A stretch of DNA of 44,446 nucleotides, taken from a virus. Location of the stretch: IMG/VR virus record IMGVR_UViG_3300009481_000023, positions 1 through 44,446 of that record. The stretch is one strand, 5' to 3'. This document shows, piece after piece, positions 1 through 44,446 of this stretch. Numbering within the stretch: the first letter of the stretch is position 1; every line of letters begins with the position of its first letter. Below the pieces are notes generated by a model, which worked only from the letters and a program-made list of their open reading frames with translations, did not search any database and was not told the DNA's origin. A program made the translations under genes and the position numbers.

Positions 1-963
1 ACGCAGATGTTCGATGATGTTGAGGCACACCTAGAGGAGTTAGCAGAGGAGTCGGTCGATCAGATAGGCATATCTACAGGATTCCCTAGATACGATTTTT
101 CAATCGGAGGAGGGTTGAGAAAAGGTACAGTTAATGTTATTGGCGCTAGACCTAAGACTGGGAAAACTTTGCTTGCCGACAATATGGGCATACATATTGC
201 AAAAGAAGGAACTCCAGTATTGAATCTGGACACCGAGATGAGAAAGGAAGACCATCAACACAGGATGATGGCTATGTTGTCTGGTGTTCCAATTAATGAC
301 ATTGAGACTGGAAAGTTTGCTGATGACCCAGCTAAGAAAAAGAAGGTCATGGAAGCAGCAAGAGAAATAAAGGATATTCCGTATTACTTTAAGACTATTG
401 GCGGCGCTTCATTTGAAGAGCAAGTTGCAATAATGAGAAGATGGATTAGTAGGGTTGTAGGATTAAATGATAAGGGTAAGGCAAACGATTGTGTTATTAT
501 ATACGATTACCTTAAACTTATGGACTCAAGTGAAATCAAAGGAGATATGAAAGAATTTCAAATCCTTGGCTTCATGATAACAGCCCTACATAATCTGTCT
601 CTTAAATACGAAGTACCTATACTTACTTTCATCCAATTGAATAGAGATGGCATAACAAAAGAGAGCACTGACACAGCTTCAGGCTCTGATAGAATCATAT
701 GGCTTTGCTCTAACTTCAGTATATATAAACATAAGTCTGATGAAGAGATAGCAAAAGATGGCCCTGAGAATGGAAACAGAAAGCTAGTGCCTCTGATTGC
801 AAGGCATGGAGAAGGGCTTGATTATGGAGACTATATTAACGTAGAACTCACTGGCAAAATCGGTAAGGTTACTGAAGGAAAGACTGCCTTTGAACTTGAT
901 AGTGGCGTAAGTGCTACAGAAGATGGAGAACTTTTTGATGACTCAGAAGATGTCGCATTCTAA
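1..963 (+). CDS. DnaB-type replicative helicase, C-terminal RecA-like domain (5' partial)
   Basis: This encodes the ATPase motor of a hexameric replicative helicase, which unwinds DNA at the phage fork. From the Met at 7, the Walker A loop GARPKTGKT is at residues 46-54, the Walker B strand CVIIYDYLKLMD is at 162-173 (D167), and the FIQLNRD strand that usually follows is present near residue 213. The tail is acidic. The frame is open to the window edge (the codons before the Met at 7 read Thr-Gln), and no DnaB N-terminal domain is visible, so the gene most likely starts upstream. It overlaps the primase gene that follows, the classical helicase-primase pairing. A RadA/KaiC-like RecA-fold ATPase is the main alternative, but the primase neighbour argues for DnaB. 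Confidence 0.85.
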   Translation, partial: TQMFDDVEAHLEELAEESVDQIGISTGFPRYDFSIGGGLRKGTVNVIGARPKTGKTLLADNMGIHIAKEGTPVLNLDTEMRKEDHQHRMMAMLSGVPINDIETGKFADDPAKKKKVMEAAREIKDIPYYFKTIGGASFEEQVAIMRRWISRVVGLNDKGKANDCVIIYDYLKLMDSSEIKGDMKEFQILGFMITALHNLSLKYEVPILTFIQLNRDGITKESTDTASGSDRIIWLCSNFSIYKHKSDEEIAKDGPENGNRKLVPLIARHGEGLDYGDYINVELTGKIGKVTEGKTAFELDSGVSATEDGELFDDSEDVAF

Positions 964-2089
964 AAAATATGATTATGCTAAGGTTAGAACTCTAGCAAAA
1001 ATTGCAGGACAATACATAGACCAAATATATCAATATTTTGGACTTAGTATCTCTTATAGGAATGATATTCTTATGAAGTCTGTATGTCCTATACATGGAG
1101 GAGACAATCCAACCGCTTTGAACTTTTATCCGAACGGAGAGTTTAAGGTACACTATAAATGCAGAACCCATCAATGCGAAGAAGTGTTTGGCAATGGGAT
1201 GATAGATCTAGTCAGAGGGATTCTATCTAGAGTTAATTATGGATGGGAAAAGGAAGGAGATAAGGAGGCTACTTTTAAGGAGTCTGTTGATTTCTTACTC
1301 AAGTTTCTTAAAAAGGACTTTGACTCACTCGAAGCTGATAATCATAATGTAGAAAAACTCCACTTCAACAACTTAGTGAATACGCTTAGCTCTGAAGCTG
1401 CTAAGAAAAGCGGCATAACTCAGCAAATGTATCGAGACCGAGTGGAAGTTCCGTGCAAGTACTATCTAGACAGGGGGTTTTCTGCCAAGATTTTAGAGGA
1501 CTACGACGTTGGCTATTGTACTAATCCAAGAAAGCCTATGTATCAAAGAGCAGTAGTTCCTATTTATGATAATAATCATGAATTTATTGTTGGCTGCACA
1601 GGCAGAAGCATATTTGACAAATGTCCTAAATGCAATAACTATCATGACCCTAAAGAAAAATGTAGACATTTTCCAAAATGGATGCACAGCAAGGGGTTCC
1701 AAAAAGAGAAATGGCTGTATAATTATTGGGTAGCCAAAGATGAGATTGCCAAGACAGGAGTTGCTATCCTTGTTGAGTCTCCCGGAAATGTATGGAGACT
1801 AGCAGAGGCAGGAATACACAACGTCGTTGCTATATTTGGAACAGCGTTCAACAACGATCAGAAAAACTTACTGGATGAGTCTGGCGCTTTATCATTAGTC
1901 TGCTTAATGGATAATGATGATGCTGGGCAAAAAGCAGCCAAGAAGATAGAAGAACAATGTGGAAGATTGTATAGGCTTTACTTCCCAAGTTTTGATGCAG
2001 CAGACATTGCAGAACTAAATGTTGATACGGTCACATCCGACATTAAACCCTTTATTGAAAATGCTATGAATATATATAAGGAAATTTGA
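938..2089 (+). CDS. DnaG-type DNA primase (zinc-binding plus TOPRIM)
   Basis: This primase makes RNA primers for fork replication. Counting from the ATG at 938, a zinc-binding motif C50-x2-H53...C75-x4-C80 matches the CHC2 domain of DnaG. A TOPRIM domain lies at about 1755-1950, with the catalytic Glu in VESPGN and the acidic motif DNDDAGQ. The middle holds a second Cys/His cluster (CPKCNNYHDPKEKC), possibly another metal site inside the polymerase core. At about 383 residues it is shorter than bacterial DnaG and lacks an obvious C-terminal helicase-binding domain. The reading frame also allows GTG at 911 and ATG at 923 or 950. I prefer 938 because GGAG at 925-928 sits nine bases upstream, giving a 26-base overlap with the helicase. 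Confidence 0.88.
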   Translation: MTQKMSHSKKYDYAKVRTLAKIAGQYIDQIYQYFGLSISYRNDILMKSVCPIHGGDNPTALNFYPNGEFKVHYKCRTHQCEEVFGNGMIDLVRGILSRVNYGWEKEGDKEATFKESVDFLLKFLKKDFDSLEADNHNVEKLHFNNLVNTLSSEAAKKSGITQQMYRDRVEVPCKYYLDRGFSAKILEDYDVGYCTNPRKPMYQRAVVPIYDNNHEFIVGCTGRSIFDKCPKCNNYHDPKEKCRHFPKWMHSKGFQKEKWLYNYWVAKDEIAKTGVAILVESPGNVWRLAEAGIHNVVAIFGTAFNNDQKNLLDESGALSLVCLMDNDDAGQKAAKKIEEQCGRLYRLYFPSFDAADIAELNVDTVTSDIKPFIENAMNIYKEI

Positions 2090-2311
2090 ATGAGCTCTTA
2101 TAAAGAAAATGCGATAGACTACCTTTACAATAAGGCCTTCTCTGATAGAGACAAGGCATTGGCATCGCTTTCGATTTTACTAGATCACCCAGCTGGAATC
2201 GGAGATCACTCTACAGGTGATCTTTATGAAAACCTTGATGAGGCTCTTAGCACATTAGCTGACGCAGAAGATAGAATAGAAATTTTAGAACAATATTATA
2301 GTAGGGATTAG
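2090..2311 (+). CDS. Small acidic conserved-looking protein, function unknown
   Basis: This 73-residue acidic protein appears mostly helical, with no signal peptide, membrane segment or Cys pair. It begins immediately after the primase stop (TGA then ATG) and ends one base before the dNMP kinase gene. The central HPAGIGDHST stretch followed by an amphipathic C-terminal helix (EALSTLADAEDRIEILEQYY) looks like a conserved core; I recall similar small proteins in aquatic phages but cannot check it. Its position inside the replication run suggests an accessory role in replication or nucleotide metabolism, which is inference only. Confidence 0.7.
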   Translation: MSSYKENAIDYLYNKAFSDRDKALASLSILLDHPAGIGDHSTGDLYENLDEALSTLADAEDRIEILEQYYSRD

Positions 2312-2312
2312 T

Positions 2313-3089
2313 ATGACTCAAATATTAGGATTTGCCGGCAAGAAGCAAAGTGGTAAAAATACTGCTTGCAACTACATAGTCGCGCTGAAGATAGCTGAAC
2401 TTGGCATTAGTAAGTCTACTAGACTATCTGAAAGAGGAGAGATAGAGGTAACAGATATCTTTGGAGAAAAGAAAGATGGAAAAGAATGGTTTGAATTCAG
2501 TGAAAAGAATCTGAATGTAAAAAAGCTTTTCGATGACAGTCTGGGATCATTTATTAAAATATATGGCCTTGCTGACACACTAAAAGATCTCTGTATAGAC
2601 ATACTTGGCTTAGAGTACGGTCAAGCATACGGAACAGATGAGCAAAAGAACTCTCCTACAGATCTATATTGGGGAGATATACCTTATAGAGATGCAAAAA
2701 ATAATATTAAAAGTAAGAAAATGACAGCTAGAGAGGTCTTACAGTATGTCGGAACAGACATATTTAGGACACTTGATCCAGACATCTGGATAAAAAGCTT
2801 ACTAAGAAAAATCAAGAAAGATAATCCTGAAGTAGCACTAGTCTGCGACGTGAGGTTTGAGAATGAGATTGTCAAGCTTCAAGAAGCAGGTGGATTTATA
2901 GTAGGATTGACTAGAGATCCATATGAAAAATCTGATACTCACTCTAGTGAGAAAGAGATAGAAGGTTGCCTTAACCTTTGTGATGCTGTTGTTGACAATA
3001 AGGATATTACTGTAGCAAAGCAAATAAAAATGATTGGTGATGCTATCAGTCACTTACCCAATGTAGTACCTATAATGGAGCAACAATGA
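2313..3089 (+). CDS. Deoxynucleoside monophosphate kinase
   Basis: This enzyme probably phosphorylates dNMPs to dNDPs, feeding phage DNA synthesis with nucleotides salvaged from host DNA. The N-terminus carries a P-loop, GFAGKKQSGKNT, at residues 6-17. The C-terminal third holds the strand VCDVRFENEIVKLQ followed by a conserved-type TRDPYEKSDTHSSE segment, an arrangement seen in T4 gp1-type dNMP kinases. The 258-residue length is close to that family. The gene lies one base after its upstream neighbour and overlaps the downstream nuclease by four bases, so all are likely on one transcript. Base specificity cannot be read from the sequence. Confidence 0.85.
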   Translation: MTQILGFAGKKQSGKNTACNYIVALKIAELGISKSTRLSERGEIEVTDIFGEKKDGKEWFEFSEKNLNVKKLFDDSLGSFIKIYGLADTLKDLCIDILGLEYGQAYGTDEQKNSPTDLYWGDIPYRDAKNNIKSKKMTAREVLQYVGTDIFRTLDPDIWIKSLLRKIKKDNPEVALVCDVRFENEIVKLQEAGGFIVGLTRDPYEKSDTHSSEKEIEGCLNLCDAVVDNKDITVAKQIKMIGDAISHLPNVVPIMEQQ

Positions 3090-4123
3090 GCATACCTATC
3101 GTATACTTTAGAAGCAGTTCTTTCAACTCTCATAGAATGTGTCCCATGCAATATTACATGGAGTACAACTTAGGCTGGAGGGGCGCTTCTGGAAAGAAAG
3201 CGGATAAAGGAACTATTGTTCATAAGGTTCTTGAGCTGTGCGCCCTTGCAAAGAAAGCGCTGCAGGATGGTCATGCAGTTTTTGAAGATCATGAAATTGG
3301 AGAGATAGAAACTTCTAACTACGACCCAGAATATCTAGATCAAATTATTGATACAGTATATGAATATTACACTTCTAGAACTACACATCATGATTGGAAA
3401 CCTCTAGACTTGAAGCATTGCCGGAAATGGGTCTGGAAAATATTTGATGATGACGATGGCTTTTTTGATCCTAAGAATAGAAATGTTGTGGAAGCTGAGC
3501 CGCACTTTGATTTTGAAATAGAAGAAGACTGGGCCAAGTACGAGTATGAGCTTTCTGATGGAAGTATATTGAAAGGCCATCTAGCACTAAAGGGTACTAT
3601 TGACTTAATCACCGACGTTGGCGATGGAGTCTATGAGATAATTGACTGGAAGACTGGGAGAAGGCTTGACTGGGCTACAGGAAAAGAGAAGACTCATGCT
3701 AAGCTAGAAAAAGACCCTCAGCTTAGAATGTACCATCTAGCTTGTAAGAAGCTATATCCTCATGTAGAAACCTTCTTAGTGACTATTCATTTTATGAATG
3801 ATGGCGGTCCTTTTACTCTACACTTTCAAGATAGCGATATACCTGAGACTTTGGAAATGATAAGGGCTAAGTTTGAAAAAATAAAAGATACTAACATGCC
3901 CGAACTTAGGAAGTCTTGGAAATGCTCAAAGCTGTGTTCTGCTGGCAAGACCACCTATGAAGGCACGCATGTAGATCCGATGTATAATATGTTCGGTGCA
4001 GCTCTTACAAAGTGCGAACAAACAAAAACAATGATAAAGGAAAACGGTATTGAGTGGGTAACAGGGAACTGTATGGCTCCAGATCACACAATAGGCAAGT
4101 ATAAGGCTCCCGGCGAAGTATGA
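3086..4123 (+). CDS. RecB/Cas4-like PD-(D/E)XK exonuclease
   Basis: This is a metal-dependent nuclease of the RecB/AddB/Cas4 group. The visible signature is an N-terminal FRSSSFNSHRMCPMQYYMEY segment, a histidine in GTIVHKVLE (H46), then D173 in GTIDLI and D187-W-K189 in EIIDWKTG, followed by a QLRMYHLA segment corresponding to the usual Q-x3-Y motif. C19 together with a C-terminal Cys-x3-Cys pair (WKCSKLC) and two further Cys residues could form an Fe-S cluster as in Cas4 and AddB; this is inferred from spacing alone. A likely role is end resection for recombination-dependent replication, possibly together with the putative annealing protein at 17199-17957. It overlaps both neighbours by four bases. 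Confidence 0.8.
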   Translation: MSIPIVYFRSSSFNSHRMCPMQYYMEYNLGWRGASGKKADKGTIVHKVLELCALAKKALQDGHAVFEDHEIGEIETSNYDPEYLDQIIDTVYEYYTSRTTHHDWKPLDLKHCRKWVWKIFDDDDGFFDPKNRNVVEAEPHFDFEIEEDWAKYEYELSDGSILKGHLALKGTIDLITDVGDGVYEIIDWKTGRRLDWATGKEKTHAKLEKDPQLRMYHLACKKLYPHVETFLVTIHFMNDGGPFTLHFQDSDIPETLEMIRAKFEKIKDTNMPELRKSWKCSKLCSAGKTTYEGTHVDPMYNMFGAALTKCEQTKTMIKENGIEWVTGNCMAPDHTIGKYKAPGEV

Positions 4124-4665
4124 TAAAACTACCTTTTGATGACGCTATGATAGAGAGAGCTAGAGAGAAGGCAATGTCTCTAGGCTCTATTAATAACTCT
4201 ATACTTAGAGGCGGTGGAAATATAGCCGGCTACTTAGGAGAAGAGGCTTTAGCTCCTTATGTTAACGCAGACATCGTTAGTAACAATAGGGGCTTGGATA
4301 AATACAATCATGACCTTCTTCTAGAATGTGGACATAGACTTGAGGTAAAGACAAAGAGAAGAACAGTCTCTCCGAGACCACATTATGATGTATCAATAGC
4401 CGAAACAAGCAAGCATCAGAAACCAGACCTATATGGCTTTATAAGCTTAGAGTTTGACAGATGCACCAAAAGTCATCCTAAAAAATACTATGGCCTAAAA
4501 AACATATGGTTGTGCGGCTTTATGGGATCTTTTGAGTACTGGGAAAGAGCTTCTCTCTGGGAAAGTGGGAGAATAGATAAAACAAATAGCTTCAAGACTC
4601 ATGTTAACATGTATAATTTACCTATAAGAGAACTATACGATACCATTTGGGAATTGACAAGATGA
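4120..4665 (+). CDS. Second, small PD-(D/E)XK-like nuclease candidate
   Basis: This 181-residue protein has no confident family name but carries a restriction-endonuclease-like signature: G-x2-G-E at residues 37-41 (E41), D65 in YNHDLLLEC, and E75-V-K77 in RLEVKTK. The E...D-x9-E-x-K order is the usual PD-(D/E)XK active site. The rest is an alpha/beta mix with aromatic C-terminal strands. It could cut DNA, for example in host DNA breakdown, Holliday junction resolution or processing of replicative forms, or it could be a catalytically dead relative. It overlaps the upstream RecB-like gene (ATGA) and the polymerase start (ATGA at 4662-4665), so it is translationally coupled to both. Confidence 0.6.
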   Translation: MIKLPFDDAMIERAREKAMSLGSINNSILRGGGNIAGYLGEEALAPYVNADIVSNNRGLDKYNHDLLLECGHRLEVKTKRRTVSPRPHYDVSIAETSKHQKPDLYGFISLEFDRCTKSHPKKYYGLKNIWLCGFMGSFEYWERASLWESGRIDKTNSFKTHVNMYNLPIRELYDTIWELTR

Positions 4666-6539
4666 AATACGTGCCGCTACATGTCCATAGCGAATATTCA
4701 CTTTTAGATGGACTGTCACAAACAAAACATATTGCAAAGAGACTAGAAGAGATAGAAGTTGATGCTTGTGCATTGACAGATCACGGTACGGTAAGCGGAG
4801 CGATTGACTTCCATAAGACCATATCCAACGGCTTCAAGCCAATCCTTGGATGTGAGTTCTATGTCAGCAATAGAGATGCGACGATCAAAGAGCCAGATAA
4901 CTCGAAGCTTGCACACCAAGTTGTTATCGCAAAAGATTTGAAGGGATGGAAGAACCTACTTTCGATGGTATCAATATCCAACAAGGTAGACCACTTTTAT
5001 CATAAGCCTAGAGTTGGCGTCGATTACTTCATGGAGCTTGCATCAAAAGCAGATGGCTCTCTCGTCTCATTCAGTGGTCATCTAGGGTCTCGTCTCGCAA
5101 ACGCTGTGGTAGATAACCCAAACTGGCAAAGTGATGGAATCAGAGAAGCAGAAAGGCTGCAAGACGCATTTGGCAAGGGCAATTTCTATATAGAAATCCA
5201 GTTGATAGACTCTCTTATAAATGAAAAAGCAAAAGAAGTTGCCCAAAAGCTAAGGGAAATTTCTAATCTTACTAAAATTCCTTGTGTAGCAACGCCAGAT
5301 GCGCACTACTGTAGACGTGAAGATGCCCATGACCAGAGAGTGTTACTATGTACATCTATGAGAAAGAGCATCGGACAAGTTCAATCTGAGCTTAAGCAGG
5401 GCAAGTCTCGTTCTCTAGGAACATTCTTTAATTCAAACAACTATCACATTCCTAGCTATGAAGACATGAGAGAGTTCCACACTGAGGAGGAACTACAGCA
5501 CACAATCGACATAGCTAACATGTGTACACAGTACGACATTCTAGGACCTCCAAATCCGCCGGTATTTGCTTGTCCGAACGGTATGTCTCCGAATGATTAT
5601 CTAAGGGAGCTGTGTAGAGAAGGATGGTCTAGCAAGATGAGCCATGTCGAAAAGGGTTCTCTATTTAGTGAGTATGGAGATAGAGTCAATAAAGAAATTA
5701 AAATTTTTACTGAAACTAACCTGTCAAGTTACTTCTTAATTGTTAGGGATATCTTAAAGTATGCTGAGTCAAGAGGATATCTCACAGGGCCGGGAAGAGG
5801 TAGTGCTGCTGGATGTATGGTTTCTTACCTTATGGACATTACAAAGATTGATCCAATGCCGCATGACTTAATCTTTGAAAGATTCTATAATGCTGGACGT
5901 AATGCTGGCGGAAGAGTATCAATGCCTGATATTGATATTGACGTACCTAAACAATCAAGAAATGATATTATAGACTACATCAAGCAAAAGTATGGTGAAG
6001 ACAATGTAGCTCAGATTGTTACATTCCAAACTCTCAAGGGTCGTGCTGCACTAAAAAGAGTTATGGCAGCTAGAGGAAACATTGGTTTTAGTGAGCAGAA
6101 TGCTATAACGTCTCATATTCTAGATGAAGCAAAAATTTCGGATGAGTTACAGGACATGAAGGATGAGCTAGGAACTGCATCTGTGATAACTTGGGCTCTT
6201 GAGAACAAGAAGGACAAACTCAAAGAGTGGTGTTATGTAGATGATAATGGCAATTTGCAAGGTAAGTTTGCTAAGATCTTTGAGCAAGCAATTAGGTTGG
6301 AAGACACGAAGATTATTCAATCTAAGCATGCAGCTGGCGTTGTAGTATCTCCTCAGCCGATATATGATGTTTGCCCAATGGTCATAGACAAAGAGGGAAA
6401 AGGGCAACTAGCAGGCTTTGAAGGACCATCATGCGAAGATGCTGGACTTCTTAAGCTAGACGTTTTGGGAATTAAAATGCTAGATAAGATTATGGAAATG
6501 CCAGAAATTATAAAGAATACTTATAAGGTACAAGTATAA
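4662..6539 (+). CDS. dnaE: DNA polymerase III alpha subunit, N-terminal half (PHP and palm)
   Basis: This is the first part of a C-family replicative polymerase. The PHP domain starts at once (HVHSEYSLLDG, then ALTDHGTVSGAIDF). The palm follows with GPGRGSAAG (5788-5814) and PDIDIDVP (about 5926-5949), which supplies two catalytic Asp residues. The segment LKLDVLG (6451-6471) carries the third, equivalent to D555 of E. coli DnaE. Coding stops about 20 residues later, before the fingers, which are encoded by a separate gene from 7318. At about 625 residues it is half of normal; both halves together (about 1,170) equal a full DnaE (about 1,160 in E. coli). A TTG at 4647 is possible, but the ATGA overlap makes 4662 the better start. 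Confidence 0.9.
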   Translation: MKYVPLHVHSEYSLLDGLSQTKHIAKRLEEIEVDACALTDHGTVSGAIDFHKTISNGFKPILGCEFYVSNRDATIKEPDNSKLAHQVVIAKDLKGWKNLLSMVSISNKVDHFYHKPRVGVDYFMELASKADGSLVSFSGHLGSRLANAVVDNPNWQSDGIREAERLQDAFGKGNFYIEIQLIDSLINEKAKEVAQKLREISNLTKIPCVATPDAHYCRREDAHDQRVLLCTSMRKSIGQVQSELKQGKSRSLGTFFNSNNYHIPSYEDMREFHTEEELQHTIDIANMCTQYDILGPPNPPVFACPNGMSPNDYLRELCREGWSSKMSHVEKGSLFSEYGDRVNKEIKIFTETNLSSYFLIVRDILKYAESRGYLTGPGRGSAAGCMVSYLMDITKIDPMPHDLIFERFYNAGRNAGGRVSMPDIDIDVPKQSRNDIIDYIKQKYGEDNVAQIVTFQTLKGRAALKRVMAARGNIGFSEQNAITSHILDEAKISDELQDMKDELGTASVITWALENKKDKLKEWCYVDDNGNLQGKFAKIFEQAIRLEDTKIIQSKHAAGVVVSPQPIYDVCPMVIDKEGKGQLAGFEGPSCEDAGLLKLDVLGIKMLDKIMEMPEIIKNTYKVQV

Positions 6540-6540
6540 T

Positions 6541-6657
6541 ATGGTAGTATGGAAATACTGTGAAGTTTGTGGTAAAGTTGTAGATGAGTATCAAAAACGA
6601 TGCTCTGAATGTAGCGCTGAAATAGATTGGGAAGAAAAAGAAGATGATAAACAATAG
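6541..6657 (+). CDS. 38-residue zinc-ribbon microprotein
   Basis: This tiny frame begins one base after the stop of the polymerase N-terminal half and overlaps the exonuclease gene by 14 bases. It encodes a protein with two Cys pairs, YCEVCGK and RCSECSA, 11 residues apart, a textbook zinc-ribbon knuckle arrangement, followed by an acidic tail (DWEEKEDD). AAGGT about ten bases upstream could act as ribosome-binding site. The tight fit between two real genes and the paired Cys motif support it being expressed. It may help join or stabilise the split polymerase, or be a remnant of a zinc-binding domain; both are inference. Confidence 0.65.
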   Translation: MVVWKYCEVCGKVVDEYQKRCSECSAEIDWEEKEDDKQ

Positions 6658-7321
6658 ATGGATTATAGTGTTTGACCTAGAAACCGATGGGACTGATCCG
6701 TATAGTTGTAATCCTGTTGAGCTTGCGGCTGTCCCTGTTGATCCCAGAACATTAGAGATCAAAGAGGCACAGGCTTTTAGGGTCACAATCAAGCCAGACG
6801 GTATTGATGACGAGGAGTACTTTACAAAGGCTCGTCAAGACACAATCGCTTGGCATGCTAAAACAAGAGGTGTTGAATCGGAAGACATCATAGAGGATTG
6901 GAAGAATGGGCAGACTGAGAAAGTTGCTTGGAAGAACTTTATGTCTTATTGTTCTAAGTATGAGGTAGATAAGAGGCCGGGACAATGGTACACTGAACCT
7001 ATCCCTGCTGGATACAATATCATTGGCTTTGATCTACCTATTCTAAAAAGGTTATCAGAAAAACACAAGACTAAGATGCCTCTATCCACAGTCACAAAAA
7101 TTGATATGATGGATATTCTTTTTACTTGGTTTGAAAATCTAGATGAGCCCAACAGTATGAAGCTTGATACTTTTAGGGACTTCTTTGGATTAAAGGCAAG
7201 TGCTCAAGCACACGAAGCTCTATCAGATACAATTGACGAAGCTAAACTGATGGTTAAGTTTTTAAAGTTTCATAGAAAACAAGCAAGTGTAAGTAAATTT
7301 AAAGGTGCGTTTAGCAAATGA
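6644..7321 (+). CDS. DnaQ-type DEDDh 3'-5' exonuclease (putative proofreading subunit)
   Basis: This exonuclease of the DnaQ/RNase T fold probably removes mismatched 3' ends during replication, as epsilon does for polymerase III. All motifs are present: Exo I FDLET (D11, E13), Exo II YNIIGFDLPIL (N125, D130), and Exo III H190-x4-D195 in AHEALSDTIDEAKLM. At 225 residues it matches the epsilon catalytic domain plus a short basic tail. The gene lies between the two polymerase halves, overlapping the zinc-ribbon gene upstream and, through ATGA, the fingers gene downstream. That suggests coupled translation and co-assembly. A separate role such as trimming host DNA is possible but the location argues for proofreading. 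Confidence 0.88.
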   Translation: MINNRWIIVFDLETDGTDPYSCNPVELAAVPVDPRTLEIKEAQAFRVTIKPDGIDDEEYFTKARQDTIAWHAKTRGVESEDIIEDWKNGQTEKVAWKNFMSYCSKYEVDKRPGQWYTEPIPAGYNIIGFDLPILKRLSEKHKTKMPLSTVTKIDMMDILFTWFENLDEPNSMKLDTFRDFFGLKASAQAHEALSDTIDEAKLMVKFLKFHRKQASVSKFKGAFSK

Positions 7322-8955
7322 TAAATCTAGATTGCGGATGTCAGTTTGAACAAGACGATGAAGGTAGGATTATCTTCGGCACTGACATAACAAAAATGAA
7401 TATGGACTGCCCTAAAACTTGGGACTTAATATGCGAAGGAAATACGAAAGGTGTCTTTCAGCTTGAGTCTCAGCTTGGAAGATCTCTAGCAAAGCAAGCT
7501 AAACCAAGAAACATCGAAGAGCTGTCAGACCTAATCGCTATTATGCGTCCGGGATGTCTTGAGGCTGTAGTCAAAGGAAAGACTCTTACGATGCACTATA
7601 TCGACAGGAAGCACAAGGTTGACGCTGTCGAGTACTTCCATGAAGCTTTAGAGCCGATTCTTAAGAGCACTTACGGCATTCTTGTCTTCCAAGAACAAGC
7701 TATTCTTATTGCACAGCAAATAGCTGGCTTTGACTTGCAGGAAGCTGATATCCTTCGTAAGGCAATCGGTAAGAAGAAGGCTAGTGTCATGGCAGAAGTC
7801 AAGAAGTCTTTCATAGAAAAGTCTGAGGCAAAAGGTATTGTCACTAGAGAGGAAGCTGAGGAGATATTCTCTTGGATTGAAAAGTCTCAAAGATATTCTT
7901 TTAATAAATCTCATTCTGTCAGCTATGCCTATAATGCATATCTCACAGCATATGCTAAAGCTCACTTCCCACATGAATTCTTTACTTCTTACCTAAAGCA
8001 TGCAGTTGGAAAGCCAGACACATTTATTGAAGTTCAAGAACTTGTTAACAACGCAAAGATAATGGGCATCAACACAATGCCTCCTAGTATTATTCACATG
8101 AATGAAGAGTTCGAGCTTATTGAACAACATCCAAGATATGGTCTTACAAACGTAAAAGGAGTGGGTTCATCTGTATTTAAAAAGATGGTGAATTACATGG
8201 AGACTGAGGGAATAGATCCTAAAGCCTGCGACTGGTCTTGCTTTTTGATCTTAGTATCCCCCAAGGTTAATAAGAAGGCCTTTGAGAGCCTCATACTAGC
8301 CGGAGCGTTCGATTGTTTTAAAATTCCTAGATCTAAGATGCAGCATAATTTTAATGTAATTAAAGAGTTTAGCAAGAGGGAGATCTCTTGGTTAATTGAT
8401 TATAAAAAACAGAACTACGAGCTGAGCACAGAGCAATGTATACAGGCTATGATAGATGCATCTCAAGGCAAAGATAAGAATAGACCAATCTTTAGAAGAG
8501 ACAGATGTCCTATCGTTGAAGACTTGCTTCGATCATACAATGATCCCGGATATGAACTATTTGATTCTGCGTCTTGGCTTGCGAAACAAGAACAAGAACT
8601 GCTTGGTATAGCTTTAACATGCAACAAAGTAGATGAGTACAATACAGATAGGGCTAACTGCACCTGTAAGGAGTTTATTGACGGCTTCGAAAGTCAGTAT
8701 GGCCCTGTGATAGCAGTCCAGATAGAATCTGTAAGAGAATGGAAGATCAAGAAAGGGAAGGCCAAAGGCAAGAGTATGGGGTTCATAACAGCTGGTGATA
8801 CTAGCTGTATCCTAGACAACATTACTGCCTTCTCTGATGAATGGGAAAAGTATAAGAACTTGCTCTACGAAGGCAACACTGTTCTTCTAAGAGGAAGCAG
8901 AGACAAAAATAGAGGAAGTTTTTTGGTAAAAAGAGTTGAACAGCTAACAAGTTAG
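7318..8955 (+). CDS. dnaE: DNA polymerase III alpha subunit, C-terminal half (fingers, HhH, OB)
   Basis: This is the second half of the C-family polymerase. It starts in the linker after the palm and runs into GVFQLES, the fingers segment YIDRKH, EPILKSTYGILVFQEQ, and RYSFNKSHSVSYAY, all hallmarks of DnaE fingers. A helix-hairpin-helix region (YGLTNVKGVGSSVFKKM) follows, then an OB-like C-terminal domain (about residues 465-540). The gene has its own ATG in an ATGA overlap with the exonuclease. No intein Cys or His-Asn junction is visible at either end, so the halves probably associate non-covalently. The novel N-terminal 35 residues (INLDCGCQFEQDDEG...) have no counterpart I recognise in E. 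coli DnaE and may be an association segment. Confidence 0.9.
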   Translation: MINLDCGCQFEQDDEGRIIFGTDITKMNMDCPKTWDLICEGNTKGVFQLESQLGRSLAKQAKPRNIEELSDLIAIMRPGCLEAVVKGKTLTMHYIDRKHKVDAVEYFHEALEPILKSTYGILVFQEQAILIAQQIAGFDLQEADILRKAIGKKKASVMAEVKKSFIEKSEAKGIVTREEAEEIFSWIEKSQRYSFNKSHSVSYAYNAYLTAYAKAHFPHEFFTSYLKHAVGKPDTFIEVQELVNNAKIMGINTMPPSIIHMNEEFELIEQHPRYGLTNVKGVGSSVFKKMVNYMETEGIDPKACDWSCFLILVSPKVNKKAFESLILAGAFDCFKIPRSKMQHNFNVIKEFSKREISWLIDYKKQNYELSTEQCIQAMIDASQGKDKNRPIFRRDRCPIVEDLLRSYNDPGYELFDSASWLAKQEQELLGIALTCNKVDEYNTDRANCTCKEFIDGFESQYGPVIAVQIESVREWKIKKGKAKGKSMGFITAGDTSCILDNITAFSDEWEKYKNLLYEGNTVLLRGSRDKNRGSFLVKRVEQLTS

Positions 8956-8982
8956 TTTGAAAAGGACGATATAATATATTAT

Positions 8983-9429
8983 ATGGATGATTTAATAGAA
9001 AAGAACATGGGACTTGTTGTCTCTGTTGTGAACTCTTTCAATCCTAAGAGTAACACAGAGAAGGAAGATTATATACAAGCTGGCAGGATAGGACTTTGGA
9101 AAGCTCTAGAAAAGCATGATCCAGAGAAATCAGCTCTGTCTACCTTTGCTTGGAATCCGATACGATGGGAAATAATCAAGGAAATAAAAGCGATTAAATC
9201 TAATAGATATTTTTCTATCTCAGATGAAAAAACTCCTTACTATATTACTAAGGATACCCTTTGGGAACATTGTCCTGACAGCCTTTCTGTAGAGGAATCT
9301 GAGCTAATAGATCTTAGGAAAATGGGATATACTCTACAAGAAATAGCTGACATATTGGGTAGAGGAAGATCCTATGTTAAAAGAGTCGTATATCGTGCTA
9401 TACAAAAGATAAGAGAGTGTAATGAGTAA
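8983..9429 (+). CDS. Phage sigma-70-like factor
   Basis: This small sigma factor likely redirects host RNA polymerase to phage promoters. The N-terminal half resembles region 2: YIQAGRIGLWKALEKHDPEK followed by the aromatic STFAWNPIRWEII segment, which in sigma factors binds the core and melts the -10 element. The C-terminal part (about residues 105-145) is a region-4-type helix-turn-helix: MGYTLQEIADILGRGRSYVKRVVYRAIQ. At 148 residues it is shorter than host sigmas and similar in scale to compact ECF or T4 gp55-type factors. It sits after the replication genes, which would suit a switch to the tail genes on the other strand. The start has only a weak AAAGGA 16 bases upstream. Confidence 0.82.
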   Translation: MDDLIEKNMGLVVSVVNSFNPKSNTEKEDYIQAGRIGLWKALEKHDPEKSALSTFAWNPIRWEIIKEIKAIKSNRYFSISDEKTPYYITKDTLWEHCPDSLSVEESELIDLRKMGYTLQEIADILGRGRSYVKRVVYRAIQKIRECNE

Positions 9430-11068
9430 GAAAAGAGTATTATTTGTTAGTGAGTCTCATCACTTGGCATCTGGGTTTGGAACATATGCTAAGCAGGTTC
9501 TACCCAGACTAGCAGCGACCAATAAATATCATCTTGCTGAATTCGCGTCCTACGGAGATATTAATAGAATAGGGGACGTTCCTTGGGACTACTACAGCAA
9601 CACCCCAATCACAGAAGAAGAAAAGAATCTATATAATAGCCAGCAAGCAAATGCGTTTGGCATATGGAGATTCAATAGAGTAGTGTTGGACTTTAAGCCT
9701 GACATCGTTCTAACCTATAGAGATCCTTGGATGGACGAGTGGATAAAAGAGTCTCCTCTAAGAAAGTACTTCCATTGGCTATGGATGCCTACTGTTGACT
9801 CTTACCCCCAGAAGAGAAAATGGCTAGAGACATTCAAGTCGTGCGATGCTGTACTAGCATACTCGGAGTTTGGGGAAAAAGTGCTAGACAGGCAATCTGG
9901 AGGAACGATTAATACAATAGGTTGTGCCTCTCCAGCGATAGATCCAAAAGTCTACAAGCCCGTACAAGACAAGAAGAAGCATAAGTCGTCGTATGGACTT
10001 CCTGAAGATTGCTTTATAACTGGCACAGTTATGAGAAATCAGACGCGGAAACTCTTCATAGAGCTTATGAAATCTTTTAGAATGTTTCTAGACAATGCTC
10101 CGAAAGAGATAGCAGAGAAATCATTTTTATATCTGCACACAAGCTATCCAGAAAAGGGCGGCTGGGATATAGAAGATGGAATAATGAGCAATGGACTTTC
10201 TAATAATGTCCTTTGCACGTATGTTTGCAGGGGATGTTCTCACTGGGAGCCGTCTAGATATAAAGGTCCAGTGAAAAAATGTAGCAAATGCGGACAAAGA
10301 AATGCATTCATGCCCAATGTTGGTCACGGGATAAGCATAGAGGAGCTCATAAATGTATACAATTTATTTGACCTATATGTACAGTATGCTATCTGTGAAG
10401 GGTTTGGTATGCCACAAGTGGAGGCAGCTTGCTGCGGAGTCCCTGTAGCAGCTGTTGACTACAGCGCTATGGAAGACGTTGTGAGACATACTAATGGATA
10501 TCCTATAAGAATTAAAAAGATGTTTAGGGAGCTCAATACTAACGCAGAGAGAGCTTATCCAGACAACGAGCACTTGGCAGAGATATTACAACATCATTTT
10601 TCTCATGATGACAACTATAGAAAAGAGAGGTCTTCTCAGGCTAGGGAAGGAGCAATGAGAAGATATGACTGGGATGCAACAGCTAAAGTATGGGAAAATT
10701 ATATAGACTCTTATAAGCCTATAGCAGAGCAAGGAAAGTGGGATCTGCCTATAGAGCAGTCAGATATTCCTGATCAAATTCCTCAAGGAATGTCTTACGA
10801 ACACTTTGTAAAATGGTGCTTTGCAGAGCTAATAAGAAGCCCAGAAAGAGTTAACTCATATGATGCACAAAAATACCTTGCTAGCCTAGACTTTGGATGC
10901 TTTATAGATGGATCATATGGGCCTCAATTAGAACCATTCAATGTTGATATTATGTTTAATATATTCAAGACAAGAGCTCAAGACAAAAATATACTAGAAC
11001 AGCTGAGGACAGGTGTCTTGGAAGCTGCCCCAATGACATTCTTGAAAAAAGGAAGAATGGATGATTAA
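9422..11068 (+). CDS. GT4-type glycosyltransferase with inserted zinc ribbon
   Basis: This GT-B fold retaining glycosyltransferase would move a sugar from a nucleotide donor to an unknown acceptor. The N-terminal half opens with VLFVSESHHLASGFGTYAKQV, a glycine-rich loop typical of group 1 transferases. The C-terminal half carries the E-x7-E motif (E326 to E334 in EGFGMPQVEAACCGVPV) that binds the donor. An unusual insertion holds two Cys pairs, C269-x2-C272 and C287-x2-C290, probably a zinc ribbon. A C-terminal extension of about 120 residues is unassigned. It overlaps the sigma gene by 8 bases and heads an eight-gene glycan cassette. Targets could be virion proteins, phage DNA or the host surface; the sequence does not say which. 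Confidence 0.85.
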   Translation: MSKKRVLFVSESHHLASGFGTYAKQVLPRLAATNKYHLAEFASYGDINRIGDVPWDYYSNTPITEEEKNLYNSQQANAFGIWRFNRVVLDFKPDIVLTYRDPWMDEWIKESPLRKYFHWLWMPTVDSYPQKRKWLETFKSCDAVLAYSEFGEKVLDRQSGGTINTIGCASPAIDPKVYKPVQDKKKHKSSYGLPEDCFITGTVMRNQTRKLFIELMKSFRMFLDNAPKEIAEKSFLYLHTSYPEKGGWDIEDGIMSNGLSNNVLCTYVCRGCSHWEPSRYKGPVKKCSKCGQRNAFMPNVGHGISIEELINVYNLFDLYVQYAICEGFGMPQVEAACCGVPVAAVDYSAMEDVVRHTNGYPIRIKKMFRELNTNAERAYPDNEHLAEILQHHFSHDDNYRKERSSQAREGAMRRYDWDATAKVWENYIDSYKPIAEQGKWDLPIEQSDIPDQIPQGMSYEHFVKWCFAELIRSPERVNSYDAQKYLASLDFGCFIDGSYGPQLEPFNVDIMFNIFKTRAQDKNILEQLRTGVLEAAPMTFLKKGRMDD

Positions 11069-12059
11069 GTCAGTTACAATATCGCCCTATGAGAGCAACT
11101 CAGAAATTGGAGTTAAGTCTAGGTCTTTAGTCAAAGACCTGTCTTCCTGCGAGAATATTAATAACACAAATTGTTCTATCTATGACAGGCAAGTTGAGGT
11201 TAGTGGTATACACGAATTACCAATCGAGAATCCAGACTTATGCATACAGTATGTCAATTATGAAAACTTTGTTAAAACAAAATATACGAATGTTGGAATA
11301 TTTGAGCCTACACTAAAAGGAGTCATAGAACAAGAAAATTTTCTTAGACTTCTAGACAAGATAGTTGTCCGAAGTCACTCTCAGAAAAAGACTATACCAA
11401 AGCCGTTGAGAAAAAATGTCTTGGTTGCTAGGCCAACAGTAGCTAAAGCCCCTAGACAATCTAGCATGAAGCACATAACAAAAAACACATGCTTTCTTAC
11501 TTCTTCATTGGGCGAGTACACTAATTTAGAAGTTGTTATTCGTGCGTATCTAAGTTCGTTTACATCAAGCGACAATGTCGTACTTAACGTACTATCAGAC
11601 TCTCCCCAAGAACTAGTGTCATTTATAAACACGATTAAAGAGGGTATCAATGTCTTTACCAAAGTAGATTTATACCCAACTATAGCGATATATAATGATA
11701 ATAGTGTTTACGAAAAGTCGAATTGTTTCATAGATGCGACTATGGATTATTCAATATCACTGCCAACCATGATCTCAACATCTTATGCAAGTCCTATAAT
11801 CACTTGTAACCACGACGGTATATTCGAGTGGCTTGATGAAAAGTATTGCTACTTAGTTAAGTCATCTGAAGGTAGAAGGTCCTCACATCTTATTGGGAAT
11901 ATTCCTAACGAGCTACACTTAGCTGAAACCATGAAGAGAGTTGTAAACAATAAGAAAGAGTTTAGGAATAAGCAAGAGATGATGATAAGATCAGGCTATA
12001 AAAGTTTTTACTACAAACATAATAAAAGTGTTGGAGATGTAATATGTTCCATGTGCTAG
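11061..12059 (+). CDS. Divergent GT-B glycosyltransferase-like protein
   Basis: This 332-residue protein follows the GT4 gene with an 8-base overlap. The second half looks like the donor-binding half of a GT-B enzyme: a strand-turn CFLTSSLGEYTNLEVVIRAYL, then VLNVLSD, then a PTMISTSYASPIITCNHDGIFEWL segment in the place where GT4 proteins carry the E-x7-E loop, and a C-terminal helix pair (ETMKRVVNNKKEFRNKQEMM). The catalytic glutamates are not obvious, so it may be inactive or a partner subunit. The N-terminal half (YDRQVEVSGIHELPIENPDLCIQYVNYENF) also reads like a GT-B N-domain. Assignment rests on fold-like pattern and location. Confidence 0.6.
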   Translation: MIKSVTISPYESNSEIGVKSRSLVKDLSSCENINNTNCSIYDRQVEVSGIHELPIENPDLCIQYVNYENFVKTKYTNVGIFEPTLKGVIEQENFLRLLDKIVVRSHSQKKTIPKPLRKNVLVARPTVAKAPRQSSMKHITKNTCFLTSSLGEYTNLEVVIRAYLSSFTSSDNVVLNVLSDSPQELVSFINTIKEGINVFTKVDLYPTIAIYNDNSVYEKSNCFIDATMDYSISLPTMISTSYASPIITCNHDGIFEWLDEKYCYLVKSSEGRRSSHLIGNIPNELHLAETMKRVVNNKKEFRNKQEMMIRSGYKSFYYKHNKSVGDVICSMC

Positions 12060-12910
12060 ATAGACTAAACAAAAGAACGAATACAAAAGTATGCAATATA
12101 CTTCTATTCCAAAGCGGCTATGAGGAATACTGCAAGGAGCTTTGCGATATTGAGGATGTTAATATATATGTACATAGTCCAAGCAGTTGGGGTTTGCCAC
12201 TAGAGTCTTGCCCTTCCAACCTTTTATTTATACAACAAACATCATCGCCTATGGTTGGTACGTTTGACAAAATGATTTGTGTTGGAACTGCCGAAGAGAT
12301 GAAGATGGCAAAACAGCTTCAGCAAAGATTTGGTATAGATCTAATATGCGTTCATAACAGTAGTGAGCAAAATTATTGCCCAAGACCATTTACTTTTAAT
12401 GTAAAGGAAAAAGTTGAATACTCTTCACAGGTAGAGGTCTCTATGCTTCCATTTTTTGGAAGAGAGGGGAGCATCACTATACCTCCTGTATACAAAGATA
12501 CTCCGTCTGAAAACAAGAATGAATCTGTTTGTATTTTTCAACATGCCCCAGCTAATATAATTGCAGCTTTTTCTTCGGCATCCAAAGTTCAAACATTGTT
12601 GGAATTCAACCCTGACAACTTAGTATCATCTAAGGTATTTTTAGATACTATCGTAGGGCTGACACCACACCTTATAAAGGCGCTGACCTTTGGCTGCATA
12701 CCAGTCTTACCCTACTCGGTAGAAGCAGAAAGGCTGTTGGGTGATAAGGGATACTTTTATAATGGTTATGAAGACTTGTCAGAATTAATTCAAGAGGCTA
12801 TGTCAAGTAATATTTCACAATATGAGATCAGAGATTTAGCCTCAAAGTGCTTCACAAGCAAAGAAGATTTTATTAATAAATGGGAATATGTTTTAGGAAG
12901 AAGTTCGTAA
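12044..12910 (+). CDS. Divergent glycosyltransferase-like protein
   Basis: This 288-residue protein overlaps its upstream neighbour by 16 bases. Its last 90 residues resemble the end of a GT-B transferase: LTPHLIKALTFGCIPVLPYS is the usual 'prominent protein then substitute location' loop, followed by ERLLGDKGYFYNGYEDLSEL and a helix. The N-terminal part has alternating strand and helix segments (ICVGTAEEMKMAKQLQQRFG). No clear catalytic residue can be named. It could act with the neighbouring GT-like proteins as a multi-step sugar pathway, or as a binding partner; both are inference from the gene cluster. Confidence 0.55.
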   Translation: MFHVLDRLNKRTNTKVCNILLFQSGYEEYCKELCDIEDVNIYVHSPSSWGLPLESCPSNLLFIQQTSSPMVGTFDKMICVGTAEEMKMAKQLQQRFGIDLICVHNSSEQNYCPRPFTFNVKEKVEYSSQVEVSMLPFFGREGSITIPPVYKDTPSENKNESVCIFQHAPANIIAAFSSASKVQTLLEFNPDNLVSSKVFLDTIVGLTPHLIKALTFGCIPVLPYSVEAERLLGDKGYFYNGYEDLSELIQEAMSSNISQYEIRDLASKCFTSKEDFINKWEYVLGRSS

Positions 12911-12911
12911 T

Positions 12912-13328
12912 ATGAGACTATTTGTTTTCTGCGATGAGAATCGCCCAGTTGTTCCGGGAACCCTATCGGATGTTGATATTTGTCAAAATGCGGATATCTC
13001 AGAAAAGCCAGACTACTTTTATTCAAGTATAGAGGCATATGGATTTTTAGAGACATCTCCGTATGACGATTCTTTGCAGCAGCTTATGAACAAAGTTGGA
13101 AAAAGTGGAACACTAAAAGTTCAAGGAATAGACATTTATCAGGCTATAAACAATATGACCAGAGGAGAAATTACATCAAATGACTTTTCTTCGCTGGTCG
13201 TTAGGAATAAATCTAGGTGTGTTAGCCTGCATGAACTAACAGCAAGAGTGTCTGACAACCAAGAGTTTCAAATTCAATATGCCGGATTATCCGGTTTTCA
13301 CTACATCTTAGAGGCAAAAAGAATATGA
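12912..13328 (+). CDS. Hypothetical protein in glycan cassette
   Basis: I do not recognise this 138-residue protein. It starts one base after the upstream stop and overlaps the next gene by four bases, so it is almost certainly expressed with the cassette. The chain is mixed alpha/beta, slightly acidic, with no membrane segment. The segment SIEAYGFLETSPYDDSLQQL, then VGKSGTLKVQGIDIYQAINN, reads like part of a methyltransferase-type fold (the GTLKVQGIDIYQ strand resembles class I SAM-dependent enzymes in phage glycan clusters), but the glycine-rich SAM-binding loop is missing. Function unassigned. Confidence 0.5.
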   Translation: MRLFVFCDENRPVVPGTLSDVDICQNADISEKPDYFYSSIEAYGFLETSPYDDSLQQLMNKVGKSGTLKVQGIDIYQAINNMTRGEITSNDFSSLVVRNKSRCVSLHELTARVSDNQEFQIQYAGLSGFHYILEAKRI

Positions 13329-14140
13329 TAAATCAAGTACATACAAGTTGTAAAGATTGTGCTTTCTCTGTGTATTCGGACAAGACACAAACAGGATGCT
13401 CTGCTGGCATGCTAGACAAATATAAGAATGCAGGCGCTGAAGTTGTAGAAGTTTATGATGATAGCGATAAAGAATTTTTTGTTATAAACAATAAACTATG
13501 CACGCATCACAGAGACAAAGAATGGGCTAAGCAGTATACAAAGTCTGAACTAATGAATATTGTAGAATCTCAGACGAAGAGCCCATATCAAGTTATGTTG
13601 CTCTTGCATCAAGACTCTACACTAGATGACTTGGATTTAACACTAGAGTCACTAGTAAAGCAGTTCAATCCTCCGAATATTGTTTCTGTTATAAGTATGA
13701 AGAAAACTGAGTCCATCTATAAACTTAACATGGAAATAGAGGCAATCTTAAAAAAGCATGAGGATAAGGTAGACTGGAGAATACAAAATATTTTAGATGT
13801 CGAGACAACAGATCGGCAAGCTATTGACTTAGCTGTGGATGGAACCTACTTTAAATATGCTTTCCCTTACTATATCGTGTTCTCTTGTGGTTTTCAAGTG
13901 CCCGAGGATTTTACGCAAGAGATACACGAGTCTATAATCATTGATGCCAAGCAGCCTGTATACTGCCATCCTGTAGATGAAAGTCTAAACGGAATGTTAG
14001 TCAATAGACTTCTCCATAGAAAACATACCGGCAATGCATTCAATGTACATATAGAAGATAAGCTCCTTGAGTTCGAAGAGGATGCTGAAAACTATATCTA
14101 TAAGATAGAAGAGATATGTCCGAGCATGATCCAAAAGTAG
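13325..14140 (+). CDS. GT-A-like protein with N-terminal Cys cluster
   Basis: This 271-residue protein has an N-terminal module with C-x2-C, a third Cys in QTGCSAG and a fourth in NKLCTHH, probably binding a metal or Fe-S cluster; the order CKDC...TQTGC...LC looks like a recurrent phage motif that I recall but cannot verify. From about residue 90 it shows a GT-A-like pattern: YQVMLLLHQDSTLDDLDLTL, then a helix, then YYIVFSCGFQVPEDF in the position where family 2 transferases carry the D-x-D loop, here without the Asp pair. A degenerate or unusual glycosyltransferase is the best guess. It overlaps both neighbours. Confidence 0.55.
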   Translation: MINQVHTSCKDCAFSVYSDKTQTGCSAGMLDKYKNAGAEVVEVYDDSDKEFFVINNKLCTHHRDKEWAKQYTKSELMNIVESQTKSPYQVMLLLHQDSTLDDLDLTLESLVKQFNPPNIVSVISMKKTESIYKLNMEIEAILKKHEDKVDWRIQNILDVETTDRQAIDLAVDGTYFKYAFPYYIVFSCGFQVPEDFTQEIHESIIIDAKQPVYCHPVDESLNGMLVNRLLHRKHTGNAFNVHIEDKLLEFEEDAENYIYKIEEICPSMIQK

Positions 14141-14499
14141 TATTTACATATGCTAAAATGAAACAACCAGAGCAAGACTATGATAATTTTGAAGGCTGGA
14201 TAAATGTGGATGGACGATCAAGTTTTCAAAATGAGATATATTCTATAGATACTGACATATTTGGTATAGTTCCTAAAGGTCTAGACTTTGCGCACAGTAA
14301 AGTTGTAAAGATGATAGTGGATATATTCCAACAGATTGACGGATTAAAATACCTTGTGTCTGAAGAGGCATATGATTCCAAGAAAGCTTTTTTTATGAAT
14401 AAAAGATTAGCCGACAAAGATGGAAACGGTATACACTTTAACTTTTCAGAAGAAAAAGATGTTGTGACTGCAAAGGGACTGTTTAAATCAGATGGCTAA
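14116..14499 (+). CDS. Hypothetical protein in glycan cassette
   Basis: This 127-residue protein is unrecognised. The gene overlaps the upstream frame by 25 bases and the downstream nucleotidyltransferase by 8, in keeping with the coupled layout of the cassette. The sequence is mixed alpha/beta with aromatic strands (NFEGWINVDGRSSFQNEI) and a C-terminal beta-like part (GIHFNFSEEKDVVTAKGLF). There are no Cys pairs, membrane segments or nucleotide-binding loops. The N-terminal KVVFTYAKMKQPEQDY could start a Rossmann strand. Function unknown; association with sugar transfer is by location only. Confidence 0.5.
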   Translation: MSEHDPKVVFTYAKMKQPEQDYDNFEGWINVDGRSSFQNEIYSIDTDIFGIVPKGLDFAHSKVVKMIVDIFQQIDGLKYLVSEEAYDSKKAFFMNKRLADKDGNGIHFNFSEEKDVVTAKGLFKSDG

Positions 14500-15193
14500 A
14501 CATAAAATAAAAGCAGAGGAAAAGGATACCCTTACTGTTATCATACCTGCAGCGGGAGAGGGTCGTAGAATGAAGAGCTATGGCCCCAAGTCTCTTATCG
14601 AATTAGGTAAAAGCAATATATTGCAAAGACAAATTAGAATAGTAGAAAAAGTTTTAGGATCAGTAGAGTTTATAATAGTAGCAGGATTTGAATGTGATAA
14701 GCTCATGGATTCATGCCCAGAGTACTTCATAAAGCTTGAAAATGAAAATTACTCGATTACGAATGTCTCTAGAAGCCTGTCTATCGCTCTAAGATCAGTC
14801 AAGACCGAAAGAGTGCTGATAATCTATGGCGATCTTGTCTTCAATGAGCAAGCGTTATCAAAAATGGATTTTTCAACTAGCTCTACGTCAGCAAGCCTTG
14901 ACCAAGAAAGGAATAATGAAGTAGGATGCATATTCGATAATGAAAAAAATATAGTAAACATGATGTACGATTTAGAAACAAAATGGAATCAGATAATATA
15001 CCTACAAGGCAGAGAACTAGAAATATTCAAGAAAGAGTGCCAGAACAGAAGCAACAAGAAAAAATTTGGCTTCGAAATAATAAATAAGGTTGTTGATGCT
15101 GGTGGAAAAATAAAATGCATAGTTGACAAATCAATAAGTGTTGTTGACATAGACACGTCCAAGGATCTAATAAGAGCGAATAATATAAAATGA
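14492..15193 (+). CDS. Sugar-phosphate (or choline-phosphate) nucleotidyltransferase
   Basis: This enzyme probably activates a sugar phosphate or related compound with an NTP, making the donor used by the neighbouring transferases. The N-terminus has the signature of the NTP_transferase superfamily: VIIPAAGEGRRMKSYGPKSLIEL, with the G-x-G-x-R-M loop and the PKSL lysine. A metal-binding strand IIYGDLVFN (Asp near residue 110) follows. At 233 residues with no left-handed beta-helix tail it resembles short LicC/RmlA-type enzymes. Which substrate is activated cannot be told. It overlaps both neighbours by a few bases and is the clearest evidence that the cassette makes or uses nucleotide-linked metabolites. 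Confidence 0.8.
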   Translation: MAKHKIKAEEKDTLTVIIPAAGEGRRMKSYGPKSLIELGKSNILQRQIRIVEKVLGSVEFIIVAGFECDKLMDSCPEYFIKLENENYSITNVSRSLSIALRSVKTERVLIIYGDLVFNEQALSKMDFSTSSTSASLDQERNNEVGCIFDNEKNIVNMMYDLETKWNQIIYLQGRELEIFKKECQNRSNKKKFGFEIINKVVDAGGKIKCIVDKSISVVDIDTSKDLIRANNIK

Positions 15194-16008
15194 TTGTTAT
15201 AGAAGAAAGCGGCCCACTATCAAAGATAATAGGCAATACACTTGTAGCATCTAATATAAATGTAATTGGATGGAAAAGTTCTGTAATCCCTCTATATAGA
15301 ATGCTTGAGGACAAAAAACCTGATCTGCTAATATATGGCCCTGAAGCCAGTATACAGGGAATGCAATATATGAAACAGAGGTTCCCATCAACTGTAGTGG
15401 CTTATTTGGGAGATCATCCAGCGGACGAATGCCTGTCTGACATTGTCATTGGAGAATCAGAACTCAGATCATCAATTGATCTTCCCACTAATATATATGA
15501 CATAACAAATGTACTTAGAGGGAATAAAAAGCCATATATGGAGTGTGAGCTGGCAACTTTCACTGAGTCAATTACACAAGCTAAACTAGAATCAAACTCA
15601 GACTTATTCCAAGAGCTTATATCAATCAGAACTAGATTTTTTGGTAGTCAAAAACTAGATACCCATGCATACTTGGGATCAATAACCGATCAGGAGAGGG
15701 CTGATATCGTCAAGTCTTGCAGCATTTATGTCGATATGACAGGAGACTATTGGCACAAATCGGTTATGATGAGAACAGTTCCAATTGTCTTCACTAATGA
15801 TACGTTGCCGGGAGTCAACACCTTTAATGATATAGAAAGTTTGCATAAGGCAATACAGGAGACAAAAAAAGGCAACTATAATATTAAAGAAGCAAGAGAG
15901 TCGATAGTGAATAATAGCGGGTTTAATTTTTGTTACAATCTTTTTTCCGCTTTAGGAGCACAAGAAGCGGCAGCATCAATACTAAAAGCTAAGGAGGAAG
16001 TATCATGA
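15190..16008 (+). CDS. GT-B-like protein in glycan cassette
   Basis: This 272-residue protein starts with a Rossmann-like segment (MIVIEESGPLSKIIGNTLV, then KPDLLIYGPEASIQGMQYMK). The C-terminal half has the layout of a GT-B donor domain: HAYLGSITDQERADIVKSC, then SIYVDMTGDYWHKSVMMRTVPIVF and a final NDIESLHKAIQE helix. The step 'D-x2-K-S-C...V-D-M-T-G' corresponds in position to the surface loop before the donor site of group 1 transferases. Catalytic residues cannot be assigned with confidence. It overlaps the nucleotidyltransferase gene by four bases (ATGA) and the next gene by four. Confidence 0.5.
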   Translation: MIVIEESGPLSKIIGNTLVASNINVIGWKSSVIPLYRMLEDKKPDLLIYGPEASIQGMQYMKQRFPSTVVAYLGDHPADECLSDIVIGESELRSSIDLPTNIYDITNVLRGNKKPYMECELATFTESITQAKLESNSDLFQELISIRTRFFGSQKLDTHAYLGSITDQERADIVKSCSIYVDMTGDYWHKSVMMRTVPIVFTNDTLPGVNTFNDIESLHKAIQETKKGNYNIKEARESIVNNSGFNFCYNLFSALGAQEAAASILKAKEEVS

Positions 16009-16415
16009 TAGGAATAGTTTGTGAAAATATGGCAAGTATAGATGTAGATGAATTTTGTAAAAACAATGTGACAATATTCTCAAACTCACGATCAGACTCA
16101 GATAACCCTAATATGTCGCTATACTCAAAATATATGGCTTATGATTTTGAAGGCGTACTGATGTCTGTCACATTGCAAGATGCAATAACTACACTAGAGA
16201 ATAGCATATGTGGTAAGAAGGTTTTCTGGGTATGCTCTATAGACTGGCACAAATATAGTTCACTGCTATACTCAGATATTATCAAAGTCTTTTTCAATAA
16301 AGATGTTAAAATAGTTGCTCGCACAAAAGAAATATATGATGTTTTAGAAGCTTTTGTAAGAAAGCCAGATGGGATTATGGAATCTATCAACGCAGACAAG
16401 ATATTGGAGATTTGA
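16005..16415 (+). CDS. Hypothetical protein, last gene of the glycan cassette
   Basis: I cannot name this 136-residue protein. It has Rossmann-like alternation (IGIVCENMASIDVDEF, KKVFWVCSIDWHKYSSLL, DVKIVARTKEIYDVLEAF), which would fit the N-terminal lobe of a GT-B enzyme standing alone. Together with the preceding gene it could represent a GT-B enzyme divided over two chains. A good ribosome-binding site (AAGGAGG) lies at about 15990-15998, upstream of the ATG at 16005. The stop at 16415 is one base before the endonuclease start. Confidence 0.5.
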   Translation: MIGIVCENMASIDVDEFCKNNVTIFSNSRSDSDNPNMSLYSKYMAYDFEGVLMSVTLQDAITTLENSICGKKVFWVCSIDWHKYSSLLYSDIIKVFFNKDVKIVARTKEIYDVLEAFVRKPDGIMESINADKILEI

Positions 16416-16416
16416 A

Positions 16417-17202
16417 ATGAATTATAGCTCTCTAAATGATAAAGAAAAGAAAAAAGTTCTCAAGCAGAAGTACATAAAAGAAAGGCTTAGCTTTGCTGAA
16501 ATAGCAAAAGAGTTTGGAACCTATGCTAATAAGCTCAGAAGAGATGCCTCTAAGCTAGGTATTGAAATAAGAACTAGAAGCCAAGCTGCCAAAATTGCTT
16601 TAGAGTGTGGAAGGTCAGAACATCCTACTCAGGGAAAAGGACACACGGAAGAAACAAAGCTTAAAATAAGTGAAAGCCAAGGAAAGGTGTGGGATTCTCT
16701 AGATGATCAAGAAAGACTTGTCCGATCTCAGATAGGAAAGGTTTCTTGGGAAAGCAAATCTGAAAGTGAAAAGAGAGAACTTCTAGAAAAAGGAAGTCAG
16801 GCAATTAGAGAAGCTTCAAGAATAGGATCTAAGATGGAGCGATATCTACTATATGAGCTTACCCAACTAGGATATGATGTTCAGTTCCATAGAGAACATC
16901 TGCTGAGAAATCAAAGACTGGAAATAGACTTATATGTTAATGATACTTCAACAGCTATAGAAGTAGACGGCCCTTCACATTTTGAGCCCGTGTGGGGAGA
17001 GGAAAATTTAGAAAGAAATAAGAGGTCAGATCGTCAAAAAACGGGTCTAATTATATCAGAGGGAATGGTTCTAATAAGAATCAAACAGGACAAGAGGAGC
17101 TCTCAAAGGTACTTTAGAAGAGTGCTGGAACAGGTTGTTCAAGAGCTAGAAAAGATAACTAAAGAGTTTCCAAAGGAAGATCAGAGGTATATAGAGATAT
17201 GA
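16417..17202 (+). CDS. NUMOD3 / VSR-like (EDxHD) putative homing endonuclease
   Basis: This 261-residue protein combines three parts: an N-terminal helix-turn-helix (about 13-50), a NUMOD3-like DNA-binding motif GKGHTEETKLKISESQGK at 73-90, and a C-terminal nuclease fold with E169-I-D171 and E182-V-D184-G-P-S-H188. The E, D, H pattern matches EDxHD homing endonucleases related to very-short-patch repair enzymes. It is a free-standing gene, so it may promote its own spread between phages, or be a domesticated nuclease. I chose the ATG at 16417, preceded by GGAGA, rather than an upstream frame start at 16369, which would overlap the previous gene by 47 bases. The last four bases overlap the next start. 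Confidence 0.75.
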   Translation: MNYSSLNDKEKKKVLKQKYIKERLSFAEIAKEFGTYANKLRRDASKLGIEIRTRSQAAKIALECGRSEHPTQGKGHTEETKLKISESQGKVWDSLDDQERLVRSQIGKVSWESKSESEKRELLEKGSQAIREASRIGSKMERYLLYELTQLGYDVQFHREHLLRNQRLEIDLYVNDTSTAIEVDGPSHFEPVWGEENLERNKRSDRQKTGLIISEGMVLIRIKQDKRSSQRYFRRVLEQVVQELEKITKEFPKEDQRYIEI

Positions 17203-17957
17203 GTAAAGCAAAAAGTAAAGCTAAAGTTGAAAAAGCGGATTTCGAAGACATCGTAGATGTAATTGAGGAAGAGCTTGATGAAGAGGCAGAAGAGGTAGTA
17301 TATACTCCTTCTGACCCTGAGTGGAGTGAGTATGTTCTTGATCAAATGCATGACAGCGAACTCAAGCAGGGAAATCCCACTGTAGATGGACTACGTAGAG
17401 TTACTGAAAGAGTTTACGGAGAAATCGTAAGCTCCACAAGTGAAATATTCAACTATGATACTTCTAGAGGAGTATGCACAGTTAAGCATACTTTGTCGAT
17501 CCAAAAATACTCTACAGACGTTATAATAACTGTAGATGGTTGTGTCGATGTTAAGTTTCAAAACATTCCACACCCTTTCAACCAACACCTTGTTTCTACA
17601 GCAGATACCCGAGCTGAAGGCAAAGCCTTACGAAGAGCTCTTAAACTAAGGGTCGTGACTGCTGAGGAAGTCCAGCAAACATCAGAAGATGATGTGCTAG
17701 CTGCTCAGGAAAATATAACTGACCAGCAGATACTGGCTATCAATCAGATGTGTAAGCGACTGGATATTAATTTGGTTGAGGGTGTCAAGAGTGTTTGTCC
17801 TAACGCTGACTCAATCAGAGATTCTAGTAACCTCCAAGGCAGAATGCTGTTAAGTACTTTATCTGAGTACCAAAGAAGTCCAGCATCAATTCCTGAAAAC
17901 TTGAAGGGTTACGATTCCGAATGGAGAGAAACATTTGATACCGGAGGTAAAAAGTAA
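17199..17957 (+). CDS. Putative single-strand annealing / recombination protein
   Basis: This 252-residue protein has an acidic, low-complexity N-terminus (residues 1-40), a central beta-rich domain (CTVKHTLSIQKYSTDVIITVDG) and the helix STADTRAEGKALRRALKL at about 128-145. Phage annealing proteins of the Erf/Sak/Rad52-like group often carry an A-x-T-x-A-x-G-x-A-L-R helix of this form after a beta sheet, which is the main reason for the call. The C-terminal 100 residues (TDQQILAINQMCKRLDI) resemble the small helical domain that follows the annealing core. A partnership with the RecB-like exonuclease at 3086-4123 would make a phage recombination pair. The call is pattern-based. Confidence 0.55.
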   Translation: MSKAKSKAKVEKADFEDIVDVIEEELDEEAEEVVYTPSDPEWSEYVLDQMHDSELKQGNPTVDGLRRVTERVYGEIVSSTSEIFNYDTSRGVCTVKHTLSIQKYSTDVIITVDGCVDVKFQNIPHPFNQHLVSTADTRAEGKALRRALKLRVVTAEEVQQTSEDDVLAAQENITDQQILAINQMCKRLDINLVEGVKSVCPNADSIRDSSNLQGRMLLSTLSEYQRSPASIPENLKGYDSEWRETFDTGGKK

Positions 17958-18343
17958 TGAAAGCTAACGTCAGAGCAACGCCCGACTTGACTTTTCAAGT
18001 TGACGCGGAAACTGAAGAAGAACTTTTTAAACAAGTTGCTAGAGTTCAGGAAGTTTTTCAGCATCAGTCATGTGGTAAATGCTCTTCACCAAATGTGAAG
18101 TTTGTTTGTCGTCATGACAGCTCAGAAAATGACTGGCTTGAGGTGGTCTGCAAAGATTGTCGAGCTAAAGTTATATTCGGACGCACGAAGAAGGGTGGTC
18201 AGATCTATCCAAAGATCAGATGGGATCAGCTTTCTGAGAAGCAGAAAGAGCAAAGAGTCAATGAAAAGGCTTATGCTGATAAGAACCGAGGATTTCTACC
18301 TCAGAGGGGATGGTTTGTATACAAGCCACCAGCCTCTAAGTAG
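17957..18343 (+). CDS. Zinc-ribbon protein
   Basis: This 128-residue protein carries one clear zinc ribbon, C39-x2-C42 and C65-x2-C68, with 22 residues between the pairs. The N-terminal 35 residues form a strand-helix segment (DAETEEELFKQVARVQEVF) and the C-terminus is basic (GRTKKGGQIYPKIRW ... FLPQRGWFVYKPP). Such a fold may bind single-stranded DNA, RNA polymerase or another protein. The start shares one base with the stop of the putative annealing protein upstream (taATGa), suggesting a functional link to recombination. It is the last plus-strand gene; a hairpin terminator follows about 30 bases later. Confidence 0.7.
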   Translation: MKANVRATPDLTFQVDAETEEELFKQVARVQEVFQHQSCGKCSSPNVKFVCRHDSSENDWLEVVCKDCRAKVIFGRTKKGGQIYPKIRWDQLSEKQKEQRVNEKAYADKNRGFLPQRGWFVYKPPASK

Positions 18344-18371
18344 ATATCTAAGGCAGTTTTTTAAAACTGGA

Positions 18372-18395
18372 GGGGGTTATATACCCCCTTTTTTT
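18372..18395 (+). terminator. Rho-independent terminator at the convergent junction
   Basis: A perfect hairpin, GGGGG (18372-18376), loop TTATATA, CCCCC (18384-18388), is followed by seven T residues. It ends the plus-strand run 29 bases after the last stop. The T tract touches the stop of the opposing minus-strand gene at 18394. A second small inverted repeat, CAGTTTT/AAAACTG (about 18354-18369), sits just before it. In the minus direction the hairpin is preceded by A residues but lacks a T tract, so it is probably strongest for plus-strand transcripts. Confidence 0.85.
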
Positions 18396-18681
18396 ATTCG
18401 TTAGTGTTATCTTCTTTATACTTGTTGAAATAAGGGAAGAGTCCATTCAAAAACTTCTTCCTTGCTCCACAACCACAGCCTCCAGAATCTACATTGAATA
18501 TTCTTTCTACTCTTTCTGAGGTTATACCTATCTTGCCTAGAACTTTCTCTATGGTATCTCCAAGTCCTCCTTTAGCATCTGCTGCATGAGAGACATATTG
18601 ATCGACTCCTTCTTTTTTGAATTCGTCTATCACTTTATCTGCCAACTGTTCATCAGATAGGTTATCTATATTTTCAGACAT
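18394..18681 (-). CDS. Small paralog with GDTIEK...CGC..RKK motif (last tail-run gene)
   Basis: Read from ATG at 18681, this 95-residue protein has an acidic helical N-terminus and a C-terminal motif from residue 39: GGLGDTIEKVLGKIGI, a variable helix, then GCGCGARKKFLNGLFPYF (C69, C71). The same motif ends the neighbouring gene at 18674-19132, so the two are paralogs or share a module. The frame can be extended to 18744, but a purine-rich site (AAGGAAG) eight bases upstream of 18681, and the 8-base overlap with the upstream gene, support the shorter form. Function unknown; the location at the end of a tail run suggests a virion or host-interaction role. Confidence 0.7.
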   Translation of the reverse strand: MSENIDNLSDEQLADKVIDEFKKEGVDQYVSHAADAKGGLGDTIEKVLGKIGITSERVERIFNVDSGGCGCGARKKFLNGLFPYFNKYKEDNTNE

Positions 18682-19132
18682 TCTTTTCTTCCTTATTATA
18701 AGAAAATATTTTATTAAACCATTTTTTTCTTTCGCTACATCCACATCCTTGAGCTCCTAGAATGCTCTGTATCTTATCTTTGTTGATTCCAAATTTATTA
18801 AGAACCTTTTCTATTGTATCTCCTAAGCCTTCTGAAATTTTTTCAATCTCGACTCCTTGATCTTTGAGCTCAGATATTGCCAAGTCTGCATCAGAATGTA
18901 GTTTTTGAAATTTTCGCTGCCTTTGGTTCCTCTGTCTTTTAACTTCTCTGTCATGGACACCTCTGTTGCGAGCAGTTTCCAAGAAGTACTCTCGATATCT
19001 AGCGTCTGTCTTGCAGAAGTTGTGCAGCCTGTCATCCATCCTCATTGCAAGTAAGGGGCAAAATCCTGCCGACTCACACTCACATTCGTATCCTTCACTT
19101 GCCATCTTTTCATAGTCATAGTCTTGTTCCAT
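18674..19132 (-). CDS. Cys-rich protein with GDTIEK...CGC..RKK C-terminal module
   Basis: This 152-residue protein has three parts. The N-terminal 45 residues contain C17-x-C19, C25 and C40 (ECECESAGFCPLLAMR ... FCKTD), a possible metal or Fe-S site. The middle (60-95) is a basic, charged helix. The C-terminal part from residue 102 repeats the module of the next gene: GLGDTIEKVLNKFGI, then GCGCSERKKWFNKIF (C130, C132). AAGGA lies eight bases before the ATG. It follows the Cys-rich tail gene by ten bases. Unknown function; possible tail-tip, scaffold or post-adsorption factor. Confidence 0.65.
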   Translation of the reverse strand: MEQDYDYEKMASEGYECECESAGFCPLLAMRMDDRLHNFCKTDARYREYFLETARNRGVHDREVKRQRNQRQRKFQKLHSDADLAISELKDQGVEIEKISEGLGDTIEKVLNKFGINKDKIQSILGAQGCGCSERKKWFNKIFSYNKEEKNV

Positions 19133-19142
19133 TTATAGATCC

Positions 19143-19973
19143 TTATGATATAACTGCTGTTAAATCTACGGTGTTGCTAACACCATCTTCTTCACCATTC
19201 ATGCATGGTCCGCAATTCCAGTAGAGATCATTCGCTTCAAAAGTTAATATGAATGGATCGCATCTTGAACTAACAAGAACAAATTCATTGAACAAGTCAG
19301 TATCACTACTGGCCTCAACATTTGTATAACCCGGCAATATCTGTGTCTTAGGCTGAGTCCCTTCTATATATCCAGAAGGACAGTGGCAATACTTATCTGT
19401 TTCCACAGGGTGAAATTGCATCGTTAGTACATAATTGCAGGTGTGACATTCTCCAGTGCTTCCGGCTTTGGTCGCTTGAGTATGCGCTCCGCAACAACAT
19501 AGAGCAATATCTGCCTTAGCTCCGGGACAAGGCCCTCCTTCGTCTCCAACAATTCCAGAGAAAATGTGATCCTTTTTTCCATATTTTTCATATGCTTGTA
19601 CAGTCCCTGTCTGTCCTAAAGAATCAGGCGTATAGCAAGTTCCTCCTCCAACTGCAGGATTATCCCCGCTACAAATGCTTATTCCATCACTGGCAGTTAG
19701 GGTAATGGTCTCAGCAACGCCACCAGCTGCGCAGCTTGCAGTCAAGGTTAGAGTAACTGTCCTACCATCTCCAGTAGCAGGACATGGACAACATGTTTGT
19801 GGAAAACAAGGCACACCTCCTTCACCGGGATTGGCTCCGTAAAGATTGTTATTGCCTGACGTGCAAACTCCACTGCAGCTATTGCCTGCAGAATCAGCCT
19901 GATTTCCTAAGAACCCACACACGCAACATTCATTGTTGCCATCAGGTCCTACTGCTACAAATCTACTAGTCAT
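19143..19973 (-). CDS. Cys-rich putative tail-tip protein
   Basis: This 276-residue protein is exceptionally rich in Cys, many in pairs or clusters (ECCVCG, QTCCPCP, ALCCCG, CHTC, YCHC), and in Gly, with little predicted helix. The segments RTVTLTLTASCAAGG and ETITLTASDG look like beta strands of a small immunoglobulin-like or similar domain. There is no signal peptide. The Cys density would suit disulfide-stapled or metal-bound loops in an extracellular virion part. The gene lies 15 bases after the long repetitive fibre gene, with ribosome-binding site AAGGAAA. It is a good candidate for part of the receptor-binding tip, but no homolog is recognised. Confidence 0.6.
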   Translation of the reverse strand: MTSRFVAVGPDGNNECCVCGFLGNQADSAGNSCSGVCTSGNNNLYGANPGEGGVPCFPQTCCPCPATGDGRTVTLTLTASCAAGGVAETITLTASDGISICSGDNPAVGGGTCYTPDSLGQTGTVQAYEKYGKKDHIFSGIVGDEGGPCPGAKADIALCCCGAHTQATKAGSTGECHTCNYVLTMQFHPVETDKYCHCPSGYIEGTQPKTQILPGYTNVEASSDTDLFNEFVLVSSRCDPFILTFEANDLYWNCGPCMNGEEDGVSNTVDLTAVIS

Positions 19974-19988
19974 TTATTTTCCTTTTAA

Positions 19989-22900
19989 TTAACAAGCATC
20001 GCCCTCGGCAACACTCTTAAGTAGTCCACAAGAGTTGAATGTTAGGGTTGTATATTTAATATCAAAGCCATTTCCTTGGCAACATATATCTTTCACAAGC
20101 TGAACTGTCTGGTCACCGGCTGGATCACTGTTAGTTGGATCAAGTTTGATTTCCACTTTACCATTGGCTGGATTTTCTACTGTTAATCCACACTTAAAGT
20201 CTAACTCACATGAATGGTCATCTCCTACCCTAACTCCATTGTCTCGAACTGTGAGCACCTTCTGTATGGTTGTGGTACATCCAACGTTAGTCATTTTAAG
20301 CCCGTCTGCAAACTGCAGGGTCGTGAAGTCAAACGGCCCTTGAGCGCTACTGCAATTTCCAGCGATTCCCTGAACCTTCTGGTCCAGCCCCTTGACCGTT
20401 GCTACACAGCCCGCAACAGAAACTCCAATATTATCAGTGAACGCTAGCTTTTTGAAGTCAGTCTCACCTACAGCTGCATCCCCGATACAGTTTGTCACAG
20501 CGGCATTTGGAACCGAGGAGATTTTCTGGTCAAGCCCCTTGACGGTTGCTACGCAATCAGCAACTTCGACCCCGATGTTGTTAGAAAAAGTAAGCTTCTT
20601 AAAATCTGTCTCAGCAACATTGGTCAGCCCACAAATGTTGTCAGTTTGTGTGCTCTCAACCTTCTGGTCAAGCCCCTTAATCGTTGCTACACAGTCAGCA
20701 ACAGAAACTCCAATATTATCAGTGAACGCTAGCTTTTTGAAGTCAGTCTCACCTACAGCTGCATCCCCGATACAGTTTGTCACAGCGGCATTTGGAACGG
20801 AGGAAATTTTCTGGTCAAGCCCCTTGACGGTTGCTACGCAATCAGCAACTTCGACCCCGATGTTGTTAGAAAAAGTAAGCTTCTTAAAATCTGTCTCAGC
20901 AACATTGGTCAGCCCGCAGATATTGTCAGTTGATGTGCTCTCAACCTTCTGATCAAGCCCCTTGACGGTTGCCGTACAGCCGTCAACTGAGACACCGATG
21001 TTGTTAGCAAAAGTAAGCTTTGAAAAGTCTTTCTCAGCAACATTGGTCAGTCCGCAAATATTGTCAGTTTCTGTGCTCTGAACCTTCTGATCAAGTCCCT
21101 TAATTGTTGCTACACAGCCCGCAACAGCAACACCAATATTGTCAGTGAATGCTAGTTTTTTGAAGTCAGTATCGGCTACATCTGCCCCCTGTGCCATACA
21201 GTTTGTGACAGCAGTATTTCTGGTGGAAGAGATTTTCTGATCAAGGGCTTTAATAGTCCACTCACAGTTAGATCTAGTGGCGATAAGATTGTCACTGAAC
21301 AGTATCTTAGTTGCATCAAATTCTGAAGCCGCAGCACCACCACAGTCAGCACTGACCCAGTCTCCTTGAACATGAAGAAGCGGAGCGGATACGGTTGTTC
21401 CAGCGAGCTGCAGCCCTTCTCCAAGAGTAAGACACGCAATCTCCGTGCATGAAGTTGTAGAAGCGGTATAATCGCAATAGCTAGTATCTTTATATTGAGG
21501 AGCAGTTCCGTCTATATAGTTACCACTTATGGTTATCTTGCCGCAATCTCCTGCAGCTTTAGTGACACTTATTCCAGCTATACCTTCAATATCTGGTGCG
21601 CAACCGCTAATTGTGTAATCTTTACAGTCTCCATTACTGCTCGATGTTATCGTTACTGTCCCTGCTTGCGTAAATGTGTCTTGACAGCCGCTTATCGTCA
21701 CTACCTGATTACAATAGTCCCCAACGTCTGTGATACTTACTCCTCCTTGAGCAACGAAAGAAGGCTTACAGCCGGATGCATCAACAGTGTATGTCTTACA
21801 TCCTGCAGAAGTAGATTCATTTACTGTGACATTTGTTCCTCCTGCAATTACTGGATTACAGCCACTGACTGTATATACATTACCAACATTGGTAACAGAA
21901 ATATCTCCTGCTCCAGCAACACTAGTTATACAGTCGGTATTAAGGGACAAATCAAATCTCGAACAATCTCCTACGCTTTGCTCATTGACTATTATACAGC
22001 TGTCAGTTGAAGCGACAGTATTGCGACAACCATCAAACTCTATTTTATATCCACATTCTCCACTAGGAGTAACATTAATCCCGTCACCGCCAGCAAGCTC
22101 TGTCGTGCAGCCACTTACTATGTACCCGCAATCACCGTTAGGAGTAACTGTGATATTACCTTGTCCTGATAGGCTTGTCTCACATCCGCTTATAGTGTAT
22201 TCTTTACATTCTCCCTGAGCAGTTGAGGTAACAGTAACTGAGCCAACTCCAGTAAAGCTGTCTTGACAGCCGCTAACCGTATAAGTTTTACAACCTCCTG
22301 CTGTAGAAACTGTAACAGTATTTGATCCTGCTCCGGCAACAACAGGGTCACATCCACTAACTATATACCCGCACTCACCATCTGTGGTGACAGTGATATC
22401 TCCTTGTCCAGAAACGGTCGTCTGGCAACCACTGATAACATGGTCACAGCCATCGGAAGTTACAGTGATTCCACCTTGACCAGAGAATGTATGTTCACAC
22501 CCACTGATAATATAACCACACTCTCCACTTTCGACAGCTGTTATTGAGCCTTGCCCTGTAATAGCGGTTCTGTGACCACTTACAGTATATGTTCTCTCAT
22601 TTCCATTTATAGCTGGTCCAGTGACGCTTGCACATCCAGTTGCTTTTACGATAGTAATCGTATCTGTGGCGGGAGCACCAGAAACCACAAAATCACAACC
22701 GGCACCTTTTGTGACTGTGACAGTTCCTTCTCCAGTGATAGTGGGACAAGATGCCTCAGCGGATTCGGTGCTTATAGTAAATGAGCCGCAACCATTGTCA
22801 GTAACGCTTAATCCGAGTCCCGGTATAATATTAGTAAAGTACTCTCCAGAGAACTTATGCATAGTCTCTAGCTTAAGACCACTTCCGTCGCATCCTGCGT

Positions 22901-23942
22901 CCCGAGAATAAGGAACTCCCTTTAACCCAGAGCCTATCTGTAGAGAGTTGTAAGGAACATATGTATCTGCTTCATCAGATTGATTATAGCAGCCAGATAA
23001 TCTATTTACATTTATGCATGATGTAGATGTTAAAGGGTAGTACTTGCAATCTTTAGTATCATAAAAAGTAAAGAATTGTTCGCCCGAAGTAATGGTGCTG
23101 CCAAAAGATGGGTTGTCTACAGTAATGGTTGGGTCACTTTCTTCGGAACCATTAGAGTCATAAACTGTATTAATGTTATTGGGCACTGCTGCACCAGCAC
23201 TACCTGCATCTATGTCTAACTCGGCAGTAGCCTTGATAATTCTAAAAGTATTTGGAACAGTCCAGACTTTCCTAGATCTGTCATATCTTAAGTCAAGAGG
23301 AGCAACAGGCCAAGTCTCCCTACTTTCTAGCATATTATCTATAAACTTGTCTTTAAGATTGCTAGATGTAAATGTCCCAGCCCTTGCGTCATTAACTGTA
23401 TCTGCCTTGTTGGGAATAGGCTTGCCCTGCATATCATATCCCCAACCCTGAATAATCAGAGGGCCTCTAAGAGCCATAGGCCTTAAGTTAGTTGGAGTGG
23501 CTCCACCTAAATTAGGAATATTCTGACCGCTGGCCGAAGTCCCATTAAAAAGTATCGTCCCATCATAATGGTTGGTCGTATCAGAATAAGGAGCACTAAA
23601 AGTGAATGGATTCAATGTGCCAATATTTACCGTAGGTGGTGTGTACTCATTGATAGGAGGATCTACATGGTTTGTAAAAGTAGGCCTACACTCAGTTCCG
23701 GCACTATTTGGCATGACTGGTAACTTAGTTGATGATGTGCCTAACTGAAAAGGCGTCACTAATCCGTCCCAGCTAACTCCGCCCTGATTAACAAAGTTCC
23801 CGGACGCGGCAGACATTACCTCCTGCGCGCTAGCAGCTGCGGCAAAAGTCGCCTTAGCATCAGTATCAACCTGATGTATTTGCCCTAAAATTAAGGGCTT
23901 TGGAGCACTGCTATTTCTTCTTGAGCTGTCTTGATAACCCAT
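19989..23942 (-). CDS. Repetitive Cys-rich tail fibre / adhesin-like protein
   Basis: At 1,317 residues this is one of the largest structural genes. The N-terminal 230 residues form a non-repetitive domain (RPMALRGPLIIQGWGYDM, WPVAPLDLRYDRSRKVW) likely to anchor it to the baseplate. Residues about 400-790 contain about 11 copies of a beta-strand repeat ending in SGC or a variant (GQGxITVTxxGxCxYIVSGC). Residues about 850-1240 hold seven copies of another repeat centred on GLDQK (DFKKLxFxNNIGVxVxxCxATxKGLDQK). The C-terminal 80 residues are unique. Each repeat keeps a Cys, suggesting disulfide ladders or metal. Likely role: receptor binding by a long trimeric fibre. Start ATG at 23942; the hub gene stops five bases upstream. 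Confidence 0.72.
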   Translation of the reverse strand: MGYQDSSRRNSSAPKPLILGQIHQVDTDAKATFAAAASAQEVMSAASGNFVNQGGVSWDGLVTPFQLGTSSTKLPVMPNSAGTECRPTFTNHVDPPINEYTPPTVNIGTLNPFTFSAPYSDTTNHYDGTILFNGTSASGQNIPNLGGATPTNLRPMALRGPLIIQGWGYDMQGKPIPNKADTVNDARAGTFTSSNLKDKFIDNMLESRETWPVAPLDLRYDRSRKVWTVPNTFRIIKATAELDIDAGSAGAAVPNNINTVYDSNGSEESDPTITVDNPSFGSTITSGEQFFTFYDTKDCKYYPLTSTSCINVNRLSGCYNQSDEADTYVPYNSLQIGSGLKGVPYSRDAGCDGSGLKLETMHKFSGEYFTNIIPGLGLSVTDNGCGSFTISTESAEASCPTITGEGTVTVTKGAGCDFVVSGAPATDTITIVKATGCASVTGPAINGNERTYTVSGHRTAITGQGSITAVESGECGYIISGCEHTFSGQGGITVTSDGCDHVISGCQTTVSGQGDITVTTDGECGYIVSGCDPVVAGAGSNTVTVSTAGGCKTYTVSGCQDSFTGVGSVTVTSTAQGECKEYTISGCETSLSGQGNITVTPNGDCGYIVSGCTTELAGGDGINVTPSGECGYKIEFDGCRNTVASTDSCIIVNEQSVGDCSRFDLSLNTDCITSVAGAGDISVTNVGNVYTVSGCNPVIAGGTNVTVNESTSAGCKTYTVDASGCKPSFVAQGGVSITDVGDYCNQVVTISGCQDTFTQAGTVTITSSSNGDCKDYTISGCAPDIEGIAGISVTKAAGDCGKITISGNYIDGTAPQYKDTSYCDYTASTTSCTEIACLTLGEGLQLAGTTVSAPLLHVQGDWVSADCGGAAASEFDATKILFSDNLIATRSNCEWTIKALDQKISSTRNTAVTNCMAQGADVADTDFKKLAFTDNIGVAVAGCVATIKGLDQKVQSTETDNICGLTNVAEKDFSKLTFANNIGVSVDGCTATVKGLDQKVESTSTDNICGLTNVAETDFKKLTFSNNIGVEVADCVATVKGLDQKISSVPNAAVTNCIGDAAVGETDFKKLAFTDNIGVSVADCVATIKGLDQKVESTQTDNICGLTNVAETDFKKLTFSNNIGVEVADCVATVKGLDQKISSVPNAAVTNCIGDAAVGETDFKKLAFTDNIGVSVAGCVATVKGLDQKVQGIAGNCSSAQGPFDFTTLQFADGLKMTNVGCTTTIQKVLTVRDNGVRVGDDHSCELDFKCGLTVENPANGKVEIKLDPTNSDPAGDQTVQLVKDICCQGNGFDIKYTTLTFNSCGLLKSVAEGDAC
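20413..20945 (-). repeat. Near-identical 285-bp tandem repeat inside the fibre gene
   Basis: Two adjacent copies, 20413-20697 and from 20698 to about 20945, match almost base for base (period 285 bp, 95 codons; for instance both contain caatattatcagtgaacgct). Each copy encodes two alternating sub-repeats of about 47 residues. Neighbouring units at about 20983-21250 are the same repeat family but clearly more diverged. The pattern indicates recent duplication or gene conversion inside the gene. Confidence 0.85.
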
Positions 23943-23947
23943 AGTAC

Positions 23948-26530
23948 CTAAGATCCCCTATTGTTCATAAATCTAGAGCGTTGGACATACATGTCCATAA
24001 ATGCCATTTTTCTTCTCTGTTTAGCTTGCGTTACCCTATTCTTAGCGGCCTGTTTTATCCTTTCAGTATTGAGTTTAGATAGCCTTCCAAAGTTTGGAGT
24101 GAATGTGGTAAGTTCATAAGTGGTATTGATACCTCCTTCTCCTATATTAACTGCAACACTAGTTATGTTAGGTCCAAAAGAACCAGTAGAAGATGTCAGA
24201 GGTATATAATAATAAAAATGCGACGTAAGTCCTAAAACCCAAGTATATTGTGTTAGGGCGAAGTTGTTGAAAGTGGTGTTGGTGGATCTAAGCTCTGATC
24301 CTATTCTGTGTTCTGGATAACCGGGCCAATTCACAGAGCCTCTCTCTCCCACTTGCATAAATGTTAACCCATCTTGGCTCTGGCTATTTGCCACAGTGGT
24401 CATAGCTGAGGAACCGCCATAGTTCCAAGGGGATAAATCATCATTAGGCTTCATGTTAACTGGACCCGGTGGACCTTGAAATGCAAAAGGGCCGTATTTT
24501 GTGTAATTACTTCGCATAGGCACTTCAATATTTGTCGGATAATACCTTTTCTTAGCAAGACCAAATGCGACATCAGAACCATTAAAGACAAACTTCTTTA
24601 CTTTGGCTTGGAGGCCTGCAAGAAGTCTGCCTTCGGCTCTTCCTACAAGAATAGTCCCTGCATAGTCATCTCCAGTCCCAGCCTCTTGCGTTTTAGCCTC
24701 TACAGGTGAAGCTAGTGTAACTACAGTCTTAACTCCAGTTACAAAATTAGAGTCTGCGTTAGCCCTGACATATAAATAAGTTCCATCACTTATAACCTCT
24801 CCTGCCTGAACGAAACCTGTAGTCGCACTAAAGCGTGCTCCTCCTGATACCATAGCTGTATCGCTTGTAAATGGGTCCATATAAACACTAGGCTTTGTTA
24901 ATCCAAGCCAAGTTGATCCATCTTCAATCCAAGCCTCTCCAGCCGGAAGAGCAGAGTAATAGTTCTTCTTGGCCTCTGTGTTATAGTAAGTCTCAGCATC
25001 TGTTTCTATAAGAACCTTTTTTCCATAATACTCGTTTGCAAAGCTTTGTATAAAAGTATGGACTTTATTTATATCAGACTGTAGAAGATTAGGATTTCCG
25101 GGAGGATTAAAATCAAAGCCTCCTCCGCCGGGCATATTGCCAAGACCATTATTAACCGCATCTGCTTCAACATCTGCAGCTGCAGCAACTGCCGCATCCT
25201 TAAATGGATTATTATAACCTCTTGTATAGAGCCATTGGCCTGTTGTGGTGCCATTATATCCATTGAAAGAAGTACAATAGGCTTTCCAGTCGTCTATTCC
25301 TTTTAGAGCTGCCCTCATTTCAATCTCATCCACATACACAAAGTTCGTACTGAGAGGAACACTTAAAGTTGTGTTGAGTTTTCTAAAGTCCATTCTCACA
25401 TTAAAAATAGAGCCATACTCAGCTGGCACATTAGTGTTAGTCGTTGTGTATGTTATTGCATTTCCATCCTCATCCAGTCCCCACCAAGGAACTATCGAGG
25501 TAGTGCTAAAAAAGGTCTGGTAGTTAGCACCTGTTGCTAATGAAGATGTCGGCTCATTTCTAAGTTCCCGACCAACATTCTTTGATATTACATTATCCCT
25601 AGTGTCTAAGAACTCTTGTATCCTACCCATAGTAGGCTGTTCGCGCCTTTGTTGAGTTTTTACCTTTATAACTTTTTGTTTTTGTTGTGTAATAAACATT
25701 TCTATATAGTAGTCACAGCCGGCATCTGCACAAACCTGAGATATTAACTCCATAACCGTCATAGAGTCTGCACCTAATCTGTAGATGGAAGGAGCAAAAG
25801 GAATATCATGTAGGTCTAAGAAATATCCTGTAAACCACCCATTCCCACCAAAGCTAGTCTTCAGAGTGCCCTCATAAGAGTCGGTAGTAGATTTAATTAA
25901 ACCAAACTTAGCTCCTGCAGTATTGACTCCATTCCAGTCATGAGCCCTAAATGCTATGGCTCCATGTGGGCCAAAAGAAGGGTCTTTCTCTCCACTTAAC
26001 ATAGTGCCTGTAGCAAGCTTGACTAGTGACCAAGGAACCCCTTGATCGTTAAAGTCTGACTTTCCAAAACCATGCCCTTCAAGATATCCAAAGACATTAA
26101 GCACATTGTAAAGACCTCCTACACTACCATTGTTTTCATTAAGTATGAGTTGTGTATTTTGCAGTATGAATCTAGGATCAGATATATTTACAGTATACTG
26201 GTTAAGTCCCGAAGTATCATCTCTCTTATTCCAGCTCTGAACAATTCCTGCAAATTCAAAATCTGCCACTCTAAAATAAACTGGAGCTCCTACAGCAGGC
26301 CTATATTTTTCGAAACCGGGATCTGCCTGCGTCCAAGTTGCTTGATGTCCCGGATAGTCATAATAGATCTTATCGCCCGGACAAGGATCTTCTGTAAGCT
26401 CTACCGTCAAGTTCGTCTGTTGCTCATTCCACCCAACAGTGCAAGTGAAAGATTTTACACTACAGCCTAGAAATAGAGTCTGCTTGAAAGGCCCTACTAT
26501 ATTCTCTCCATAATCACAAACATTCGGCAT
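23948..26530 (-). CDS. Baseplate hub / tail-tip protein
   Basis: This 860-residue structural protein precedes the fibre gene by five bases. The N-terminal part (VGWNEQQTNLTVELTEDPCPGD, then VYFRVADFEFAGIVQSWNKRD) reads like the beta-barrel hub domain of gp27/Tal-type proteins, where a ring surrounds the tail tube end. SMTVMELISQVCADAGCDYYIEMF (about residues 256-278) resembles the hub helix-strand that many hub proteins carry. The middle is beta-rich; the last 45 residues are basic and helical (LNTERIKQAAKNRVTQAKQRRK). It lies after the tape measure and one more tail gene, the usual place for a hub. No lysozyme or peptidase motif was seen. Confidence 0.65.
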   Translation of the reverse strand: MPNVCDYGENIVGPFKQTLFLGCSVKSFTCTVGWNEQQTNLTVELTEDPCPGDKIYYDYPGHQATWTQADPGFEKYRPAVGAPVYFRVADFEFAGIVQSWNKRDDTSGLNQYTVNISDPRFILQNTQLILNENNGSVGGLYNVLNVFGYLEGHGFGKSDFNDQGVPWSLVKLATGTMLSGEKDPSFGPHGAIAFRAHDWNGVNTAGAKFGLIKSTTDSYEGTLKTSFGGNGWFTGYFLDLHDIPFAPSIYRLGADSMTVMELISQVCADAGCDYYIEMFITQQKQKVIKVKTQQRREQPTMGRIQEFLDTRDNVISKNVGRELRNEPTSSLATGANYQTFFSTTSIVPWWGLDEDGNAITYTTTNTNVPAEYGSIFNVRMDFRKLNTTLSVPLSTNFVYVDEIEMRAALKGIDDWKAYCTSFNGYNGTTTGQWLYTRGYNNPFKDAAVAAAADVEADAVNNGLGNMPGGGGFDFNPPGNPNLLQSDINKVHTFIQSFANEYYGKKVLIETDAETYYNTEAKKNYYSALPAGEAWIEDGSTWLGLTKPSVYMDPFTSDTAMVSGGARFSATTGFVQAGEVISDGTYLYVRANADSNFVTGVKTVVTLASPVEAKTQEAGTGDDYAGTILVGRAEGRLLAGLQAKVKKFVFNGSDVAFGLAKKRYYPTNIEVPMRSNYTKYGPFAFQGPPGPVNMKPNDDLSPWNYGGSSAMTTVANSQSQDGLTFMQVGERGSVNWPGYPEHRIGSELRSTNTTFNNFALTQYTWVLGLTSHFYYYIPLTSSTGSFGPNITSVAVNIGEGGINTTYELTTFTPNFGRLSKLNTERIKQAAKNRVTQAKQRRKMAFMDMYVQRSRFMNNRGS

Positions 26531-26540
26531 ATATCAAATC

Positions 26541-28157
26541 CTAGCTAGATGGGCAAGAAGTATAGATCCAGCTACATTGCCTTGTATACTTCCCTGTTTT
26601 AACATCAAATGTCTCACTATCTGCAGTTCTAAATACCGTATTATCATTACCACTTATAGCTTCCTCTAGTTTATTCACAACAACATCATATTGAGGAGAA
26701 GGGGAATTATCAAAATAATTATCTCCTGTTGCACATCCAGTGTATGGAGGCACCGCTGCAGAAATGCTCAAGTCCTGTGTAAATGCAGTCTTAGTTCCTA
26801 TGTCTTGGAGTAATGGGCCAGCAGCTCTTCCTAAGATCTTTATCTCTGCAAACACATCTGTAGGTCTTTTCTTAGTAACATTTATTGTTTCAGATATAAC
26901 ACCAGTAACGCAATGGTCTGGTCTATTATCAAACGAAACATTATAAGTAATAGTCCCCTCTTCTATATTATAGCCATATGACTCAGAAATTGGCTTCTTA
27001 TTGAAAGGAGTTCCTATAACTCCAGAAAAAGTTTCTGGTATAGCTCCACTATAAGCCATTGCTGCTCTAGTTGAGAATATACCGTTGTCAAGACAGTATC
27101 TAGTATAAGTTCTAGCTATATCAAAAGCACCACTATCTGATAAAAGGGCAAAAGAGCCATCTCCTAGTTTATAAGTAGGATAGCCCTGAACAGTGCCATC
27201 CATAGTAACGCTTGTTATACCATCTTGGTTGGCTTTTTCTACATTCAAACTAAATGCATCATTGACCGGAAACTCGCCCAAAGGAACAAAGCCACTCTTG
27301 GGGCCGTCAGTGACTCCACTTGGTAGATTTGATATTCCAGCAGGAACTCCAGCAGAAACACTATTAGGCATTCCTGTTGCAACAGCTATAAATGTATCAT
27401 CAACTGACACAGATGCGGCTGTCTCATCTTGATTAACAGATCTTTCGGTTAAATATGTCCTATATCCATAATTCACATTAGTTCCTAAACTAAGCAAATT
27501 ATTAACCTCTACATTTTGTAACTCTAAGGTAGCTACTCCAGTTATATAATTAATAGCATTTGTAAGGCCAGATATACACAATGCTGAGCCATCACCGAGC
27601 TCTCCGGTAGATATTGTCTGGCCTACAGCACTAACTGACCTTGAGATTTCAAGTACTGGAGGAAACTCAACCCCATAAAATTTAGTCGGCTTTTTAACAT
27701 AACTAAAAGAATAGTTTGTCTGTGCATCTTCAAGATTTAAACCTGTTCCTAAGTAATCTTGAGTTCCGCTTATGCTAGATGCTGCAAAGCCTAAAGATAC
27801 GGAGTAGTTAGCTCTTTTTGTATAATAGTCAGGACTGGAAATACTGATAGAATTAACTAAAGGTCTTCCAGATATAACAGTGCCTGAACAACTCTCATCT
27901 CCTAGAAACTCAGCAATAAACTCTCTATAGTTACCTGTGAATGCAGAGTGTAGATCTTCTTGTGCTCTAAAAACCTCAAGAGCTCCTCCATCCCCTACCG
28001 CTTCAGGGATTAATGTTCCCTCAAGATTTATTGTATAAACACCGCCTATTATATTTCCGTTATTTTTAATAGCATAAGTTTCTCTCTCATAAGAGACATC
28101 TGGCGCAGGCTTGAACTGATAATCGCCATACGTTACATTTACTCCAGTTATTGCCAT
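26541..28157 (-). CDS. Tail distal / baseplate protein
   Basis: This 538-residue beta-rich protein comes straight after the tape-measure gene. Its opening (AITGVNVTYGDYQFKPAPDV, then NIIGGVYTINLEGTL) fits the start of a tube-end or Dit-like ring protein. A second part (VFAEIKILGRAAGPLLQDIG near the C-terminus) and the SISISSPDYYTKRANYSVSLGF strand pair (about residues 103-124) suggest two tail-tube-like barrels. Cys residues are few compared with its neighbours. AAGGAA is eight bases before the ATG. I infer a ring closing the distal tail tube before the hub; no exact family is claimed. Confidence 0.6.
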   Translation of the reverse strand: MAITGVNVTYGDYQFKPAPDVSYERETYAIKNNGNIIGGVYTINLEGTLIPEAVGDGGALEVFRAQEDLHSAFTGNYREFIAEFLGDESCSGTVISGRPLVNSISISSPDYYTKRANYSVSLGFAASSISGTQDYLGTGLNLEDAQTNYSFSYVKKPTKFYGVEFPPVLEISRSVSAVGQTISTGELGDGSALCISGLTNAINYITGVATLELQNVEVNNLLSLGTNVNYGYRTYLTERSVNQDETAASVSVDDTFIAVATGMPNSVSAGVPAGISNLPSGVTDGPKSGFVPLGEFPVNDAFSLNVEKANQDGITSVTMDGTVQGYPTYKLGDGSFALLSDSGAFDIARTYTRYCLDNGIFSTRAAMAYSGAIPETFSGVIGTPFNKKPISESYGYNIEEGTITYNVSFDNRPDHCVTGVISETINVTKKRPTDVFAEIKILGRAAGPLLQDIGTKTAFTQDLSISAAVPPYTGCATGDNYFDNSPSPQYDVVVNKLEEAISGNDNTVFRTADSETFDVKTGKYTRQCSWIYTSCPSS

Positions 28158-28167
28158 TGTCTATTCC

Positions 28168-31100
28168 TTATCTGAATGATGGTTGTTGAGGAGCTGGACT
28201 TGGTGAGTCTAAGGTACTGTTAGTAGGTTGGGAAGAACCCATTCCCGGCATTTCTGCTACCTTAGCTGCAACAGCATCTGCCACAACTGTCTTTATAGCT
28301 TCTAATATATTTCCTTGATCAAGCCTTACATCGACAGCTTGAATTTTCACTCCATCTTTAATCGAAGCAAATGCTGTGGTAAGAGAACTCATAGCAGTGA
28401 CTGCTTCTGGGCCTACAATAGGTGCTTGCCCACCTGCCGCTGCAGGGTCAGTGTACTGCATTCCTCCAACAGAAGGGTTCTTGAAGAAATCGTCCGGGAG
28501 GTAATGGGACATCGACCCAATAGCACCTTCTGCTCTTACCCTTTGTTCTGGAGTCATTCCTCCAGCAGACGGATCAACATAGGAGCTTCCAGCTCTTCCC
28601 GGTGTCTTTCCTCCAGTTACATCAAACGGCTGCTTGCCAAAACCTCCAAATGGATCGGTAACTGGGTTTCCGAACTGGTCAACTTGAGACATTGCTCCCT
28701 CAGTTCCCATGATCTGCCCTTGTGCTTTTTGGCCGGGCATCATACCAGTCTTTATATATTCTTGAACTTGGTCTTTTTTAAGCTTACCCGAGCGAAGCAT
28801 ATTTCTAGCTTGATTTATACGCTCTCTTTTTCCTAGTAATCTTTCCTGAGTATTTTGTAGAGTGGCCTTATCACTATATCTGCCCTGAGCCTCTTTTCCT
28901 TTGTCAGTCAAAGCGCCAGTCATGGGGTCTATTTGTCCAGACTTTAACTGTTGCTGTCTTCTAAACTCTATAGCTGTAGAAACTTCTTGATTCGTAAGCC
29001 TACTACCTAGATAACTGTCTTTCTTCAATACATCAAAGCCAATTTTATCTGGATCGTAGCCCTTAAAGCTTCTTATCTTGCCTTGAGGAATCAAACCTTG
29101 AGCCTCATACGCAGCATTGCCCATCCTACGTTCTGCTTTTGATGCTCCTGCACCACTTGCATCAGTTAGCAATCCAGTTCCCTCAAACTCGCCAGCTTTT
29201 ATAGCGTCCGCTAGTCTAAGCTTAGAGTTACTTATACCAAACCTTGACTCAACTCTACCTACAGGTCTTCCTCCAAGCTCTTTGTTAAGCCTAATCCTTC
29301 TTTCCATTTCAGTTTCATTTTCATTCGCTCTTCCTTTATAAGTAGATTTATACTGAGGTCCGGTATCGGCTAATTGAGAAGTAAGTTCTGGTTGGGCAAG
29401 CCTAGCTTCAGCTTCCGCTTTGTCCTTCTTCGCTTGTTCTAACATAGCTTTTCTTCTGCCTGATACGCTTGCGGCAAAAGTTGTTGTTCTATAAGTTTCA
29501 AGCTCACCAGTAGTTCCACCATCTTTATTTCTTAGGCGACCAGCTGCCTCTTCTCCAAATCCAGCAGCGCCTGTGAGAGAGACAGTTGAGCCTTTTGCTT
29601 TCTCAATATAGGATCTATGAGTAGCCAGATCCTGCCGAAGTTTATCGGATAAGCCTTGTCCTTCAGGTCCAGCCGCTGAAAGTCTCTTAAATATGTCTTC
29701 ATCACTGCCCTTGAGACTTATTCCTCTACTCTTTGCAAATTCAGAGACCTTGCCTCTAGTTTTATTAAGATTATCAAGATGGATATCTGATGTGGCAATG
29801 TTCTGTAAGTGGTCTAGCTCCTCTAAGTCTAAAGAGGAAGCCGTTCCAGTATCCCGCATAGATTGTAGTTGACCACGCCTTTTGTCTCGCGAAGCTCTAT
29901 CTCTATAAGCTGCTGTGTTAGCGTCTCCAGCAATAATTGTTGAGTCAGCTTGGGCTAATTTTTTCCTTGCCTCGTCTCTTTCTATCTTGTCTTTAGCTCT
30001 TTGCTCTATATCATGACGAACACGAACAGCTTCACTTGGACTTTTAGTCGGATCAAATTGTTCCTTAAGTTTTCCATCCTTGTCAGTAAAAGGATCTGGA
30101 AATGCGTCTGATGCAGCTTCCATAGCGAATGGGTCTACATTCTTAATTCCTTTTTCCGTTGATTCCTTGAACATTCCCTCAGTCTGTACTCCGAGATCCT
30201 TTAAGCTTTTCTTGACTGCCGCCGGTTCGATAGTGGGAGCTATCGGCAATGCAATAGCGTCATGAATAGCGGCACCAATAGCACTTGCTTGAGAGCTTTT
30301 CCTCATCTTGCCGGGTTCAATATTCTGGAAGCCACCGCCACCTAGCCCTTTAAGCTTCTTTATTTTTTCTTTATCAAGCTCTGAGCCCTGAAGTGTTTTC
30401 ATTACTTTTTTAAGTTCTTTAGGAGCAGGTTTTCTCACAGGGTCTATGGAGTTCTTCTCTATATCGTCCAATGTCACATTTGAAACGTCTACTATCAGCT
30501 CTTCTCTTGTTTTTGGTTTCCCGCGCGTTGGCCCAGCAACAGGGGCTGTCGTGAACAGATTTCCACTAGCAATAGACTCAGCATCTCCTAAAGGCCTTCC
30601 TCCTCTTGTGGCCTTCAATCTTTCATTTTCTGCTTCTATGTTAGCCCTAGCTCTATCTTTAGCTGCCTTTCTATCTGCTTCGTATGCTTCTTCCTGAGCC
30701 TTAATAGCATCTTTCTGGGTGCTCGCAAGTTTGGCTCTAATGCCAAGTAATCTCTTTTCTTCTTTCTCTATGGCGTTAAAGTCGCTTGCACTCGTAACCA
30801 GATTCTTTAATTCATCAAGCCTTTCAAGTTCCCCAGATATTCCTGTGTCTATTTTATCTCTTACGTTTTGATCCGATAAATCAGCACCTGCAAAACTAGC
30901 ACCAAAGTTACCGAATGCTGTAGTTCCTCTGTTGCCAGCCAAGGTGACTTCTCTGGCTGTTCCTCCACGAGCAAGCATATCATTGACTTCTGTTCCCATG
31001 AATTCAGACACATCTCTCTTCTCGACACTGTCCGCTTTTCTAAGTTCTTCTGCAGAAAATGCTGCAAGCTGCATTTGGATTCTTAAATCATCAACAGCAG

Positions 31101-34100
31101 TATTCAGCCTATCCATCTCAGTAACGGCCTGCTTGCGAACTCTATCTTCCATAACATTCAGAGCATCTTTCTGCTGCTGACCTATTGCTGCCGCTTCGTC
31201 TTTCTTTCTATCTATAGCAGCTCCTTGATCTACTCCAGCAAAGAAGCCTTGTGCATTTATTCCTAATTGCCCCAGACCTTGTATTGCTACTCCTCTTGCC
31301 TGAACTGACGCTTGTGTTTTGAGCTTGGCTATTTCTTCCTGAGTCTTGCCTCCCGCAGTCAATATAGGATCAAGCTGACCGCTGAGAAGTTTGCTCATCT
31401 GCCCAGTTGTTAATTCTCCGCCTGTTTCTAGCAACTCAACAGCACGGAAATCATCCCTAATCGCCTTTCTATCTTCAGCAGCACCTTTGAAATCACCTCT
31501 GTTAATTTTCTCTTGAATTCCTTGGAGTCTTTCAAAAGTGCCTTTCAACGAGTCTTGCTCCGCAAGCTGTTTAGATTGCAAGTCTGCTATCTCTGATTCA
31601 ATAGCTGCCAACCTTGTTGTGTCATCAGCTAAAGTACTTAAAGCTCCTGTTGTATCTTCGAGTGCTCCTTTAACTGTTGCTAACTGACCGATAAGCTCTG
31701 TATTGGTTCCCTGTCCGGGCTGAGCAAGTTGAGCCTCTATGCGAGCTTTTTCTTGTTGTAAGCTTGTCTGTCTAGCCTGCAGTTCACCTACATTTGCTGT
31801 AGCTACTCCACCGGCTACGACCCTACCACCTATGCTAACTGCCTGACCTGTTTGTCTAGCTATACTTTGGTTTAAATCAGCCTGAGCTTCAGCTAGTCCG
31901 CCTTTTCTAGTTCCAGTTACTTCTCCAACTCTCTTATCTATGTCGTCTCGTTTTTTATCAAAATCTCTAAGCTTTAACTGCACATCTCTTTGAAGCTTGG
32001 CAATATCCGCTGACCTTTGTGCAATCTCCCTTGCTGCGTCGAACTGAGCTGACAGCTGGTCAATTATTTCCTGTGTAGCTCCTCCAAACTGTTCTACTAT
32101 ATCTCCGGTATTACCAAGAGCAGCTCTAATAGCATCTATCCCGCCTTCTCCTTGTCGCGCTTGTGTTAGAGTAGCCTCCATCTGCTTCATGAATGCATCC
32201 AGCACTGGCCCTTCAGCACCAGCAGCTTGTGCTCTTTCTCTAATAGTGTCAAGCATCTGCTGATTCGTTCCTAACTGCCCACCTCTAGCTGTAACATCTT
32301 CTGTAATAGCGTTTAGAGAGTCCTTCAATACATCAGGTAATGCTGCGGCAAAGCCCGGAACCCCTTCAAGTCCTTCCAGCGTGCCTGATGCTCCAGTCCC
32401 ACCAACTGATTCTATCTCTGCAAATCCAGCCCTTATAGCGTCCGTAACTCCGCCTTGCTCAAGACCCTGTATGTCTAAGTTTTCAAAAGGATTGACAACC
32501 TCATCCAAACTAAAATCAGCTTCACCACTAAGCAGCGAACCTACTCTCTTTTCAGCATTAGAAACAAATACATCGAACGAGTTAAGAGTTTGCTCCATAG
32601 CGTTTGTTAGTTTTTGAAGTGCCGTTACCATGCCATCCATAGCTTTTCCACTGGCTTCCAGTAGATTATTCACAACAGCTTGAGATATTGACTGCTCAGT
32701 CAAAGCCACAGAGTTTGCCATAGCTTGCTGAGTTAATCTGTTAAATTGTCTCTGTACTCCTGAATAGGCTGGGCCTGCTCTTCCTAGTAAGCTATTTCCT
32801 GATGCCAGAGCCTGATTGAATGCATCTATGTCTCCAGACGCTGCAGCTTGTTGTACCCTTTTGATCGCTCCCGATAGAGCTGCCGCATCTTGTTTTCCAA
32901 GTGTTTCTAGAGCTCCTTGAGTTGCCGCAAACAGCTGGTTTCCAAGATCAATACGTATTGTTGCAGCCGCTTTCTTTCCAGCTTCTCCAAGCAGTCCTAA
33001 GTCAAGAGCCTTCTGTATTTCTGTAAAGTTCTTCTGTGCTTTCTTTGGATCACTGGTATCTATTTTACTTAAGAATGCTTGTAATTCTTCGATCTTACCT
33101 TTAGAATCATTAGAAGCAAGTATGATAGTATCTGTTACGCTTCCTAATACATTCGCTAATGCAGCGGCACTTTGTTCTGCTATTTTAGGATCAAAATTCT
33201 TAAGGGCTTCTGCAAATCCTCTACCCTCTATGACAAGCTCGCCTGCTGCTACGTCTTGGTCTATCTCCCTTTGACTCTTTTCTTGACTATCAAACGTCAT
33301 TCCAGCTCTAGACAAGAAGTCCATGATTGGATCTTTACTTCCTGCTCTTTGAAGCAATTCTCTCTGGGAGCCGCTTTCGATAGAGTCTACACCACCACCA
33401 CCTCGAAACGCTCCTCCTGAGAAGAAGCTAAAAATGCTGCTGATGCCTTCACCCACTCGCATGAATTGTGCTCTTTCTGCGTCTCCTCCCATAAAACCAA
33501 CGCCCCTTGCACTCTCAAAGTCGCCGCCCGCAGAGGAAAGCCTATTGAACATTTCAACATTCTTTCTATTGGCCTTGTCAATATCATCAGCGGTTACAAA
33601 TGCATCATTAGCTAGTTTATGAAGAGCTTCTCCTGCTTCTTTTGATGCATCATTAAGACCAGCTATAGCGTCAAATCTTATTTTGTCAGCAGCCGCATTT
33701 GCTTGGCCTATAGCTTTACCAGCAAAAATACCTATTCCACCACCTATCGCTGCTCCTACTGGGCCACCGAGAATGAAACCTAACGCAGCGCCCGCAGAAC
33801 CTCCAGCAACACCTCCTTTAATTGCTCCTCGTTGTCTAGCTCCTTCAGCAGTTTCAAGCCTACTTCCTTTTATCTGTTGAGCACCAATCGTTTCAAGGTT
33901 CTGTACTCCTGTAGCAAATTCAGAAATTGGACCGGCAAGAGCAACTCCAACTGCACCAGCTATGGCAGGACCAAGTGCAGCCATTCCAAATCCAGTTCCT
34001 CTCATCGACATCCTGCCCAAACCTCTTAGCTTGCCGCCTCCCGTTACACTACCTCCTGCTCTTGACAACGAAGTTCCTAAACCTCTTCCGCCAGAAAGAT

Positions 34101-37100
34101 TCTTCCTAAAGATTCCTCTTGATCTTGTTCCAACGCCCGCTTTTTTCGGTCCTCCACCGCCCATACCCATGAACATAGGGGCAGCAAACAATAAAGAAGT
34201 CCCAATACTCATAAGGGCTGAGGTCATTGCTTGACCTTTTTCCTCAACTCCTGCTGCAGTGTCGCTCATAGCATCTATAAGCATAGGGCCGGTCATCGCT
34301 AGCTCCATAGCGATCATCGCGAAGCCCATACCCTTCATGCCTCCCATACCTCCTGCGCCTGCTCCTGCTGCGCCTCGCTTATTGGTAGGAGTCCTTTGCT
34401 TCTTTTGTTGCTGTTGCTGTTTTTTCTGCTGCTGTTGTTGTTGTTTGTTCTGCTTTTGTGATTGCTGCTGCTGTTGCCTTTGTTGTTGCTGCTGTTGCCT
34501 TTGTTGTTGCTGCTGTTGCCTTTGTTGTTGCTGTTGTTTTTGTGGCTGTGCTGCTTGCTGTTGAGCGTTAAGTACCTGCTGCTGAGCAAAAGCATGTCCA
34601 GCTGGTTTGACTGTAGTAGGTGCTAGCTGAAGGCCTGAAGTGGTGACGCCTCCGCCTCGATTGCCTACTCCGATGTTAAGGTTATTTCTTGGAGGTGCTC
34701 CGGGAAGCGGTAATCTGCCTTGTGGGACAGAACCTCGATTGCCTACTCCGATGTTAAGGTTATTTCTTGGAGGCCTTCCGGGAAGCGGTAATCTGCCTTG
34801 TGGGACAGAACCTCGATTGCCTACTCCGATGCTAAGATTGTTTCTTGGAGGTGCTCCGGGAACTGGCCTCTTGACATTCTGCTGTTGAGCACTGAGCTTT
34901 GTTGCTACACGCCCTGTACCAAGAGCACGCATCCTACTTTTTCTAGCCGCTCTTCTGTCTGCCGTGCTTGTTGCGTCTGTGCCGGCAAAAATTCCTCTTC
35001 CAGTTTTTCCACTAACAAACCTACTAGCTGCTGCACTTGCTTCTGCGGGAGTTCCTCCCTTGCGAATTACTGACTCGTATCGCTTTGCGTACAATCTCTC
35101 AAGTTCTCTTGCTGTAGGCTGCTTTCCATAGAAACTTCTACCCTCAGTTACAATCCCACCCTCAGCATAAGCATTAATAGCATTTAGATTTCCATATCCT
35201 ATTCCTTGTGCTGTTTTCTTATCAAATACATATTCTCCGGGAGTTAGTAAAGCAGGGGTATTTCCACTACCGAAGACAGCTCCACCTTTATTAAATGTCT
35301 GAGCGGCTGCTAAATCTTCAAGATCAAATATAACTTGACCGGGAACACCACTTATCGCCTTTCCGAGGAAAGAATTTCTTTGGGTTTTTCCTATCTCGTT
35401 TTTAAGTTCTGTGGGCAAAACAAATTGTGGCCCAAATATTTTGCTTAGTTGAGTCGTATCTCCTGTAGGAATATCAAACCTAATACCGGCCTCTGTTTCT
35501 CCCTCAGCTCTGAGTTGTTGGCTAGCTTGCTTTATAACAGCTTCAAATAGAATTCCTTTAAGTGAGTTTACTGCACCTCCGTCCAGCACTCGCTCAAGAT
35601 CAGTAAATGCCGGAAACTTCATGTCGTCTCCGAGCGCAGCTGTAGCCTTGGAAATCATGCCCGGAAGAGGATCTATAAGTTCGCTGCCAAATGCCTGTCT
35701 AGCGTTTGTACTTATTCCATAGATCCTAGTGTTTAAAGCTTGAATTTTACCGCTTTGAGCCTTGAGTACATTATAGTCTATGGCTTCTTCTCCGGGATTC
35801 TTCTCTGCCAAAGCAATCGCTTGCATAAGTGCAGCGCCCCTAATGCCTGCTCTCCCTTTTGTAAGCGCGCTCTTGCTTACGTTTCTTCCATCAACTTTTG
35901 CCGCCTTTCCTCCTCTTTTTGCTCGGTTTGCTATTTTTTCTGCTAGTTTTACGTCAGCTGGAGTTTTCCCTAATACTTGATTCCCCGCTTCCCTGCGTTT
36001 GAGATCTTTAATTCTATCTCGCTCTTCATTAGTAAATCCAGCAGTTCTTGCTGTCAAAGGACCACCAGTCCTAGCCTCAAATGCTTTTGCTTGTCTTATA
36101 AATTCAGCTCTAAGTTTAGCACCAGATTTGGGATCTTTATCTTCTATTCCAGCTAAGGTAGCGCTTATAAAGTCAGGAGGATTTCCAGCAGACAACAAGC
36201 CAAGACCGATTGGTGTAGTAGGTTTAACCCTACCTACAACGCGGCCTCCCTTATTATAGCCTTTAAGATTGGAAGGACCTATAGATTTAACAGCAGATTT
36301 CCTTAAAACAAACTCTCCGGGAGTTAGCATTGCTGGAACTGTATCTTTATTCCCCGTTCCGGGAACAAGCCCTCCACTAGCAAAGCCCATAATTCCACGA
36401 CGACCTGCTCCTCTGCCTCCTCTGCGTACTATAGGAGTAGCTCCTCCTCCAAAACCTCTAGTCTTGATCGTATTGGTCAATGCAACAATAACCCCCTGAA
36501 GGTTTCTTATTGCTTGAGTAAGATTATTAGTTGCAGTAGTATTGTTGGCAGTTGCCCCAGACAGCTTAGTAACAGCTGTGTTCATTGATTTTACTGCAGT
36601 AGCTAAAGCGTTGGTCGCAGCATTTCCACCTGCGCCTCCTCTTCCTCCGCCTCCGCCTCCTGTTATAGCACTTCCTAATGCGGCACCTGCTCCTCCTGCT
36701 CCTCCTCCTGCTCTAGCAGAACCAAAGAAGCCCTGAAAGAATGAAAATGCCCCTCTAGTAAGTTTGAAAGCTGCTATTTTAGCTAGTATAGGCAATATAG
36801 GAGTAAGAGACTCGGCAACACCAAGGAAAGCGTTGGCAAGCCCTATTGCTGTTTTAGATAAAGCTCTAAAAGTAGAAGATTCAGATATTGTTCTAATTAA
36901 AGCATTGAATCTCTCTCTGACTTTTTCGAACTGCACAATTAGTGGAGTCAAACCTTTGGCGACATCAGATCCTAATCCTTCTACAGCTCCTCTTTGAGCT
37001 TCAGCAAATGCTCTTTCTGCCTTATTGAAGTTTTTAATAGCAGGAATTAACTTACCTATCTGTCTAATTCCACCTAACTCTTCAGTTATCGCAGATAAGG

Positions 37101-38154
37101 TAACAGCATCTCCCTTTTGAACTAATTGATCAAGCCCGGCAGATAGTCTTCGGAACGATTCAAAAAGACCAACAAACTTACCTTGTGTATCAGTAAGCTC
37201 AACTCCCAGTCCTTTAAGTACGTCAATAGTTCCTCTTCTCTGAATACGAGAGAAAATGGTTCTAAGGCCAGTAGCTACCGTTTCAGCAGTTTCCCGAGTA
37301 GTAGATCTAACCGCTGTAAAGATGGCACTAAATTCATTAAGGGCCTCGATGGGTTCTTTGAATTGACCAGCCGATATAGCGAATACACCACCGGCACGTC
37401 TAATAGCAGCGATTAGGTCATCGGACTCAACAGCAAACTTTTTAGATACTCTATTTAGAGAACCAAGAACTTTTTCAGAATCTGAAGCGGCTATACCAAA
37501 CTGATTTAATGCAGCAACAAGACCCTCAGCTGTCTGCTTCATATCTCCAAAAGTAGGAGCTAAAGAAGACCTTGCAACAGCACGGACAGAAGCCTCAACC
37601 TGCTTAATACTTTGACCAGTTTGAGCGAATATTTGTGCCAACTCTAACAACTCATTAGCATCTTTGCCGAATTGCTGAGATAGAGAACTGACGCTATTTT
37701 TTAAATTGCTGAGACCTTTAGCTGTTGATCCAGTAATTTGCTGAAGTTTTACAAGACCTCTCTCAAATTCCAGAGCCTTCGGTACAGCCTCGGAGATTGC
37801 TTGTGTTAGTCTGAAGAATGTTGCGGTAACGATACCGGCAGCAGCAAATCTTTTGAAAGTAAGGGCTGTTTCTTTACCTAGTACTTGCATGGCATTAGCA
37901 GCTCCCTTAGTGCTGTTAGCCATGTTCTTAACGGAAGTAGAAGTAGTCTTAGCGGTATTAGCGAACTTTTGCGAATTCTTATTGGCATTATTTAGCTGAT
38001 TATTAAGATTAGTCAGCTGGCTCTGAACATTGTTAGGTATGTTCAAGCCGATATTCACGTTTATATTCTGAAGCTGAGAGCGTATACTCTTAGTAACGGC
38101 ACTAATATTCTTAGGGCCTTGAAGGATAACGTGTGCGTTTATATTAAATGCCAT
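28168..38154 (-). CDS. Tail tape-measure protein (TP901-type), about 3,330 residues
   Basis: This protein sets tail length and probably passes into the cell with the DNA. Residues about 85-400 show the TP901/PhageMin_Tail core (FERGLVKLQQITGST, LLELAQIFAQTGQS, AIRRAGGVFAISAGQF). Two glycine-rich motifs typical of tape measures follow (GGLVPGTGNKDTVPAMLTPGEF and PALLTPGEYVFDKK). A poly-Gln stretch and 26-residue repeats precede a hydrophobic glycine-zipper zone at about 1270-1490 that could form membrane pores. The rest is long charged coiled coil. I start it at ATG 38154 (MAFNINAHVILQGP); a GTG at 38187 would lie inside the hairpin region. Confidence 0.92.
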   Translation of the reverse strand: MAFNINAHVILQGPKNISAVTKSIRSQLQNINVNIGLNIPNNVQSQLTNLNNQLNNANKNSQKFANTAKTTSTSVKNMANSTKGAANAMQVLGKETALTFKRFAAAGIVTATFFRLTQAISEAVPKALEFERGLVKLQQITGSTAKGLSNLKNSVSSLSQQFGKDANELLELAQIFAQTGQSIKQVEASVRAVARSSLAPTFGDMKQTAEGLVAALNQFGIAASDSEKVLGSLNRVSKKFAVESDDLIAAIRRAGGVFAISAGQFKEPIEALNEFSAIFTAVRSTTRETAETVATGLRTIFSRIQRRGTIDVLKGLGVELTDTQGKFVGLFESFRRLSAGLDQLVQKGDAVTLSAITEELGGIRQIGKLIPAIKNFNKAERAFAEAQRGAVEGLGSDVAKGLTPLIVQFEKVRERFNALIRTISESSTFRALSKTAIGLANAFLGVAESLTPILPILAKIAAFKLTRGAFSFFQGFFGSARAGGGAGGAGAALGSAITGGGGGGRGGAGGNAATNALATAVKSMNTAVTKLSGATANNTTATNNLTQAIRNLQGVIVALTNTIKTRGFGGGATPIVRRGGRGAGRRGIMGFASGGLVPGTGNKDTVPAMLTPGEFVLRKSAVKSIGPSNLKGYNKGGRVVGRVKPTTPIGLGLLSAGNPPDFISATLAGIEDKDPKSGAKLRAEFIRQAKAFEARTGGPLTARTAGFTNEERDRIKDLKRREAGNQVLGKTPADVKLAEKIANRAKRGGKAAKVDGRNVSKSALTKGRAGIRGAALMQAIALAEKNPGEEAIDYNVLKAQSGKIQALNTRIYGISTNARQAFGSELIDPLPGMISKATAALGDDMKFPAFTDLERVLDGGAVNSLKGILFEAVIKQASQQLRAEGETEAGIRFDIPTGDTTQLSKIFGPQFVLPTELKNEIGKTQRNSFLGKAISGVPGQVIFDLEDLAAAQTFNKGGAVFGSGNTPALLTPGEYVFDKKTAQGIGYGNLNAINAYAEGGIVTEGRSFYGKQPTARELERLYAKRYESVIRKGGTPAEASAAASRFVSGKTGRGIFAGTDATSTADRRAARKSRMRALGTGRVATKLSAQQQNVKRPVPGAPPRNNLSIGVGNRGSVPQGRLPLPGRPPRNNLNIGVGNRGSVPQGRLPLPGAPPRNNLNIGVGNRGGGVTTSGLQLAPTTVKPAGHAFAQQQVLNAQQQAAQPQKQQQQQRQQQQQQRQQQQQQRQQQQQSQKQNKQQQQQQKKQQQQQKKQRTPTNKRGAAGAGAGGMGGMKGMGFAMIAMELAMTGPMLIDAMSDTAAGVEEKGQAMTSALMSIGTSLLFAAPMFMGMGGGGPKKAGVGTRSRGIFRKNLSGGRGLGTSLSRAGGSVTGGGKLRGLGRMSMRGTGFGMAALGPAIAGAVGVALAGPISEFATGVQNLETIGAQQIKGSRLETAEGARQRGAIKGGVAGGSAGAALGFILGGPVGAAIGGGIGIFAGKAIGQANAAADKIRFDAIAGLNDASKEAGEALHKLANDAFVTADDIDKANRKNVEMFNRLSSAGGDFESARGVGFMGGDAERAQFMRVGEGISSIFSFFSGGAFRGGGGVDSIESGSQRELLQRAGSKDPIMDFLSRAGMTFDSQEKSQREIDQDVAAGELVIEGRGFAEALKNFDPKIAEQSAAALANVLGSVTDTIILASNDSKGKIEELQAFLSKIDTSDPKKAQKNFTEIQKALDLGLLGEAGKKAAATIRIDLGNQLFAATQGALETLGKQDAAALSGAIKRVQQAAASGDIDAFNQALASGNSLLGRAGPAYSGVQRQFNRLTQQAMANSVALTEQSISQAVVNNLLEASGKAMDGMVTALQKLTNAMEQTLNSFDVFVSNAEKRVGSLLSGEADFSLDEVVNPFENLDIQGLEQGGVTDAIRAGFAEIESVGGTGASGTLEGLEGVPGFAAALPDVLKDSLNAITEDVTARGGQLGTNQQMLDTIRERAQAAGAEGPVLDAFMKQMEATLTQARQGEGGIDAIRAALGNTGDIVEQFGGATQEIIDQLSAQFDAAREIAQRSADIAKLQRDVQLKLRDFDKKRDDIDKRVGEVTGTRKGGLAEAQADLNQSIARQTGQAVSIGGRVVAGGVATANVGELQARQTSLQQEKARIEAQLAQPGQGTNTELIGQLATVKGALEDTTGALSTLADDTTRLAAIESEIADLQSKQLAEQDSLKGTFERLQGIQEKINRGDFKGAAEDRKAIRDDFRAVELLETGGELTTGQMSKLLSGQLDPILTAGGKTQEEIAKLKTQASVQARGVAIQGLGQLGINAQGFFAGVDQGAAIDRKKDEAAAIGQQQKDALNVMEDRVRKQAVTEMDRLNTAVDDLRIQMQLAAFSAEELRKADSVEKRDVSEFMGTEVNDMLARGGTAREVTLAGNRGTTAFGNFGASFAGADLSDQNVRDKIDTGISGELERLDELKNLVTSASDFNAIEKEEKRLLGIRAKLASTQKDAIKAQEEAYEADRKAAKDRARANIEAENERLKATRGGRPLGDAESIASGNLFTTAPVAGPTRGKPKTREELIVDVSNVTLDDIEKNSIDPVRKPAPKELKKVMKTLQGSELDKEKIKKLKGLGGGGFQNIEPGKMRKSSQASAIGAAIHDAIALPIAPTIEPAAVKKSLKDLGVQTEGMFKESTEKGIKNVDPFAMEAASDAFPDPFTDKDGKLKEQFDPTKSPSEAVRVRHDIEQRAKDKIERDEARKKLAQADSTIIAGDANTAAYRDRASRDKRRGQLQSMRDTGTASSLDLEELDHLQNIATSDIHLDNLNKTRGKVSEFAKSRGISLKGSDEDIFKRLSAAGPEGQGLSDKLRQDLATHRSYIEKAKGSTVSLTGAAGFGEEAAGRLRNKDGGTTGELETYRTTTFAASVSGRRKAMLEQAKKDKAEAEARLAQPELTSQLADTGPQYKSTYKGRANENETEMERRIRLNKELGGRPVGRVESRFGISNSKLRLADAIKAGEFEGTGLLTDASGAGASKAERRMGNAAYEAQGLIPQGKIRSFKGYDPDKIGFDVLKKDSYLGSRLTNQEVSTAIEFRRQQQLKSGQIDPMTGALTDKGKEAQGRYSDKATLQNTQERLLGKRERINQARNMLRSGKLKKDQVQEYIKTGMMPGQKAQGQIMGTEGAMSQVDQFGNPVTDPFGGFGKQPFDVTGGKTPGRAGSSYVDPSAGGMTPEQRVRAEGAIGSMSHYLPDDFFKNPSVGGMQYTDPAAAGGQAPIVGPEAVTAMSSLTTAFASIKDGVKIQAVDVRLDQGNILEAIKTVVADAVAAKVAEMPGMGSSQPTNSTLDSPSPAPQQPSFR
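34396..34580 (-). repeat. Poly-glutamine low-complexity tract in tape measure
   Basis: The minus strand reads a Gln-rich run with Arg and Lys interruptions, built from CAA/CAG codons. The core repeats a 21-bp unit (RQQQQQQ) three times. It lies between the 26-residue repeats and the hydrophobic zone. Simple-sequence slippage would change its length, making it a possible tunable flexible linker. Confidence 0.8.
34655..34862 (-). repeat. 78-bp tandem repeat in tape measure
   Basis: Two full units and one partial unit of 78 bp (26 codons) start at 34655, 34733 and 34811. Each encodes NNLNIGVGNRGSVPQGRLPL plus a Pro-Gly-rich joint. The copies are nearly identical at DNA level, so the expansion is recent. 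Proline and glycine content suggests an extended, flexible segment. Confidence 0.85.
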
Positions 38155-38168
38155 AAGTAGCTTTCGTT

Positions 38169-38211
38169 TAAAAAATAAAGCGGCCACAACACAGTATTGC
38201 TATGACCGCTT
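38169..38211 (-). terminator. Hairpin terminator or attenuator before the tape-measure gene
   Basis: On the minus strand an 11-bp stem (AAGCGGTCATA with TGTGGCCGCTT, two G-T wobbles) closes a 12-base loop and is followed by TATTTTTT. It sits in the 69-base gap between the acidic tail-assembly gene and the tape measure. It would stop or reduce transcripts entering the tape measure, a way to keep that product below the tube and chaperone levels. Confidence 0.7.
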
Positions 38212-38223
38212 ACCCATTAAATA

Positions 38224-39195
38224 TTAAGAAGCGTCATCTTCTGGGGGCGACTCTTCTTCTTGCTTATCCGGTTCAGTCTTTTTAGGCCGACCACGGCTCT
38301 TCTTCGCTTTAGGCTTTTCTTCTGATTCAGGCTCATCTTCAGTATCGCCTTCTTCATCTTCTGCCTCAGCTTCTTCTGATTTAGGTTCCTCTTTAATGAC
38401 AGGCTTACCATTGTCATCTAGGAAAGGAGAAAACTCTACGTCCCACTCTCCAGTCTTAGTAACCTTACGACCAGTGATGTCAACAAAAATGTACTCATCA
38501 TCGCCAATCCATTCGATAAGATTTCCATTTTCATCAATATGATTGCCTTCTAAGTCTACTAGCTTACCGTCACCGTCAATAAGTCGATAACTATCGTCAA
38601 CAAACTCAAAGTTTTTAAGAAACTTATTTTCTGGCAATTGAGAATCAACATCTTCCGTTCCTGACATCAGGTAGAAGAATTCAGTTGCGCCTAATACTGC
38701 AACTGGATCATCTTGGTTTGCCATATATTCATCAAAACCTTCTTTGAAGTACAGCTCATCACCTTCATCATACACCAAACAGGATGCAAAAAGGAAGTTG
38801 AATCTAGCTGCATCAGCCTTTCCCTCGCATGTAATTGAGTCTAGATCAGAGCGCCCAGATAGCATAGAAACCATCTCATTCCTAGCTCTAGACATCTCAA
38901 GAGCAATATCCTTTGCTTCAGATAACTTAATGCCACCCTTTTTTAAGGTAAACTCACCATCTATCACCTTTTTTCTGCAATCTTGGTACTGAGCCTCTCT
39001 CTCATCATTCCAAAGCTCTCGTTTTCTTAGTTCATTATCAAGCTGGTCTCTAAGAAGATCCCCATTTTGCAAGGCCTCGTTAAAAACTCTGGCTCGCAAC
39101 TCATTAGCCTGTTTTACATTTTCAACGCTAGGCCTTTTAACTGCGTAGCTTTTTCCTTCATACTCAAAAGGTCTTTTTTCTTTTTTATCTGCCAT
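38224..39195 (-). CDS. Probable tail-assembly protein with acidic, low-complexity C-terminus
   Basis: This 323-residue protein lies directly upstream of the tape measure, where tail-assembly chaperones normally sit. The N-terminal half is helical and charged (YAVKRPSVENVKQANELRARVF, then LSEAKDIALEMSRARNEMVSML). A middle beta part has a DGDGKLVDLEGNHIDENGNL run. The C-terminal 60 residues are Glu- and Lys-rich and include a basic RGRPKK patch resembling an AT-hook. No slippery heptamer frameshift site was identified. The start overlaps the preceding stop by one base (TAATG), with AGGAG about 12 bases upstream. Confidence 0.6.
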   Translation of the reverse strand: MADKKEKRPFEYEGKSYAVKRPSVENVKQANELRARVFNEALQNGDLLRDQLDNELRKRELWNDEREAQYQDCRKKVIDGEFTLKKGGIKLSEAKDIALEMSRARNEMVSMLSGRSDLDSITCEGKADAARFNFLFASCLVYDEGDELYFKEGFDEYMANQDDPVAVLGATEFFYLMSGTEDVDSQLPENKFLKNFEFVDDSYRLIDGDGKLVDLEGNHIDENGNLIEWIGDDEYIFVDITGRKVTKTGEWDVEFSPFLDDNGKPVIKEEPKSEEAEAEDEEGDTEDEPESEEKPKAKKSRGRPKKTEPDKQEEESPPEDDAS

Positions 39196-39515
39196 TATTC
39201 CTGATCTCCTTTGACATAAAAATTAGTTACATATCTGTTCCAAGTTAATGTATATTGGCTGATCTCACTCTGAGCAGCTCTTAAATTAGAATTTCCTAGA
39301 TCTAAAATTTTAGTCCTAGTATCGCTCCATGCTTCTCTCCAATCTTTTTGATCTTCGGAGAGTTGATTATAAGGAAGTCCATGTCCCCATAAAAAACCAA
39401 AGTTATCTTCTATAATTGCTAAAGACCCTATGGTTGTAGTGTTAAATTTTTTTTGTATGTTATTTAATAACCTCTTCTTAGAAAAGTTTTTGTAATCATT
39501 GTTTTTGTCATCCAC
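39195..39515 (-). CDS. Small tail-assembly-associated protein
   Basis: This 106-residue protein is unassigned. It starts with a basic segment (NFSKKRLLNNIQKKFNTTTI), then a aromatic core (IEDNFGFLWGHG) and a helix (WREAWSDTRTKILDLGNSNLR). Ribosome-binding site AGGAG lies nine bases upstream. It overlaps the next gene by one base and is 12 bases after the gene before, so it is part of the tail-assembly set. The IGSLAIIEDNFGFLWGHG core followed by NLRAAQSEI gives the impression of a conserved phage family, but I cannot name it. Confidence 0.65.
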   Translation of the reverse strand: MDDKNNDYKNFSKKRLLNNIQKKFNTTTIGSLAIIEDNFGFLWGHGLPYNQLSEDQKDWREAWSDTRTKILDLGNSNLRAAQSEISQYTLTWNRYVTNFYVKGDQE

Positions 39516-39527
39516 TTTATACTCCTA

Positions 39528-40568
39528 TTACCTATTTGTTACCATTTCTGCTAATTCTTTTTGTAGTCTCATTTTAACATCTGAAAGCTGAGCCTCCCTT
39601 ATTTCTTCCCCTCCTGCTGACCTAACCTCAGTAAGTTTATTCTTTATTGACATCCTTTCACTATAATCATTAAGATCATAGATCTTATTTTTGTCTTCCC
39701 TTGAGCTTACCATAAATATCTCATCGCCCTTTTGTCCTGATATCTTGTCAGCGTTATTCTTAGCTCGATTCTTTTCAGCTTCCTTCCTTTGAACAGCCAT
39801 CCATCCATCAAATGCATCATCGTCTTCAAACACATCGTCTGGGGGAGACTCAGGACTTTGTCTAGCGTTGTCATACATTTTTGAAAACAGAACTACATTT
39901 CTTTGTATAATATTCAGAGATGAAGTCCCAAAATTAAATATGCCACTATTATGACAACTATCCCAATAGCTTTTCCATGGTGTTGTCCTAGCTATCTCTC
40001 TGATATGTGGAATAATCGCGTACTGAGTTATCCAAGCCTCATATGCTTTATCCAAAAGAAGCGCTTCTTGCTCAAAAAACTTTTCTGGATCGTAAATCCT
40101 ATTATTGTTTATATCGTATAGGCTCATTCCTATTGAGAATCTTTCCTTTATAAAATCAAAGTATGCCTCTAGCGTTACATTGTCAAGAGATGTTTTCTTT
40201 TCGTTTGCTTTTGATATCGCCTTCCTTAGCCCTTCCAATCTTCTTTTTAGTGAAGCTTTAGCTTTTGAATTAAAAAAGTTTTTATATATAGAAACCTGTA
40301 TCTCTTCTATTGTTTCTTCGCTTTGTTTAAGTTTCCCTTCTTCTTCATATGTCCATATGCCTCTTGAATTTAATGTTGCCTTCAGCTCCTGCTTTGTTAT
40401 CAGCTGTGAAAAATTAAGATCACTTGAAGCTTCTGACGCTAGAAAATCTGCTAGCGCTATAGTTTCTCTACTAGGATTAAGTATTTTGTATATGCTAGAA
40501 TTGTGTCTAAAAAAAATGACACCGGACAGAATCCTGTCTACAATACTAGCTCTTTCATGGTCAAGCAT
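39528..40568 (-). CDS. Putative tail-assembly protein, function unknown
   Basis: This 346-residue protein is mainly helical. The first 200 residues include charged helices (KASLKRRLEGLRKAISKANEKK); an acidic joint (ESPPDDVFEDDDAFDGWM, about residues 242-259) leads to a basic helix (VQRKEAEKNRAKNNADK) and the segment EIFMVSSREDKNKIYDLND. It carries no clear enzyme motif or membrane segment. The gene starts one base after the actin-like gene's stop and lies before the two small tail-assembly genes. Its position between tube and tape measure points to a chaperone or assembly role, by context. Confidence 0.5.
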   Translation of the reverse strand: MLDHERASIVDRILSGVIFFRHNSSIYKILNPSRETIALADFLASEASSDLNFSQLITKQELKATLNSRGIWTYEEEGKLKQSEETIEEIQVSIYKNFFNSKAKASLKRRLEGLRKAISKANEKKTSLDNVTLEAYFDFIKERFSIGMSLYDINNNRIYDPEKFFEQEALLLDKAYEAWITQYAIIPHIREIARTTPWKSYWDSCHNSGIFNFGTSSLNIIQRNVVLFSKMYDNARQSPESPPDDVFEDDDAFDGWMAVQRKEAEKNRAKNNADKISGQKGDEIFMVSSREDKNKIYDLNDYSERMSIKNKLTEVRSAGGEEIREAQLSDVKMRLQKELAEMVTNR

Positions 40569-40569
40569 G

Positions 40570-41856
40570 TTATTTCAACGACAGCTTTGCTGCTTCATAG
40601 AGACCATTAGAAACCGCAAATAAAGGCTCTTCGGCATGTCTAATTTCTGAGATGGGTACTGGGAAATCTTCCGCTGTTAACTCTCTCAATCTCTCAACAA
40701 ATCCTTGCATCAAAGATGTTCCTCCGGCAATAACGATAGGAAGTTCCATCATGACATTTGGAAGTTTTTTCTTGGGCGTATTTGCATATAGTTCTTTGAA
40801 CTTTTCTACAACATAAGTAAGCAATGCATCATAGTATATTGATATAGCTTTCTGTATTCCATTAGTAGAATCATAGAGACTGAAGTCTCCTTTTTCTTTA
40901 ATAGAAGTAATGACGTTGTGTGTCTCGTCTGTATGCTTTGCAGCATGAGAGTCGATCCAATCTCCACCTCTACTTAGAGAAAATGCGAATACCGGAATTC
41001 CCATAAAAGAGTAAACAATATTGCACATACCAGCACCGAAACTCATACCAATACCTGTATACTGCGTTTCTGCTAATTCCGAATAAACTACTGCTAGCCC
41101 TTCTGTCATTACATTTATATTCTTGTATCCAACCTCTTCAAAGACACCATGAAGAATCTGTTTATGATACTCGACATCAAAGTCAGCATCAATAGGCTCT
41201 GCTGGAACACAATAGTACAGGACATCATTCTTTGCTTTAGGTTTTCCTGCTACAGCCTTTATTAGCTCTGCTACCATAAGATTTGAAACTGGTTCTCTTG
41301 GATTCAAAACGCCTTGAGACATTGGTCGCAAACACTCTTGATGAAATAGACTTGCAAACTTAAATGCATCATCTCCAAGTACATACAGCTGACCATCCAC
41401 TTTTACATAGTGTGCTCCTGCATTTTTTAGCATACTCTCACCAAACTGGTCGGCAGATCCCTCTAAAAATTTTGAAGGGTTCAATTTGAAAAAAGCGTCT
41501 CTGACCTTTCGGAACTTTTTGTTTCCTTCCTCATGCTCAGCACAAGAAATAAAACCTGTTCCAATGTCTACGCCTACAGCTCTCTGCTTAATATTATCGT
41601 TATCGGCCATTACAAAAAAATCGCACCTTTCTGAATTAAAAGATTGTATCTGTTTTCCATCATATGACCAGTTTTCTTCTACTGATATATTAGGAGTAGT
41701 TTCTTCGACCTTACTAATAGAATCATCAATAGCGGGACTAGAATCTTCCGCATTTTTAGAGATATGATGAATAGGTCTTGATTGAGGCACAGAGTCAGCA
41801 TTCACTATCTGCTGCCTATAGCCAGACATCCTGTTAGGTCTGTGTGGGGTTATCAT
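40570..41856 (-). CDS. Actin-like (ParM/MreB/Alp superfamily) ATPase
   Basis: This 428-residue protein belongs to the actin/Hsp70 ATPase superfamily. Counting from TTG 41859, phosphate-1 VGVDIGTGF is at 95-103 (D98), phosphate-2 GMSFGAGMCN at 271-280, and adenosine motif IVIAGGTSLMQGF at 375-387. TEGLAVVYSEL (about 252-262) fits the helix before phosphate-2. Phosphate-2 usually begins with Asp; here it is Ser, so ATP turnover may be unusual. A Ser/Pro-rich N-terminal extension of about 90 residues is probably disordered. The ATG at 41856 has AGGGGA five bases upstream and overlaps the membrane-protein gene by 23 bases. Phage actins position DNA or divide plasmids, so finding one between tail genes is odd. 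Confidence 0.82.
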   Translation of the reverse strand: MITPHRPNRMSGYRQQIVNADSVPQSRPIHHISKNAEDSSPAIDDSISKVEETTPNISVEENWSYDGKQIQSFNSERCDFFVMADNDNIKQRAVGVDIGTGFISCAEHEEGNKKFRKVRDAFFKLNPSKFLEGSADQFGESMLKNAGAHYVKVDGQLYVLGDDAFKFASLFHQECLRPMSQGVLNPREPVSNLMVAELIKAVAGKPKAKNDVLYYCVPAEPIDADFDVEYHKQILHGVFEEVGYKNINVMTEGLAVVYSELAETQYTGIGMSFGAGMCNIVYSFMGIPVFAFSLSRGGDWIDSHAAKHTDETHNVITSIKEKGDFSLYDSTNGIQKAISIYYDALLTYVVEKFKELYANTPKKKLPNVMMELPIVIAGGTSLMQGFVERLRELTAEDFPVPISEIRHAEEPLFAVSNGLYEAAKLSLK

Positions 41857-42115
41857 CAATTTCCCCTATCCTTCTATCTCCAAAAGAAGTCTCTATCTTA
41901 GGCTTCTTATAAATAAATCCTATATCTTCTTTGCTTATTTGTTCAGACTTACTATTAAATATCCTGTCTGACTTGTCCTTTTCTTTTTTCTTCTCTGTTC
42001 CTATATCAGTATACTTTAAAAGCATTTTTAAAGAAAAGAATATTATAAGCAAAGTCCCTATTACTATATTAGCGGTTAGGATACTAGTTTTGGCTAAATA
42101 TTCTATCAAATCCAT
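41834..42115 (-). CDS. Small single-pass membrane protein
   Basis: This 93-residue protein has one clear membrane helix (TANIVIGTLLIIFFSLKML, about residues 13-31) followed by a charged tail of about 60 residues (KKKEKDKSDRIFNSK). With no cleavage site it would be anchored with its tail probably in the cytoplasm (positive residues after the helix). It overlaps the actin-like gene, so the two products may work together, for example tail tethering an actin filament to the membrane. That pairing is inference. The start ATG at 42115 has only a weak upstream site. Confidence 0.62.
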   Translation of the reverse strand: MDLIEYLAKTSILTANIVIGTLLIIFFSLKMLLKYTDIGTEKKKEKDKSDRIFNSKSEQISKEDIGFIYKKPKIETSFGDRRIGEIDDNPTQT

Positions 42116-42134
42116 AAAAAATCCAATATAAGAG

Positions 42135-42191
42135 AGTCAGTAAAGTTACTTGCCTTATTGCGCATTCAGGCTATCGCTCCTAATACTGACT
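42135..42191 (-). other. Structured leader or short non-coding element (inverted repeat)
   Basis: An 8-base inverted repeat, AGTCAGTA (42135-42142) and TACTGACT (42184-42191), encloses a 41-base segment that contains a smaller GCCT/AGGC pair. It lies between the tail tube terminator and the membrane-protein gene, upstream of the latter in the direction of transcription. It could fold as a 5' leader or small RNA; a promoter for it is not obvious. Confidence 0.35.
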
Positions 42192-42227
42192 AAAAAAACA
42201 AAGGGCCATGCAAACGCATGACCCCTT
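42192..42227 (-). terminator. Rho-independent terminator after the tail tube gene
   Basis: On the minus strand, AAGGGGTCATGC pairs with GCATGGCCCTT around the loop GTTT and is followed by TGTTTTTTT. It lies 16 bases after the tube gene stop. It separates the highly expressed tube gene from the following membrane and actin-like genes. Confidence 0.88.
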
Positions 42228-42242
42228 GGATTCAAATCAATA

Positions 42243-43433
42243 TTAAATAACACCCGTTCCGATGTATAATTCTCTATTGGTCCAGAATGTAGCACCAGCA
42301 CTGTTACCACCATTCCCTGCAACGTCTCCACTGTGCATCACAGTAAAGTCATTGAAGTTAGAATATGAGTAAGTAACGGTTGCGTTACCACCACCAGCGT
42401 CTCCTCCACCATAGGTGACGGATGCTAGCTTATTTTTCTTTCCGAGCCATAGTCTCAGGCCTTCACAAGTAGCAATACGAATAGGTCTTTCATTAAGATT
42501 ACTCTTATTGTTACATGATGCGGCATCGGTACAGTCGTCAAGCGCATTGATCAAGTCACCACTAACAGTTGTAACTTCAAAGTCGCAAGTAACTTCAACA
42601 GGGAATGTAACTGTCTTAGCGTAAGGCAGTTTAGATCCGAGTTCGAAGATGTCTTCACGACCAAGGTCTACAGAAGTAGTGATAGATGATACGCGAGCGT
42701 CAGTTCCTTTGACACCATTGGTAAGAACGCCGGGGATGTCGTTAGGAAGAATAGTGTAGTCACCGCTCTTGTATTGGTCAGTGGCAGTCGTTGCGAATTG
42801 AATATTCTCACGACGGTTAACACCACCATCTCCAATAGGAGCATCATTGTTTCCAGCAAATCCACCGTCTGTACCATCACCACTTGGGTAATAGGTTACA
42901 CCACAGTCAAGAGAGACTGCATTAGTGGCTGTGCCAGATTTCCACACTTTGTAGTTACCAACCATAGTAACGTCTTCACTGAAGTTGTCATCAAGTGGGA
43001 AGTTATACCCAACTGAAGAAACAACAAGACCAGACATTTCTACTACTGAATCAGCATTTGTGTCGGTTTCACCGCAAGATTGGTTATTTGCTTCATTCCA
43101 AATACCCAACTGGACAAAAGATTTAACATTAGCTGCATTTCTGTTAGCCAATGCAGGCGATGATGAAAACATCGAAGTCGCCATACAGTAAAGTGGGATA
43201 TACCCGTCTAGAACTTTCGACATTGTAACTTCAACGTCAGGAGTTCCTTCTACATTTTCATAGATGGAAATCTGACCGAGTTCAAAGACCTGTTCTAGGT
43301 TAAAAGTTGTTGTTATTCCAACAGACTGAACACCATGCGCGACTTTCATCTGCGCCTGATGATTAGGTGCAGTGTCATCTGGTGCCATTGAAATCTGTTG
43401 AATAGCATAATAGACTCTATTATTAACTGCCAT
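42243..43433 (-). CDS. Major tail tube protein
   Basis: This 396-residue protein is the probable main tail tube subunit. The segment HGVQSVGITTTFNLEQVFELGQISIYENVE (about residues 33-62) is followed by VEVTMSKVLDGYIPLY, the beta-hairpin pattern I expect for tube proteins built on a tube-like barrel. A Gly- and Asn-rich middle part (about 180-210) may be an external loop or added domain. Codon choice looks more biased to C-ending, well-used codons than its neighbours, in line with a high copy number. The gene has a strong AGGAG site, a good promoter candidate and its own terminator, so it probably forms its own transcription unit. A sheath or capsid decoration protein is less likely. Confidence 0.72.
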   Translation of the reverse strand: MAVNNRVYYAIQQISMAPDDTAPNHQAQMKVAHGVQSVGITTTFNLEQVFELGQISIYENVEGTPDVEVTMSKVLDGYIPLYCMATSMFSSSPALANRNAANVKSFVQLGIWNEANNQSCGETDTNADSVVEMSGLVVSSVGYNFPLDDNFSEDVTMVGNYKVWKSGTATNAVSLDCGVTYYPSGDGTDGGFAGNNDAPIGDGGVNRRENIQFATTATDQYKSGDYTILPNDIPGVLTNGVKGTDARVSSITTSVDLGREDIFELGSKLPYAKTVTFPVEVTCDFEVTTVSGDLINALDDCTDAASCNNKSNLNERPIRIATCEGLRLWLGKKNKLASVTYGGGDAGGGNATVTYSYSNFNDFTVMHSGDVAGNGGNSAGATFWTNRELYIGTGVI

Positions 43434-43462
43434 TTAACTTCTCCTAAAAATTTATTAGATTT

Positions 43463-43474
43463 AGATACGTATCT
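43463..43474. promoter_or_regulatory. 12-bp perfect palindrome at the tail tube promoter
   Basis: AGATACGTATCT reads the same on both strands. It lies where transcription from the predicted promoter at 43481-43509 would start. A dimeric repressor or activator could bind it; no regulator gene is identified in the window. Confidence 0.45.
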
Positions 43475-43480
43475 CTAGAT

Positions 43481-43509
43481 ATTGTATACACCATTTTAGT
43501 CCATAACAA
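43481..43509 (-). promoter_or_regulatory. Predicted sigma-70-type promoter for the tail tube gene
   Basis: On the minus strand the site reads TTGTTA, a 17-base spacer, then TACAAT, matching the bacterial consensus at 4 of 6 and 5 of 6 positions. It points at the tail tube gene about 50 bases downstream, and its -35 box lies within the last codons of the upstream gene. Read by eye. Confidence 0.5.
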
Positions 43510-44446
43510 CTTCAAATGTAGCTCTTACGGTCCCTTCTTGAAGCCTAGAATTATACGAATTCATTTCTGAAACCGTCATATCTGTCATCCTAGCAAAAAG
43601 GTATCTATATTCTTCGGTGTCCACAATATCATCATAATTATTGGGGTTTGCGACGGCCATCCCCCTAAAATCTAAGGGGAAAGCGCCGCTGGATGCTACT
43701 GTGTTGCTATTATAAAGCCAGATTCTATTATCTTTTTGTAAAGAAATAATATCTATCAGTTGATTTCTCCACCATCTAGATTCAGCAACAATGTGGAACA
43801 AAACATCTTGTCTAACAAATTGTGACGTGTCGCCTATCTGATATGGAGTAAACCTCCTTCTAGGTACTGCTTCAATTACTATTGCAGGCATTTGAACTCT
43901 ATGGTTTGAGAGTATGCCCCACGATCCAGAACCTGCTACACTATAGCTAGGATCATCAACACGCAAAGAGTCATATTGAAGTTCATCCCACCAAGGGGCT
44001 TGATCTGCAACATAGACTTGAATATTGCGATAGCTGTGTTCTAGCTCTACCGTAGCCGTAGTACTAATTGCACTGTCAAAGACAACTCTCCCATTAGGGT
44101 AGTCATAATGATGACCGTAAGTTCCATCTCCAGTGCCATATAGTGTGCCATTTACATATACCCCAGATATACCAATTCCAGAGTAATCTGAGCCTCCGTC
44201 AGAGTACAAAGTTCCAGTTTCCCAGACCCAATCTTTTCTTGCGGACTCCCAAACTTGTCCGTTTACATAAGAAGGGTCTTCAACTGGCCTTAAGTTACTA
44301 AAATCTCCTCCAAAAGCTCCAGAAGTTGGTATATTTACATCGGTCCAAGATCCTATTTGCAATAGTCCCCAGTCCATATACCATTTTAAGTTGTTTTCTA
44401 ATTCTGATGTAAAAAGAGTATCTCCTACATGAGACACTTTAGAAAA
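43496..44446 (-). CDS. Tail completion / neck protein (partial at the window edge)
   Basis: The gene runs off the right edge of the window. The earliest in-window start is a GTG at 44435-44437, but the frame is open to the edge with no good ribosome-binding site, so the true start may be further on. The visible 313 residues are Trp- and Tyr-rich, beta-rich and carry RVQMPAIVIEAVPRRRFTPYQIG and FHIVAESRWWRNQLIDIISLQ, which together resemble tail terminator or neck proteins that cap the tube. It lies directly upstream of the tail tube gene, a usual place for a tail completion protein. No signal peptide or enzyme motif was seen. Confidence 0.55.
   Translation of the reverse strand, partial: FSKVSHVGDTLFTSELENNLKWYMDWGLLQIGSWTDVNIPTSGAFGGDFSNLRPVEDPSYVNGQVWESARKDWVWETGTLYSDGGSDYSGIGISGVYVNGTLYGTGDGTYGHHYDYPNGRVVFDSAISTTATVELEHSYRNIQVYVADQAPWWDELQYDSLRVDDPSYSVAGSGSWGILSNHRVQMPAIVIEAVPRRRFTPYQIGDTSQFVRQDVLFHIVAESRWWRNQLIDIISLQKDNRIWLYNSNTVASSGAFPLDFRGMAVANPNNYDDIVDTEEYRYLFARMTDMTVSEMNSYNSRLQEGTVRATFEVVMD

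Follow-up and report, generated by a model that had tools for sequence, protein, structure and literature searches.

A DnaE-type DNA polymerase III alpha subunit encoded in two genes with a constant exonuclease gene between them in a clade of uncultured phages

DnaE-type alpha subunits of bacterial DNA polymerase III (Taq, 2hpi/3e0d; E. coli, 2hnh/5fku; M. tuberculosis, 7pu7) have the same domain order, catalytic residues and folds as the phage polymerase described here, which, however, is carried on two chains, the second ending after the OB fold, with the usual position of the clamp motif not conserved. Replicative polymerases made as two polypeptides are known from the T4-related Aeromonas phages 25 and 44RR, and in phage 25 the PolB parts gp43A and gp43B co-purify and are active (PMC2988022). 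Those enzymes belong to family B, though; the break is associated with a seg endonuclease in phage 25 and with an untranslated spacer in 44RR, and no exonuclease gene standing on its own in the gap is described (PMC2988022). In the marine OM43 phages MEP401 and MEP402, and in most of their group, PolA is split into a pair of ORFs separated by a small uncharacterized ORF, and the authors suggested an intron; in contrast to our locus, the polymerase is of family A and the first ORF carries its exonuclease domain (PMC10580990). Cyanobacterial split-intein DnaE is likewise encoded by two genes, but protein trans-splicing rejoins its parts, whereas no intein signature is present here.

Within family C, the dnaE of Rossellomorea phage phiT1 (gp20/gp19/gp18; PV767480) is split at the same place between palm and fingers, with a small ORF in between, yet its gap lacks an exonuclease and its second part lacks the CGC head found in our clade; a shared origin of the two splits gave an AU p of 0.33. 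Other dnaE breaks, some with an endonuclease or intein, occur in Bacillus phage Jayan, Microbacterium phage Hiddenleaf, Alicyclobacillus phage MMB025 and Bacillus phage G, but these lie elsewhere or contain identifiable mobile elements, and Jayan falls within a group of phages whose dnaE is unbroken. PolC-type enzymes resemble our locus in that polymerase and DEDDh exonuclease are genetically linked. There, however, the exonuclease is inserted within the PHP domain of a single chain and the OB fold is N-terminal, whereas here the exonuclease is a separate protein encoded at the palm/fingers break and the OB fold is C-terminal. The comparison with PolC drawn in a preliminary description of this DNA hence holds as an analogy and not as an evolutionary link, and both polymerase halves are far closer to DnaE than to PolC.

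The window, that is, the whole stretch of DNA analysed, comprises 44,446 nucleotides of the viral record IMGVR_UViG_3300009481_000023. The preliminary description had proposed that it encodes alpha in two genes with the exonuclease between them, and this is confirmed by Pfam, by phmmer tiling and by the relatives discussed below (Table 1).

Table 1. Features of the split polymerase locus (positions in the window).
Feature	Coordinates	Strand	Length
Upstream neighbour gene, conserved, ATGA overlap with polN	4120..4665	+	181 aa
polN: N-terminal half of DnaE-type Pol III alpha (PHP and palm/thumb)	4662..6539	+	625 aa
Zinc-ribbon microgene in the polN-exonuclease gap, CxxC...CxxC, accessory	6541..6657	+	38 aa
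Exonuclease, DEDDh (DnaQ-like) 3'-5', putative epsilon	6644..7321	+	225 aa
Overlap of exonuclease stop and polC start, ATGA	7318..7321	+	
polC: C-terminal half of Pol III alpha (22-aa head, fingers, HhH, OB fold)	7318..8955	+	545 aa
Sigma-70-type factor immediately 3' of polC; conserved in nearer relatives	8983..9429	+	

The order PHP, Pol3 palm, finger, HhH and OB is kept over the two ORFs, with PF02811 (PHP, E 6e-32) and PF07733 (E 7e-69) matching polN, and PF17657 (fingers, E 8e-46) and PF14579 (HhH, E 4e-11) matching polC. Together the halves amount to 1,170 residues and, as had been claimed, make up a full DnaE with all key motifs: polN covers residues 5-641 of Taq alpha and polC continues from 644, so that Taq alpha is tiled without loss and the 22-residue head of polC, which begins CGC, is the sole addition. 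The break had been placed between palm and fingers; the region stands, although the exact point, about 25 residues past the third catalytic Asp (D600, in LKLDVLG), lies just within the start of the finger-domain profile. Each half is predicted to fold confidently by itself, and both have Pol III alpha as the best PDB match of their predicted structures (AlphaFold, single chains: polN, pLDDT 90.6 and pTM 0.88; polC, pLDDT 92.4 and pTM 0.85). The polC chain stops directly after the OB fold, and no beta-clamp-binding consensus motif was seen between HhH and OB, its usual place in DnaE; an RPIFR occurs there in near relatives only. Judged from its sequence, the polymerase is of the C-family DnaE type, in a split variant whose alpha is not a single chain.

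The same break and gene order recur in at least 158 distinct viral contigs (94 and 64) at 37-100% identity; the scans of viral contigs returned the best 80 loci each, and more distant relatives could exist. The 75 complete loci fall into 60 clusters at 90% identity, and a branch with full support separates the clade from the rest of the tree. It was not found among 50,697 annotated phage records queried with the window and with loci L108, L200 and L211, and the exonuclease as query gave one weak match only in these records, at 25% identity. This phage group is large, old and uncultured. Contigs of the clade also turn up in bins carrying the labels SAR202, Bacteroidota and Lokiarchaeota. Although one metagenomic contig supplies the whole window, so many distinct assembled relatives leave a negligible chance that a misjoin, frameshift or other error of assembly or sequencing created the arrangement; together with a dN/dS of about 0.015 they rule out assembly error and frameshift decay. 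Unbroken dnaE was found in none of the clade loci fetched from the matches listed among viral contigs, and neither a joined frame nor an intact relative alongside catalytic loss here appeared among the assembled relatives. The view that the locus arose by fission and not by decay is therefore strongly supported by clade-wide conservation, invariant residues and selection.

Indeed, the catalytic residues D423, D425, D427 and D600 of polN and its GPGRGSAAG motif are invariant in 56 sequences, and strong purifying selection acts on both halves and on the exonuclease, with synonymous change near saturation. This speaks against one half being a non-catalytic leftover, or both being separate regulators in a phage copied by the host polymerase. 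A SAR202-binned genome does contain an intact dnaE-like gene together with the split locus, as such an explanation would allow, but the phage encodes its own DnaB-like helicase and primase (Pfam/PHROG), and the 14 longer viral records (61-187 kb) contain one palm and one finger domain per genome and neither PolA nor PolB. We consider such an explanation improbable.

Phage dnaE genes can be interrupted, as in Bacillus phage G, whose gp329 contains an intein and whose polymerase pieces are separated by a homing-endonuclease gene, and one distant member of our clade has a LAGLIDADG ORF within polN. If an intron or intein were present here, RNA or protein splicing would restore a single alpha chain and the gap ORFs would be passengers. 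However, no Rfam match (E<=1) was obtained in window positions 4000-9500, and 11 further loci, of which nine belong to the clade, gave no intron match either; a group I or group II intron was rejected on this ground. Neither half shows a Hint/intein match, and the ends of about 25 residues after LDVLG and of 22 residues before the fingers are shorter than intein halves need, and split-intein trans-splicing was rejected as well. Furthermore, polC begins at a start codon of its own that overlaps the stop of the exonuclease gene, and gap length and content vary freely among relatives. Splicing in any form is thus very improbable, and we retain the reading of two separately made chains.

The joints fit the earlier statement of ATGA or short overlaps throughout with one exception: the upstream gene, which has no Pfam or PHROG match, joins polN by ATGA, as the exonuclease does polC, and zinc ribbon and exonuclease overlap by 14 nt, but a 1-nt spacer separates polN from the zinc ribbon. 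Exonuclease and polC overlap in 74 of 94 relatives, by exactly 4 nt in 42. The spacing ranges from -14 to more than 1800 nt between polN and exonuclease and from -20 to 3885 nt between exonuclease and polC; in some relatives the halves are far apart, with up to 3.9 kb between exonuclease and polC, so that tight coupling does not hold throughout.

Among the loci listed, the exonuclease is the sole gap gene found in every clade member, always between the two halves, while others (UDG, cytidylyltransferase-like, endonuclease VII-like and small ORFs) vary. The zinc-ribbon ORF matches Pfam DZR at E 3e-4, under the curated cut-off, and is found in only few relatives, its place elsewhere being empty or taken by other small ORFs. 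It was rejected as a constant fourth core subunit, and of the three- or four-subunit enzyme first proposed, three constant parts stand, their union in one enzyme being inferred. The exonuclease matches PF00929 (E 1e-8) and, as best PHROG, 'DNA polymerase exonuclease subunit' (E 2e-14); its active site (D11, E13, D130, H190, D195) is invariant in 60 of 60 sequences. Its conserved C-terminal KFKxAF-type motif is a sequence-based candidate for binding the alpha subunit. The pairwise distances obtained with each of the three proteins correlate closely (r 0.94-0.95), as expected for any co-inherited genes.

Does this exonuclease proofread for the split polymerase? The gap accepts many unrelated genes and might merely have taken this one up, and polN has a complete PHP metal-ligand signature (HHDHEHHDH) that could proofread alone. 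An active signature, by the published proofreading criterion HHDHEH[C/H]DH (PMC12926913), is present in 47 of 56 relatives. Alternatively, the exonuclease might work in other processes, such as DNA degradation or recombination. On the other hand, it alone stays constant between the halves while other gap genes come and go, its active site is invariant, its best PHROG match is to a polymerase subunit, and a DnaQ-like gene adjoins intact dnaE in other phages (Pbunavirus KPP12, Wifcevirus ECML-117). A role apart from proofreading therefore seems rather unlikely.

Altogether, we consider it probable that the locus encodes an obligate non-covalent three-subunit replicase of N half, C half and epsilon-like exonuclease, whose assembly, activity, proofreading and stoichiometry we infer. 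An ancient fission in the loop opening the fingers would have divided the alpha chain. The PHP-palm half and the fingers-HhH-OB half would be made separately and reassemble non-covalently along the palm-fingers interface, polN supplying the whole catalytic triad and polC the fingers. In known DnaE structures, the fingers contact the incoming nucleotide. The DEDDh exonuclease, probably coupled translationally to polC through the ATGA overlap, would serve as the epsilon-like proofreader, and the PHP domain of polN may proofread too. A more speculative and, in our view, doubtful extension links the fission functionally to the constant exonuclease, which would join the fingers half during translation, at or close to the palm-fingers joint that the fission created, possibly by way of polC's conserved CGC...C head or the exonuclease's KFKxAF tail.

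In summary, this polymerase stands out from known phage polymerase splits by its family C membership, its clade-wide fixation and its constant gap exonuclease. Nothing on a split phage DnaE was found in the literature covered, from which subscription papers and preprints were mostly absent, and the literature and annotated phage genomes searched contain no description of a C-family replicase that is split throughout a clade without an intein. Linked installation, if true, would make this a distinct C-family architecture, with proofreader and fingers as a single module that docks onto a PHP-palm module. If real as an enzyme, the split would show that a Pol III alpha subunit can work as two chains; its natural break point could be used to engineer split Pol III, and the split would serve as a deep marker of a large phage lineage that is still uncultured. 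It also raises the testable question of why breaks have arisen repeatedly in the family A, B and C polymerases of phages, and whether a homing element started this break.

The replication operon occupies the left part of the window, a 44,446-base virus record from a tailed phage encoding a tape-measure protein, and contains the split dnaE locus. Its two halves are termed polN (PHP, palm and thumb) and polC (fingers, HhH and OB; not a PolC-type polymerase), and exo is the exonuclease gene between them. Behind the operon, directly after the sigma factor, lies a glycosyltransferase-family gene (9422-11068; Glycos_transf_1, E 2e-9).

Features at and around the split dnaE locus in the window
Feature	Position	Remark
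DnaB-like helicase	7-963	
Primase	911-2089	
dNMP kinase	2313-3089	
PD-(D/E)XK exonuclease	3086-4123	
181-aa gene, function unassigned	4120-4665	directly before polN
polN	4662-6539	domains PHP and PF07733
Zinc-ribbon ORF, 38 aa	6541-6657	in polN-polC gap
exo, DEDDh exonuclease	6644-7321	in polN-polC gap
polC	7318-8955	PF17657 fingers and HhH_6
Sigma factor	8983-9429	after polC

Aligned to Taq Pol III alpha, polN covers residues 5-641 and polC residue 644 onward, so the two tile the protein and no part of the core is missing. The break falls ~25 residues past the third catalytic Asp, in the palm-to-fingers connection of unbroken DnaE proteins (for example LKMDFLGLRNLTVLDDAVKMVQQREPEFALSKIPDDDAETYDMISRGQTAGVFQIES at locus L061). 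Each half is predicted with high confidence to fold alone (pLDDT 90.6 for polN, 92.4 for polC), and the best structural matches of both models are Pol III alpha structures. D423, D425, D427, D600 and the tested palm-motif residues are invariant among 56 polN sequences, as are D11, E13, D130, H190 and D195 among 60 exo sequences. Against the close relatives L002, L003 and L006, dN of the three genes is 0.02-0.04 with synonymous sites near saturation, and dN/dS is ~0.015 where calculable. The preliminary description had proposed fission rather than decay, which the intact core, invariant catalytic residues and low dN/dS bear out. Furthermore, the published signature of an active PHP metal site, HHDHEH[C/H]DH (PMC12926913), is matched by the window polN and by 47 of the 56 sequences. 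Each of 14 viral records of 61-187 kb, which may be incomplete, encodes a single palm domain and a single finger domain, and PolA and PolB are absent from all of them.

We gathered relatives by IMG/VR scans with proteins and family alignments and by one bacterial and archaeal genome scan, each covering the best 80 loci, the clade's outer edge thus being unmapped. These yielded 94 distinct contigs with all three genes and then 64 further ones. As first described for the window, exo stands between polN and polC in every one; hence the locus is no artefact, and unbroken dnaE occurs in none of these contigs from the best 80 loci per scan. All three genes are complete on 75 of the 94, which fall into 60 clusters at 90% identity and 25 at 70%. 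Those unbroken DnaE proteins that turned up are bacterial or from unrelated phages (<=36% identity over polN); the phage-record search may omit records very near the window. Tree reconstruction places the split clade on one side of a long-stemmed branch with SH-aLRT 100, and on the simplest reading of these sequences the fission would be older than the clade's radiation. Host labels derive from metagenome binning and are open to error; two phage-type split loci in a bin labelled Lokiarchaeota (L207, JABXKB010000027; L208, JABXKB010000087) are probably viral contigs.

exo is the sole gap gene found in every member. The zinc ribbon occurs between polN and exo only in the window group, L088, L089 and L103; elsewhere this gap is occupied by unrelated 60-80-aa ORFs or by UDG-family genes (L187 and similar), or is empty. 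One large subclade (L106, L108, L113 and sisters) has a conserved 60-aa protein there, with a VSCC or ITCC motif and no Pfam match in the one sequence checked. At ~0.3, the zinc-ribbon dS against L003 and L006 is much lower than in polN and polC (~2 or more); with only ~36 codons, this weakly suggests local exchange or constraint. Between exo and polC, L074 has a cytidylyltransferase-like gene, and L100 and L179 have several kb of other genes.

Endonuclease-type genes are sporadic, one endonuclease VII-like between exo and polC (L211) and one LAGLIDADG inside polN (L212), and would fit a break that arose through a homing element, later lost. In L212 (1942-4940, an alphaproteobacterium-binned contig), polN has a second break, at the catalytic PDIDID motif, and the insert there contains the LAGLIDADG homing endonuclease ORF. 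Some seven relatives (L114, L118, L188, L189, L192, L209, L108) have a stop codon within the first ~20 polN codons, after M..YVPLHVHS, followed by an 8-12 nt insert before the PHP domain resumes (HYSLLDGL). Because some inserts are 8 or 10 nt long, simple read-through is excluded; re-initiation, ribosome bypassing or a homing scar are possible. Most of them share a nearly identical stretch around CACGTCCATTCCTAA, and sister sequences are uninterrupted.

Phage dnaE breaks elsewhere, split PolA (OM43 phages; PMC10580990), split PolB (T4-like phages; PMC2988022) and a DnaQ-like gene beside intact dnaE (Pbunavirus KPP12, Wifcevirus ECML-117), as opposed to inside the break, are already known. Rossellomorea phage phiT1 is broken at the clade's position, with a 49-aa ORF between the pieces; the tree test of shared versus independent origin gave AU p 0.33. 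Other breaks lie in the palm (Bacillus phage Jayan, nested among phages with intact genes), between PHP and palm (Microbacterium phage Hiddenleaf), in the fingers and accompanied by an endonuclease ORF (Alicyclobacillus phage MMB025), or with an intein and homing endonuclease (Bacillus phage G). The phage G pieces (L289, 239245-250008) are gp329 (PHP, palm start and Hint/intein domain), gp330 (homing endonuclease), gp331 (palm piece) and gp339 (fingers onward). In Cellulophaga phage phiST (L293, 37097-47987), ~3.8 kb lacking a CDS in the record hold open frames of 526 and 677 codons in different frames, the second starting just before PDIDTD, which we read as a further dnaE that is interrupted or frameshifted. 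What is new is the combination: a family C polymerase split without recognisable intein or intron, fixed across a large old clade, with a constant exo gene in the break.

exo and polC overlap in 74 of the 94 contigs (by exactly 4 nt, ATGA or GTGA, in 42), which suggests translational coupling. The conserved C-terminal tail of exo (KFKGAF and variants) might serve as a binding element. A CGC...C motif is conserved in the new head of polC (55/61 and 60/61 sequences); some members lack it, and it is thus not essential everywhere. Pairwise distances of the three proteins correlate at r 0.94-0.95, a sign of coupled inheritance only. We infer assembly, activity and proofreading of polN, polC and exo. 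The simplest reading is a two-chain polymerase that would be held together by the palm-fingers interface; a direct precedent is Aeromonas phage 25, in which the two parts of split gp43A/43B co-purify and show activity (PMC2988022).

Follow-up and report, generated by a model that had tools for sequence, protein, structure and literature searches.

The window, a virus record of 44,446 bases, carries a gene for a volactin-family actin and a gene for a single-pass membrane protein of 93 aa. Both lie in a tail operon on the minus strand of its right side. Tentatively, and with slightly more doubt than confidence, we propose that the two proteins make up an actin filament tethered to the cell membrane, where it would position virion parts or their assembly. 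The family and fold of the actin, its linkage to the membrane gene, the invariant motif of the partner and the independence of the tail module from the pair are direct observations. A membrane-tethered organising filament is the most economical reading because a filament-type actin, an obligate anchor, an N-terminal extension and recurring but non-fixed virion surroundings come together.

Family, fold and nucleotide site of the actin

The actin gene (40570-41859, minus strand; 429 aa from a TTG start) was identified by Pfam, an AlphaFold2 model and fold searches. Its product matched the Pfam family Volactin (PF25216) with an E value of 6e-78 and 263 bits against a cut-off of 35, and residues 94-424 were aligned to positions 2-321 of the 321-position model. 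When PF25216 was tested on control genomes, one scored above the cut-off, and Haloferax volcanii was among the three that matched. The second Pfam family, MreB_Mbl, reached 36.6 bits (cut-off 27), far under the Volactin score. By sequence score, the actin is a member of Volactin and not of MreB/Mbl. None of mreC, mreD and rodZ is found next to its gene, the neighbours being tail genes and the gene of the membrane protein. Membership of the ALP/ParM group was not reached (ALP_N, 16.7 bits against a Pfam cut-off of 26.3), and a PHROGs search gave no family and nothing below E 0.1. The top sequence match among solved structures was MreB (E 0.004).

The AlphaFold2 model was built from 40 rows and has a mean pLDDT of 85. 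Residues 59-85 form strands (pLDDT ~80-88) and residues 90-429 the actin fold. Disorder spans residues 1-54 only, so that the disordered N-terminus of 90 residues given in the preliminary description was too long. Among solved folds, those closest to the model are MamK (Z 28.3), BeeR (27.4), MreB (26.1) and F-actin (25.8), with superpositions of 2.8-3.2 Å rmsd across 282-301 residues. The top 50 Foldseek and VIA rows consist of actins, Arps, MreB, MamK and BeeR, plus EutJ. The model thus points to a fold of the filament-forming type, closest to MamK, BeeR and MreB. The assignment to the actin-superfamily ATPases, first made from the letters alone, is borne out by the Volactin score and by these matches; Hsp70 and sugar kinases were both missing from the top matches, which were led by filament-type actins, although such an absence is still compatible with kinship to them.

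The nucleotide motifs are DIGT (98-101), E253, SFGAGMCN (273-280) and AGGT (378-381). Over 40 phage, bacterial and archaeal members, D98, G100, T101, E253, G275, G277, N280, G379 and G380 are invariant. E253 is aligned with the glutamate of MreB. Where MreB has its phosphate-2 aspartate, the actin has Ser273, as do most Volactin members. The motifs are complete but for this one substitution. The invariant columns and the alignment to MreB define the actin core, residues 94-424 (40588..41580, minus strand). The N-terminal motif RMSGYxQ was absent from all other proteins of the related loci.

The membrane partner and its overlap with the actin gene

The membrane protein gene (41834..42115, minus strand) was recognised by its ORF, hydropathy and charge, and by its partnership with the actin in 19 of 19 contigs. 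Its product has a transmembrane stretch at about residues 11-29, a lysine-rich segment, a variable linker and a C-terminal motif. The charge after the transmembrane stretch is +3 in 25 residues. Since a single hydrophobic stretch is followed by a positively charged segment, the sequence fits an N-out/C-in orientation. The same design was found in eleven relatives and then in sixteen sequences. Across the sixteen, P72, I74-G79 and R82-G84 are invariant, and this invariance defines the motif P-K-I-E-T-S-F-G-D-R-R-I-G (residues 72-84; codons at 41864..41902, minus strand; consensus PxIETSFGxxRIG). The remainder of the protein is ~30% identical among relatives, and the identity to the protein of the window is 16-41% in all relatives but one, while the motif is fixed. 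The motif stands upstream of the overlap with the actin gene and is therefore not imposed by the actin reading frame. PxIETSFGxxRIG is probably an actin-binding tail. The membrane protein had no Pfam or PHROG match above cut-off, its only matches in the phage collection were from Erwinia phage (E 0.2-0.3) and were taken as chance. A defence system was rejected as a reading, the PADLOC search giving no match of weight.

Both ORFs were found where the preliminary description had put them, and the two genes overlap by ~23-26 bp. An ATG at 41856, one codon after the TTG at 41859, would give an actin of 428 aa. A putative ribosome-binding site, AGGGG, is located within the membrane gene (41863..41867, minus strand) with a spacing of six bases to this ATG, which is the likelier start. 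Therefore, the two genes are probably coupled in translation.

Linkage of the pair

A degenerate DNA pattern for IETSFGxxRIG was scanned over 2.9 million IMG/VR viral contigs. It was found in 19 contigs, and in all of them the small protein is encoded directly upstream of an actin of the same clade. One of the stretches (L032) stops before the actin; L005, from the same contig, supplied it. At 40% GC, the pattern has a chance rate of 1.6e-11 per position, and no unlinked match was seen where about one was expected, assuming that IMG/VR holds ~4e10 bases. An apparent absence of the partner in L012 was rejected as an artefact of ORF picking, as the contig of L012 is among the 19 with the motif protein. 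The linkage of actin and membrane gene is obligatory; it had been set as a test in relatives and held in every motif-bearing contig. The closest sister actins, L053 and L054, come without the motif partner, and L053 begins at a contig end. All of the relatives are metagenomic fragments with mechanical ORF calls. Their actins are 70-89% identical in differing surroundings, which fits a protein constrained on many of its faces.

Genomic surroundings

Upstream of the pair lies a protein of 396 aa (42243..43433, minus strand), a conserved neighbour in related tail loci and putative tail tube. Downstream lies a protein of 346 aa (39528..40568, minus strand), whose gene directly follows the tube gene in modules without the pair. 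The tube gene and the small genes at 39195-40568 had no significant Pfam or PHROG match and are named by position. The tape measure protein (28168..38187, minus strand; 3339 aa) was recognised by PhageMin_Tail (3e-22) and PHROG 4211 (9e-28). The placement in a tail module is thus confirmed by family matches for the tape measure and by position only for the tube and the small genes. The tape measure contains a long Q-rich stretch, and its length implies a very long tail. On the left of the window there is a set of DnaB, Toprim and PolIII-alpha genes, in which DNA polymerase III alpha is divided between one gene for the PHP/NTPase part and another for the finger part (4647-8955), with an exonuclease gene between them. 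A glycosyltransferase, an NTP-transferase and small genes of no named family (9422-16008) stand between the replication and the tail genes.

The pair is found between the tube gene and the gene of the 39528 type in the window, in L002-L005 and in L207 (contig of L030). It comes after a DNA-metabolism operon in L006 and L013. In L007, L008 and L010 it lies ahead of an ERCC4 nuclease, a head maturation protease and a terminase (families from L008), the last two following 2-3 kb after the pair in L008. In L012, rIIA/rIIB are ~2-5 kb upstream of it. Some pairs have non-virion surroundings with sugar-nucleotide, aldolase or rII neighbours. A protein of 879 aa with the carbohydrate-binding module CBM_5_12 is encoded near the pair of L006 (L006:8411-11050). 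In the tree, the pair-bearing actins are one clade (SH-aLRT 97) with L053 and L054 as sisters, and the tail-located actins form one subclade (support 97). In the closest relatives beyond this subclade, the pair is located elsewhere than in the tail module.

With the conserved gene 43496, 57 related tail loci were fetched, and 49 contained the tube gene and the next gene. The pair stands between the two in 5 of the 49. In the other 44 it is absent, and the distance from tube to next gene is 24-350 bp. Of 30 contigs with tails of this kind, which may be incomplete, 27 showed no detectable volactin. One of the remaining three has the same pair elsewhere, and in two a volactin of family C follows another small transmembrane protein. 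Therefore, the tail module is independent of the pair. The pair, which in close relatives lies near head genes or elsewhere, is accordingly an accessory cassette. As its position varies, a general role in organising the infected cell seems more likely than one in tail building.

A looser link with the virion persists. The N-terminal extensions of three actins (L007:459-680, L008:4833-5050, L010:4779-4990) match a zinc loop in a protein of ~175 aa and are homologous to it (blastp in a small database, E values as low as 1e-8); the loop has the pattern CxNC...S.Y..GGPxPF..G..CPxC.GxG. In the related tail modules, the gene of the ~175-aa protein is the second one upstream of gene 43496; the protein had been considered as an actin, and this was rejected. 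The top nine PDB matches of its AlphaFold2 model (pLDDT 76) are all phage neck or connector chains, each weak one by one (E 0.02-0.26), and its BFVD matches include head-tail adaptors. We read it from the model as a neck protein. The common zinc loop suggests that the actin and the neck-like protein would dock on one partner.

The wider volactin family

A broader query covered the best 80 of 220 viral stretches and the best 80 of 353 bacterial and archaeal ones. A conserved ~400-aa gene comes directly after the actin gene in 28 of the ~63 distant phage loci (nine sequence families) among the matches listed. Behind the ~400-aa gene, 20 of these listed loci have an FmdB-like zinc ribbon and 22 a tail sheath (PHROG 2839, 5e-35 in L071), and 11 have Neck1-like genes upstream (PHROG 5, 4e-9 in L104). 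A place between neck and sheath genes is therefore a repeated one for distant phage volactins. In another phage family, with 17 loci among the matches listed, the actin gene adjoins that of a head maturation protease (8e-43), and 12 of the 17 also contain a terminase.

Of the 60 archaeal loci among the matches listed (L130-L195), 55 have a gene for a DUF7139 (PF23600) membrane protein immediately ahead of the volactin gene. From this position, DUF7139 is a candidate membrane partner of archaeal volactin. The partner in the window is not DUF7139, having no Pfam match above cut-off and another size and motif. Small transmembrane proteins are also encoded upstream of phage family-C volactins, and a membrane protein gene just ahead of the actin gene thus recurs in the family, in favour of the proposed anchor. 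Among the bacterial volactins listed (L119-L129, L153), several lie in apparent gas-vesicle clusters; in L124, the one bacterial locus tested, the neighbour is GvpL/GvpF (1.5e-63).

The proteins just upstream of phage volactins (L053-L114, L329, L330) have a loosely common C-terminal tail with the elements DP or YVP, SHI and LxxLKxxK. An HMM made from 29 tails was run on 9,243 ORF C-termini with E up to 0.1. Outside the training loci, 28 of its matches were genes upstream of a volactin and one was a downstream gene; four more were taken, from their position and sequence, as upstream partners missed by the ORF rules. As many of the phage matches are full-length homologues of the training set, independent support comes from the archaeal and bacterial matches, which are weak (E 0.0007-0.1). 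The membrane proteins of the clade of the window (clade B) had no significant match to the tail HMMs (E 0.6-8), and their motif could not be equated with the tails of other volactin partners.

Volactins may form a modular actin system of wide distribution: the tail of an upstream adaptor would bind the actin, the other end of the adaptor would pick the cargo, and phages would use the system to place head-tail intermediates at the membrane. We consider this possible but rather doubtful. In it, the cargo end would be a membrane anchor in the window and in archaea; huge phages would use virion-module proteins, and bacteria gas-vesicle-cluster proteins.

Proposed function and alternatives

We propose that the two genes are one accessory cassette in a bacterial virus. 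The volactin-type actin would polymerise. The one-pass inner-membrane protein would bind it with the cytoplasmic tail PxIETSFGxxRIG and thereby tie filaments or filament tips to the membrane. The variable N-terminal extension of the actin would be the cargo side. Late in infection, the filament would hold or move neck/tail or capsid intermediates, or the assembly site, relative to the membrane. The preliminary description had hinted at anchoring to the membrane, and this is still the natural reading because of the filament-type fold and the tight linkage to a membrane gene, although both anchoring and polymerisation are deduced from them. The link to the virion is looser. It consists of the neck/sheath and head-protease neighbourhoods in distant phages and of the zinc loop in three actins, and the pair may owe its gene position to late expression only. 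The volactin known to form dynamic filaments is that of Haloferax; the filament tips touch the membrane, and its binding factors were as yet unknown to its discoverers (PMC10869688). Our literature search on phage volactin, tail actin and DUF7139 found no paper.

What the filament places at the membrane might instead be phage DNA or the site of replication, the tail position being a matter of hitch-hiking in a late operon. The best studied phage actin, AlpC with AlpA of prophage CGP3, positions DNA via an adaptor (PMC4446434), and the pairs of L006 and L013 come after DNA-metabolism operons. However, the partner is a membrane protein without a Pfam or PHROG match above cut-off, and the placement in virion modules recurs across distant families. 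We judge this reading unlikely. A somewhat smaller chance is given to remodelling or blocking of the host cytoskeleton or envelope, for instance by copolymerisation with a host actin or by altered shape or growth. Haloferax volactin influences cell shape (PMC10869688), the cassette shares its accessory, mobile nature with host-takeover genes, and the pair of L012 stands ~2 kb after rIIB. On the other hand, the actin of the window is at most ~43% identical to cellular volactins among the matches listed, and remodelling leaves the zinc loop of the neck protein unexplained.

In PilM-PilN of type IV pili, the one-pass inner-membrane protein has an invariant short motif that binds an actin-like ATPase. 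PilM is FtsA-like and is not known to form filaments alone. The pair could by analogy be a non-filamentous, membrane-tethered and ATP-driven factor of neck/tail assembly, since a short linear motif, a one-pass membrane protein and an actin-like ATPase make the same design, and neck/sheath genes are neighbours in distant phages. This is improbable, as the volactin fold is nearest to filament formers and related tail modules mostly do without the pair. Least likely is a need for the pair in tail assembly, at which the preliminary description had hinted. The position between the tube and tape-measure genes in the window and five relatives speaks for it; the 44 pair-free modules and the pairs outside tail modules largely refute it, and a tail-specific function was rejected as a general rule.

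If the membrane-anchored filament is true, it would be an unusual phage actin, of the volactin class, with its own membrane anchor, tied to virion parts by gene neighbourhood and by the zinc loop, and likely to act on virions or assembly sites. A testable, proposed binding motif of 13 residues has been named, and the candidate membrane partner of archaeal volactin is a by-product.

Comparison with known systems

The phage cytoskeletons known so far are mostly PhuZ tubulin and DNA-handling ParM-like actins. PhuZ of the nucleus-forming jumbo phages is likewise a phage-encoded cytoskeleton that organises the infected cell. In contrast, it is a tubulin and is encoded without a membrane anchor gene of the type in the window. 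PilM-PilN differs in that the motif of PilN is at the N-terminus, whereas that of the partner in the window is near the C-terminus. MreB with RodZ/MreC, and MamK, belong to the same fold class (Z 26-28) and are membrane-linked actin filaments, but their identity to the actin of the window is 14-21%, their partner is another one, and the window is free of cell-wall and magnetosome genes. AlpC/AlpA of the Corynebacterium prophage CGP3 is similar as a phage-encoded actin with an adaptor gene alongside. It is described as ParMRS-like, its genes are early and its filaments reach the membrane (PMC4446434, PMC5539076). However, AlpA binds DNA, while the pair of the window combines a membrane adaptor with a volactin-family actin. 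Volactin of Haloferax volcanii (VolA, HVO_2015) belongs to the same Pfam family, and the archaeal genes likewise have a membrane protein upstream, DUF7139. Unlike archaeal volactin, the actin of the window is borne by a phage, has an N-terminal extension and lies among virion genes, and its one-pass partner has no detected kinship to DUF7139.
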